From Thelephora terrestris (taxonomy: Eukaryota > Basidiomycota > Agaricomycetes > Thelephorales > Thelephoraceae), in contig WIUZ02000016.1 of the NCBI GenBank assembly GCA_015956445.1, positions 248,001-312,000 on the forward strand: a stretch of DNA of 64,000 nt, written 5' to 3'. The translations under genes and the position numbers were made by a program. Numbering within the stretch: the stretch's first letter is position 1; each line of letters opens with the position of its first letter. Positions 1 through 64,000 of the stretch are shown here, piece after piece. The notes below the pieces were generated by a model. That model had not been told where the DNA came from, ran no database searches, and saw nothing but the letters and a program-made list of their open reading frames with translations.

Positions 1-160
1 TCTGGATCCTCCGCCCCCTGCACCTGTTGTGCTGACTGCCCAAGTGTCATCCTTATCGAACTGGGTTGCGAAGTTACGGACATCACAGCTCGTGTGAGTA
101 AGTAATCCACATTTCTGGCCAGGACTCGAGTGCAGGAGTTTCGCCCCCTTCGTGTTTTGC
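1..160 (+). pseudogene. 3' relic of a DUF6535-family gene
   Basis: The first 160 bases align by eye with the junction between the large exon and the last exon of the five DUF6535 genes downstream. Position 1 matches the Leu-Asp-Pro-Pro codons of gene D. It is followed by a version of the Ala-Asp-Cys-Leu ... Leu-Gly-Cys motif (around 32-80), then an intron-like stretch ending in a copy of the 'ccaggactcaagtgcacgag' acceptor region (about 120-145). The similarity then stops, and no last exon follows before the transposon block. So another array member lies at or beyond the left edge and is broken here. The family assignment rests on within-window similarity. Confidence 0.7.
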
Positions 161-281
161 TCCTCGGTTGATTGACACACTTTTTTTCGCGCTCCTTGAG
201 TCAATCTTCGCCAAAAATGAGTGACTGTCCACAGGACTAGATTACAGCAGTAACATATATATATCTGTTGCAGAAAGGTGC
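161..281. other. Gap between DUF6535 relic and CACTA-like unit
   Basis: No gene is seen. The stretch contains a T-run (181-187) and an alternating 'atatatatat' tract near 256-264, just outside the candidate left end of the mobile unit. Confidence 0.4.
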
Positions 282-293
282 CACTACACACCC
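282..293 (+). repeat. Left terminal inverted repeat, CACTA-like unit
   Basis: CACTACACACCC pairs with 6432-6443 (10 of 12 bases when reverse complemented). Beyond the perfect CTACACACCC core the match continues weakly with gaps for about 12 bases. Confidence 0.5.
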
Positions 294-483
294 AATCCTG
301 CGTCACGCGGGATTCGGCTGGCTTGGACCAGCCTGATTGGCCCTGATCGGTCACCTGTTCGCCAGGGGTAGATCGGATGCTCGACAGCAGGAAATCCCAG
401 CTGGAAACCAGCTGGTTTGCATGTAGATGTGATTTGGGTACAAGGTTGAAAATAGATTTAATGCCACGCTAATACAATCTGGC

Positions 484-3400
484 CTATGGAACCATGGCCC
501 CCTCCTCGTCTACGTCCATAAATTCCTCCCCACCAGGTTTGGGTCCAGCCTTCGGAGCCTCCTGTTTCGGATCAACTGTGACAGCCTTCTTTGCGGCCCG
601 TTCGTCTGCAGCTTTTTTCCGCCGCTTCTCCTGTCCCGGTCGCAGTGTGGACGCCCGTTCACGATGCCTCTGTTGCCGCTCGTCGGCAGGAATCAGGCGC
701 ACCGGGGATATGAGCTCTCGCCTAACTCTCAAGCGGAGCAAATGACCATTGTGAAGTGAGTGAGTGTTTATTACCCACTGATCAATATCCCGGTGTTCGA
801 TAGCATCGTCGAGTATGTCATCACAGACAATACGCTCCTGCCGTCGAGCACGCTTTCCAGTGGCCGAACAGCCGGCAGACGGGCAATCGTGTTGGACATT
901 AAAATTAAATTCCAAATCCTACAGAAAAGTCAGAACTTTCGAGGACGAGTGACATGATGGTGATATGTACCTCAACTGGCACAACGACTGAACCTTGGCC
1001 GTTGGGCGGTGTCACTTTGGCCAGACGAGGCATACCAAATATTGGGTGCCTTGATTCCAGCATCTGGTACACGGTGATGACTGCGAGCCCCTTTACTTCA
1101 CATTCGGTTGGTGCCAGTAACTCAACGATCCTTCCACAGATTGTTGAGCACTTCTCAGGAGGATCAGCGGCTGACCCGCTGCTCGTGTCGGGGGTGCGAA
1201 CCACGGCGAACACCCACGATCCAACGTAGCACTGGTCGTTGGACTTCATCGAAACCGAGTACTTCACTTCGAACCACGGTTGCTCGGGGTCTTCGCAGAA
1301 TTGGGATGCGTTTCCCGCCTTCGATGCCATTAGCTCGCGCCATGTCTTTGATGGACGGTATCGAGGCCCTTTCTTGGGAACAACATAAGGGGACAACTTT
1401 ATTGACCCTGTAATGCGAATGAATCACATGAACCTTGTTAGAAACAAAAGACGAACCTCCAGACATGGCAGCCTCACCAGCCCAGCCAAGGTTATTTCGG
1501 AGAACGGGGTCCTCAGAGAGCTTTTCCCGAATCGCAATCCCAGCTTGGACCCAATCTCCTGATTTCGTCTTCCACCAACCTCCAGATATCCGTTGCTTGA
1601 ACCCATCTTGACCACCTAGCTGGACCGCAATGTCACGACTCGGTGCTTGGTGATTTGAGAGGACCGAGCAGGATCGAAAAACAGCGTTGAAACATTCAAA
1701 TACCTCTGTCGCCTCGCCGACCAACGGACCATAGTCTCGAACGTCATCGGGAATGTGAGTCAAGAGGTGGAGTTTTATCTTGGAGATGATCTTCAATGGG
1801 TCAATTGTCGCAAATGAATCGAGAACATTTGCAATTGCAATCTCAAGGTCACCCTGAGTGATGAAAGTCAGCCCTATTGCAAAACAATACTGGCTTAAAG
1901 AACAGGCATACCTGGTGTTGCTTTGGGTCTACTATTTCAGACATCCACAAGAGAGCAGTGAGCTCTCCGATTGCCTTCCACACAGAAAATAAATCCGAGG
2001 AGACAAGATCGTACGCAACGAAGACAAAAGATTGGATGATGGTCTTCAGCTGACGTCCAACAAGAGATTTTGCATACTGTATCATGTATTCAGGGCGAAC
2101 GGAATGCACACTGACACTGTTCCAGTCAAGACCATGGAGCCGTGTTGTGAACGTTGACTTTTTGGTGGCCTTCCATGGTGTGTGACTCATGTGCCATGCG
2201 TATTTGACAATCCCAAGCAGGATTGTGTGGAGCAACTCGACAGGGGAATCCCTGGTCGGGTCAAACCCTTTCCAAAATTTAGATTGATAAATGACAGAAA
2301 TTTTTGCAAACCAACCTCTGAGTGTGAGATGGCTGCTGATGATCTCATGCTCATGCACATCAACCCACACCTTCAAAGTCTTCTCAACCTCATCGGCTGG
2401 CCGAGTTTCTGATCCCTTTATAGCACGATTGATGATGTCATCAATCCAGAACTGTGCGTGCGGATCCTTCACACCAGTTGCTGTTTGAAGTGTTGCAACC
2501 GGTGTCTTCTTGCCACGACATGCCAGATAAAGTTGCTCCTTCACAGAATTGATGACATCTGGCGCTGAGCGTAGTTTACCGGGCTGCAAGTACACATGTC
2601 AGTGGTATGTGGATAACTTTGTCATGCCACGTACCAAAAAGAAGCTTTCATAGCCATCATCCGACTCCTTTTCTTTCTGGGTCCCTCCAACCTCACATCT
2701 CCTACAAGGGAAATTGCCCTTTGAACCAATGTGGCAAGCGATCTCACTCTGCATTGGGTTGTCAGATCGATCAGTGTCAATGAAGATGCGGACTCTTGCG
2801 GTCTCGCGGGCTTGCACATCATACACGGTTATAGGATTGGTGTGTGTTGATCTATTCAAAGTTTGGGATTAGCCTTAAATCTGCAAGAAACACGTGGTGA
2901 TACACACTCAATGGTTTTCTTCAGTGTGCTAAACTGCTCAGATATTGATGCAGTTGGGGACGTTGATACAAGGTGGACATGAAATTCTTGTTGGAGATAA
3001 CGCCTGGGGAGATTCCTATGTGCAGTGTAAATATTCCAGTGTTTGTTCCAAGCCTTTGACTTATTTCCCGAGACATCGTCTGCAAAGTAATCGGCAAAGC
3101 TGGTGTAAAGAGGTGCTCCACCCGCAATTACTCGGTCAGGATTCGGCATTGCCTTCACATATGTCTCGTATGACCGTGCTATGTCACAGTCAAGGCACAT
3201 CAATACATTCCCATGTGAGGCAAACGTGGGTGGCTTACTATCGCAATCTGGCAGTAGGTTCTTTTCTTGAAGGTCATAGTAGTTGTCTTTGAGGTCTTTG
3301 ACGCTCACAAGCGTGGTCCTCTCATCTATGACCGATGCCCTACCGTCACTGAAATCCACCTCGAAAGCCTCAGCGTAGAGCTCTCCTTTGTACTTTACCC

Positions 3401-4699
3401 ATCGCTCAGGTACGATGTACCTTCCGTCCCGAAGGCGGGCAAACTCGAAGACGTAGAAATGTCTCGACCCAATTGCCACCATCGGGGTGAGGATGCGAGG
3501 GTCAATTCGCTTGCGCCATTTTTCACCTTGCCAGACCTCACTGACATGACCATCGGTTATCTCAGGGTAAAACTCGAGATGCGGACGTATCAGCGGGTTT
3601 GAGTAATCCTAGAAAAGAGGCTCAGTTGTGCCGATGGAATGTTGTGATGAGTCGCAGACCTTCGCAATGATGTCTCTGATGTCGTTCTGAAAAAAAATGT
3701 TCCCTTGTGGTGACCTGAATTGTTCCGTTGGAACTCCTGACTCGGCTCGAAGGCTTTCTTGCATTTTCCGCAGTTCCTTCAACGAGGGCACATCACGGAC
3801 TCCCGATTGACCAAGAACCCACAGGAAGATTTTCATGAGCGCATCAGAAATCCGAAGCCGTGGAAAGCTATCGAGTGCGTCCAGAAGGAACATCTGGGGG
3901 AAGATTGAGTCAGGCGCAAGAATACCACCATGGATTCAAACGCACCGTTTTCGATGGGTACGGGTACCACTCGGGGCTTGATTGTGTCGGAGTTGATGTG
4001 TCCGCAGTGGTGTGAGACGACCGCTTCACATTGTCGTCATCGGCCCGGCCTATGGTCGTTGAGTGTGTTTGTCAATCACAAACCCTGAGTGAAGACATTA
4101 CCAAGTCTTCGCATGACACCCGTGATAGTCTCGTCCCCATCGTCGTAGAAGGAAGTCGATTCTGTGGGTCCGACAGCGCCAAAATTGAGAGTCTCAAGGC
4201 GCCTCCGCAAGGCGATGTCGATGATCTCATCCTCGTCACCGTTGTCACTGTCATCAAAGTTGTGGGCAGCCTGCTCGAACCCTTCAATCTCAAACCTCTC
4301 CCACATCTCCCTCTCTCTCAATGTCTCATTGTTGTTAACAAGGGTACGTGGCGGTGGCCTATTGGGCAACTCTCCAGACAATGGCGATAGCGGTCGTTCC
4401 GCTTCGGCCGCGAGAGCCTCGGCGTCGAGTCTCTGGTTTCTTATTTGGGCCATGGACTCTTCTTTTCTGGTCCTAGCTGCAGTACGGATAGCGCGTTGGT
4501 GTGCTTGGCTTTCAACGTGCTTTTTAACGCCTCTCCGCTGGAAAGGCAAAGCCCCGAAAACGTGCGCTTTACATGGCAAACACAAGACCTTCTTGGGGTC
4601 GCTCTCCAATTCCTCAAGGCCTGCATTCCAGTGAGCCCTCACATCGTGTGTGCAGGATTTGAATTTACCTTCAGGGAGGTCTTTTCGTACACCTGGCAT
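484..4699 (-). CDS. Large Tnp2/CACTA-like transposase candidate
   Basis: Ten exons can be joined without a stop: 4699-4102, 4049-3946, 3893-3660, 3608-2908, 2851-2635, 2583-2316, 2267-1912, 1853-1457, 1407-971 and 918-484. They total 3,747 nt (1,248 aa). The N-terminus carries a Cys-x2-Cys ... His-x5-His zinc-finger-like motif (CLPCKAHVF onward), followed by charged linker and an EWYPYPSK segment. A Cys-x2-Cys motif (FPCRRCEVGG) follows mid-protein, then FDPTRDSPVELLHTILLG, which resembles the DPMH...LLG..KH core of CACTA Tnp2 transposases. The C-terminus has Cys-rich NVQHDCPSAGC and a basic tail. I know this protein type as an uncharacterised, multi-copy family of Agaricomycetes; the transposase role is inference. 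The start at 4699 was chosen because the longer frame to 4861 would overlap the divergent gene. The intact frame suggests a recent or functional copy. Confidence 0.7.
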
Positions 4700-4837
4700 C
4701 TGTTCAGGTTCGCGTGCAAGGGTTCGATGAAGCGAGCGTGGTCGCGGCACAGGATCCGAAACACTTGTGGTCGTCTCCGATCCCGCCCCTTGTTCCTGGT
4801 GTGAAAAAATCCACTTCTCCCCTCCCTTCCACCACCA
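4700..4837. promoter_or_regulatory. Short bidirectional promoter region
   Basis: Only 138 bp separate the start codons of the two divergent genes of the CACTA-like unit, so both promoters must lie here or overlap the 5' coding parts. It has a pyrimidine-rich stretch just before the right-hand ATG. No clear TATA box is seen. Confidence 0.5.
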
Positions 4838-6166
4838 ATGCCTCGCCGCTCCCGCCCTCAAAATATCCAGGACGAGTTGGATCTACTCATTGCAGCTGCA
4901 GATGAGTTCCGAGACTCCGAACTGCCTGAACCCACCGCGGCCCGGGAAAAACGTGGGTTTCCGGACGACAACGAAGGCAACTCCGCTGCGGGAGATGAAG
5001 ATAATGAACCTGGCGCCGGTGAAAACGAAGCGGGTCTCGAGTACACCCCCGGTCTCCTACTTGGGCAAAACTGAAACTGACCGCAACTCACAGGAACTAC
5101 ACTCCGTCTGAGAAGCAACTCTTTGTTCAAAACCTCGCAAAACGGTTGAAATTGAACAGCGCGCAAGCCGCTGACATTGACAGATTCAGCAAGGTACTTT
5201 CCTCAGCTCGTTCTGCACTGTTTCTAACATTGGCCCACGGCGTTAGGAGACACTCAACACAAAACTTGTTGTGCTCTACGGCGAAACTATGTCGCTATCA
5301 GCCAAGGTCAACAAATTAGCTGAGAGTGTTGGCCCGGCCAATTTCGTGTTAACCAAGGCAATCACTGTAATGTATAGCATCACTTTCAGCCATGCCCACA
5401 GCTCACGAAACGCCATAGGATAACATAAAGCACATTGTGCGGCACACCTTCCTTGACCCCGCGGTGAAAGATTACAAGGCAGAAGATACCATCAAGCTTC
5501 TCGTTGTCGTGAGTTACCGCGCTCGGTGGCGCGTGGCCTGTCAGCCATCAAGAACGATGCTTAACCTCATTCCAGGACAAAATCCGACAGTCTCTCGACG
5601 GCATCCCAAAGGATCTCGAACGGACAAACCCGCAGGCGTGGCACCAGGTTGAATCGAGGGTCGGTTACGAGGTGACTCAACTTCGGGGTTCGATCAAGAA
5701 AGTGGTGAGTGTTGAGATCATCGTCTTGGGCCACCTTGCTTATTGCATGTCAGTTGAAGGAAGACTCAGCCCTGGAACCTGCAAAACAAATGAAGCTTTT
5801 CGCCCTCACGAAGGCCATCATGACCCGAACATCCGAAAGCGACATTCACAAATTCGGCGTCGAGACGTTCATGCGGGTGGCACTATTTGTACGTCCGTAT
5901 GATCCCCCTCTCTTCGTGGTATAATTGACACGTGGATTGCAGCGTAAAGTTTACCCAAAGCATCCCGGAGAGAACTTTTGGGACACCGTGGATGACTGGT
6001 TGGCTGAGATGTTCAGCGGAGGCAAGGCCGCATACGAGAAGTGCGTCGATATTTTTCCACCTCTTGGTTCCCACATCTTAGAACGCTGCACAGGGCGATG
6101 GCCGGCCTCGTTGCCTTGGACCGCAAAACATACGGGGTGCAGAACACGGGTGACATAGCTCAGTAA
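4838..6166 (+). CDS. Uncharacterised second gene of the CACTA-like unit
   Basis: Eight exons join in frame: 4838-5040, 5094-5193, 5247-5366, 5419-5508, 5576-5704, 5754-5888, 5943-6040 and 6082-6166. They total 960 nt (319 aa). The N-terminal 70 residues are acidic and low-complexity. The rest looks helical, with no membrane segment and no catalytic motif I recognise. Recognisable stretches are YTPSEKQLFVQNLAKRL, IVRHTFLDPAVKDY and AKQMKLFALTKAI. I recall proteins like this as hypothetical proteins in Agaricomycetes. It is divergent from the transposase-like gene, and both sit between the inverted ends, which suggests a partner or accessory protein of the element, as TnpA-like proteins are in plant CACTA elements. 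The function is not known to me. Confidence 0.7.
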
Positions 6167-6431
6167 TTTAAAATCCAATATATTAGCTTGTTTCTGGCTG
6201 AATTTCGACGTGAATTAAATGAACCTGAAAAACGGGGATCCCGTGGGGATGTGCGGGAGGGGCACGTTGATTCTCGATGGACCATCCAGCTGAAATTCAC
6301 CTATGATGGATCCACGAAGATCCGAATTGAAGCGACAGCTGGTTTTCAGCTCAGCCAAACGCTGCGAGCGGGTGGCGTGATCATCGGTTTCCGGGACCGA
6401 TCTCCACCTGATTTGAAGCTGCGCCAGGGAC

Positions 6432-6443
6432 GGGTGTGTAGCC
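6432..6443 (-). repeat. Right terminal inverted repeat, CACTA-like unit
   Basis: GGGTGTGTAGCC is the inverted partner of 282-293, with two terminal mismatches. It lies 61 bp before the Tc1/mariner insertion. Confidence 0.5.
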
Positions 6444-6504
6444 GAGATCCGCGGTGTTCCAGACCCTCCAGAACGGTCGGGGTCCTTCAAGTTTGCCTTC
6501 CTTA

Positions 6505-6612
6505 CAGCGGTTGTCACTAAATATGGCGCGGCGCGATTTTCAATCGTTCAGCACCAAAAACGAAAAAACTTCTTGCTCGAAGAGAGACCCACAATTTCAT
6601 GTACTACGAGTT
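6505..6612 (+). repeat. Left terminal inverted repeat of Tc1/mariner element
   Basis: It starts CAGCGGTTGTCACTAAATAT and matches the reverse complement of about 9976-10082. The first ~35 bases are nearly identical and similarity remains through the AAAAACTTCT block and beyond. Confidence 0.92.
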
Positions 6613-6884
6613 GTGACTGCCTACGAAAACCTCAATGAAAGTTGTCTGATGCAAAAAGTGCGATAAGGTGCGACCATTCTCATTTGAGATGGTCACGGCG
6701 GTGACACCTGTATCTGACCACCATGGGCACTTGCTCTTCCTGTCCCTCTCCCACAGCCAACTCCAACCTCACCGCATGCCGATACAGGCCTTTCCAGTTT
6801 CCAGGACTTTGCGGCCATCGCTCGAAACCTCCGCACTCTGTGACGCCGTGTGACAAAATGTGACACATCTTGCCCACTTCCACA

Positions 6885-8082
6885 ATGAACCGAGAACGGC
6901 TTCACCGCCATCGATACAGTTCAGATCTTCTAGAACGAGTCGTTTCCCTGCACCACTTCCTTCATTACAACACGGCAGACATTGCTGACATACTCAACAT
7001 TAGCCGGAGGGTTGTACAGAGGACACTCAGGTTGTGGAGGCTCACTGGGATTGTCAAGCCACCCCATGTGCGAGTATGCCGACCGAAAGCAAGAATCCTG
7101 TCTACTCAACATGTCAAGGTAAACAGATTTGTCATCAGTGACTAGAAGGGTTCACCGTTATCAAGTTTATGTTAGGGGTTCTTGAACACGACCCCGATAT
7201 GTACCTCGATGAAATCGCAGAACAGCTTCGCCTCAGACATGGGGTGAACATCTCATTACCCACTGTATGGCGAACCCTTGGGACACTTGGCCTTAGTAGA
7301 AAGAAGGTGGGCGATTTTTTTCTGTCACCCTCAACACCGTGCCTCTTAGTGTCATCAAATAGTTATCAAAGCCTGCAAGAGAACGTTGTCAAGAGGAACG
7401 ACAGGCATTCGCAGCACTGATTGGGATGGAGGACCCGACACGGCTTGTTTTTTTAGACGAGACATCGGTCGATCTTCGGGTTACCTATCGGTTGATGGGA
7501 TGGTCACTGGTGGGTTTGCGTGCACAACGAAGGTCCCATTTTGTGCGAGGGACACGGTGCGTGGAGGTATCTAATTGTAGATATTTAGCTTTATATTCTC
7601 CCAGGTATACAATGCTCCCCGCCCTCTCGAGTGAGGGCCTTGTTTACACGAAGATTATTGTTGGCCCTTATGATGGGGATTCATTTGTTCGATACATTGA
7701 AAATCTTGTCGAACATATGAATCCATACCCCGCACCCAAGAGCATTCTCCTCATGGACAATTGCTCTATACATCATGTCGAAGGTGTATCAGAACTTTGC
7801 AGTGCACGGTAAGGTGGTTTTTTTATAACGGTGACTGTGAATGGTGAAACAAGATCCAGGGGTATCAAACTTATCTACCTCCCTGCATACTCGCCTGACT
7901 ACAACCCAGTTGAAGAGATGTTTTCATTTGTAAAGGCATACATAAGGAGAAATGGAGAATGCTTTCGTGCTGTAGCTGAGTCTGGCGATGAAGTGGCACC
8001 CTTTCTGTTCTTGCACGAATCTCTCTCAGGTATTACTGCAAACCATGCGCGCGGGTGGTTCAACCACTGTGGGTACGTGTAA
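6885..8082 (+). CDS. Tc1/mariner DDE transposase
   Basis: Five exons (6885-7118, 7166-7306, 7363-7556, 7605-7808, 7854-8082) give 333 aa without a stop. Residues ~1-75 form a paired-like helix-turn-helix (IADILNISRRVVQRTLRLW), and a second HTH follows (ISLPTVWRTLGTLGL). The DDE/D catalytic core shows FLDET, then LLMDNCSIHH, then YLPAYSPDYNPVEE. By my count 36 residues lie between the second Asp and the Glu that follows NPV; this depends on the last splice site. The enzyme cuts and pastes the element at TA sites in the nucleus. The start ATG at 6885 follows the left repeat with no upstream in-frame ATG. All key residues are present, so activity is plausible. Confidence 0.92.
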
Positions 8083-8216
8083 TATATGTAACATTGTTCC
8101 TTCGAGTACGATGTAATAGGCTATGATTTACAGTATTGAACTACCCTTCGAAATAATGTACAATATCGGGAGGTCATCGAACGAGAGCTAAGCAACGACA
8201 CCATCAAGAGCAAAAA

Positions 8217-9535
8217 CTATTTTTGACCATATTCATCCATCACCTTTCGGACCGCCCTAGCAGTGCCTTCAGGCATACTCACTGACATTTCGAGCATTTT
8301 TTCGTTCATGTGGAAGATTTCTGAGAGGTCAAGGTAACCTTTCTCCTCGAAGGTTGATGCGTACTTTACAACCTCTCGTCGTGGGTCCTTTTGTTGAATT
8401 GTATGAAGAAAGTCGGCGATTGAAAGAGACGTATAAGCGGGATCCAGGGAAGGTTCAGGCTGGGCCATCGGCACAGGGGTAGTGGATGGCTGGCAAGATG
8501 AGGAGAGAAGCCGACTGGGGTGAGGACGAAACTCGTTGAAGAGCGACATATCGGGTGGACTATTGATCGTAACATCTGTTGAATTTCCGGCCTAAAGGCT
8601 ATCGTCAAACCTCCTTCAGGCAAGCATTAGATTCAAACTTACCAGTGCGAGAGCCCACACGTCCAATTGCTGGAAGGTGAGGCGACGGTGCACACCGAGG
8701 TTGGTAATTTTGCAGGGGACATCAGGACCGCATCTTTGACATTGGGAATGTTGCTTGATCAGCAAATCATGATACAACTGCTCCCTCTCAGTCAACGGGT
8801 TCTCCTCTTTGACCTCTAGTAGGAGGTACTCGTCCTCTCCATCTTCGGCGTCGAGGTTGAGGAGAAGGGGAGCCGCTTTGGTCTTCGACTTCAACTTTAG
8901 TTTAGAAGCTCCTGGCTGGGATTGCGGCTTCAACCGTTGTTTCAGGCTGTTCAAATACTAGTGGAGAACATGCATGAGCAACGACCATGAGAATGAAGGT
9001 ACCCATACCTCAGACTCAGCGATGCCAACGATAATTTCAACTTCCGAAGGCTTGCGTTGTCGAGATATTGTTTCTCGAGCACGTCGCATGGCAGTAACCC
9101 ACTCCTCGGGTGTATCCAATATTGTGGCAGGGTCTTTCTTTTTGTCTGTAGATAACTTCCAAGTCAAGGTCGGCTTGCGCTTGACTTCGGTGCAGTGGAG
9201 GGCCTTGTGTGTCGCTGTGGCAACCTCTTCCAGTGTCGTCGCTTCATTGATGAGGAACCGAGTTGAAGCATCGCCGAACGTGGGAAGGACACAAGATATG
9301 CCTACAGGTGATGAGAAACTGGTGATTGAGTAAGGATATACCGAGAATACGCACGAGGATTGACTTTGTCCTTTTCCCCCTGAGTGTGCCCTCCAAATTG
9401 AATGCTTTTCTTCATCTCATAGTAAGCTCCAGCCTCTTCTCCTTCTAATCCAAGTGGGGCGCCCGAAATGTCTTCGTCCAGTTCGACCCCAGAAAGCAGA
9501 TATTGATCAACCTGCTGAGCGATCGTTCGTGGCAT
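8217..9535 (-). CDS. Passenger gene of the Tc1/mariner element
   Basis: Four exons (9535-9355, 9301-9009, 8957-8643, 8591-8217) give an intact 387-aa protein, convergent with the transposase. The N-terminus is acidic. The middle (residues ~55-160) contains TRFLINEATTLEEVATATH and TILDTPEEWVTAMRRARETI and is probably helical. Next come a Lys-rich linker and a Cys motif (CQRCGPDVPC) followed by a basic HRRLTFQQLDVWALAL. The last ~70 residues (SIADFLHTI ... RAVRKVMDEYG) have the hydrophobic pattern of a SAM-like helical bundle. No nuclease, polymerase or membrane motif is seen. Its position inside the inverted repeats makes it part of the element. It could be a DNA-binding or regulatory partner, but the function is unknown. 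The start is the first ATG in an upstream-open frame. Confidence 0.8.
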
Positions 9536-9975
9536 TGCAGTGGGAGGGGGATGGATCCTGGGGCGACCACCCCCTTCGCCTTGCCTTCCACGTTTTGTAG
9601 TTTTCTTTGTATCCTTTGGCGTGATGAACGAGAGGGACTGTGGTGATATAGAGGGGAGGTGAAGGACGTGGTGGTGGAAGATTGGTACAAAGCGGGGCGG
9701 AGACGTGTCACGGAAGTGTTGTGTACATCGGACTGCTTGTCACGCTTTCTGTGTGAACGAAATTGGCCACGAAAGAGCCTTGCTTGTGGCTGGAGAGTGT
9801 GTGCTGTTGCTTATGGAAGACACGCGAACCGCCCCGTGCAGGCGGTTTGTGGAAAGACCGCGGGATGGTGAGGCGCTGGTCACCTTCTGGGCCACTGCGC
9901 CAGACGAAAGCAGATTCTCCTCACTGCTTCGCTCCAACAGGATAACTTTTGCTAGCACCTTTGCATGCTGTCAAA

Positions 9976-10082
9976 GCTTATTCTACACGAAACCATGGGT
10001 TTCCCATCGAGGGAGAAGTTTTTTCGGTTTTTATTACCGGCGATCGGAAATCGCGCCGCGCCGTATTTAGTGAAAACCGCTG
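9976..10082 (-). repeat. Right terminal inverted repeat of Tc1/mariner element
   Basis: The reverse complement starts CAGCGGTTTTCACTAAATAC and aligns with 6505-6612. Confidence 0.92.
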
Positions 10083-10667
10083 TAACAGTCCACAAATACT
10101 CATCTAGGTTTGAGTGTACAATGTGTGCATCCCACGGACAGTCACCCAATATACTTAGGCTTATGATACAGAATAATCAACTAGCCTAAGCGTTCCTGGC
10201 CTCAGGGAGCAGCGAACTTGTAGCCGAAAAAAACTCCCGCTCGCACAATTGAAAGTTCGATCTCGATCTTCGTTTATGTTCAGTAAGAAATTGTTCAAGA
10301 CCGTAAACTAGACTGGTGAACAGGGTTTTTGTGGGGTCGGGGGTGAATTGAGCTTTGCGACGGGGCGACGGAGGGTGACGGACTCGGTCGCTTAGACGCT
10401 GAGAGCCTCGTTGCCGAATTCGTTTCCCTCTTCAACTGAACAACGACATCCATGATGCAGCACCTGGTTGCTTCGGTATCAGCCCTTTCTCGACTCTCCT
10501 CGCCCCAGAAGCGGAGGTGAATACCAAATGCAAGCCAATCGTCCGACAAGACCCATGAACAGGGGTGAGGTATTGGATGTGGGCGTATGCTTACGTCGTG
10601 GCAGTGTAGTGGCGCAGGGCTCGCTGGCTTTCTTAGCTATATTTTATATTCTCTCCCTCTGTTATCC
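10083..10667. other. Intergenic, with a dispersed repeat
   Basis: No gene is supported. The part around 10450-10560 (GCAGCACCTGGTTGCTTCGG onward) resembles 23005-23110 upstream of gene D, and weakly 32800-32880 downstream of gene E. It is thus a piece of the amplified unit's intergenic DNA. An AT-rich 'agctatattttatatt' at 10635-10650 lies just upstream of gene A's ATG and could be its TATA region. Confidence 0.45.
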
Positions 10668-13663
10668 ATGGCAGGTCTGGAAGAATTGGTAGAGAATCGG
10701 TGAGCCCGCGTACTTTTTCCCGTCGTGTATACGAGTCAGCTGGTGACTCTCTCTTCATCTGTAGCCGAACGGGCTCGGTCGAAGGTTCGGAATACGAGTT
10801 TCGTATCGAGGAAGCTTCGATTCGCAGCAAAACCACGGAACGAACACGGTACGTTGTTTCACAGACTCATCTTTCTGCCTGCTGAGAATTCTTCTGGTTG
10901 ATGTAGCCCAAGAGTCAGGTGGCAGACACCTCCCCCATCTCCGTCCACCAAATACAGACAGACGGAGAACGAGAGTTTCCGGCGGAATACCCCGCCACAA
11001 GCAGAGAGGTGCGTTTCTTCGCGCCTCATTGAATCGTTGCTAACACGCTAGATTGATAATTTGCTCACTGATATAGCCAAGGAGCCAGGCTCCAGACCCC
11101 GTATCTCTCACCTCAGCTCTCCCACACAGTATACAATGAGAGGATGCACGAGAGTTGGCGGTATGTTACCTCGCCACAGGCAGAAAGGCGCATTTCTTTG
11201 CGCCTCGTTTAATTGTTGCTAATACCCTGGTGTAGCCAGGGCGGACCGCCCGCTCAAGAGGACTATCGAGCCCAGTTCTACGATAAATACTGGAAGGTAG
11301 CCGAAGAACACGATAAGAAATTCTTGAAGAAATATGACCTGGACTTCAATACAACCTTGATATTTGTGGGTCCACCGTGAGGCCTTGATGAGCATGTGCT
11401 TACTAGAACGATAGGCTGGCCTGTTGTCCGCCGTTACTTCCGCATTTATCATACAGGTTAACTCTCAACTCCAGCCCAACTCAGGCGTTGAGACAACTGC
11501 GCTCCTCCGTTCATTTATTCACAAGATCGACAACACCATGTTCGGAAACGTTTCCACCCCTCCACAATGGGGTGGCCCCTCGTGGGCGACGGTTCTGGCC
11601 CAGATCTTCCTCGTCATCAGCCTTGCCGCTTCACTCTTCTCTGCCTTCCTGGCGGTGCTCGGCAAGCAATGGTTGAGCTGTTACGAGTCGATCGACCTGC
11701 GAGAGACGGTCATCGAACGTGGGCAGAATCGACAGCAAAAGCTGGACGGCCTTGTCACGTGGCGCTTCCATCGCGTGATGGAGTCCCTACCGCTGATGCT
11801 GCAAGTTGCGCTGTTCTTCCTCGGTTATGCCGTTCCCTTGTCGCTCATGGATAACAGCACCATGATCTCCTTCGTTGCCCTTGGCCTGACGTCGTTTGGT
11901 GTTCTCCTCCATTTTTCTGTAGTCATCGCTGGGGCAGTCTTCAAGAACTGTCCGTACCAAACATCCGCATCGTATCTGCTCCGCCACTTGAGGCCGAAAT
12001 CCCCAAGCATAGTACATTCTCTCGAAGTGAGCAACAAATTGGCCGTCACTCCACCCAACCGTAGCATCACAATGGTGGAGCCGGAACGAGTAGATTTGCA
12101 GTGCGTTTCATGGATTCTCTGGACATCACCGGACAAAACTCTCCACCTCTCAACCTTATTATACCTGGCATCAATATCAACGCTCGACGGAGTCGACCCC
12201 ACCCTCGTTCTGAATTGCTTCTACATCTTCGCCAGCTGCACCAGTCTCCGCGATCAAAGGGTGGCGATCATGCAGGGGTCGGAACAGTTGGCAGCGGTGT
12301 CCGCCAAGTGTCTCTCCCGTTGTTGGGAGCATCATGTCTCCACCACGAATCCCCGGATTTCACGTGTCCTTGAAGATCTCCGCCGACGGTACACCAGGGT
12401 TTTTCCTATCAATACCGATTTTGGGGGACTTCCGTTCGGTGCTATGATAGTGAGGATCCATAGTTTGTCCCATCAAGTCAGGAATATCTGGAAGAGCAAC
12501 TCCGAGCCGGCCCTTCAGGCATACACTGGCAGTCCGTCATGGCCCATTAGATACTCACGGCAACTGCTCGAGGATGCCCAGGAAGGATATCGAATGACGC
12601 AGAATAAAAAGGTACCACGTCGGATCCTCTGGTCTGCGCTCCGTTCCTTGTCTCTAGATCCCCCCGATTCAGCGTTCGACGTTGCTCACTACCTGATGGT
12701 TATTGCAATTGACCTTGACTTGGATATCTTAACGATCGTGGCCTTGGACGCAAGGTAGGTTTCAAATTCATGTGCTGTCCGCATTTTTGTCCCGGAGCCA
12801 GTGGATGTGTGGAGCAAGTCTCGAGCTTGATCACTCGGAAGCTTGAAACCATGGTCGGAGCCAACGATCCGGCCCTAATCTTTTCCAAGCGCAAGGCCAT
12901 AAGCGCTTTAGTTCCATATGCGGTCTTCTTGGATCGCGGTGCGCAGCAAGGGATGGTTAATTTGATCTCACTCGCTGCCGCAGCTTCAAAATCTGAAGAG
13001 TTCATATGGCGTCACGTCGAGGCGAACATCGGTGTATTGTTCGACGAACCAAGTCCTCCATCCCTAAATTTGATAATTGTACTCGCGTCATCTGTCATGC
13101 GGTGGGATCAATTGAACGGTAGAAGGGAAGTCACCAGGTGGGCAGAGGCAGTCTCGGCAGTCCCGTATACGGAGCAGGTTGGCTCGAGTGTTGCCGAGGT
13201 TCTATTGCGCATTGTGGCCAATGACTCTCTACGAGAACACATCCCAGCCAATGCTTGGGCGTTGTTGAAAAACCGGCCAACTCTCCGACTCGGGTGTGAG
13301 GCACAATCCATGGGAACTGTGGGTGACATTGTCCGCCACGTCCGAGGCCTTGGAGACATCGAAATCCTCAAATCGTACTTCCTCCTCGTCTGGTCGGAGT
13401 GGGATTTTCCTCACCCTTCCGGTCAAGATGAGATGGAGGTCTCAATCCACCAGGACTTTGGCGGACCAGACATGAAAAGCCACCGGCAAGAACTCATCGA
13501 GCGGTTGGATCATATCCTTGGGCAGTTGGATCGGGAGCTGGAACACTTCCACCGGCATGAGAAGCTGGTTCATGAGCAGCAAATTTTGTGGGCAAAAGAG
13601 GATTACGGAGAGCTGAGGAAGGCACTGCTGGAAATGCACACAAGAAGCGAAGAAAGCCCATAA
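10668..13663 (+). CDS. DUF6535 membrane protein, array gene A
   Basis: Seven exons (10668-10699, 10765-10848, 10907-11008, 11077-11187, 11236-11365, 11415-12754, 12802-13663) sum to 2,661 nt (886 aa) with no stop. Exons 1-4 encode a charged, disordered N-terminus. Exon 5 has the family start FYDKYWKVAEEHDKKFLKKY. Exon 6 opens with AGLLSAVTSAFII (first membrane segment) and carries three more (around VLAQIFLVISLAASLFSAFL, LPLMLQVALFFLGY and FGVLLHFSVVIAGAVF) with the conserved GKQWLSCYE loop and CPYQT. The remaining ~600 residues look soluble and helical, ending in repeated LGDIEILKSYFLLVWSEW-type blocks. Exons 3 and 4 are a tandem duplicate, and the intron after exon 4 begins GC instead of GT. 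DUF6535 has no known function; a membrane location is inferred. Confidence 0.85.
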
Positions 13664-15264
13664 TTGTATGTCTCCCAGTTGATACCTTCCGACATATAGG
13701 TGTGCTAATTCTCTCAAACATGTAGAATTCCACTCGACTTCGCTCCCCTATGTCTTGGAGTCCGTGATCCCGGATTTGGTGGCCTGCTTCCTTGAGCTTG
13801 TTGCCTTCGTGTGTCCGAATTGTAATGCGAGGGGGCGTGCTCAGCGTTTGCGACCCCTTTATCATCATCCTCTATTAGCTGCTGATGCAGATCGTAGCAT
13901 GGACCGCGTGTTTCGTACCGCACTCCTAGACTAGCGAGGGTAAACCTTGCTCCCGTTGTGTTCGTAATCCCGCCAACAACTATGCGGTCCGTGTGTTGCA
14001 CATCAATTGTGAGGCTGTCGGGCCCTCGTCTCTCAGGGTTCCGTTGTCCACTGAGAGGCATTTCGCTACTTCCGGACTACCTTTAGTACTGAAGGGCATC
14101 ATTTCCACAGCGATTCGAGGAGCATCGTGGGGGGCCCTCGGGTCCTTCAACTCCAGACGCCAGGTAGCAGAGTCGAAGAATGAGAACCTTCTCGAAACGC
14201 TTTGTTCTTCGTCCCGACAAAATTGGATGACAAAGACGACGAAGGGTCCATCAATGGGAGAACAGCACGATTCTGTGGCGGTTCCTGTTCGACGATCGTG
14301 GTATAAGTCATTTGCCACGATCTTGAACAACATATGGCCGTCCGAACACAAGAAGACGGATGACAAACCCCGTCCGAGTGGCTAAGTATCACAGCCAGCA
14401 GAGCTAAGGACCTTCGGACAAGAACGCCTGGAACTGAGACTGAAATATAAGCAGCTGAGGAACTCGCAGAATCTTCTGGACGCATGTCATTTGATACTCA
14501 CGCACGCGCCGTAGAACAGCCTATAGTGATGATGGGGTGATGAGATGGGCAAGAATTTGGACTTGGGTAGAATTGAAGCGGCGCTTATTCCACGCTCTCG
14601 CTCACTGCCAACGCCCCCACTCCCACACTTGCTAATTGTCAGTCAAGATTGTCAGCCTGGCGATAAGTCAGCCACGTGCAGATTGGGTAGTTCGTAACTT
14701 ACGACAGTGCCGCTCAGGTCGGGATGATAAGCAAACGTTTTCCCACAATCGGACGTACTGTGGCGCCAGCTCTTTTGCCTAGTCTGTATCCATCCAACCC
14801 GGTGGTTTTTCCCCTCCGAAAAACTCTCCGGCGCTGCGCCAAGAATGAGTACCCCGGACCTAGGACATCCCTCGCAAGGTAAGGGTTCTGATCGAGTCCA
14901 GATCCTGGACCAGATCACGGACTTCCTCCGACGCTCGTGATTGACACCGCGCGCGATGAGTGGCTTTAAAGCGTGTTACCCAACCGGATTGATACTAGTG
15001 TACCATTTTTCCCTCTATATAGAGCCATGGAGTGGTCACCCTCAATCGGAGGTTTCGCTCCTCGCTCTTGGTCTCGATTCTAAGCTTCTGCTTCTGTTCA
15101 CGACCACTTCTCACTTCTCTCTACCGTTTGATCTTTCTTTTGCGACTCGACACCGCCGTACTCATCTTCGAACTCTTGGCCATCACGGACACTCAGTGGT
15201 CCAGCAGTCCACGGCCTTGTGTCTTATCTCCCTCTCTCAGTAAACCAAATCGATACCCTCCCCC
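13664..15264. other. Intergenic between array genes A and B
   Basis: About 1.6 kb with no supported gene. Open frames of 90-130 codons exist on both strands around 13980-14485 but have no start context, introns or family motifs I recognise. The last 250 bp before gene B has a TATA-like box and a pyrimidine-rich leader. Confidence 0.4.
15016..15021 (+). promoter_or_regulatory. TATA-like box of array gene B
   Basis: TATATA sits in the context CCCTCTATATAGAGCC, about 245 bp upstream of the ATG at 15265. A similar TTCTATATACAATGG lies at 27187-27200 in the unit that holds the truncated copy, so the box appears to travel with the duplicated unit. Confidence 0.4.
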
Positions 15265-18200
15265 ATGGCAGATCCAGATGAGATCGTGGAGACTCCGTAA
15301 GTCCTCGTACATTTTCATGGAGCACATCCGCTAATATTAGTTCGAATCCTTAGTAGAATACCTATTGGCGATGGTTCGAGACAGGACGATGAGGGGGATT
15401 TTATTGATCGCAACAACAATAAGCGAAAGGGGTTTGTCGCTCTGTCATTATATCACCGGCCAAAACTGAACGTCTCATTCTCTTATCAAGGAGGCGTCGG
15501 AATCCTAGGCCACAGGGTCCTGTTCATAGCCCTCTGCCGGTGTATGGTTATATTCCCTGTCATTTGCAAATGCCTAACTTTTTCTTTGATCCAAGTCAAG
15601 GTCCTGAAGAAAATCAAAACGAAAAGGATAATAAGGGACAAAAAACTCAACGAAAACCGAATGGGTAAATCTATCTCTTACCCGACTAAAATGTCGCTAA
15701 CAACCTTGCGCAGCAAAAAACAGAGCGGATCGCCAACTCAAGGAGAACATCAAGTTCGATTCTACGAGACCTATCACAGGGTGGCTGAAGAGTACGACAA
15801 GGACTTTCTCAAGAAGTACGGGGGGGATTTGGATACCACTCTGATCTTCGTAGGTTTAACGCGAAGTTTTGGTGGGTACGTTCTGATTAGGTGATAGGCT
15901 GGTCTATTTTCTGCCGTCACCTCCGCGTTCATAATCGAGGTCGACTCTAAACTTCAACCCGACCCGAGTGAAGAGACCGCTGCCCTACTCCGAGTGCTTA
16001 TCTACAAGATCGACAGCACCACCTTCGGGAGTGACGTTCCCACTCTCCCCCCGCCACGGAACGGGCCTTCGTCCGCAATGGTCCATGTCCAGGCCATCCT
16101 CTTCACAAGTCTTGCAGCTTCCCTCCTCTCCGCCTTGTTGGCAATGCTCGGCAAACAATGGTTGAGCCGATACGACTCGTCCGATGTGCGGGGATCGGCC
16201 ATCGCACGCAGCCGCAATCGACAGCGAAAGCTTGACGGCATTGACGCGTGGTATTTTGTCTACATGATGGAGTCGTTGCCGTTGATGCTGCAGGCTGCTC
16301 TGCTGCTACTCGGTTGTGCCCTTTCGCGGTATCTCTGGGAAACATCCTCCACTGTCGCGTCGGTTATGATCGGCGTCACCTCTTTTGGCCTCCTCTTCTA
16401 CCTTTCCATCGTCATCGCCGGGGCAATCTCCAAGAGCTGTCCGTATCAAACACCTGGGTCGCCTGCTCTCCGTTACATAGGGCAGAAACTCCCGGGCATG
16501 ATTCGCTCAATTGCCTCTTCTCTCAAAAAATCCTTCCTGGAGTCCACGGTTTTGGCCCTTGTCAGAAGGAGCCTAGAACGCTGTTCCTCCTACTGTATCC
16601 CCGGGGCCAACATCATATGCTTTGTGGGGAGTTTGGTTTTCACGATCCCCCTTGGACTTGCCATCGACGCCTTTAATCTCGGGCTCACTGCGGTCCGAGG
16701 ATCGGCCGCCCTTTTCGCAAAAGCTCACCACATTGTCCGTAAGACACGTCAACACTGGCAAGGAAACCCGCGAGAGACAGATCCTTCTCAAGTTCAAGAA
16801 AGGAAAGACCGAAAGAAAGCTTTGTCGGACTTGCGGTGCATTTCGTGGACGCTCCAGACCTACCTCGACAAAGATATCCGCCTCTCGACCGTCAAACACC
16901 TCGAAACAAAGACCGAGCTCAAGCACTTTGACCCCTCGCTCGTTGTAGATCCCTGCTTTGACGTTATGGTCAGCTGCATCAATGTCAGCGACCGCAAGGC
17001 GGCAACTGTGCAGGGGAAGGGTGAGCTCGCGGCTGTGTCTGCCTGGTGTTTCTTTCGCTCCCTCCATTATCTCCTAAAGAAAAAGGATCTAGAAGCGTTC
17101 GAAAGTATTCGGCAACGCTGCAACACCAATTCCACGTTCAACAGCAACAACGATTTCGGGAGTCTTCCATACTGTTACACGATGGCCAAGATTCAGACCC
17201 TGATTGGCCACCAGTGGAGGCATCAAAGTATCCAGTGGGAAGACTACAAACCATCCGCCCCGGAATACATTACATTCGCACGGAACATGGTCAAGGCTGC
17301 CCAGGTAGAGTACCAACAGACAGAACACCAACAGACAGAGTATCGAAAGGCTCCAAAGGTTCCCCGTTGTATCCTCCGCTTTGCCTTGCACTCCCTATCT
17401 CAGGATTGTCTGCCTCCAACATCCGTTGTTGCCGACTGCCTGACGATCGTCGCCATCGACCTGGGTTGCGATGTTTTGCATATCCTTGCTTTGGAAGAGA
17501 GGTGTGTTCCCATCGTATGAGTATCCGCATTTCTCTGACCGAGACTCAAGTACACGAGTGGAGCGAGTCTCAAGCCTGATAATCAAGACGCTCGAATCAC
17601 TCCTCCAAGCTGCCGACCCTTTCATGATCCTCTCGAAGCATAAGGCCATCTGCACGATAGTTCCCTTTGCAGTCTCTCTGGAGCAACATGGACAGCAGGG
17701 GATGGTTGACTTGGCCTTACGTGCTGTTGAGGCCTCACGTTCTCCAGAATCGATCTGGCGCAAAGTTTACGGATACATCGCCAAGTTGTTCGAAAGGCCA
17801 AACCCTTCTTCTATATATCGGGTTATCGCACTCACAGCACACTACTGGGGTTGGGATTCCTGGGGCAATGCTGAAATTGCGGTAGTCAAGTGGGCAACAG
17901 CCATCTTGGAGGTCCCATATACGGAGGAGACGTGCCAGAGTGCGGTTGCTACCGCGTTGCAGGTCGTTCACGATGGATCTCTGCGACCCCATATCCCCGT
18001 CGAAGTTTGGGCGTGGCTCAAGAAACAACCAATTTTACCACCCCAGTCCGAAGGACGAACGAAGGGACCAAACCCAGACGTCATTAGTCACATTCGAGGT
18101 CTTGGAGATATCGAGATTCTCAAGTCATACCTCGTTCTTCTTTGGTCGGAGTGGAAGCCTCCTTCTGACGAAGAAATTGATGCGACGGGGATAGCAATTC

Positions 18201-18523
18201 GAAAGGACTTTTGCGGAACCCGGATGGAGCAACACCGGAAAGATCTCGTACGACGGTTGGACCACGTCCTCGGAGAGTTGGATCGAGGGTGGGGATATTT
18301 CTCACAACACACTACGCGTTATCCTACTCAGGATGAAGTTGAAGTGGCCAAGGTACGGTACGGAAAGCTGAAGGATGTGTTGCTAGAGGTGGAGAGGGAA
18401 GGGACGATGAAAGCTCTAACCCGTACGTCTCTCGTGTTGACCCTTTTCGGACAACAAGCTGATTTCCGTGGACCCTGTGTAGGATACCACTCGACCTGTG
18501 CTCTGTCTCTCCCGTGTCCGTAA
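15265..18523 (+). CDS. DUF6535 membrane protein, array gene B
   Basis: Exon 1 (15265-15296, 32 nt, MADPDEIVETP) has the same length and phase as exon 1 of A and E. Small exons follow. The DUF6535 start FYETYHRVAEEYDKDFLKKY ends at 15849, the large exon runs 15898-17501, and the last exon runs 17551-18523. It has four membrane segments like A, plus GKQWLSRYD and CPYQT. An insert after the fourth adds SLVFTIPLGLAIDAF, another hydrophobic stretch. A short duplicated Gln-Thr-Glu motif (YQQTEHQQTEY) lies near 17310-17345. Exon 3 (15491-15539) is one base out of phase with exon 4 in my model, whereas gene E splices cleanly at the same place. Either this copy uses another junction or its 5' part is frameshifted. 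The exact C-terminus after 18420 is uncertain. Confidence 0.75.
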
Positions 18524-19690
18524 TCTGGCGTTTGGAGAGGTTGTTAGTTCTTCCTGACGTTCGTGTCCCACTAATCGTCTCGTTTCGTCCGCTGACACAT
18601 CCCCTTTTTACAAACAATTGCAGTATTTCTCGGATTCACCTCATCACAATTATCGGTGAGAGATAGGATCGCGTAATTTTGCAGATTTGTTTGGTGTTGT
18701 ACTATTAGTTCTATCCGCAGACCGTCATGGGGATCATGATGACCCAACGGTTTTATGTCCACGACAGAGCGGCAGATTTTTACAGCTTCGTGTCTCTACC
18801 CTTTGGCCGGTCATATATACGTTGAACGCCCGAGCACGCCGGACTCAGCTGTTGTCCCTTGGTTGCCCGTTCTTAATCCCACGGAGCGTCCTATCTTTCA
18901 AGCCAAGAGCATGGTGTGAGTAGATGGAATTTATGGATGAAGCATGACTGTGAGGTCGGAAACTAGGCTGGTAAACGTCGTAGGCTTGCTCGCGCCGCGG
19001 TCCGGCTCGAGACTTGACTCATTCTTGATCGTGCAAGGAATGGAAGGCCGCTAAGCGTATATTGCGGAAACTCAATATTGCTACCGTACTCATTCCACCG
19101 TCGCCGCTTCTCGATTAATTCCGACCTTCAGCTTCATTCACGAGAGATTGACGTTTTGACAGCGAGTTGAAGCCTGTTTCGCCTCTTGGCGGAGAGTCAA
19201 GTCAGCTTTCATAACGTAGTATACTTTCTGATATGCCACCAGTCGCCACCATGGGCTCTGAGAAAGAGAAAACGAATGGGTGATCTGTTGACGTCCTTCA
19301 GGAATCTCAGGTTGCAAACGGGAAGACTCGCTCAGGGTTGTGTTTGCTCAAATCGCGGCGACAAGAATCCTGAGCGGATTAAGAACTTGGGCACGACTCT
19401 GCCTTCCTTCAACAGCCTGATGATTCGTAATCAAACTGTGGCGGGGCGCCAATCCCTCCTTTCGCCTCATATCCCTCCCCCGGTAAACTGGGTTTATACC
19501 GCCCATGATGGAGCATCTAGAAGAGGTCCCGGAGATACGGTTGGTTCTCTGATATGCTTTGCAGTCAGCTTGGCTTATGTTTGGGGCCGTAGTCAACCAG
19601 ATAGAATGGAGGATCCGATACGCCCGGCGGTCGAAGAACAGTCGACACGCATTGGAAGGAACGTAAGGATGCGGTACGGTCCCTTGTACA
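18524..19690. other. Intergenic between array genes B and C
   Basis: The first part (18524-18780) resembles the region after genes D and E (GTGCTCTGTCTCTCCCGTGT-like start, then a 'gacgatagga' block), so it belongs to the duplicated unit. A 175-codon open frame at 19186-19713 has no recognisable motif, overlaps gene C's first exon in another frame and is not called. Confidence 0.4.
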
Positions 19691-22504
19691 ATGACTGCTT
19701 TACGGGAGGCTGAAACTGGGTCCAGGAGACGCAAGGATTATAGAATCGCGGACGACTCGGAAAGCGACTCTTCATCAAGGTATGGTTGACGCCCTCTAAC
19801 CTGAAACTCCTCATCTCTGGTTACAGCGAGGATCAAGGAGATTTGAGCGTAGGCGGGAAAGGGGGACTGAAGAGACAAGCGACTGGCGGGTGAGCTTTCC
19901 TATTCAAATCGAGACATCGCCCGCGCTAATCCCTTGCATAGAAGGGGAGGGGGGCCGAGGTCGCCACAAGAGGTTCTTCGCACCAGATTCTACAAAAATT
20001 ACCACAAAGTCGCCGAGGAGTACGATAAGAAGTTCGTGAAGAGACACAGCGAGGACCTAAATGTGACAGCAATATTTGTGAGTCTCGCATGTTGCTCAAG
20101 TGCACACGCTGACGTGGGTATAAGGCTGGATTTTTGTCCGTTGTAATTTCTGTGTTCACCGCCGCCGCGCAAGTCCACTCCGAGTTTTCGCGGAATGCTC
20201 TGTGGCGGAGCGGTCCTTCCCAAACGGTTCTCGAGTTTCAAGTAATCCTCTTCACCAGCCTCGCCCTTTCCCTTTTCGCCGCTTTCATTGCAGTGCTCGG
20301 CAGCCGGTGGTTGACTCGATATGCATCAGTAGACTCCCGAGGGTCCATCATCGAGCGCAGCCTGAATCGGCAACGGAAGCTCGACGGTGTTTCCGACTGG
20401 TATTTCGACCACGTGATGGGGCTTCCAACGCTAATGCCATGGTCCATGCCGCGCTACTGCTGCTCGGTTCTGCCCTTTCCGACTACCTTTCAAAGGTCGA
20501 GTCGACTGCGGCGCAAGTCGTCTCCGATGCAACCACATTCGGTGTTCTATTCTACCTCTTCATTGTCGTTGCCGGTGCAGTTTCCACGAGCTGCCCATAT
20601 CAGACCCCCGGCGCTTACATCATCCGTCGCATCTTCCAAATCCCTGGCCGGCTTCATTCAGCCCTCTCCGCTTGCGTTCAAAGATCCGCGTGCCGTCATC
20701 TCCTCTTCTCGGTGTGGGATGACTTGAAAGAAACCTACCTGCGAGGCGACACACCCCCCGGCATCGAGAACGCCTACCTCATCGCTGCACTCTCAGGCAC
20801 CTTCCTTCTGCCCAATTACGTCCTCATGGACGCCTATCGCTTCTTGCAATTCATGGCTAGGCCGCTCACCCATTCTGTCCAGCGGGTGTGCCTCTTGTCA
20901 TGGCAGGGATCGGAACAGGAAATGGCTGCGCTGGACCTACGCTGCATCTCGTGGACGCTTCGGACATCGCTCCATACCCCTGCCCGTCTGTTGGCCCTGA
21001 ACTACCTTGCAGAAACAGCATTGGTCAACTTTGATCCCTCCCTTTTTGAAGACTGCCTTGACGTCCTCATCGGTTGCATCAACGTCACCAACGGCAAGGT
21101 AACAGTCGCTCGAGGATCGGAGCAGCTCGCGACGTTGTCTGCCCTGTGTTGCCTCCACGTACTTTCCCACCTCACAGCTGTAGATCCTAGGGTTGAAGAT
21201 CTCCGCCAACGCTACGCTAGCATTTTCCCACCGGAGGCAAATTTTGATGATCTCCCATTCTCTCACGCCCTCGGCGCAGTCCACAACGTATTCTATCAAC
21301 CGTGCAAGTCGCGTGTAGTATTCCCAACTCGTATAGATCATATATCTCTCATTACATGGCGATCAAAGCAGCTCCAGCGGATCCAATGGAAGGACTACAC
21401 TCCACCAATTGATGAACAAATCAAAGTTGCTCATGCCCTTTCAAAGATTATCTTGTTCGAGAACCGGAGGAGAGGCAAGGTGCCCCGCTGGCTCCTCCGC
21501 TTTACATTTCATTCGCTGTCCCAAGACCCCCTGCCACCCACTTCAGTCATCGTTAATTGCCTGTCAATAATTGCAGTTGACCTAGGCTGTCACATCAAGA
21601 GCCCCACAACTTTGAACGAAAGGCGTGTTTTGCATGTTATTGGTGTTCAATTTTCTGACTAAGAATTAGTGTGCAACTGGATGAGGTTTCTCGCCTTATA
21701 TCTCAGAAACTCGAGACCATCATCAAACCCTACGATACCCAGTTTTATGAAGGCAAGGCTATCAGCGCACTCCTCCTATATGCGGCCCACCCGGGGCAGC
21801 ATGGGAGGAATTTGAAACTTGACACATTGTTGCGCGCTACGAGAGCCTCCAGGTGGACGATGTGGGATCGCGTCGTCCCTGGGTTTTTCAACGCAGCAAG
21901 TCCTCTGGCCATCGTGCTTGCATCGCCACATTTGGATTGGTTCGACCTACCCTCGCTAAACCGTGAAGACTTAGTTAGTCAGTGGGTAGCGGCGGCTTCA
22001 GGGGTCACATATTCAGAAGAGGTAGCTTGGAGTGTGGTCGATGTACTCTCGCACATTGCGTGCTTTCCCTCCCTACGGTCACTTATCCCCGTTGGCATTT
22101 GGGCATGGTTGAAGAAGCGACCGTCCCTTCCACCAAAATCTCTGGGAAGGTCGATGGGAATGATGAACGAGGATACCGCTCGCTGCGTATGGAGACTCGG
22201 AGACTTCGAAATCCTGAAGTCGTATCTACTTGTCGTCTGGTCCGAGTGGGATCCCCCTGCGCCTCGTGACTTTTATACAACGTGCATATCGATCATCAGG
22301 ACAGATTTTCGCGGACGCGGAATGGGACACCACCGGGAAGATCTTATCGATCGGCTGGACCAAATTCTGGAACAGTTGGATCGAGGGTTGAATCACCTCC
22401 GACAGCAAAAACCATATTATACCGAAAGCGACTTTCGAGAGGCAAAGAAACAATACGGAGGACTCCGGCGGGTCGTGATGGAGATGGACAGAGAAGCGTT
22501 GTGA
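19691..22504 (+). pseudogene. DUF6535 array gene C, frameshifted
   Basis: Exons 19691-19779, 19827-19889 and 19942-20077 splice in frame and end in the family motif RFYKNYHKVAEEYDKKF. Exon 4 starts at 20125. Two lesions follow. The segment between the first membrane helix and the second (about 25 residues, including the KID(N/S)T(T/M)FG motif of the other copies) is missing around 20165-20215. Near 20420-20455 the sequence between codons matching VME and LLG is 5 nt longer than in gene B, which shifts the frame inside the third helix. After that the frame is open to 22504 with the usual C-terminal half. The last intron starts GC (AAAG|GCGTG, 21623). Unless a small unrecognised intron restores the frame, this copy cannot make a full protein; a sequencing error is the other explanation. 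Confidence 0.7.
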
Positions 22505-23808
22505 ACTTTCACTGGTGCGCCTCCCAGGATGACCAACCTCTCGGTCTACTAACCACCTTGTCGCATCTACCTACAGAACCTAACCAGTCTCAAAGGCCAA
22601 GGGTCTACAAGTCACCGTTGGAAATTGCCCCTTCGTACCGGTCGACAACGGGTGGAAATCAGGTTCGACCTGTTCCTGGATTGGACGCCCTGGTGCTTCC
22701 CGGCCGGGTCGCGGCCACCCTAAACCACCGCTTCCGCCTCCAACAGCTCGTTTTTCATCCACATTTCTCGGTCCATCAATCGTTGCCTCCGGATCCGACA
22801 CTCTTACTTCAATTTTTCTTTTTCTTTGCCACAACCGCGAACGATGTAGCGAGTCCAAGTTTGTAGAGTTCGCCATTCGCTTAGGTCATTGAACCCCCGT
22901 CACGCTCCCAATGCTTTGCGCATGTCCTCACCATCTATTTCCACTACCAGCTTGATTATCCCCTGACCTCAGTAGCTTATAACATGTGGTCCTTTTGTTC
23001 ATCCTACGCACGATGCAGCATGCAATTGCTTCGGCATCCGGCCTTCATAAACTCCCCTTCCTGAAAGCGGAGTTGAATACGACATATCGAGCTCGCCTCC
23101 CGACAAGGCCCCGAGGTTCTCACCCTCAGTTCTGACCTCCTTCAAAGTCTTGGATGGCGGGAGGGTGAAGCTCCTCAACCGAATTGGAAAGCCCAATCTT
23201 AACCACGACAACCTGGAGTCAACTATCAAGTTTTCATAGAAAATGCGGAAAGGCAGAGACACCTTGACTCATCCACTGGTGTTACCCGCGGTCACACGCA
23301 ACAGAGATTGCGAAAGAAATCTCCTGGGACCACACCTCTGTCGTTACCGACTCTGGCGATGGTACCGGTCTTGCGTAAAACGCGAGAATCTCGAGTCCGA
23401 CCAACGTGCGCCCTCGCCCTTGTTCCAATAACTACTAAGATACACCATGGGGACGGTGTTAAGCCACAGATTCATATACATGATTAGGAGTAGCAGAAAA
23501 CGTGTGGATACTCCGCAAAGGAAGGGAACATGGTTTGGGAACCGATTTGACCACTTCTTACCAAATTTGTATAGTTAAAAAAGTCCTAGTAGTCACTTGA
23601 AATACACTTTACCCAGGTACCTATCCCGCTGGTTCGGCGGGATAGCTGATGTAAACTTAAAACTGGACGATTTATGCCGGTATCGGTGGGTCTCCTGCGA
23701 GGACGGTACCTCAGACCAGGACCTGCAACTCGTATCGGTTTCACACGTGACTCGAAGGTTGCCGGTCCCAACATGTCTCTCAGTGAACATAATCGATATC
23801 CTCCCCAC
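22505..23808. other. Intergenic between array genes C and D
   Basis: No gene is supported. The part 23005-23110 is a copy of the dispersed repeat seen at 10450-10560. The leader just before gene D (CTCTCAGTGAACATAATCGA) matches the leaders of B and E (CTCTCAG(T/C)(A/G)AACCAAA), which marks a conserved 5' UTR. Confidence 0.4.
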
Positions 23809-26792
23809 ATGAATGGTCCAGGCGAGATCGTAGTGGATCCACGAGCACTCAGACCCCCCCATAGTTCACATCGACCGATTCCAGTTCGGCCATCCAGTAG
23901 AACACGCGTTGGCGACGACTCGGGACAGGAAGATGGGCCAGATTTGATTCGTAAGCCAAAGAGGCAGGTTGCACTGCACTCGTGTCTCTCAGCCAACTAA
24001 ATGTCTGATTCCTAGGTCAAGGAACCGCCGGAGCTCTAGTAGACAACATGGCACACCGCAGAGCTTCCCATTGCCGTATGGTTCTATCCCTGCTGCTGAG
24101 GTGCAACCCTCTCACCCGAACTTTAAACGCAGCCAGGATCCTGGAGAGAGACGAAGCGAACATGAGGATGAGGGACAAAACAGCCAACAGCAAGCGGACG
24201 TGTACGTCTCTCTCGCCCTCAACCAGACTCTCCTCAATTACCCCTCACAGCCAGATATCAGCCGCACTGCCAGTTCAAAAAGACTGTCAAGCTCTATTCT
24301 ACGATAAATACCATGAAATGGCTAAAGGGTACGACGAAGACTTCGTCAAGAAATATGGGGGGGATTTGGACACGACTTTGATCTTCGTGGGTTTCACATA
24401 AGGTTTTAACGACCACATGTTGATTAGGGTATCAGGCTGGTCTGTTTTCAGCTGTTGCCTCCGCGTTTATCATCGACGTAGACTCCCAGCTTCAGCCCAA
24501 CACGGGTGCCGAAACGGCCGCCCTTCTCCGGGTCCTTATTTACAAGATCGACAACACCACTTTCGGAAATGATGTTCCCGCTGTTCCACAATGGAACGGG
24601 CCTCCTCGTGCGATGGTCCATGTCCAAGCCATTCTCTTCGCAAGCCTTTCCGCTTCCCTCCTCGCCGCCCTCCTGGCAATGCTCGGAAAGCAATGGTTGA
24701 ACCGTTACGACTCGTCCGACATGCGCAGATCAGCCGTCGAACGCGACCAGAACCGACAGCGAAAACTTGACGGCATTACCGCGTGGTATTTTGACTACGT
24801 GATGGAGTCATTGCCGGTGATGCTGCAGGCTGCTCTGTTGCTTCTCGGCTGTGCCCTTTCCCGGTACCTCTGGGAAGTCTCCACCATTGTTGCATCCGTC
24901 GTGGTTGGCGTCACCTCGTTTGGTGTCCTCTTCTACCTATTCATTGTCATCGCTGGAGTGGCCTCTGAGAGCTGCCCATATCAGACACCTGCATCCCTTG
25001 TCCTTCGATACCTAAAGGGACCCTTCGAGAAGTCCGGTGCTATGGCCGTCATCAATGTTGCCAAATATTATCGTTTCCCCCCGTGGTTCGGGTTCAACAT
25101 CTTATGCTTATTGGTGATCTTCATCATCGTGGTCCCTCTTGCATTTGCCTTTGATGTCCTTCTTTTCACGGGAGCCATGGTCCGAAAGTTGGGTGCAAGA
25201 GCCCACCATCTCGCTGAAGTTCGTAGGGCCTATCATTATTTGGGCGAGGCACATGACACCCCAGAGCAGAGGCATGACCAGCAAACGACCGTGTCGGACC
25301 TGCGGTGCATTTCGTGGACCCTGCAGACATCTCTGGACAAAGATATTCGTCTATTAGCCGTTGAACACCTCGAAACAAAGACAGAGCTCCCCCACTTCAA
25401 CCCCACCCTCGTTGTATCTTCCTGTTTCGACGTCCTGACCGGTTGCCTTAGTATGAGCGGTCAGGAAGTGGCATTTGTGCAGGGGAAAGAGCAGCTTGGG
25501 ATAGCGTCTGCCAGATGTTTCCTCCGCTCCTTTCACCATCTCTTAGTCACGAATGAGGCTTCGAGTGCCCTCGCAGATCTTCGCCAACGTTACAACAGGG
25601 TTTTTTCCCTAGACCCCAATAGCATGGGCCTTCTACTCCATCATGCAACGACCAAGATCCACGCCTTGGTCAGCCAGGATCCGAACCCCCCCAAAGTCCG
25701 ATGGGATAACTACAGGCCACCCAGGCAGGAACACATCGCATTCACACGGCACATGGTTGAGGCTGCCAAGTTAGGGTATCAACAACGACATCGAAAGGTG
25801 CCTCGTTGGATCCTTCGCTTTGCACTGCACTCCCTCTCACTGGACCCTCCGGATTCAGTTGTTGCTGATTGCCTGACGATCGCCGCTATCGACCTGGGTT
25901 GTCAAGTTTCGAACATCTCGGCCCCGAAAGAGAGGTACGTTCACATCATATGACTGTCCACGTTTCTAACCAGGACTCAAGTGCACGAGTGGAGCAACTC
26001 TCCAACCTAATAACCCGTACACTCAAAAGTATGATTGAAGCTGCCAATCCCGATTCGACCTTCTCGAAGCGCAAGACCATCAGTACAATACTTTTCTATG
26101 CACTCTCTCGGAGAGGTAGGCAGCAAGGGATGTTCGATGCAACTTTACGTGCTGTTGAGGCCTCGCCTTCTCAAAGGTTCATGTGGTACCAAGCCGGGCG
26201 ATACATTGCTACGATGGTAGAAGAACCAATACCCTCCTTTTGGTCTCTGGATGAGCTCATCAGGTGGGCAAGAGCGGTCCTAGTGATCCCATATACGGAG
26301 GAGATAGGCCGTAGTGTGGTTGGTGCAACTTTGCAGATTGCTTCTGAAGAATCTCTGCGGCCCTACATTCCCATCGGCGTTTGGGCGTGGTTGAAGGAAA
26401 GGCCGTCTCTCCCACCCGTGTGCCGGGGGCGGTCTTTGGGGACCGATCCAGACATTATTAGACATGTCCGGAGACTTGGAGATCTCGAAATTCTCAAATC
26501 ATACTTCCTTCTCGTTTGGTCCGAGTGGGAGCTTCCTTCTCGCGACAGTCTCGACATGATGAAGATCACAATCCGGGAGGACTTCTCTGGGACGAGGATG
26601 AGGCGGCATCGGGAGGATTTAGTACAACGGTTGGACCATGTCCTCGGGGAGTTACGTCGGGAACCGGGACACTTCAATAGACACATCGAAGGCCGTCTCT
26701 ATCTTCACATCGAGGATTGGATCAAAGAAACGAGGGGAGTGTATAGAGAGCTGAGGGACGTGTTGCTAGAGGTGGAAGGGAAGCGGCGATGA
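23809..26792 (+). CDS. DUF6535 membrane protein, array gene D
   Basis: The ATG at 23809 aligns with the starts of B and E through a shared leader. Exon 1 here runs on: the expected GT donor after GTGGATCC reads AC, and the frame stays open through the former intron into exon 2, ending near 23949. Later small exons lead to the motif FYDKYHEMAKGYDEDFVKKY (ending 24388). The large exon runs from about 24438 to 25934 with four membrane segments, GKQWLNRYD and CPYQT, plus a further hydrophobic stretch (LLVIFIIVVPLAFAF). The last exon is 25982-26792, with blocks such as LEILKSYFLLVWSEW. The large and last exons are intact and close to B and E. The function is unknown, and the details of the 5' exons are tentative. 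Confidence 0.8.
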
Positions 26793-27344
26793 AGGTCAAA
26801 CCTGTACGTATCTCACATTTACCCGTTTCAGCGGTTAAGCTGATTCCCGCGAACGTTGTGCAGGATGCTGCTTGACTTGTGCTCTGCCCTTCTTGTGTCC
26901 GTTATTTCCCACCTGGAGCGGTTGAGGTTCCTTCCCAACACTCGCGCGCCACCATAGACCCCGTCGTCTCGTCTCTTCACACTTCCCCGTTGTCCAAACG
27001 ATTCCGGTCTCGCTTAGACGATATCCTTCAAGCGTTCTCTGTGGAAGATAGGATGGCATGACGTGGCAACGTGTTTCTTCAGTACTTTGTTCTTATATCC
27101 TATTTGCCGACCATCATCTGGGTCGTGACCGATTAGCGTCCCCGTAAGTGGGACGAGGTTTCATCGATTTCTCGCTCCGTTCCTGTTCTATATACAATGG
27201 GTGTCTCTTGAGTTACTCTTCAACCAAGATGCACTCATGTCTACGACAGCAGCCACTCAGAGGCACCATGGTTATACTTCACGGTTACCTTTCCCCTTCT
27301 CAACGGGGGGGTGAAGCAGCAGATAAGAACCCATGCGGCTGAGG
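26793..27344. other. Intergenic after gene D
   Basis: No gene is seen. It resembles the downstream regions of B and E. Near 27187-27200 a TATA-like box stands where a promoter of the truncated copy would be expected. Confidence 0.4.
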
Positions 27345-27700
27345 CTGCAAGTGGAATGCGAACCTATACAGCGTGCAAATGTCCCCCGTTGGATCCCCCG
27401 CCTTCAGCATCCGTCGTCGCCGACTGCCTGACGATCGTCGCGATTGACCTAGGCTGTGATATTCTGGACATCATGACTTTGGATGAGAGGCGCGTTCGCA
27501 TCTAGTCGGCGCCTACATTTCTGACCCAGAACTAGTCCACGAGTGGGCGACTCCCAGGATTCATTGCTCAAGAGATAGAAATCATGGTCGGGAGCCGCGA
27601 TACGGATTCAATCTTTTCCTAGTGCAAGGCAATCAGTGCGTTAGTCCCGCACGCAACCTTCTTGGAGCGGGATGGGCAGCAACGTACGGATGTGTAGAAT
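27345..27700 (+). pseudogene. Truncated DUF6535 array copy
   Basis: Bases 27390-27500 encode the conserved end of the large exon (SVVADCLTIVAIDLGCDIL). They are followed by a degenerate intron: the donor reads CG and the acceptor 'gaactag' is kept. Last-exon similarity begins at about 27536 and breaks at a TAG near 27620 and again near 27697. Everything upstream (membrane exon, 5' exons) is gone and everything after ~27700 matches post-gene DNA of the other units. This is a clear relic of a sixth copy. Confidence 0.85.
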
Positions 27701-29217
27701 CTCACTCGATTCACTCATGCTTCACCCATATTTGTGATCCCGCATTCGGTGCGCTCCTCCCTCGGGTTTTAACAATGGTCCTCCTCTCTTAGTGCGCGAA
27801 TGGAAGTCAACGTGCCCCAACTTCTTCTCTCAATTCCCATCTTCGATAAATGGCTGATCGCAATATTTGCTGCGTGTCTTGTGTCACAGTCGTAAAATAA
27901 TAATGCTTCTTCTCCCCTTTGTATTCCTGCAGAGAAACATGCGGAATATATTTTGTGCGTTGAATTTAAGATAGTATGACCCTCGCCTCTCCGGGCTCCG
28001 TCGCTGTTGCTTTTTTGAGCACCCGTTTGTCCTGCAACTCCGGGACTGAGAAGCGGAGTCAGCGGCCTCGTTTTCTCTTCTGCCTTTTCCAATGATTTTG
28101 CTGAAGTTAATCACGCAAGCCGTGTACGCTACGAAAGGCGCATCGAGGGAGAATGGAGTGGCATCGCATTGTAAGTTCAACTCGCCTTAAAGCTCAGTGC
28201 TGAAAGCGATGGCAAGTTCTGAGAACTCGAGTAGATATGCGAAACTGAACCCGCTGGGGATATCAATGCGGCTGTATGGCGACACGGCGTTGTGTTGGCA
28301 AGGCACACACTGTGGGAGAAGAAGGGGTGGCTCGTCAGCCTAAGGAACGATGGAAAAGAAGAAGTCATGTTATAAAAAAGGAAATCGCGATGTTGCTGAT
28401 GGCCTCACTTGTTCATGGAACGGAACACAGCGGTTCGGACTCAACGATGAGTCTCGGTGGTGGGGCATCCTTCAGAGGCGTCGTCCCCCCAGGTATCGTC
28501 CCCTTCCGAATCGCGTCCTCCTCGCCTCTGAATTCGAGGCTGGATTCCAGCCCAGGGCATCCAGCCTTCTCCCGCGAAGCGTATCAGATCACTGCCACAG
28601 GGCCCGGTGTAACCGCAGCTGGCCCGAGTACGGTTGCAAATCGATCAACCCCCCACTCCACTGGTACACCCTACTAACTTACCCCCCACTGCACCGTCTT
28701 TCCTGGCCTTGACCCGCGATTTTCCGCGAGCCGCCAGAGCAGGATCCATACACCTGGACGTCGCTTTCCCAATACATATCCGACTTCACCAGCACGATCG
28801 ATCACCTCCTAGGAATCTCTTTTAACACCAGCAGAACACACACTGAAGCCACAGGTCACTGCAGAGGTTACTGCAGACCCACACTTGGAATTCTTAGCCT
28901 TTTCCCTACTCTCATTCGCCTGAAGAATGCTCGAATGCGAACGGACCCTACGGAAGTCTGCATCAAAATAGTCGGTCAATGGCTGGTCTTACAAGCGCGT
29001 CCCCAGCGCAATCCTCTCATTCCTCGTGCCACAGAGTTCCCTGCAACGTTGCCAATCTGCTTGGATGCTCTACGTACGTTCGGTCCGGGCCCCGACGCCA
29101 CAGCGCCAACAAGGACACGTGGCGGTCCATCAGCTTACGGCCAAGTTCTGTTTGCCTCGCGTTGGACACGCGTTCCTCTCTCAGCGAACCAAACCAATAC
29201 CTACATCCCACCCCCTC
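27701..29217. other. Intergenic before array gene E
   Basis: About 1.5 kb without a supported gene. Open frames around 28276-28712 (133 and 120 codons) lack introns, motifs or similarity to anything else in the window. The last ~55 bp carry the shared leader (CTCTCAGCGAACCAAACCAA). Confidence 0.4.
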
Positions 29218-32200
29218 ATGACTGGTCTAAACGGGGTCATAGAAGACCCGTGAGATCTCGTATCTCTCCATGGTGTACATTGGCTAATATCGGCTCGATC
29301 CTCCAGTAGAACGAGAATCGGTGGTGGTTCAGGGCAGGAAGATGAGCGGGATTTGGTTCATCGCAACAACGCCGAGCGAAACGGGTATGCTGCACTTCAT
29401 CTGTATCTCCCTGTTGACTGAGCGTCTGACTTTTCGTCTAAGGAATCGTCAGAATTCTAATAGGCCACAAACTCCTACGAACAACTCTCCATCGAAGTGT
29501 GTTTATATTCCCTCCACTGGCGCGCCCCAATAGCTGACCTTGAATTGCAGTCAAGTTCCTGGAGGAATGCGAAACGAGAATGAGGGCAGTAGACAAACCA
29601 CCCAACAAGGAGCGGTTGGGTAAGTTTCTCTTCTTCTCGACCAAGTTGTCACGAATCACATTGCGCAACCGGGAAAGAGGTGCACTGGCGAGTCAAGATG
29701 ACCATGAGGCTCGGTTTTACGATAAGTACCACAAGGTCTCTGAAGAGTACGACAAGGAATTCCTCAAGAGATATGATGTTGATCTCGACACCACGCTCAT
29801 CTTTGTATGTTCCACAAGAATCCTTCGTGAATATATACTGATTAGGGTAACAGGCCGGTCTATTCTCCACTGTCACCTCCGCGTTCATAATTGGTATCGA
29901 CTCTAAGCTTCAGCCCGACCCGGGTGACGAAACCGTTGCCCTTCTCCGCCTCCTTATCTATAAGATCAACAGTACCACCTTTGGGAGCGACGCTCCCACT
30001 CTCCCTCGCTGGAACGGACCTCCCCCCGTAATGGTCCACGTTCAAGCTATCCTCTTCGCAAGTCTCTTCGCTTCCCTCCTCGCTGCCTTCCTTGCGATGC
30101 TCGGCAAGCAGTGGTTAAACCGCTACGACTCGTCCGACATGCGGGGATCGGCCATCGAGCGCAGCCACAACCGACAGCGAAAACTTGACGGCATCGACAC
30201 GTGGTATTTCAACCATGTGATGGCGGCAGTGCCGTTGATGCTGCAGGCTGCTCTATTGCTGCTCGGTTGTGCCCTTTCACGGTACCTTTGGGGGGTCTCC
30301 ACCCTTGTCGCATTTGTTGTACTCGGTTTCACCTCGATTGGCGTCCTCTTCTATCTCTTCATCGTCGTCGCTGGGGCGATCTACGAGAACTGTCCATATC
30401 AGACACCCGGGTCTCGAGCTCTTCGCTACCTAGGGCAAAGAGTCCCAGACATAATCCGTTCCCCTTATTCTTTTGCTGCCGCCTTCAAAGTCATCTTCGG
30501 GAAGTCTCAAGTTAGGGCCCTCTTCACGAAGAGCGCAGAACGTTGTCGCTCGTGGTGGATCGGAGTCAAAATCATATACTTCTCAGGGATTTTGCTTTTT
30601 GCGGTCCCTTTTGCCTTTGCCTTCGATGTCTCGCTTCTCGGGCGAGATGGAGCCCAAAAATTGACTCTTCTTCTCCGTCGGACGCATGCCGCTACCGAGC
30701 AAGACGACCAACCGGATATGGCGGACCTGCGGTGCATCTCCTGGACACTACACACATCTCTTGACGATGATATCCATCTACTGACCTTCGAACACCTCGC
30801 AACAAAGATGGAGCTCACCACCTTCGACCCCACCCTCGTTGCGGACCCCTGCTTCGATGTTCTGAGGAGGTGCATAAGCATCAGTAATCGTAAAATGGCG
30901 ACTATGCGGGGGAAAGAGCTGCTTGCTACAGTGTCTGCCAGGTGTTTCCTCCGCTCCTTCCATGGTCTCCATGTCATGAATCCACCTCCGAGGGTCCTCG
31001 CAGATATTTGCCGACGTTACAAGAGGACTTTCCCCCGCGACCTCGATCACACCGGCCTTCCATTCAGTTCCACGATGACCATGAACAACTATTTGGCTGA
31101 TCAGGTCTGCGGCCTCGAACTTATCGACTTAAATGCCCACAGACCTTTCATCCAAGAACATATCATATACGCACACCATATGGTTCGAGCTGCCCAGGAG
31201 AAATATCGACAGACGCAAGGCGAAAAAGTACCCCGCTGGGCGCTCCGCTTTGCACTCCTTTCCCTATCCTTGTGTCCCCCATCTCCGGTATCCGTTGTTG
31301 CCGACTGCCTGGCAATTGTCGCTATCGACCTGGGTTGTGATGTTCTGGGCTTCGTGGCATTGAAGGAGGGGTGCGTTCACAATCTGATGAGTATTCACAT
31401 CTCTGACCAAGACTAAAGCGAACGACTGGAGCAAATCTCAAACCTCATAAAACAAACGCTCGAAACTATGATTGAAGCTCCGAATCCCTCGAAGTATAAG
31501 GCCATCAGCACTCTATTCCTCTATGCCGCCTCTCTAGGGCGAGATGGACAGCAAGGGATGTTTGACGTCACCTTGCGCGCTGTCGCGGCCTCACTCTCCC
31601 CTATGTGGAAGCATGCCGAGCCGTACATCGCTGCACTGTTCGAGGAATCAAGCCCCCCTTCGCTGAATTTGGTTATCGTGCTCATATCACCCCACATATT
31701 CGACATATCGTACTTTTCTGGCGGTCCTTCGGTAGCTAGGTGGGCAGATGCGGTCTTACAAGTCCCGTATACGGATGAGGTGGGTCGGAGTGTGGTTGAT
31801 GCAACGTTGCAGATTGCTTCCATTGTTTCCTTACGACGACACATTCGCATCGAAGTTTGGGCCTTGTTCAAGAAACGGCCGTCCCTCCCGCCAGTATGCA
31901 AGGGACGATCCATGGGAACCAATCAGGGCATTATTAGTCACATCCAAGGACTTAAAGATTTCGAAATTCTCAAGTCTTACTTTCTCCTTGTTTGGTCAGA
32001 GTGGGAATCTCCTTCCCCCTCTTCCCTTCAAGCGATGGAAATCTCAATCCGAGAGAACTTCTCTGGGACTGGATCGTGGCGGCAGCGGGAAGATTTGGTG
32101 CAAGGGTTGGATCACGTTCTTGGGGAGTTGGGTCGGGGGCCCGATTACTTAATGCGACATACCACGCGGGTTATCGATGCCCCCGGAATTCTTGCGAGAA

Positions 32201-32307
32201 AGAAAAAGTACAAAAAGCTGAAGGATGTGTTGCTGAAGGTGGAGAGGAAAGCGGTGATGGAGATTATCACTCGTACGTCTCTCAGGTTCATTGTGTTCGG
32301 AAGGTAA
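29218..32307 (+). CDS. DUF6535 membrane protein, array gene E
   Basis: Seven exons (29218-29249, 29307-29384, 29443-29496, 29551-29619, 29678-29804, 29854-31370, 31419-32307) sum to 2,766 nt (921 aa) in one frame. This is the cleanest model of the array and the template for the others. The N-terminus is polar. FYDKYHKVSEEYDKEFLKRY precedes AGLFSTVTSAF, the first membrane segment. Then come the paired helices around GKQWLNRYD, the helix before CPYQT, and a fifth hydrophobic stretch (IIYFSGILLFAVPFAFAF). The C-terminal ~480 residues are helical, ending with LKDFEILKSYFLLVWSEW and a charged tail. The acceptor of exon 5 has moved 8 nt compared with B because the ancestral AG is now AA. The function is unknown. 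Confidence 0.86.
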
Positions 32308-33466
32308 GCTGATTCTTTAGGAGGTTCTGAGGGATATCGGTCGACTTGTGCTCTACCCCTTCTGTGAACGTGATCTCGCATCTGGAGCGGTCGAAGTCCC
32401 TCCCCAACGTTTGTCTACCGCCATCTGGCATATTTTTTCTTTGTCTCCTCACAGTCACACTTCCCCGTTGTTCAAGTGGTTTGTCTCACGTTAACGCACG
32501 TTATCCAAGATTTCTCGGTAGGAAAAACGATAGCATGGTATTACAACGCGCTTCAGTACTCCGTTGATATTCTATCTCTACCTCCATTCACCCATCGTTA
32601 TATGCCCCAGGGATCCGGAGGGCCGAAGCAGCCGATGGAAATTCCCACGAAAAGCTTGATCAAAGTGCGATGGGTCGTCTACATGGATCCGATGAGCGGA
32701 GTCTAGCGTGGCGGCGGGGGTCACCAAGCTCAGTTGTTTCCCCAGACGTTGAAAGTCTTGTGGTCGAACCCAGACAAAACTGTGCCACACGCTCCGCGGG
32801 CACGTAACTTCTTCGGCATCCCCCCTTGGCGCCCATGGAGCGGAGTCAAACTCAATCAGAGGTTCTCACCCTCGCCTTTTGCGAAGTTGCATTCACAGTC
32901 ACATCCACTAAATCTGACGGAACAGGTTAGCCGGGTGGGTTTTCGGCTGAGGTTTCGGGGGATGCTTTGAGTGTGGTTTATTGAAAAGAAGAACAGACAC
33001 AGGCGATGTATATTAAGGCAGCGCTGCAGGGGAGCACGAAAGTGAAAACGGCGGAATGGGTGGAAGACTTGTAGAACGTCGCGTACAAAGACATGTTTCC
33101 GAGACAACAGACCCTTGGGAGCAGCAAAGAACCTCCACTCCACTAGGTATCGAGCGGAACAAGGAATTAAAGGTGTTTGTCAACCCGTTCCACAACTGCA
33201 TGTCGGAACCACCTCTGTTTTTGGGATGGTGGAAAAGATCGCCGCCTGCGATGTCTACTACCCAAAAGAAAGGAAGGATGAGGGCCAACGAACAGAACAT
33301 TTAATAAGACGATATAAGATGCACATCAGTGACAAACAGTTGGGTGATAGTATCGAATAGAGTGGTTTTCATAAAATGTTGGCTCGTATGACAGAAAGCG
33401 ACCTTGAAGAGAGGGTGGGACGGTGTTGTTCGGGGATAAGAAATCCGCTCAGGGACGCTAGGAAAC
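32308..33466. other. Intergenic, end of array to NB-ARC gene
   Basis: No gene is supported. 32308-32560 is the usual post-gene segment of the array unit. 32800-32880 keeps a weak copy of the dispersed repeat. Both flanking genes point into this interval, so it should contain two 3' ends. Confidence 0.4.
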
Positions 33467-36400
33467 TCACCAATGTAAATGTAATGCAAGTTTCCTGAAA
33501 CACATTTCTCGTTCAATCTGTTCGAGGAGATTTCTACAGTCCCCCACTTCCTTCTTCAGCCCAAGCTTCTGATAAATAAATTTCAAAAGCAGGGGTAAGG
33601 GATGGAATCCATGAAGCTCACCGTCTGAATCTGATCCACTTGAGATGTTAAAGTTTTCCATCGCTTGTTCAACCGTTTGGAGGAGATCTTGGCAGCGCTC
33701 CACGTCCGCCACTGCCCCGAGCCTCTCAAAAGTCCCGAATGCGCACAACGCCTCGGACTTCGCTTCCTCCAGCCTGTGTTGCTGATACCAAATCTGAGCC
33801 TGCTCTTCCATCGCGCGACCCAGGTTGTATGCATTGTCAGCCGTGAACGATTTGGCTTGTTCGATGTGGGCGTTTGCGACCTCGAGCTTCCCTTCATCTC
33901 GAAAAATCTCCGCCATCTCGTAATGAATCCCAAATAGTTGACCTTGCCAATTGAAAGGGGATGCGATCGTTAGGGCTGTCTTGAAATGGTAAATGGCCTT
34001 CTCCTTCTCTCTCTTGTGACGATATATCTCGCCAAGAAGGGAATGAGATTGGCAGAGCTGAAATTCTTGGTCTTTCTCCGGGAGAAGATCGATCTTGCGT
34101 GCCACCGTTTCTTCTGCGGCATCGAGCTGGCCGTCCTGAATAAACAATGAAGCGAGGCTCTGCAAACAATTTAACTGTTCCTCCACGTCACCGAGGTGTT
34201 CGAACACGTCCAATGCTTCCCTCGCCTGTTCTATTCCTTCCCCGGAGAGTCCCAGAGATTGATTTGCAAGAGATAATGACTGTAATGATTGAGCAATCCA
34301 AAAGTCTTCCCCCTGCTCTCTCCAAAGATTCAAGGTATGGGTGAGGAGTCGTTTTTCTTCTACTGGGTTTCCAATTGATCCAAATAATCGTGAGAGCGCG
34401 AACAAGCAATTAGCTTTGGAGGGGTGATAATCGGGAAGGCCTTCTATCTTCGACACCAGCACTGTTTGCCGTGGTTTTTGCCAATAGATGTGCTCCATGA
34501 AGTGGTAACAAGCATCCCAGACATTGAGTGCGTCCATGTCTATGGATGTGAAGATATTAAGCAGGTGCTCAACATTATTGTCTTCTGACTTGATCCACTG
34601 TGCTTCACCAAATCCAGGTTTGCTAGGAGAAAGCTCAACAGACAGTCGGGTGAAGTAGTGGTCCTTAGTGGTGCAAAGGAGTGGGGATGTCTTAGGGTCT
34701 GGGGGGGAGAGGTAGTCTTGGATGGGTGCCAACATTATGATGAAGCCGTTGCTCCGGTAAGTCAGCGAAAGAATGCAGAACCTATCGAAGATGTGTCTTC
34801 TGTTAGGGACAGTGGGGAACAGCCAGTCGAGGTTTTTCTCGTCGATCCCTTGCGGGAAGAAAGCGACCACTCCGAGGAGGTCGCGCGCGTTTGGGCCAAG
34901 ATTTCGGAACATTGAAGAGGTGAGCGACAACTCGATCGTTGCTGCCAGGCTTTCGTTGTGATCCGTTCGAAGCACCTGCGCCCGTCGTACGTCCCACTCC
35001 TTGGCCAGTCGATCGTGATCCCAAACATTCTCGGATGCGGTGGTGGCGAGCAGCGTTATCGAGAGAGCATGAAAGTCCAAGCGCTGGAGAAGGTATTCAA
35101 TTGTCTTAGACCGGTTGTCGTAACCGTAGATGCTGTAGAAAATATCACATGCTGCCTCCATTGACAATGTGGAGATGATTGGTCGCATGAAAAGTGGGGG
35201 AACGTTGGAGATGCGGGAGGTGATGCCTACACAAATGTTGCTGAAATGACTCAGGTCCTTCACCATCGTGTGTATCTCGCGCGCGTCGGTTCCCTGGGGG
35301 TCGAGGATCGACTCGGCGTTGTCGAGGACTATAAGCATCTCCTTGCAAGACAAGAATGACCGGAGCGGAGCCAAGTCTTCAGGGTTCTCGACACCAGCGC
35401 CAATAACCTGTGAGAGTCGGCGAAGGAAATTGGCACGGGAAGCTGGAAACTGGTCGCAGCGTATGAAGCGCCGATTATCACCAAATCTTTCTTTTATGCT
35501 ATCGTGGTGGAGAACAGCAAGGGCGACAGACGTTTTCCCAATCCCGCCGGCGCCGATGAGAGCAAAGGGGTTGAGGCCGTTCGCGATACCAACAATTCTC
35601 TCGATCAGCCCATCGCGACCGAAACAAGCCCTCGGCCTCGGGGGAGGCAGTTCCCCAAGAGAGATACTATCGAACCGTAAGGCCGTGGATCCATCTGAGG
35701 TCGACCTGACTTGGGCCTGAGGATGGTCGGTGTTTGGTGGCGGATGAATGAAAAGTTGTGCTCACCAGTTGGATTTGGGCGCTTGTGCCTCCCTGACCTG
35801 CCTGTACATCATAACGGCGATCCAAAAGCATGTGGTTTTTCATCGGGACCTCTTCCTAAATCCCAAGCTCTTAGTGATTGTCAAACCGGGCTGACCGGAC
35901 GCACGTTGAAGATGAGACGAATCCTGTCCAGGTCCCGCCCCCAAGCGGCGATTGTATCTCGGTCGTTCTTCGCGTTAAGGAAGCGCAAGATCGCGGGCCG
36001 CTCGCTTTGTCGGTCGATTTTCTGCTGAATCCGAGCCAAAATCCTGCAGTTGAGACCTCAGTAACCAGGTCATTCAATGTACACGTTACTGATTCAACTC
36101 ACGTCGTCAACTCCTCAATCGCCCCGAGCATGGACCTGCTGAGCTCATCTAATCGTCTCCCACTCGACTTCCGGTAAAGAGCTTGACATACATCGGCGCA
36201 GGATAGCCCAAGCCGAACGTAATTTTGTTCTTTCACCATCGATTCCTAGATAAACGTGAACCAGAAGGTCGTCGTTGCAGGGGAGGAGGCGCACTTTAAT
36301 CATAGCCAGAAGAGCGCCGGCAGAACTAAAAACGTTCTTCGCTGGTTGGGCATTCGAGGCTCCCTCCGCGAGACGTAGAGCTATGATGGATTCAGCCAGC

Positions 36401-36474
36401 GAGGAATCGGAAGCATTGCGTTTTTTTGGTGGCGAGGAGTTTGTATCCATCGTCGAGGCACGTGGTAGCTGCAA
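33467..36474 (-). CDS. NB-ARC/TPR STAND protein (NLR-like), paralog 1
   Basis: Five exons (36474-36295, 36245-36103, 36043-35905, 35855-35766, 35716-33467) join to 2,802 nt (933 aa). Residues ~45-155 are a helical domain with AGALLAMIK, GLSCADVCQALYRK, SSGRRLDELSRSMLGAIEEL and LNAKNDRDTIAAWGRDLDRI. I know this arrangement from the N-termini of Agaricomycete NACHT/NB-ARC proteins. The NTPase module shows the P-loop ALIGAGGIGKTSVAL, a Walker B-like EMLIVLDNAESIL and a TSRISNVP sensor. The C-terminal ~350 residues contain about five TPR-like repeats (e.g. SLLGEIYRHKREKEKAIYHF). STAND proteins of this build act as ligand-triggered switches, often in heterokaryon incompatibility or defence; the role here is inferred. 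The core is very similar to the gene at 58780-61476, but the N-terminus is different. Confidence 0.87.
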
Positions 36475-37331
36475 GGAAATGGTATGGCAGAAACGCTGTG
36501 AGGAAAAGCCCGAACCCCATTTGAGATGGGCGGCCGTTTCGTTCCCACGATTGGGCGCAGCCCCTTGATAGAGAGAATTGTGTTCACCGTCGATAGATTT
36601 TGCTGATCATCCCAGATCCCTCGTTTTACCCTCCTGAAGTAAATCACCGAACTTTGAATGTTCCAACCCGTCGTGCATCCTCCAAAGTTTCCGACCATCG
36701 ATCCCGGGTGTGCTCTAGTTGATGTGGGTGCAGATCCCGTCATACTTCAGCAAACGACGTTGCATGGATACAGTTCCAGCGGGGAAAAGACGTTTGGGAA
36801 GAAACTACAAGGGGTTTCAGCTGATTTATAGAATGGGCTCCGGTACTCACCTAGTTCCTCGCGTGTATTAAAGAAGCCCCGTCCCGAGTTTCTTACCTCA
36901 ACAAGACACTGGGCGGATGGGTGAATGGGCCACTCAGGCTCGCTGCTCGATGTTGAGGAAAAACGTCAACGGCGATCGGGTACCAGCTCTCGCGAGGAAC
37001 GCGTCTCCCCGGCCCCAACTGTGGCAATACTTGGCAATACTGCTATTATGACAATCGCCCTCGAATGCCGTGGGTAGTCGTAATCTATCACGGTGCTAGA
37101 GAAACCGAAGGCGGTAAACTCGGAGAAACAAAGTGACCCTGCGCTGGTATGGTAAGCCAAAAATCACGCTTTTGGGTCCTCTCCTCATCAAACCAACGGC
37201 GCAAGCGGTCGCAGGGTGAAAACGAGGAATGTTCAGTCACGTAACACACGGTACAAACAAACCTAACCCAAGGCATAGAACGGCGTGAACCGTTGAGGTA
37301 TGTAATCCGATGTAATTCTTCACTCCAATTA
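36475..37331. other. Upstream region of NB-ARC paralog 1
   Basis: No gene is supported; it should hold the promoter of the minus-strand NB-ARC gene. No clear TATA box is seen. Confidence 0.35.
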
Positions 37332-37395
37332 CAGCTGTTTGCGTTTCGATAAGCCTAAGTATTCCTACAAATTTTGTAGGCCCCACTTTTTTGTA
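37332..37395 (+). repeat. Left inverted repeat of the MITE
   Basis: Matches the reverse complement of about 37665-37726. The first 22 bases are identical; after that there are gaps and substitutions. Confidence 0.8.
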
Positions 37396-37664
37396 TATGT
37401 TTTGATGGTATTGGGGCCCAGCACCCCGGCATCGTGGCACCGGCCGGTTTTCACATCGGCCTGCAGCGGGGCGTAAATCCATCTGCTTCGCCCGGTTTTT
37501 GGTCTTTGGGGTGTTCAACTACTAGTGGTCAATGCCAGGCAAGTGCTGGAATTTCCCTGCGACGGGTACGAAAACGGGAGCGAGTGGCCTGAACCAGCAT
37601 CATATGATTGGTCCGGCATTCCGTGTCTACCCGCATCTGCGTCATGCCAGGATGCCGAGCCCTA

Positions 37665-37726
37665 ACATAAATAAATATTTGGGGCCTGCATTTGTGGAAA
37701 TAGGCCTATCGAAACGCAAACAGCTG
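37665..37726 (-). repeat. Right inverted repeat of the MITE
   Basis: Inverted partner of 37332-37395, ending CAGCTG directly before the TA target base pair. Confidence 0.8.
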
Positions 37727-37728
37727 TA

Positions 37729-37985
37729 GATGGCATCGGGATCCGGCAACCGGCATCACGGCACCTGCCGGCTTGCCACATTCCTCCCGACTCCGGTAAG
37801 TTAGCTCGAAGACTCCCGCAGTTCCTTTGACTCTCGGGCCTCAGGGAGGCCTCAGGGCCGCCAACTAACCCGTGGTTGGTGCCAGGACGCCGAGTCCCGA
37901 TGCCGTCAAAAGGTAAACAAGAATCTGGGACTGTAAGCATCCTGCGGAAAACGGTCTACCGTTTTGAAAACAGCTGTCGCTCAAA
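37729..37985. repeat. Degenerate second MITE-related copy
   Basis: Blocks of the MITE interior recur here in the same order. CCGGCATC..GGCACC.GCCGG occurs near 37415-37445 and near 37748-37775. TGCCAGGA.GCCGAG occurs near 37647-37662 and near 37881-37897. The stretch ends with GAAAACAGCTG (about 37965-37977), like an eroded terminus. The left end cannot be placed. Confidence 0.5.
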
Positions 37986-38769
37986 CACTGTATGCACACC
38001 TCAGCTAAAAGGTTCCTCTCTGCGATCTCCCCGTGGCTCCGACTGCGCACTCGCTCTCCTATCTTCCATTCGTGACTCGCAGTCATATGCTTCGTGCACT
38101 AAATAACTGCTGCGATGCGAGGGGCTTCGAAGCAACAGAGGATGCTTTGGGGATTGGATATCGAAGTTGCTGGTGTGGCCGTGTACCGTGGGTGGTATAA
38201 GGTCAAGGCTCACCGGGACGATCAGCGACTTTGAGTATGTTCTGGGGCAATACGGACCGGTAGACCCCTTGCAGTCACCTTCTCCGCCCGCCCACCACTC
38301 AAGCTGGGCTAATTATAGCCCTGGCGCAGATACAGAGACGGAACGACGGAGGCGAAAGTCTCCGTACTCGTAACGTGATGCCACAGGATGCCACTGGCAA
38401 GCTGCTACTGACGAGTTCGGTCGTGCTCCGCCCAGGCACTAATCGCACGGATATCAGCTTTTCCGAAATTCGATACGAAATTGTCAAAGATCCTTTATTC
38501 CTCGGAATTAAGCTCCTCCGGCGGGCTTCCACGCACCACACCAGATTTCAAACAACGTAACGCAAAGACGCAGCCCACCTCGTTCAATCGCCAAATGTCC
38601 GTGCCAGCATCTACTCCCCGCTCCACCATGCCTTTATGAACTACTAGTCTCGATATCTATGCAGTCCTTGTCTAAATAGGCAATGAGTCTGTTCTTGCTA
38701 GCTATATATATACAGTGCGTGCGATAGAGTATGGTAGATTCAACAACTTCCGATGCCAAATGAGTATTC
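37986..38769. other. Intergenic downstream of the DUF6533 gene
   Basis: Short open frames (38167-38373, 38375-38560) have no motif I recognise and are not called. A 'tatatatatacagt' tract lies at 38703-38715. Confidence 0.4.
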
Positions 38770-40476
38770 CTACGCCAACGAATCTGTTGCCGTTGCAGGG
38801 ACGCTCGCACGTTCCGACCATTCCCACCGTCCGTGTTCGGTGGAGGGCGAGAGTCCATTTGTGATGGTGCTCGCGGTGGTGCTCGCGATCGAACTTTGAT
38901 CCCTAGCCGAAAGCGACAGGGATTCCCGGTAGGTGTTCGGAGCGTAGTCTACCATGACGGCCCGCTCGATCTTTACCTGAACGCCGAGATTCCTACCGCT
39001 GTCACTGGTTCCTACTCTGCCAATTCTGACGTTACAAGCAGTACCGCTACCATTGGGGAGGGCGGGTCCTCGCCGAGCTCGAACCTCGGCAGCCTCTGCA
39101 GGATGTGAAGAGGAAGGACCTTTAGCGTAAGAGATAGCAGTTCATTGCGCATTCGTGTAAGACGCTTACCGTGAATGTGGATGAGAATTCTCTGGCTCAT
39201 GATCCAAACGGCTGTGTATCCAAAGGAAGCGCCAGACGTCTGGACGAAGAGGCTATAAATCAGTTGCCAACACATGAAGTGATGTGCGTGATGAAGAGTT
39301 ACCTCAGGCGAACTTTCGGAGTTTTTCTGGTACAAGATTATGTTCAAGACGTTGGCCGCTAGGAAAATGGATGCCGTTTAAGAAGGGTATAAAGTTATGA
39401 AGCGCCGCCTGCGTACCGGTGAGAACGACAATATATCCCAAGCCATCGTAAAACAGCCTTGGAAGGAGATAAGGATATGAGAACCGTCTCCGCAGGAGGC
39501 TTCAGCGCTCACATCCTGAGGATCGAGGTCATTCTATAAGCTCGGTTAGCGGCGTTTGTCAATGCAGTAGCTAGTACAGAAGATACACACCTGCTGATAC
39601 CGCGAGCGGAATTAATCAAAAAGAACGAAGAAAGCCCGATTACCACAAGATCGAAAATCGTGGAGAGGAGATAGAACACCCATTGGGGTACGGGCGACTG
39701 TGCTGAAACTGGCGTACAGCTGTCCGGTAGAAGAGTGATCAGAAGACGAGCGACATTCGAGAGGGTGCGAATGCTTGCTTTCCGGACGTCTGATCAGGGG
39801 TATGGGTGCGGATGTTTGCAAACGACTCAAGGCCGGAAATAGCGAATCCAAACATGAGAAAGAACGTTCCTATGTCACTTGACCTCTGGGAAACGTTCCA
39901 GGTTCGGTAGCCGATGATTATTTGGGAAATTACGATCTGGGTCACTGTCGTAGGTATTGGGACGTGGTGAATGGGGAATCAAAAAACAAAAACTCAGGTA
40001 CTCACCTTTAAGGGCTGGTGTCACCGAGTAGTAGAGTGAGCAGGCGATCGGTGAAAACCCTCGGTAAAACCACCCGACGTTGCTTGTTGTCAGCAGTATG
40101 ATACTGATATATCTATAAGTGCACGTTAAGTACAGGATTTTCTCTACCCAGGTGAACCAGAAAAATACCGTATCAAGATGAAAAGGACAACGTTGATAGA
40201 CCACCTGTAATATGGACGATGTTAGGGATCTGCAACGCCAGATTTTCTCCGCATTTTCTGATGCGACTTGAAACCATGGGCACTCACCCAAACCTGTGTT
40301 TGCTCATGGAGCGATACATTCTCAGTTCCACGGGGAGGGTAAGAATATAGCTGGCGAAGATGTTAGTGGAGAAGTGAAGTTGAGATTTAAGGCGCAACAC
40401 ACTCATAGCTAGCGACGGCCATGGACGCAATACGCAGGAAGGAGATTGGGTCCGGCTGGCACGACACATTAGGCAT
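38770..40476 (-). CDS. DUF6533-family seven-helix membrane protein
   Basis: A multi-exon gene read from ATG 40476 to the stop at 38770. The start is MPNVSCQPDPISFL. It is followed by ASMAVASYDYILTLPVEL, the signature of DUF6533 proteins, after splicing a ~50-nt intron. Later exons show CPFHLDTVFFWF, then ISIILLTTSNVGWFYRGF, then QWVFYLLSTIFDLVVIGL and GYTAVWIMSQRILIHIHG, alternating hydrophobic helices that suit a seven-helix topology. The last exon begins after ACATCCTGCAG and encodes a polar tail with GVQVKIERAVMVDYAP, typical of the family's cytosolic end. The function of DUF6533 proteins is unknown to me; a plasma-membrane or vesicle sensor is only a guess. Middle exon borders are approximate. 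Confidence 0.8.
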
Positions 40477-41329
40477 GGCCTCCGCAACTTGGGTGGGGAG
40501 GGGAAGTGGTGGGTTAGAGTGACGATCATGATATATATCCGTTCGAAGGTCCATCGGACAGGCGCGTGACTAGTCGACATGCGCCCCCGATATAGAGCCA
40601 GGTCAATGGACGGAAGCTTCGTACATACTGGCATCCCAAATGAAATGGAAACCGAAGGAAAAAGTCGCGTGATGCCCAACGTACAATGCCCCAATATTGA
40701 CTCTCGGACCCCCGTCCTCCGTTGAATTAAATGAGGTGTGAGAGAACAGATGGGAACCGCCCAAATCGGCCAGTGACCTGGTTCAATCATCCAACGCTCC
40801 AGATCTTGATGGCCAATACAAGATTTCCATTGTCATCGGTGACAGAAATCAAGCTCAAGATTCAAACCCACTATTAGGCCGATCTGCTTCGCTCAGAGGC
40901 AGGGACTAAAGCGCGAAAGCTCCAGGCCCAGTCACTCGACTGGACTCCGCGAATCCGAGCCTGTGTATCAATAGTATCATTTCCTAATGGTGTGAACGGC
41001 ATCGCTGCACTTCCGTGGTCAGGAGGTAAAGTCAAACGTCCGGTACCTGCGTCCTGGCACGGGTTCGTCGGGTCTTTCTCCCGCGGGGGCGGTGATGTGA
41101 ACAGAGCAGAAGCACGCGATGAAGGTATATTGCCTCCTTTGCTCTCCTTTGGGAGAACCCCGGTGGGTACCCAGGGGACACGCTAGCCCATAATTTGTCG
41201 AACGAAAACGAGGCAGGCGGAGTCTATCGGAAGTGGGAAGAGAGAATGGTGAGAGATTTGCCGCTGATTTGCTGGGCAGCGTCACGCGTTACACACCTGA
41301 TACCAATTTCTTCCAGCCACCGCGAAGTC
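40477..41329. other. Upstream region of the DUF6533 gene
   Basis: No supported gene. A longer frame continues upstream of 40476 on the minus strand to 40790, but it is out of frame with the DUF6533 reading and is not used. Confidence 0.35.
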
Positions 41330-41640
41330 CGGTGCCCGAAGGGCCGAATCGACATGGTAGGAGCGTAAAGCTCCTCTATTGAATCATTGTCGGGCCTGCT
41401 TTCTGCCATGAACGATGTTTCTAGGACGTGCGTGCCTCGCCAGGCCTCGCCTAGGAAAAGGCGTGCCATTGGAGTGCAACGTGGTCGTTGTCATCTCTGG
41501 TGATGGTATCCTTGTCCAAGAGTTCTTCAACAGCTTCAGCGGCATGGTAATCCGGATCCCAAGCAGAATTCGCAATCTATCCTTCTCCTGCACTAGCCAG
41601 TTCAGGCAATGAGCGTGCGTCAACCCGCCGAGACTCAAGG
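41330..41640 (-). pseudogene. Decayed gene relic, family not recognised
   Basis: Read on the minus strand, two consecutive protein-like stretches are in different frames. The first is NSAWDPDYHAAEAVEELLDK with DTITRDDNDHVALQWHAF; it has in-frame stops before and after. The second is GEAWRGTHVLETSFMAES followed by EELYAPTMSIRPFGHRTSR and WLEEIGIR. The composition is that of a real helical protein, but stops and a frame change break it. No promoter or full exon set is visible. It may be the remains of a transposon-associated or lineage-specific gene. Confidence 0.35.
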
Positions 41641-42562
41641 TGATTGTCGATTTTTCATACGGATTTTTCCAAGTTGGGGTCAAGGTAGCAACACACGGTT
41701 AGTTTGCAGTTTCCTTCATCAAAGGGTGTCCCGTCATTGCCACTGCCCCTTCAACTTAATCTTCCTACCTCGTAGTCATATGGCAGCGACTCACCGGGAG
41801 CGGTTTCCTCAAGGTCTTGGAGCGGGACAAGCGTAAATGCACGAGATCTGCCCGGACACCTAGCATAAGCAGACGACCACACGAGAATGTGTTTGCATGA
41901 TTTCCCCCCGTCTGGCACACTCCCACCATCAATTATAGTACCTTGAAGCTGAGCCGACGAATGTGGAATCTAATCACTTCCCATCCCTACGTGCGGTGGC
42001 AGGTTTTCCAGTTGGTAACAGTTTCGCCTACCTTTACCGCCGGTGTCTGTTACATGGACCCCGCCTTGACCAGAAAGTTTCAATTACCTCAACGGCTGCC
42101 ATCTACGCGTGGAGGGGAGTAACTCTGTGATCCTTTCCACGTTATCTTACTCTTGGCAACATTTTTCAGGTCCACACATGGCTTCCCTGGGAGACCTTCT
42201 CGTCACCGATGACTGGAAATACACGTGTTGCGGGGTGATTCTGCGTGGCCGTCGGGGCACTCTATTTTCCTCTCGAAGCACTTTGCTCGGATAGACCTCC
42301 ATACCGTGTTCAGATACTTGAGTATGTGCATGGATTGTGTAATAATACTTTCTTTCTGTTTACAATTCTCGGGCCTGCAAAGATGACGCGAACGCGCAAA
42401 GAGCAAGAGTGATTGCAAGCGAAAAACGAAGGTTAGAATATACTAGAGAGAGGGAGAATAAGCGAGAGCGATTTCCAAGTCATTGGAGCGAACGATCTAT
42501 GAGCGAGTGAGAGTGTACGGATGGACAAGGGAAAGAAACTAAGGAAGAATACATGGTCCATG
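41641..42562. other. Intergenic downstream of glucan synthase
   Basis: No gene is seen in 41641-42562. The 3' UTR of the minus-strand glucan synthase gene should lie in its right part. Confidence 0.35.
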
Positions 42563-45500
42563 TTATAAAGTTTCTAAGATGGAAGAGGAAAACCACCAGA
42601 CAGGGAACGAAAACAAGCCCAGGAAATGAAAGTGGTCCGATGCGGTGTAGTAGGTGACATAAATTAATGATCGTAAATCATGGTCGGGCTGCGAAATAAT
42701 ATTCTCGTCAATGATTGAGATTGGATAAAGACCACTGATGAACGTACCGAGCTGCTCCTTGCGGTAGAACCAGAAGTATCCTACAACGATTATCAACTGG
42801 CAGATCAAAGCGATCCAGAACGGCGCATTGGCCATCGGACTGCCTTTCAAACCATTCGTTTGGAAGTCCCATGTGGCGATATCTGGGAAAACGCTGCCAG
42901 GACCAATCCTATTTGGAGCGGTCGCGCGGGCAACCATGACACAGATCGAACCGATGACTTGTGCGAAAGCAAGGGTGGCGCAGACGTGGAGACGCGACAG
43001 GGTCTGAAGTAAAATCATTCCCAAACCAACACCTTGAATGGCATCGAGAACGCCGAGCCAAAGCCACAGGGAGAGACCAAGATACGGGCCGGCTTTGCCA
43101 GCCCATGGGATGTAGAGGGCGAGTGAAGAGGTTCCCCACAACATCTATGATCTCGGTAAGGATCAAGGGGAAGAGGCAACCAAACAAGAAACACGTACTT
43201 GACACCAGCGTGGTGCACCGAGACCAACAGCAAATACAGGAAGCAACCACGTATGAGTCTTGCTGAAGTAGGTAAGAATACCCAATATCAAGCCCCAAAC
43301 ACCGAGGAAGAAAACCACGATGAGTATGACAGTCTGCCACTCAGGAATGCGGCTATTCCACAAGAAGCCCCAGTTCCTTCCATACGGCTGGAGATCCGGG
43401 CGGTCAGCGTCTCATCTTGGAAGTAAAAAAAGAAGAAACGTACTCCACTGAGCCAATAGTCCCTGAGAATCTCAGAGCCAAGGAACCACAGGACCAGTTT
43501 ACGACGGAAAAGTGTCTTCAGGAAGTTTGGAACCTTCGGGGGAGTTTGGCGGTAATATTCGGGCAAGCCGTACAGCATGAGATAGAAGAACGCGAAGCTC
43601 ATGAGGGACAAGGGCCACACAGCGATAACAATCCACCATGGTGTGATGTTTCCAGCTTGCGCGCCCTTGAGCTTGTCACCCCAGAACCACAGAGCAGCGA
43701 CCCAAACTTGCTGTGTGCCCTGAACCATACAAGCGCGGAGGATCCACACTTCAGTAGCAGCACCGGCCTCTTCACCGAAGTTGAGACCGAAGAACGCGAA
43801 CGCGGCAGCCGAAGCCGCAGCGTAACACCACGTAGCAGCAGATGACAACGGATCGTGGAGACTATGCAGGGCCGGGTGGACGGAGGGCAAGCCGATGAGG
43901 AAAAACGCAAGGCCGAAGAAGAGCCAGGGGAACGAGAGGATGTAGATCGAAGGCTTGAGGCGGAAAAGAGCGTACCACACGACCGAACAAGCTAAGAACA
44001 CGGCGCCCAAAACGTACAGCTCGAGATCACTCTGCCAGTTTTGACCGGAGAGAAGGGTGATCTGGAAACTTGTGGCGCTCAACATCTAAAAGGGTAAAAC
44101 TGTCAATCGAGGCAGCAGGCGCGATTCAACTCAACATACCTGCCCAGCGGCCATCACAAGAGCGTACAGAGGCCAACCGAAGAATTCACGAGACATGGCA
44201 ATCTGCAGACCGGTCATGATGGCTACATCTTCTGGAGGAGTGTCGGTGGTGGCACCAGTGAGACCTGTGCTCGGAGCGAAGGAGGGAGCTTAGAGGTAAC
44301 AAGTCAGGAATAGGAAAGGCGTATGAGGGGATAATCACTTACAGGATGGTCGAGAGTAGTCGAAGCTGGAGGGTGTTCCCCAGATAGAATCGCGCTGTGA
44401 AGACCTGACACTGGCGGCACTCGATAGCTTATCCTTTTTGACCTTGTCGAAGAAAGCTTCCTCGCTCTTCGTCAGGAACTTCTCAATGGACAATTCGTGC
44501 TTCGAGTTGGTAGAATTCAGAGCTTGGAGTTTGGCGACGAAATCGGAAGCAACACCGCCATCCGCATCCGTGAACTATAACAGGATGAGCAAAAGATGTT
44601 CGGGGGCGGTGTGAAAACTTACGGATGCAATAGCCTTGTTCAGAGGGGAGTTCTGTTTCTCGTCAACAATGGAAGAGATCGACTCGACAGATGAGACGCG
44701 GGAGTGAGAACCAAAGGGACGATTAGGAGCGGCCATGCCAGGTTCAAGGAAGGGATCCGGAACGTGCTTCTTGTCGCGAGCGATTTGTCGGTTGGCACGA
44801 TCCAGGAAATGTCCGTAATCTTGTTGAGGTGTACCAGGGCTTCCGTTGAGGGTGCTACCGCGTCGTTGGGCGAAATAGTCCTCCGACATATCCGAAGCGA
44901 CGGAAGCACGGTCCGGGTTTCGCATGTGTGGTGCCTGTAGGAAGGGGTCGGTGCCAGTGCCGGTGCCGGGAGTCATGACGGGAGAGTTAGGGATCGAACC
45001 GCTGCCCATACGGGGGCTGTTCATGTAGCTCTGTTGGTCCCAATCAGGTTGCGAAGGGTCGGCTTGGTGTACAGGGTTCCAGTCATCGTGATCGGCGATA
45101 GGTCGGAGTGGTCCGGATTCTCCATCAGCTTGCCTCCAGGCTTTGGCTCCAGCGATCGATCGACTAGCGGTGATAGAACGGCTGTGGAAATCTTCAGTGC
45201 GTTGACGCCATTCCACAACGGGGAAACGTTGAACCGCCGAACGGGCGCGCAGCAGTTGACGTTCTTCTTCCGTGGACTTGAGAGCCATTTTGATGGTGCG
45301 GGCCAGTTGAGACAACATGTGTTCCGTAGAGGTGGATTCCACAGGGAACCACTGTAGAGCAATTGTGTTAGTTCTGTTAAAGAAACCTGCGCCATTTTAA
45401 GCGCATCACTTACCCAACCAGGCATGAGACCGAGACCACCAAGTCGGGAACCGACACCAAGAGCACCCTTACGACCGAACTCGACAGCGACGAGACCGAA

Positions 45501-48500
45501 AGGCTCATCACGAGAGGGAATCAAAGCAAAGTCAGCTCCGCTGAACAAATACGGAGGGAGAGCAGTGAACTCGGGCTTGGAGAAAACGCGATCGGGGTAC
45601 ATTTCCATCAATCGTGCCAATTTCTCGGCGGCGAAACGTCCATAAAGATCAATGACCGGACCAACACAGATGAGTTGAATGGAAGGCTTCTTCTCCATCC
45701 TGTTTGCAGACAGTAAGCGCTACGAATAATCAGCCTTAGAGCGGAGAACGTACAAGGAAGGCATGATATCAGCGATCAAGTCGACACCCTTTTGTTTCGA
45801 CCAGCGACCGACGAACACGAACAAATCCGAGTTAGGGTCCTGGGCGATACCAGCCCACTCCTGAGCTTGCCGTTTATTCTCGGGTCGCTTAGCCTCAGCA
45901 GCCTGATCCACAACGATGTCCTTGGCCGCGATCGGATTTTGGTCCAAAGCTTCGATATCACTGGGGTCGGGATTGGGCAACGAATCGACGTGTTTGAGAG
46001 TCCAGAGAGCGGGGTAACGAGCCCAAGAACGTTTGCCGTATTTGTCCGACACACCGGCGACACCAATCGACTTCTGATGGACAGAGATGAAGGAGGCAGC
46101 AGCGTGGAGAAGGTTGAAGGTGTTTCCGAATTGGACATATTTCGTGCAGTGTTCCTTGCTGATGTTGAACGCGGAGCAGACTTCCTTCATCTCTTCCTTG
46201 GTGCGAAGCGGCCACAAGCCCTGGAATTCGGCGTTGTGCAAGGACAAACAGACGGGGAGGACCTTGGGTAAGAGGTATATGGGAGCAAGTGCACCGTGGT
46301 AGTCGTTGACGTGGTAGATATCGATGTCCGGGTATCTTCTAACGGTCGCCGCGATAGCCTGGTTCCAAGTCGAATAGAAAATGGCGGAGGACAGGTCGTC
46401 CATGCGAGCAGGGTACGGGTCGGCCTTCGTTTGAGCACGGAACACAGGGGAATCTAGAATGATGTAGGTGATGTTGTCCAGAGTGTGGGTCTCGACCTCA
46501 ATCAGGTATGGCTCGCCGAAGATGATAACCTCGATAGGATCCGCAGGATCACCAGGTGGGTATTCGATATCCTTCACCTTAGGGACCACCCAAATCAAAT
46601 CGACGTCCGTCATCGCCTTGCCCATCAAACTCGACATGACACCGAGACCTCCGATCTTGACCTTGAGCTTCCAATCGATGATCTCGTATTCGAGAGTAGC
46701 GATCAAAACCTTCCTCCTCTTGTTCTTGTCCTCTGGCCAACCGATGATCTCAGTGTTCTTGCTAACGCCGATGCTGACCTTCTCGCTGAACGTGTGATCG
46801 TCCCCCTTCTCCTTGTCCTTCCTGCCGGTCAAGGCACCGATGATTGGGAAGTAACTCGACTCTTTCGCGGGCTGGATACCGAACTGATTGTACCTGATGC
46901 CGTAGAATGACCACATAAAGACGAGAACCGCGAGAGTGCCGGTGATGATGGGGATGGAGAGCAGTAAACCGTACATAATCGCGCCGATTCCAGATGAGCC
47001 ACGGGGCTCGAGACTCCAAGTCAGGGTGGCGTCGTCGACCACCAACGTCCAGGCAATAAATGGCTTGGGAGGAGCGGTCATGTTGACGTAGTTGGGAGCA
47101 GCCGAGTTGGGAGGAAGGCGATCAAGGACACCGTCACCATCGACATCGCCGTAGAAATAGTCGTCATAACCGAACACGTTCAGTTGAACGTAGGCTGGCC
47201 AGTTGTCCATGATCTCGAGCTCCCATCTTCCATCACCGGTGTGCGACATAACGGCGTTGATACCGGAATCATATCCCCACGCGTTGAACGGGCCACGAGC
47301 GAGGAATTGTGGAACACGACGAGGCATGTTGTAGTTGTAATCAGCGTGGACGACCACCGCAGAGGATTGCACAGCGTTTGCCCAATCTACAATCACGAGT
47401 TAGTCATAGGTTAGGACTTGAATCGAGGACCAACATTGGAACATGAGATGCTGGCCCTCCCAGAAGTAAGCCGAATCCTGGAACAGCGACTTTGGAACGC
47501 TAGTCGTATCTTCCCAGTTCTGCCAAGTCGACCAGTTTTGACCGAAGTTCCAACTGTAGCGGAACATATCTGCACCAAATGCGGTGTGATTGAAGACCAG
47601 ATTATCGCCCTGTTCCGTTAAAGAGCTCGAGGCATAATCGGAGTAAGGAAAAACCATCGGATTACTCTTCAATCCCTTGCGGAGAAGGAAATGGTCTGTT
47701 GCCTATTGAATCGCGTGTCAGACGCACGGTCACTGGTAAATGAGAAGCGGCTTACTCCTGTGCTAACACCAGCTTGGTTCTTGGGATTGGTTATCGTGAT
47801 CGTCAGAATACCATCTGACACGTCGTTCAACGTCGCTTTCCAATACCACGCAGAGAGTGCAACACCAGGAAGTTCGGCAGGGGGGACGGTAGTCGGATCC
47901 ATCGTCAAGCACTGTACCGAGCCCGTCGCAATCGAGGGGGTACCTCCGTGACCGGAGGACGACATGTTGAAAGAAATTGATTGAGTAACGCTATCGCAGT
48001 CCATCAGATCGGAAAACTCGAAATAGATGTCGATGGTGCTCCTGTTCGCGGCACCGTCTTGAACTTCAATCCGAGCGTCGTGGCCTGGGACGAATTTACT
48101 GACAGCGGGAAGTGGGGCGATCCATTGGTCGACCGGAACCAGCACTTTGAAGCCCATAGGTGGCATCGTGATACTGCCCATACATCCATAGTACGGGGCC
48201 TGTCCATTGCTGTAGTAGGGAGAGAGAGATGCAGCGAGAGTGTAGTTCTCGTAGGGATGGAACAGATTCCGGACGACGACACCGGCTTGGAAAGGAGAGG
48301 AAATCCACAGGCTTCCGGTACAATCCTCGGTCCAGGTTGTGGTCTGGTTGACATTCGTGAACAACAACCAGAGCTGACCGCCATAAGTGCCGGTGAAGTT
48401 TTGCACGGGGGAGAGGCCAGAGCGCGATGTACTCCAAAGACCCCTCTCGGTCAAGGTGCCATTAGAGCCAGGGAGTTCATCATCGTAGGTCCAGTTACCC

Positions 48501-50575
48501 CATTGCACCAAGTTCCAACCGTCCTGAAGTGCAGGATAGATCGATCGAAGGTAGTACATTTGCGCGAAGATTCGTCTAGAGTCCGTCGTGGGATCGAAGT
48601 GGTCCAGAGAGTTCGAGTCGTCGTAGCACCCAGCCATAGACTTGCCGAGATCCATGTTGAAAAAGGAATTTGACCCAGCGTGGTAACACCCATGGCGTTG
48701 CCACGCATTGTTGGAGATCATGGATTGACGTCTAGGTTGAACATCAGTATGGTACTCTAGCTGAAAGCCACCGGCACGCACCCGAAGAGGTAGTTGTTGG
48801 CTGTGTTATCGTACAGGTAGAGGTTCTGTTCCTCACCATAATATAACTATCCGAAACACATCAGCTAAATATCGGTGCTAGGTCAGACTGACACATACCA
48901 GCGGGATGCCCGGCATCAACAGAGTGGCAATGAACGTTCCGAGAACACTCTTCTGAGTCCCATTGTTCAGACTGTTCCACCTGAACACGTCGAAATTGCT
49001 CGTTCCATACATGTGGCGAGGATCGATCTGTCCGGTGAATGCATTGATGAAATCGTTGTCCACAAACATTTCGTTCCACGCGCTGACAAAATTCACTGAG
49101 ATGTCGTAAGCGACCTGCAGGTTTCCGTCCATTCCGAGGAAGCGCTGGAATGAGCGATAGATAGAATAATGGAACGCGACACCGTCGAGGGCGTTGTACC
49201 CGGCATCTCTCAGGAAGTACTGGTCGTCGCTGGATGTCAAATTTGCGGCAGCAAGGAAACCAGGAGGCAGCTGCGTGGGAGTTCGACCTCGACCGCTGCC
49301 AAAACATAAGAACGATGCACGACGTTGGAAAAGGGGATGACTCACAGATACAGGGATCCAAACGTGTTTCCACCAGTGACTTCACCGGTGATGAAGAAGT
49401 TGTTTTTTCCAAGCGCGGAGGCACATTTACGAACACCTGCAGCCCATATCGAAAGGGCGTCGAGCGTAACCTGAGTGGACTTGTCGACTCGAATGGCATC
49501 GAAGTCGAGAGCTTTCAGCGCCATACAGGAGAAGTGAATGATTTTATCCATGACAGGCGTTTGCCATTCACGAAGACGATCTTGCACGGAAGCGAACTTG
49601 GATAATTGACGCTGCCAATCAGGATGGACACCAAAAGCCTCCATATCTCCATACTGATCGAAGTCCGATGCCTTGCAGCCGCTCTCGGAGACAGGGACCA
49701 TGGTGCCATCATCTCCCCAGAACGACGGGAGAGTACAGGTTGCGTTGCGGTCGTTGTCAACCTGTCAAAAGGGGTCAATGCCGCCACCATCAAGGACAGC
49801 CCAGCGCTTACGTTGAAATCCAGGTATCGTTGGAAGTTCCATGGGAAATATTTAGGATCCTTCCAAGTTGCGTCGTACTCGTCGAGACTGAAAGGAGCAG
49901 ATGCGTTCTCGTAGCTTTTGAGAGCGCGTTAGCAGGGGGACTACTTCAGGAACGAACGGAGATCTTACCCCTTCCAAGCGATCAGATCGCCCATAGTACC
50001 CACGGTAAAGTCAACCATGTAGTACATGCCACGGGCGTGAACACTTGTGATAAGCTGTCTCCAATCGTCAATTCCTCCCCAATGGGGGTCGAGAGTTGTA
50101 AAATCTAAGGCAGAATAACCTAGTCGCGTAAAACAGGTTAGCGATGAGGCCGGAAGGACCGCGGGTGGGACTGACTGTCTGCTTGCCACAACTGGTTGAT
50201 GAAGGGTGTACCGGACACGAAGATGCCTTTGATACCCATGCCAGCGAGGTAATCAAGCTTCGACTCTAATCCCTTGACATCCCCACCAAAACGGAGCTGG
50301 GTTTCCCGCCAGTCCCACTCATACATTGTGCCAAAGAAATCGTTGTTAGACGGATCTCCGTCAGCGAACTTGTCCATGAGGACTGTGTAGAAAGGGAACC
50401 GCCAGTTGGTTGGGGAAGGGAAGTAGGAACTGGGAGTATAGGTCGTGTCATAGTCTAACGGAGATTGTGCGTTTTGGTTGGTATTGAGGTTCCACGGAGC
50501 GTACGTCTCGTTGTACGGCGCGGCTGACGCAAAGGTGGCAAGGGACCACAGTCCCAGTGCCGTCGAGAACCACAT
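42563..50575 (-). CDS. ags1: Cell-wall alpha-1,3-glucan synthase
   Basis: A gene of about 8 kb with roughly ten short introns. It starts at ATG 50575 with a signal peptide ([18 protein letters not shown]). The N-terminal GH13 amylase-like domain includes [29 protein letters not shown] (nucleophile Asp region) and [10 protein letters not shown] (acid/base Glu). A linker and a single membrane helix follow (~46920-47020). Next is the cytosolic GT5 glycogen-synthase-like domain, with [11 protein letters not shown] (sugar-nucleotide site), [13 protein letters not shown] and [15 protein letters not shown] (paired Glu motif). The C-terminal part (44100-42563) is a bundle of many membrane helices ending in FWFYRKEQL. 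The three-part build (extracellular amylase, intracellular synthase, export-like membrane region) is that of fungal Ags/Mok enzymes, which make wall alpha-1,3-glucan at the plasma membrane. No truncation is seen. The last exon is only a few codons by my reading. Confidence 0.93.
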
Positions 50576-51013
50576 AAGGGAACTCCCTTCGTTCTATAAG
50601 AGGCTCTATGCGCTGTAGGAAGCGACGTGGGGGGTTATAATGACGGTGGTGGGTGATGGAATTGTCGGAACCGGACGGAGCTGCGGTCTAACAAACAATG
50701 AGCGGGCGACTGCGTCGAAAAACGACGGGGGAGAAGACACGTAGAAGGGAGAGGGAGGTGACAACCAATGTGATGGGGAGAGCGAGAAAATACGAAACAG
50801 ACCAAGGCCAATTAAGGTACCAGTGGGCGCTAACGGCCTCCGTTTCTCCGGCAGCGATGCTCATCAAAAAAAAGACAAGAGTGTAGTCTGTTAACGATCG
50901 GTTACAAAAAATCGTAGAGTCATCATGAAGTCCTCCTTATCCGATTATCCCGGTCTATCCTGCCGATTACAACGCTAACAAAGGCAACCCTCGCTCCTCC
51001 GCCTCTCCGCTTA
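50576..51013. promoter_or_regulatory. Bidirectional promoter, glucan synthase / STE11
   Basis: 438 bp separate the start codons of the divergent glucan synthase and STE11 genes. A GGGGTTATAATGACGG stretch (50630-50646) could serve as a TATA element for one side. Purine-rich DNA lies in the middle. Confidence 0.5.
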
Positions 51014-54000
51014 ATGACCCTCAACGGTTTTCACGACCCGCAGGCGAACTCGCCCACATCCCCCACCGGAACCTCGAATCACAATGTCCTGTATCCGAAC
51101 GCGCCCAGGCAATCCTCCTCCCGCTCCCCGCACTCGTCTCTACCCAGCACACCGACCATCAATAAACTGTCAGACATACTCGAACCTCCACCCGGAGTGA
51201 CTTTCCTCGAACTCGTAAGGACTTGGACGGATTCCGACGTCGCTCGCTGGCTCTCAGAAAATAAGGTCGGACACCTGGCAAATGCATTCAAGACGAATGA
51301 TATTCGTAGCGATGTTATCCTCGATCTGAACCAGGAGTCGCTCAAGGAAATGGGCATTAAGAGCGTCGGAGAGCGTATTCGAGTCCTCAATGCCGTAAAG
51401 GCCTTGAGACAACGGAACTCACTATACCTTATGTCGAAGTCCCCACTTTCCCCCGCCACCGACGATCTACACAGGTCAAGAGAGAATTCGCCAACGCAAA
51501 GGGCTGCAACGAACGGTCGTCGACTGGATTCCGCCAGGCCAGCCCCATTGCAGCTTGTTTCAGATTCCGGAAGGGAAGGATTACCTCGGCTCGTTCGCGA
51601 CGGATCTGAGTCGGCCCGTACAGATACGTCAAGACAAGAGCCTGGGCGACAGTCCGGAGCTCCTGTGCGCCCACTTCCATTCCCCAACAGACAGAACGGC
51701 ACTCAACCCACTAATACCCCCACATCCACACCATCCGTCCGACACAACCTTCCGCCACTCCCACCGCCACCGAGAGGGCAGCCCCCCTTGCCACCCACCA
51801 CTCCATCATCCAGTCTGCAACGTTCCGGCTCCAGCAGCGGAAACCACCCACGCAAAACCCCCAATGATCCCAATTTCTCATCCGGCCACTTACAGACAGG
51901 ACTACTCACGCCAACCAACGGCCAATGGGGACTTCCATCAGATCCGCGACCGTCTGGAGGTCGGACGCCCAGCAAAGGCGGATCGCCGTTCTCCGGAGGA
52001 GTTGCCGCTCGTTCACCTGCTCCTCCTAATAATCACGGCCGCAATAGTTCGCTTTCTCATCTAAATCCCAATCTCGTCCCCGTGGTCAAGGTACCTCCTC
52101 GTCCATCAACTTCAGGTTCAGGTTCACGGTCCACCTCATATCCTGATCGCGGCCAACATGTTGGAGACCAGAATCCCAATCTATCACCGATCAGAGAATA
52201 CTCTCCACACGATAATTCTGGGTTCTTGACCCCTTCGCCGCCAACCGGATTCCGAGTTGGTTCTGGTCCTTACCAAAGGCCGACCACCCCATCGACAGCA
52301 ACCTCAGACAAGCGACTCGTCAAGTTCCAACTTCCCGAGGCTGGTCAATCCGTCGTCATTGATACAGGCGATTGTGCTGGCGGTGTTGAGATTCTCGAAA
52401 AGGCCATCAAGAAACTGAAAGTGACTCAACGCATCCCCGAGTCGAACTCCAACGAAAACATGATGGACGTCGGAACCAATGATGGTGGACTGAGCGTAGA
52501 AGGCTGGGGCGTGTTCGCGGATTGGACTGACACAGGGCGTGCGTCTGCGTTTTCTATTGGGATTGGTATCGGAATTTACTAAGCAATTCGACAGACGGCA
52601 AACCTCTGACTGAGGCTCACCTCCTGACCATCTGTCATTCGCCAACAACCGACCTTGTTGGGGATCACCGGTTAACATTGCGACGCATTGGAACACGCGG
52701 TAAACGTTCGAAGGCGCTGGCTCAGATCTTTGGAGCAACGCCGCCTATACCCGCAACCCCTGGTCTCTGTGAGTCTAAGTTTCTTATCCTCCAAAACAAG
52801 CGCTCCCTTACCTTTGCCAAAAGCGTACCCCGAAGACGAGGACCTCCCACCTTCGCCCAAATTCGACCGGACGTTCTCCACGGACCAAGCTGACCTAGAG
52901 AACATTCGCCGACGCCAGTCGAAACGTGCGAGCACCATCAGCGTTCTGAGCGGTCTTGGTGTCGACCTCGATAAGCTTGATGCAGCTCAAGCCCGGAAAT
53001 CCCAGTCATCGCCGTCCGATTCGCATGGGCAACATCTAAGTCCGTCCAAACCCCAGTCCAAACTCAGAAACTTCTTCGGGCAGCGTCCACCGAGCGAGCT
53101 GATCACACAACACCTGACCGCTTACTTCCCCGCCGCCGAGAGAAAAGTGCTCCAGAGGACAAGAAGGCAAAGTATGATGAAGAGTGGGGCTGGAAATAGG
53201 GACAGTATCATTTCGTGGAACCCCCCGGGCCCGTCAAGGTTCAGTATCAGCACGCAAGGTTCGGGAAACGCGCGTATATCGATGATGTCGACACGAGCTT
53301 CCGTTTACGGTGGTATCCCTCCGATGACCCCCAGCGGAGACCTCGTCTCGTTTCCCAAGGACCGGGCAGGATCGTCGAGAGCATCGGTGATCAGCGGGCT
53401 GAGCGATACAGACGAAACAGCGGAGGAATCCGACGGTCCCTCCCCCAAGGTTTCCATTTCTCTCGAAGACGGCCGAGAGTTCGATCTCGATAGCGCGGAG
53501 GGAAGCGACACCCTCGTTTCTGCCAGGTCTCTCCGGTCATCAGACGTGGGTTTGCTTCCGCCTGTCAAGTTCCCATCGGAATCCTTGTCCGAGTCCATTG
53601 GGGATGGATTTGACGTGGGCGAGGTTGACAGGGCGATGACGTTCTCGACAGCCTCGAACAGGATGAGCATGATTATGGAGCTGAGGGGCAAGAAGGATTT
53701 GTCCGACGCTGTGAGTTTGTTGACCGTTGATGAGATCACCGCAGAGGTGGAGAACAAGCAACACGGGTCGGATGAGGAGGACGAAGAGGAATATGAGGAG
53801 GACGAGGACGAGGACGAGGATGAGGAAGAGGAGGAAGATGGCGATGAGGTCGAACTCGAACTGCACGATGCCGATGAACCAGGAAAACCTATCACCTCTC
53901 ACGCAGGTGTGTTACTTATTTTTTTTTTCTTCTCTGTCTGTATATTGAACATTTCTTCCAGAGAAAACGATCAAATGGATCAAGGGTGCGCTCATCGGTG

Positions 54001-54964
54001 CTGGATCGTTTGGTCAAGTATACCTCGGGATGGACGCCGCCACTGGACTTTTGATGGCTGTCAAGCAGGTATCACTACCGACAGGATCTGGAGTAAATCA
54101 GGAACGGAAAAAGGCAATGCTAAGCGCGCTGGAACGGGAAATAGAGCTGTTGCGTGAGCTCCAGCACGAGAACATTGTCCAATACCACGGTACGTTTTTT
54201 TTTCTTTTCGAAAAACGTGTTTGACCCTTTGTCTGATGGGAAATTTTCGACTTTTAGCCTCGTGTATGGATCAGGAACATCTGAACATTTTCCTGGAGTA
54301 CGTTCCTGGCGGCTCCGTCACCGCGCTGTTGAGAAACTACGGCGCCTTCGAGGAAACGCTCGTCAAGAACTTTGTTCGGCAGATCCTGAACGGGTTAGCG
54401 TATCTCCACGAGAAAGACATTATTCATCGAGACATCAAAGGCGCGAACATCCTCGTCGACAACAAAGGTGGAATCAAGATCTCCGATTTCGGTATCTCCA
54501 AGAAAGTTGAAGACAGTGCGTTGTTCCTGATCCGTTTTGCGTTCGGACGCTGACCGAGTTTGTAGATTTGTTAACCGGTTCCCGTGCTCATCGTCCGTCG
54601 TTGCAAGGTTCGGTGTTCTGGATGGCACCGGAAGTGGTGAAACAGACGACGTACACACGTAAGGCGGACATCTGGAGCGTTGGGTGTTTGGTCGTCGAGA
54701 TGTTGACTGGCGAGCACCCGTGGGCGCAGCTGAGTCAAATGCAAGCCATCTTCAAGGTGCGCGCAAAATCCACTCTTGTCGTTTGCACGCATCCGTTGAC
54801 GTTTACGTGCTGCCCCCCCACAGATCGGTTCCTCAGCTAAGCCGACGATACCCTCTGACATATCAACGGAAGCGGACAACTTCCTCCAGCTCACATTTGA
54901 ACTGAACCACGAGGCGAGACCTGATGCCGTTGACCTCGTTCAGCACGTCTGGATCACTGGTTGA
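51014..54964 (+). CDS. ste11: STE11-type MAP kinase kinase kinase
   Basis: The protein order is: a Ser/Pro-rich start; a SAM domain (residues ~65-135, [20 protein letters not shown] and [20 protein letters not shown]); a long Pro/Ser/Gly linker; and an RA/ubiquitin-like domain ([19 protein letters not shown] ... EGWGVFADW, continuing after an intron with [16 protein letters not shown]). Then come a Ser-rich region, an acidic run (53767-53880) and a C-terminal kinase: [19 protein letters not shown] lysine, [26 protein letters not shown], and [13 protein letters not shown] at the end. The intron near 53907-53960 joins the linker to the kinase, with others at about 54190-54257, 54513-54565 and 54756-54823. 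SAM plus RA plus kinase is the layout of STE11/Byr2, the MAPKKK of the pheromone/filamentation (and often HOG) cascade, acting in the cytosol with a STE50-like adaptor. Confidence 0.92.
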
Positions 54965-56235
54965 TCGAAAACACCGCGTGCTGGTATCTTTTGTTTCTCC
55001 TATCTGTGTGTGATCCGGTTACGTCCGTTGTTCCTTGTTTAGTTATCGCTTGTGTTCTGTTGCTTTCATCCAACTTTCCGTTTTCCTTGTTGCTCCCAAG
55101 CCTGACAATGCGCAGACATTGGTGATACCCTTTCTGGCTGGACGATAGACCCTTTGATCAGTTATATACACATTCTATTTGGTATCAGGATGTGGCTTTG
55201 CATATTATGTATCGTGAAGACCCGACCTAATTATTCACTTACTCGTGCAGTTCGGCTTTCAGACGGTTCCAACCTCCCTCCGTATTGTCGCTTGTAATAC
55301 GTGGAAACCTTACCCTGCGATCGGGCCTGGGAATCTGACTTGGCACGGAGACGATTTTGTATCGGGGTTTGCCGGTTGCTGGTTACCAGTGATGGCTGCG
55401 AGCGCTAGGCCCACATGTCGTGGTTCCCACGCGCGCTCATCCTCCAATCTCGTTTTCTGATCTGGGCCGCGCTCGTTTCCCTCAATCCCGGTGCGTACTT
55501 CTCATATGGAGGAATTAGGTTAGCCCCAGTGGTCGTATTGCGGGGGAGCCGAAAGATGGGGCTTGTTGAAGGGTCGTACTTGGATTTTGGCGTGATCGGC
55601 TCAGGACGATGGTTACGGAAGCGCGCCCAGTGCCAATCGTATGGGGGGTTTGAGCGAACCGAAGCCCGTGAACATCGGGCCCTCGGGGATTACATACTTG
55701 TGCTCAAGTCCAGCGCGCACCGAGCATCCGCCACGAACGTTATGTTTTCGTCGGGTGAATTCCGTTGTACTCACCCCTCCGGCTAGTTTTTTGATGGTGC
55801 CTATCGGGGCGTCTATGCGATACTCGTTATGTAGATAAAGGTATTCTTACCCGGCTGCCTAGAGGTGACCCGAACGGAAAGACAGACACGCCCCCTCACA
55901 TTTTGTTTTATGGACGCGAGAAGGGCGAACCACAATGATTCCATAAGTTTGTGTGGAGTAGGATACATATCCGTCAGTTGGGTCGAGAAGTTGAGACGAT
56001 GCAAATTCGTGGCCAGTGTGACAAAGTTTCCTGAACGGGGTGATCGATTAAGTCTTCCAGGTCAACCACCATCTCCGCGATGAACGTTTGAACGTTCGAA
56101 CACACAAAGTTGTCCCAGGCCTTTCAAATCTCGCACATTTTCGTTGCTCTGAACGAGGAGCTGGAGCGCACGGCATTTTTATCGTACGTCGTAAAAGATG
56201 ACTGACGTCTTCAATACGATACACTGATTTTCGGT
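54965..56235. other. Intergenic
   Basis: No gene is supported. Open frames of 60-120 codons at 55245-56083 have no motif, intron pattern or start context. Confidence 0.4.
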
Positions 56236-57811
56236 GGTAGCCTCACCTTTGATCGTCCCTCTCAGCTGCGTCAGGACATCTCGACCGCAATCGCAACCGC
56301 TAGCGAATGGATGAACTCGTTAACTCCCATAAACCGCATTCCGGATGATATCCTTTCTCTCATTCCCACCTAAGTCCCTTCCTAGAACGATCGTCTCCGC
56401 ACCAGCATTGTGTGCCGTCGTTGGCGCAAGGCCTTTCCTCAACGCGCAGAGCTATGGTCTCAAATCCTTGTCTTAAAGGGCGAGGATTATGTGAAGACTC
56501 TTCTTGGACGCGCGAAAGGGTCCGCATTGGATGTATCCTTCGGTCGCGCAGCTCCTGTCACCACCATTTTGCCGCTGTCACCCCACCGCAAACGATTCAG
56601 ATGTCTTGATCTTGTATGTCACGAACAGTTTGCCCTCTGGCAGTTCTGCAAGTCGATGGTGAACCACTTCCACTCCTGCATACCCTCACTATCGACATCG
56701 CTCAGGAATACGGAGACGGCTTCGACGATACTAGCCCCTCTCCAACGCTCCTCAGTGGCGCAGTAAACCTGAAGGTGTTCCGCTTCCACTCAAACGCACA
56801 GTGGACACCATCCTTAATCTTTACAAACCTTGTCTCGTTCAGTTTATCGGCGACCTCGAAGGAGGGCTTTCTCATTTCGCAACTAGTCGACTTCCTGGAA
56901 GCTTCACCGGTGTTACGAACGGTGCAAATAAAGGTCGGAGCACACGTATCGCTCCAAGTCTCCTCCCGGACAGGGTCGTGGCTCTTGCCGATGTCCGAAA
57001 GTTTACCCTAATCACGGCCATCGGTTGTGATTATAATATCGTGCCTCACATATCATGTCCTTCTGCGTGCTCCACATCGCTTGCGCACGAACAAGTCCTC
57101 CTCGACGTCGTTTCACGGAGAATATTCCCGCTTAGGACAGTTTGTGGAACGCGATTGTTCATCGGGATAAGCGATGTCCGCTTGAGGAGGTTACACCCGA
57201 GATAAAGTCCGCCCCAATCATCACCTGTAACCTCATCTTCTGGTCCTCCAATGCGACCGCCATCGAATTGGGTCACCGAGTTTTCCCGGACAATGGAGAC
57301 GAACACTCTTCTGGTCGGCACTCCGCAGCGCCTTATGACCATGTCTTTACTCGGGCCATTAGGACCATCCGCAGTCGCCCACAGCTGGCCAACCTCAAAC
57401 GCCTCCGCATCTACAATGATTTCGTTTCCATCGGCTCCACCACCACAACCCCGCGGGTGAGGTTAGGCGACTCTTCGAGTCCCTGGGCCCACTAGATGAG
57501 TTGATCATCCACCACTGCTATCTGCGACCGCACCTTCTTCCATTTTTCGACCTTCAAGGGAGCTACATCGAGGAGCCAGTAGTGGCTTTTTGCCAATCAA
57601 GAAACTTACGCTCTCGCACCCAGCGGACTTGCCCTGTCGGGCGGGTACGGCGATCGTAGAATGCGCCAAGTCACAGCACGTAACGGGGATTCCATTCTAA
57701 TGTGTGATAACTCGTGAGGAGTGCATGCCTGCGGGGATGGAGGAGGCGCTGAGACCGTTGGTTGGCAGCGTGGAGCATTACTGCGAAGAGCTGTGCGAAA
57801 CTGGACCGTGA
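56236..57811 (+). pseudogene. F-box protein pseudogene
   Basis: The sequence encodes ISTAIATASEWMNSL and INRIPDDILSLIPT, the F-box of a basidiomycete family, then VCRRWRKAFPQRAELWSQI and GEDYVKTLLGRAKGSALDV. Two stop codons (TAA at 56371, TAG at 56380) interrupt the F-box. The frame changes near 56610 before LRR-like TLTIDIAQEYGDGFDD and NLKVFRFHSNAQWTPSLIF, and again before FESLGPLDELIIHH. The family's usual C-terminal end (MPAGMEEALRPLVGSVEHYC) is present near 57732-57800 after another stop. An intact member would link a substrate to an SCF ubiquitin ligase; this one cannot. Confidence 0.75.
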
Positions 57812-58779
57812 GCAGGGTCCCAAATGATGTACTCCTGTGCGAGGGCTCCTCGGAATTCCTGTCTGGGCGTGGTTACGGATATTCGTATTGTCTGTGCGAT
57901 AGATTTAGCAGGAGAAATCAATCTGTGCACTTTTTGATCAGATCTCCGGGTCCACGGTGGTGTGATCCTCGCGGGACGACCAATCCTTCTCTTGAAATGC
58001 GTTCTTCAATCAACCTAGTCCTCTCATTCAAGCAGCTAGCTTCGAACGAGGACGTGAGGAGTGCGACAATCCATCTTTTTTTGGTGATGGAAGGTACGGT
58101 AGAAGCGCCCGACGGAGACGGTGATGTCTTGAATATCGCTCGCCCAAGATAACGGGTACTGATAGAGATTGCATATGAGGTGTCGCGGGCTAGGTTGTTC
58201 AAGATAAACGTCAGGCTGTGGTTGCGACACGGAGGGCGGTCGACACAACGGGGCCGTCGCGACTTGAGGTTGGTTCCTCGCGAACTTGTTGCATAAAAGC
58301 CTCCGAGGAGTGACCTTCAAAGTAGGCGAAAGAGAATGCGATACCAGTGTCAAGGTGGACCCAGTTATGAAGCATCGATGCGCGGTATGGCCTTTCGTGA
58401 TAGAGGAGGAAAATGACACGAACATCATCTATAACCACCTGACAAGCCCCGAGGGTTCGAGCGAGGTGCACAAGTTGGTGCGAGTCTCAATCGAGCTGCG
58501 GGATGATCGAGGAAAGTGGGGATTTCCCTGTATCTCCCCGTCACGGCCATGTTCTTGCTCCGGAAGACAACACCATCGCTCCCACAGCTGAACGTTGTAC
58601 CACACTCGGCCTTGAGGGAAAGCGTGCACCCACTTTTTTGCAATGTTCATACCGGTTAGGGCTAGCGTTAGGTCTAGCGCCACGGTCTCGACAGACTCGG
58701 GAACTCCCCGTTCCCAGCGCCTGCCATTTGCACAGCACCCTCTCATCCCGCCCACCACCCACTACAGCCATCGAGAACC
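57812..58779. other. Intergenic upstream of NB-ARC paralog 2
   Basis: Several open frames of 70-140 codons on both strands overlap each other. None shows a motif or splice pattern, so no gene is called. Confidence 0.4.
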
Positions 58780-61476
58780 ATGTCATCCTCCTCTTACGGA
58801 ACTTCGGGACCAGGTGGGCGCGCTGGCTACCAACCTCCCGTCGAACGACCGGTGAGCGTACACCGTGCAGCGCCCGAGCCGATGCTGATGTGGTTGGAGC
58901 AGATAACGACTGAACAATCGTTATCCAACGAAATCAGGAGACTAAATGTAAGGATCTTCACCAACATCTGCAAACTCGGGCCTCGGTGCTAACAAACCAC
59001 GAGCGCACTGTCCAGACGCTACACGAGGTAAGATGCTTTCCTTCGAGCGCGGCACTTCTCTAATTGAGCTGCAGGATTCGTCCGCGAAGATTGATGCTTT
59101 GTTGAAGGAGTTAGACAGCTTTGGCCTAGGAGTGGACAGCGGGGATACGGCGCATGAAGCGCAGCCAACGCGTAGTGCTCTTGTGCTCACGTCAGTCAAT
59201 CTGATCCTTATCAATCGAGCTTTCGTTGACCTCTCTACAGAGCTCTCAAAGAAATCAGAGACAAGCTTCAAGACCTTTCTGATCGCAACGAGAATGTAGG
59301 GCGTATGGGAAGCAACGAAGAAATCAAGGATCTCTCTGCTCTCATCGATGGTATTCGGGACATAGTTGCCGATCGCCAAGTAAGTAGCAGGTCTCAAACC
59401 CAGTTTGATCTGACTGCTGATGCCACGCAGTCTGTTATGCCTGCAGCCAGCATACCCGGTGAATCACCCCCTCCAGCGCCGAGGGAGTTTTTCGGACGCG
59501 AAGACTTGGTCGAGAAGATAGTCGGACTCGCCGAAAAGCTGGAACCCATCGCGCTCATTGGTGCAGGAGGAATTGGGAAGACGGCTATCGCGCTCACTGT
59601 CCTCCACCACGGTCGCGTTAAGGAACGGTTTGGCGGTCATCGTCGATTCATCCGTTGTGATCAGTTCACAGCTTCCCGTGAAAATTTCCTTCGCCGACTC
59701 TCACAGGTTATTGGCGCTGGCGTCGAGAACCCCGAGGACTTGGCTTCCCTCCGGTCGTTCCTGTCTTGCAAGGAGATGCTTATAGTCCTCGACAACGCCG
59801 AGTCGATCCTCGACCCCCAGGGAACCGACGCCCGGGAGATACACGCCATGGTGAAGGAACTAAGTCAGTTCAGCAACATTTGCCTGTGCGTTACCTCCCG
59901 CATATCCAACGTTCCCCCGCAATGCAAGCGGCTGGCAATCCCGACGTTGTCGATGGAGGCAGCATGCGATATCTTCTACAGCATCTACGGTGACGGCGAT
60001 CGGTCGGGGATCATCGACAACCTTCTCCAGCGCCTGGACTGTCACGCGCTCTCGATTACACTACTCGCCACCACCGCGTCCGACAACATGTGGGGCTTCG
60101 ATAGACTGGCTCAGGAGTGGAGTGAACAACGCACGCAGGTACTTCGGACGGATTACGACGAGAGCCTGGCAGCGACCATTGATTTGTCCCTCGCTTCCCC
60201 ATCATTCTACAGACTTGGCCCAAATGCGCGCGACCTCCTTGGAGCGGTCGCTTTTTATCCCCGAGGAGTCGATGAAAAAAACCTTGACTGGCTGTTCCCC
60301 ACCATCCCCAGCAGAAAGATCATCTTTGATAAGTTCTGTGTTCTTTCATTGACGTACCGGAGCAACGGCTTTGTCACGATGTTGGCACCCATTCGAGACT
60401 ATCTCTCCCCCCCAGACCCTAAGACATCTCCAATCCTTTGCGCCACCAAAGATCACTACTTCACCCGGCTGTCGGTTGATCTTGATCCTAACCTACCCGG
60501 ATTTGGCGAAGCACAGTGGATCAAGTCAGAAGACGAGAATGTTGAGCACCTGCTCGATATTTTCACATCCATGGACATGGACACACTTGACGCCTGGAAT
60601 GCTTGTTGCCACTTCATGGAGCACCTCTATTGGCAGAAACGACGGCAAACAGTGCTTGGGTCAAAGATCGAAGGCCTTCCCGATGGCCATCCCTCCAAGG
60701 TCAAATGCTTGTTCTTGCTCTCACGGTTGTTTAGGTCGGTTGGAAATTACGTAGAAGAAAAACGGCTTCTTGCCCATACCTTGGCACTTGGGAGAAAGCA
60801 GGGGGTCGACTTTTGGGTTGCCCAAACATTACAATCATTATCTCGTGTAAATCAACATCCGGGACTCTTCAAGGAAGGGATATCACAAGCGGAGGAAGCA
60901 TTAGAAATCTTCAAACGGCTTGGGGACACGTTGGAACAAGCAATTTGTTTGGGTTACCTCGCCTGGTTGTTGCTTGACGACGATCAACCCGACGCTGCTC
61001 AAGACACTGCGTTACGCACGATCGAACTTCTCCCGGAGAAAGGCGGAGAATTTCTGCTCTGCCAATCTCATCGCATTCTTGGCGAGATTCATCGTTCCAA
61101 GGGGGAGAAAGAGAAGGCCCTTGACCATTTCGAGACGGCCCTGACGATCGCAACCCCCTTCGATTGGCAAGATCAACTATTTTGTATTCATTACGAGATG
61201 GCGGGGCTCTTTCTCGATGACGACAAGTTCGACGACGCAAACGCACACATCGAACAAGCCAAATTACACGCAGTTGATGACGCGTACTGCCTGGGTTGGG
61301 GGATGGAAATGCAAGCTCAAATTTGGTGCCGGGAACACAGGCTGAAAGATGCGAGGGCTGAGGTTATGCGTGCATTCGAGATCTATCAGAAGCTTGGGTT
61401 GGCAGATGATGTGGACCGCTGTGTAGTGCTCCTCCAGGAGATCGAAGAAGAAATGGGAAGCCAGGTATCAAATTGA
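58780..61476 (+). CDS. NB-ARC/TPR STAND protein (NLR-like), paralog 2
   Basis: Exons 58780-58947, 59004-59027, 59075-59190 and 59241-61476 join to 2,544 nt (847 aa). The N-terminus is Gly/Ser/Pro-rich. It is followed by a likely coiled coil (MLMWLEQITTEQSLSNEIRR, RTVQTLHE, DSSAKIDALLKELDSF) and a second helical piece (ALKEIRDKLQDL). The NB-ARC module starts at FFGREDLVEKIVGLAEKL with the P-loop ALIGAGGIGKTAIAL, Walker B EMLIVLDNAESIL and a TSRISNVP sensor. About five TPR-like repeats follow, up to the end (DVDRCVVLLQEIEEEMG). From FGRED onward it matches the gene at 33467-36474 closely, but the N-terminal domain is unrelated. A 51-nt stretch (59380-59430) with perfect GTAAGT/CAG borders is in frame, so an alternative 830-aa form is possible. 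Confidence 0.87.
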
Positions 61477-62628
61477 AGCAGGTTCTGGTGGTAAGTTTTC
61501 TAGCCGCAATGCTGCTTCCCGCCCTCGTTAACTCTGTCTCATCTTAGCGTACAGTGCGCCTTAACAGAAAACTATTGAGGAGGTGTTCCTGTCTTTTTCA
61601 TTTTGATTGCAGCGAGGGTTTATGAGAATGGGCCCGTATCAAATCTCTGGATCGCACATCCTTCAGCACCACCTCAGGCCACAGGTTTGGAGCGCCCTTC
61701 GCTCGAACATCGTTTTAGCCCTACCAGCCCTCATAAATACCTCGAGAGACTCCGACATTATAGACATCACCAAGAGAGATGAATCGCGGCGCATCCCGCG
61801 GCGATCCAGAGATAACGTTGTGCCATGGTCCGGACACCAGTCCGTCCCTCAGCCACAGCCGATAACCTCGTTTGCAAAGTGCCATAACCGGGAGGACTGT
61901 TCCGTGTACCGCTCAAGAGCGTAGATCGGACCAGCAAACAGCTGTGCTAGACTTGTGTGATGCATTGCGTGGGCCGTCCAGACATCCTTGGAGAAAGCCA
62001 AGTTTCCCGTGACAGAACATAAAATACCAGGTTGAGTAGAAGAGGATAGGGCCTGACCCGGTCACGTTCACATTTACGACTGACAGCCTGGAGTGAAGCC
62101 TAAGCGTGTTATTTTTTGTGCGGCTCACTACCAAAGGTCTCGCAAACGAGAGTTCGTGTGTTGTGGATGCTTTTGTGAAGCTGTACGATACCCTGGCGGG
62201 CGGATGGCTTGATGTATGACGGGCAAAAGTCGATCAGCGAGATCAGAGCAGAAATGAACACGCCAAGATTGGCGAATGATCCCGTCCGCTCGAAGTCTGA
62301 CTGTGGGCGTTGTAACTTGACAACGAGCTAAATACTGCCCACATCCGGCACCTGGTATGAGAAAATCATCGCATAACGGAATACTTGACCCCGTGGTTCT
62401 CCTTTGCTTTGCAGACAACCGTCAGGGACAAATTCTCGCATCCGTTTCGAGCCCGAGGAGTTAGCGGGATATAGAATACCGTCAATTAAGTAGTTGCAAG
62501 AATATAATGTACTCCGCTTCACTCGTCGGGTGCAGCCACATCTACAGAGTCAAGTCTGTCTCAAAAAGGTGCCGCCGAGGATTTAACGTCCACACGGGTA
62601 GCGCAAACTCACGTCCCGTTCTCAAGGC
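61477..62628. other. Intergenic between convergent genes
   Basis: No gene is supported. It should hold the 3' ends of the NB-ARC gene (plus strand) and the AAA gene (minus strand). Short frames at 61607-61924 and 61913-62522 have no motif. Confidence 0.4.
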
Positions 62629-63935
62629 TCAAGCAACCGACGACCCGCCCCCACCAGAAGTCGTCGTCGACGTCGACCCAGCACTAGTCGCAATCTTAAT
62701 CTCACCCTGCCCTTCGCCCTTCTCAATAAACCCGAAACTCCCCTTCCCCCACATATTCCTCTTCTTCTCCCTCTTCCCCTCTCCAAATTCGTCGTTCCAC
62801 TTCCTGAGCTCGCTCAACGTACCGAGGGATTCCGACGAGGACGGCGTGATCTCCTTCAGCGCTTTCTCAAAGTTCGAGAGGGATATCACCCGAGGGGGCC
62901 GCTCGGGAGTAGTAGGTTCTGTCTCCGGAGAAGCAGGTTTGGCATCTGAAGAAGGAAGGGGTTCGTCCCATGCATCTATGTCGTTCTCAAGGACCAAGAC
63001 ACGGGTCCCATCCTCGGAGGAGGCGTCAGCGGTGGGAGCGGCGGGGGTAACAGGGGTAACGCCATCCGTTGTCGGTTTTGTGGCCTCCCAAGGCAATACC
63101 ACACCCGCCTTGACTGCGTCTAGAGCAGCAGCCACACAGAGATCTATCGAACACAAAAGGCTGGTCAGCTCAGAAACCCTACCTCCAGACGACACAGAGA
63201 ACGTACGTTTGAGATCAGATCCAGAGAAATCCCCCGTCCGCTTCGCCATCTCATCAAGACTCACGTCCTCCGCAACATTCTCGCCCTTCAACAAGATCTT
63301 CAAAATCTCTTTCCTCTCCTTCTCCCCGGGGAGGTCAACGAGCAGCCTCCTAGGTAACCTCCTCAACACCGCATCGTCCAGATCGAACGGTCGGTTCGTC
63401 GCCCCGATCACTACCACCCTCTGGTCTTGAGAGCTTGAACGAAGTCCGTCCATCTCGGACATGAACTCGGTGATGACCCCTCGGTGCGCCAATGCGCCTC
63501 CAGTCTCACGAGACGACACGCGGGCTCCAAACAGGGAGTCGATCTCGTCGATGAAGACCACACAAGGGGAGAGCCTTCGAGCCAGAGAGAACACAGCTTT
63601 GACCAACTTCTCTCCCTCACCAACGTACTAAAATAAAAGCAATGGAGTGAGATTCTGGCGAATAGGGATAAAGACGCAAGAGCTTACCATGTCCATGACA
63701 TCCGACGGGGCAACCGCCAACATCCTGCACTCAGCCTCCTTCGCCAACGCCCTCACGACCAACGTTTTCCCCGTACCAGGAGGTCCAAACAACAAACACC
63801 CAGTAATCCCATGATCCTTCAGGATACCATACTGGAACGCGTGCGGGTGAAGAAGCGGGAGAGACACAATCGACCGAACGGAGTCGATCGTGTGTGGGGG
63901 AAGGTGTACTTGTCCAAAAGTACTCGTCAACGTCC
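62629..63935 (-). CDS. AAA+ ATPase, spastin/Msp1-like (5' end missing)
   Basis: The gene is cut by the right edge. The visible part starts at the acceptor CTCCGCAG (63936-63943) and reads VHLPPHTIDSVRSIVSLPLL. Walker A is LLFGPPGTGKTLVVRALAKE, then YVGEGEKLVKAVF after an intron (63628-63687), Walker B CVVFIDEIDSLFGAR, sensor GATNRPFDLDDAVLRRLPRR (with the arginine finger region) and SGSDLKHLCVAAALDAVK across a second intron (~63145-63207). After the ATPase core come a ~60-residue acidic linker, a short helix (ISLSNFEKALKEI) and ELRKWNDEFGEG with a Gly/Ser tail. The domain is of the 'meiotic' AAA clade (Msp1, spastin, katanin), acting as a ring-shaped unfoldase. Fungal proteins with this C-terminal signature are often described as mitochondrial. 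The N-terminal targeting part is outside the window. Confidence 0.88.
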
Positions 63936-64000
63936 CTGCGGAGGGCGCGAACCGGAAGAGGCGACCAGGTCAATCGATCGACGAGTAACGTGCAGGGAAA

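Follow-up and report, generated by a model that had tools for sequence, protein, structure and literature searches.

Two-speed evolution in the DUF6535 proteins of Thelephora terrestris: a constrained membrane module and a C-terminal half positively selected in several paralogue groups

The DUF6535 proteins of Thelephora terrestris join a membrane module that is under purifying selection to a C-terminal half (C-half) that is positively selected in two groups of recent copies from other parts of the genome; the group to which the genes described here belong shows the same signal more weakly. These genes lie in the window, which is the whole stretch of 64,000 nucleotides analysed (contig WIUZ02000016.1, positions 248,001 to 312,000). 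The family is clustered and shows decay, its members have a two-part architecture, and the membrane part is the constant one. It is possible, with a chance somewhat below even, that this large birth-and-death family encodes two-part recognition proteins composed of a variable cytosolic sensor and a constant membrane output.

Between 11.1 and 32.3 kb of the window, five DUF6535 genes, four open and one broken, are arranged head to tail on one strand. This tandem array had been described in an earlier note on the sequence, as had the two relics, both of which match units of the array by blastn.

1..160, plus strand: relic of the end of exon 2 and the start of exon 3; blastn pieces of 31-76 nt, 71-85% to units 2 and 4; frames broken
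11144..13663, plus strand: unit 1, open, 782 aa; exons 11144-11160 (putative), 11236-11365, 11415-12754, 12802-13663
15661..18523, plus strand: unit 2, open, 921 aa; exons 15661-15849, 15898-17501, 17551-18523
19970..22504, plus strand: unit 3, broken; frame break, shortened first loop, GC donor
24162..26792, plus strand: unit 4, open, 844 aa; exons 24162-24386, 24436-25934, 25982-26792
24436..24975, plus strand: example of the constant part, the DUF6535 four-helix membrane module, unit 4 exon 2 residues 1-180 (Pfam match)
25297..25932, plus strand: example of the variable part, a predicted-helical module, unit 4 residues 288-499, starting with the motif DLRCISWTLQ
27390..27710, plus strand: relic of the end of exon 2 and the start of exon 3, with several stops (blastn)
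29580..32307, plus strand: unit 5, open, 876 aa; exons 29580-29804, 29854-31370, 31419-32307

The units are spaced 4.2-5.4 kb start to start, close to the 4-5 kb given earlier, and their proteins are 40-59% identical to one another. The name DUF6535 holds for all five, which exceed the gathering cut-off of PF20153 (IPR045338; 23.9 bits) with 99-119 bits and profile E-values of 3.8e-28 to 2e-34 in units 1, 2, 4 and 5, and with 50.1 bits and 6.6e-12 in unit 3. That Pfam model is limited to the membrane part (177 residues), however; neither the C-half with its CxxWxL motif nor the contrast in selection belongs to it. A common exon layout was found as claimed, units 1, 2, 4 and 5 sharing the same two GT-AG introns of 47-49 nt and having open frames, and splice signals suggest a further first exon and a 75-nt leader intron in unit 1. 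The claim of common flanking DNA fared less well: up to 1.5 kb on either side, units 2, 4 and 5 share only short stretches (66-344 nt at 66-79%), and none was found within that distance for units 1 and 3. In unit 3 the third membrane helix is interrupted by a frame break near 20435, the first loop is shortened in the alignment, the second intron has a GC splice donor, and the unspliced frame showed no in-frame ATG from the last stop up to exon 1. Of the two relics, the one near 27.4 kb retains 66-77% nucleotide identity to all five units over 107-321 nt. A tRNA scan of the window returned none.

Proteins of the window genes consist of the N-terminal four-helix membrane module (DUF6535) and a long C-half, predicted to be helical and about 550-680 residues long in the open units. 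The four-helix unit named earlier agrees with the DUF6535 match, but units 2, 4 and 5 carry a further long hydrophobic stretch past the four helices, a fifth segment that unit 1 lacks. Across the family, the membrane module is recognisable in 40/40 fetched regions and the exon-3 profile of the window matches 13/40. Profile-profile comparison matched the membrane part in 45/45 group pairs at a probability of at least 97.9%; C-half profiles matched at 73% or more in 21/45 pairs and at 0.08-4.8% in 17 pairs, those with groups C3 or 'single'. Three sequences with broken or split frames (L017, L037 and L052) are omitted from the full-length alignment. Counts of 41 members omit L038 (the same gene as L035), L047 and L052, as well as L017, L019, L020, L028, L033 and L037, in which the open stretch from the module start is shorter than 380 residues. 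A hydrophobic stretch between residues 190 and 360 is present in 18/41 and absent from the rest, which indicates that this region tolerates change. The CxxWxL motif is kept in the variable half of 26/41 members, against a shuffled expectation of 1.1, and the variable half is thus not free. Loop 2 contains more K+R than loop 1 in 41/41 members, and a glycosylation sequon occurs in loop 1 in 35 of the 41 and in loop 2 in 7; these loop features fit cytosolic protein ends and a topology in which the C-half would face the cytosol.

Structure prediction, as proposed earlier, gave a C-half predicted to be helical, but the AlphaFold models of unit 4 exon 2 and exon 3, built with five window sequences, reached a mean pLDDT of only 51 and 55. 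The low-confidence exon-2 model is almost wholly helical with one short strand pair. Fold searches with these models returned nothing at E<=0.001 (best E 0.36 and 0.021), and at such confidence no fold was drawn from them. The weak, non-significant fold matches included ARM/HEAT-type proteins. Profile searches of solved structures gave one non-significant match each (E 1.1 and 0.71). For the C-halves no Pfam family passed its cut-off, and SdpI, Cyt_bd_oxida_II and others that scored below it were rejected. The C-half would probably be a solenoid. Its prediction as almost all helical is shared with the ARM/HEAT alpha-solenoids, from which it differs in having no significant match to them by sequence or fold.

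At least 124 gene-like places of the DUF6535 family are present in the 40.6-Mb genome, 24 of them on the window's contig, and the array is part of this larger presence. In total 66/124 places have a second family place within 10 kb, whereas 500 random placements averaged 7.4 such places and never exceeded 22, which excludes a chance origin of the clustering. The clusters, the broken unit and the relics show the gene birth and loss in grouped copies that a diversifying recognition family would have. The earlier view of active duplication and decay holds as birth and death but not as very recent tandem duplication, since the mutual dS of units 2, 4 and 5 is 0.79-0.82 and the relative closest to unit 2 among those fetched, L026 (G000:C8:230777, minus strand; 77.5% over 547 aa), is inverted relative to it and about 33 kb away. 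Judged by a dS of about 0.8, the window units are old copies. In this one assembly the copies on C4 and C35 are almost the same (99.6%, with 4 mismatches and 18 gap openings) and look more like redundant contigs than alleles.

The two parts of the protein evolve each at its own speed. Pairwise dN/dS over 15 pairs is 0.08-0.32 in the membrane part and 0.24-0.99 in the C-half, the latter being higher in 15/15 pairs. Site models, run in our own implementation tested by simulation only, were applied to four DUF6535 paralogue groups, three of which are significant after gap trimming. In columns away from gaps, 2dlnL for M1a against M2a is 30.3 in C2, 17.3 in C5 and 14.3 in the window group. In these three groups the C-half alone gives p = 0.0015, 2.1e-05 and 0.0078, and the membrane part alone p = 1, 1 and 0.39. 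The membrane module of the window group has an M0 omega of 0.17, with no significant positive selection. Rows omitted are L022 from C2 and L029-L032 from C5; the window group, seven in number, excludes units 1 and 3 as well as remoter relatives. The membrane halves serve as negative controls together with null simulations under M1a (48 each, whole exon-2 columns, C2 and C5), whose maxima of 10.8 (C2) and 8.3 (C5) fall short of the observed values. The fourth group, C14, is weak (p = 0.017, in a run without gap trimming only). Part of the selected sites of the three groups map to residues 383-432 in the numbering of unit 4 exon 2, and all gaps are multiples of three in 3/3 pairs checked. The central guess of the earlier note, diversifying selection, is thereby supported, with C-half site models rejecting neutrality in three paralogue groups. 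The proposed sensor part thus shows positively selected sites next to a constrained putative output part, more weakly in the window group and C14 and not evidently in every pair.

A rather unlikely explanation of this contrast is relaxed constraint after duplication, in which the membrane module is needed, the C-half is a drifting linker or scaffold, and the selection signal is local noise or gene conversion. The C-half omega is well below 1 in most pairs and low in some (0.27 in L011/L012, 0.24 in L044/L045 and 0.29 in L021/unit 4), the averaged (M0) omega exceeds 1 only in the C-half of C5 (1.07) among the groups and halves tested, and the window group has only two sites above 0.9. The variable hydrophobic stretch at residues 190-360 points the same way. 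Gene conversion in the membrane part may add to the two-speed contrast, dS there being 0.087 against 0.256 in the pair L015/L018. Against mere relaxation, M2a outperforms an M1a model that already allows neutral sites, on the C-half alone and in three groups, the simulated nulls stay below the observed values in both simulated groups, and CxxWxL persists in the variable half.

In the proposed recognition family, the DUF6535 module would be the constant output part and the predicted-helical C-half the variable sensor on the cytosolic side. The ligand would be foreign or altered-self, for example a protein of a parasite, a host protein under guard or, once hyphae have fused, an allelic partner, and its binding to the variable half would change the state of the membrane helices, which might then open a pore or channel or seed a complex. 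We infer the topology, the binding of a ligand and recognition as the force behind the selection; a channel or pore output is speculative. As a long shot, the DUF6535 proteins could be the long-sought nonself-recognition factors of basidiomycetes, a class of membrane-anchored recognition receptors lacking a nucleotide-binding domain; their helical cytosolic half, specific to the allele, would control a constant four-helix membrane executor. The family supplies a concrete list of loci for comparison with mapped incompatibility loci, and the stretch around residues 383-432 of unit 4 exon 2 is where one could look first for specificity.

Clusters formed by birth and death together with diversifying selection are also typical of effector and toxin families, and the DUF6535 family clusters in this manner. 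A membrane-anchored effector or toxin, acting against competitors or in hybrid incompatibility with a target- or immunity-specific variable half, is nevertheless very improbable: at E<=1 the Pfam scans matched none of the known toxin or death domains, HeLo/HELL and gasdermin included, in the scanned exons of units 1, 2, 4 and 5 or in 8 ORFs of other subfamilies, and PADLOC gave no match for 10 proteins. By analogy, an N-terminal membrane-active part with a possibly controlling partner part may be shared with the HeLo/HELL and gasdermin-like fungal death executors (PMC10197012); the DUF6535 proteins differ in having several predicted spans rather than one releasable helix. A family of membrane transporters, channels or sensors that tracks changing environmental ligands or metabolites, with no role in self/nonself, is distinctly unlikely. 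Multi-pass membrane proteins in many copies would suit it, and a table row of PMC12387923, an isolated expression report, places a DUF6535 transcript among the strongly down-regulated genes of Flammulina; but the C-half is what varies, whereas changes in a substrate path should appear in the membrane part, and no Pfam transporter or channel match above cut-off was obtained in the scanned exons. That table row is all that was found on DUF6535 in the literature, and the family is unstudied.

Two NLR-like genes lie to the right of the array.

33467..35761, minus strand: NLR-like gene (STAND ATPase + TPR), right of the array; TPR_12 3.7e-11, nSTAND1 2.1e-4, below the Pfam cut-off
59230..61476, plus strand: second NLR-like gene, also STAND ATPase + TPR, 27 kb to the right of the array; TPR_12 1.1e-16, nSTAND1 3.4e-5 and NB-ARC 9.8e-5, both just under cut-off

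The second gene has at least 60 matching places in the genome (60 of 262 candidates scored). NLR-like genes do lie near the array, as stated earlier, but their excess near family places is modest, about two-fold over genome-wide chance. Among the matches listed, 26/124 family places are within 10 kb of a match in either NLR list, against 13.5 expected by genome rotation (10/400 as high) and 16.3 by within-contig rotation (22/400), figures that are rough because the NLR and F-box lists are incomplete, the TPR list includes TPR_12 matches of unchecked NLR status and some contig spans are estimated. Likewise among the matches listed, 13/124 places are near the TPR type alone (genome rotation 21/400, within-contig 153/400), 13/124 near NPHP3_N alone (75/400 and 15/400) and 9/124 near the F-box control (150/400 and 112/400). 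A specific pairing of the family with the TPR-type NLR was rejected, since the within-contig result is not significant. Taken as a whole, the earlier interpretation of the locus is partly supported.

Fungal NLR/STAND genes combine nSTAND, NACHT or NB-ARC domains with TPR or WD repeats, as in the het-e type. DUF6535 proteins differ from them in their membrane-spanning N-terminal module and in that no nucleotide-binding domain was found: at E<=1, neither exons 2 and 3 of units 1, 2, 4 and 5 nor the 8 other-subfamily ORFs matched NACHT, NB-ARC or nSTAND. They resemble them in forming a large family in the same genome and in having positively selected sites in the C-half, as in the repeat half of the window's TPR-STAND group. 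That group, although meant as a control, is itself positive in the same site test (p = 1.6e-05) and is therefore no negative control; it has six selected sites between residues 419 and 690, of which four lie within the TPR region.

In the window, taken from a genome of 40.6 Mb in 60 contigs (G000:C8:248001-312000), five homologous genes lie on the plus strand at 11.1-32.3 kb. They are accompanied by two relics, one at the left edge and one at about 27.4 kb, both matching the end of exon 2 and the start of exon 3; the five copies and two relics described in the earlier note are borne out. Units 1, 2, 4 and 5 are open through both of two introns, which lie at homologous places and are 47-49 nt long in the DUF6535 units, and unit 3 is a broken gene. 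The five units share 40-59% pairwise protein identity. Each contains four hydrophobic helices assigned to DUF6535 by Pfam, and the long C-terminal remainder (C-half) of the open units gave no Pfam match above the cut-off. Units 2, 4 and 5 possess an extra long hydrophobic stretch past the fourth helix, which is absent from unit 1; a hydrophobic stretch anywhere in residues 190-360 is found in 18 of 41 family proteins. Other features of the window are as follows:

484-3608, minus strand: long open frames, possibly (a guess) of a large transposon protein; the two frames scanned have no Pfam match at E <= 0.001
7363-7809, left of the array: DDE_3-type transposase fragment (Pfam E 2e-9)
44575-50593, minus strand: alpha-glucan-synthase-like exons (the single scanned exon matches Glyco_transf_5, E 5.4e-16), the others presumably of the same gene by their look
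50918-54553, plus strand: SAM domain exon, then protein kinase exon (Pfam), a gene we take to resemble an STE11-type MAP kinase kinase kinase

The alpha-glucan-synthase-like and SAM/kinase exons, the 47-49-nt introns and DUF6535 would all suit a mushroom-type basidiomycete. Short contigs near-identical to parts of large contigs are redundant or alternative, differing by indels and few substitutions in the one pair compared (L036 on C4 and L037 on C35; over 5,994 columns, 4 mismatches and 18 gap openings). Since such contigs carry many indels, lone frame breaks elsewhere can be assembly errors; unit 3, whose defects go beyond one frame break, is therefore a better candidate for real decay. The contig pairs C14/C41 in the exon-3 search and C12/C29 in the NPHP3_N search, whose matches scored equally, belong with the redundant or alternative contigs.

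A search of the genome for DUF6535 returned at least 128 matches (150 of 177 candidates scored), merged into at least 124 gene-like places, at least 24 on contig C8 and at least 21 on contig C3. Among the places listed, 66 of 124 have another within 10 kb, whereas 500 random placements averaged 7.4 and never exceeded 22; of the 44 adjacent pairs no more than 10 kb apart, 38 share a strand. Besides the window, 46 family regions were read. The membrane module was present in all 40 regions of the main set, and the window profiles of exon 3 and of the middle module, the variable stretch of exon 2 after the membrane part, matched 13 and 23 of them (15 and 27 of 48 when eight shorter duplicates are included). 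Profiles of ten subfamily groups (40 sequences) were also compared. The membrane part is homologous in all 45 group pairs; C-half profiles reach a probability of at least 73% in 21 pairs, over 141-596 aligned columns, 0.4-50% in 7 more, and 0.08-4.8% in the 17 involving subfamily C3 or 'single'. In 26 of 41 proteins the middle module opens with a CxxWxL motif, against 1.1 expected from shuffling. A middle-module query from another subfamily produced 40 matches: 33 have a listed DUF6535 place no more than 3 kb upstream in the same orientation, and the other 7, spread over 5 places, have none among those listed. With exon 3 as query there were 49 matches; 10 of 37 places tested have no same-strand upstream DUF6535 match among those listed, and at least some of these are interrupted by stops and resemble relics.

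The array itself is old, with dS of 0.79-0.82 between units 2, 4 and 5, and dS is 0.17 between unit 2 and L026, a gene in inverted orientation some 33 kb further left (C8:230777). A tree of 16 intact genes, four from the window, joins unit 2 with L026 (support 100) and unit 4 with L021, also on C8 (support 60), and separates unit 1 from the remaining units of the window (support 62). Turnover therefore owes no less to copying between distant places on the contig than to duplication of neighbours, and the active duplication proposed earlier stands in this form but not as very recent growth of the array.

The two parts of the proteins evolve at different speeds. In 15 pairs (Nei-Gojobori), dN/dS is 0.08-0.32 in the membrane part and 0.24-0.99 in exon 2 beyond it, higher in every pair, and reaches 5.9 in local windows between L015 and L018. 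Site models (M0, M1a, M2a, M7 and M8, in our own implementation) were applied to paralogue groups. On untrimmed alignments, M1a versus M2a gave p = 8.5e-11 for group C2 and 1.3e-08 for group C5 (3 sequences each) and 0.017 for group C14 (4 sequences). When only columns at least 4 codons from a gap were kept, p was 2.6e-07 for C2, 1.7e-04 for C5 and 7.9e-04 for the window group (units 2, 4, 5, L014, L021, L026 and L049; exons 2 and 3 joined). In null simulations, which covered C2 and C5 (48 each), the statistic peaked at 10.8 against 30.3 observed and at 8.3 against 17.3, exceeding 5.99 in 1 and 3 runs, respectively. Gap lengths were all multiples of three in the three pairs checked, so compensating frame errors are ruled out there as a cause of the signal.

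With the proteins split at residue 180, M0 omega for C2, C5 and the window group is 0.31, 0.10 and 0.17 in the membrane part and 0.81, 1.07 and 0.48 in the C-half. M1a versus M2a on each part alone gave p = 0.0015, 2.1e-05 and 0.0078 for the C-half, and 1, 1 and 0.39 for the membrane part. The diversifying selection suggested earlier is thus supported, in the C-half and less strongly for the window group. From sites above 0.9, 14 of C2 and 22 of C5 (not all of the latter) were mapped onto unit 4; exon 2 residues 383-432, a range drawn post hoc, hold 5 and 10 of these, respectively, and the window group's two sites are 415, inside this range, and 621.

Positively charged loops lie on the cytosolic side under the positive-inside rule. 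With loops set at fixed positions, all 41 proteins examined carry more K+R in loop 2, between helices 2 and 3 (mean 7.05), than in loop 1, between helices 1 and 2 (mean 1.73); an N-glycosylation sequon occurs in loop 1 of 35 proteins, as against 7 for loop 2. By the loop charges, both protein ends are predicted to be cytosolic, as long as the fifth hydrophobic stretch, where present, stops short of fully spanning the membrane. A conserved membrane module with a fast-evolving half is the pattern expected of a sensor-executor. In such a scheme a protein ligand that keeps changing would be met by the variable half, which is probably cytosolic and helical, and the membrane half would turn that encounter into one constant output. 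We tentatively assign the DUF6535 family to recognition in a broad sense, allorecognition or parasite recognition, with somewhat less than even confidence; its rivals are drift of the C-half under relaxed constraint, a role in transport or in sensing the environment, and an offensive one. DUF6535 forms a single row among the down-regulated genes listed for Flammulina (PMC12387923). No other open-access paper was found for DUF6535, PF20153 or IPR045338, nor was DUF6535 named in the listed titles or abstract starts on NLR expansion, somatic incompatibility, Agaricomycete expansion or incompatibility QTL, subscription papers and preprints lying outside the scope of both searches.

NLR-type genes abound in the genome, with at least 150 NPHP3_N matches (150 of 182 candidates scored) and at least 109 TPR-type places, merged from a TPR-STAND search and TPR_12 matches, not all of the latter being confirmed NLRs; by comparison, basidiomycetes average 83 NLRs per genome according to a review (PMC10197012). 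Two TPR-STAND genes of the window lie 1.2 and 27 kb beyond the right end of the array, as the earlier note had it in placing the array beside NLR-like genes. Among the matches listed, DUF6535-NLR proximity shows an approximately two-fold excess genome-wide, marginal under within-contig rotation (22 of 400 rotations as high), and contigs C45, C56 and C59 are well filled with NLRs and have no listed DUF6535 match, so proximity to NLR genes suggests background more than partnership. Contig C8 is rich in both expanded families among the matches listed, its DUF6535 places being joined by at least 19 TPR/NPHP3 places; the 150 F-box matches listed across the genome all lie on other contigs. The group formed by the TPR-STAND gene at 59230-61476 and L055-L057 shows positive selection (M1a versus M2a, p = 1.6e-05), with six sites above 0.9, all at residues 419-690.
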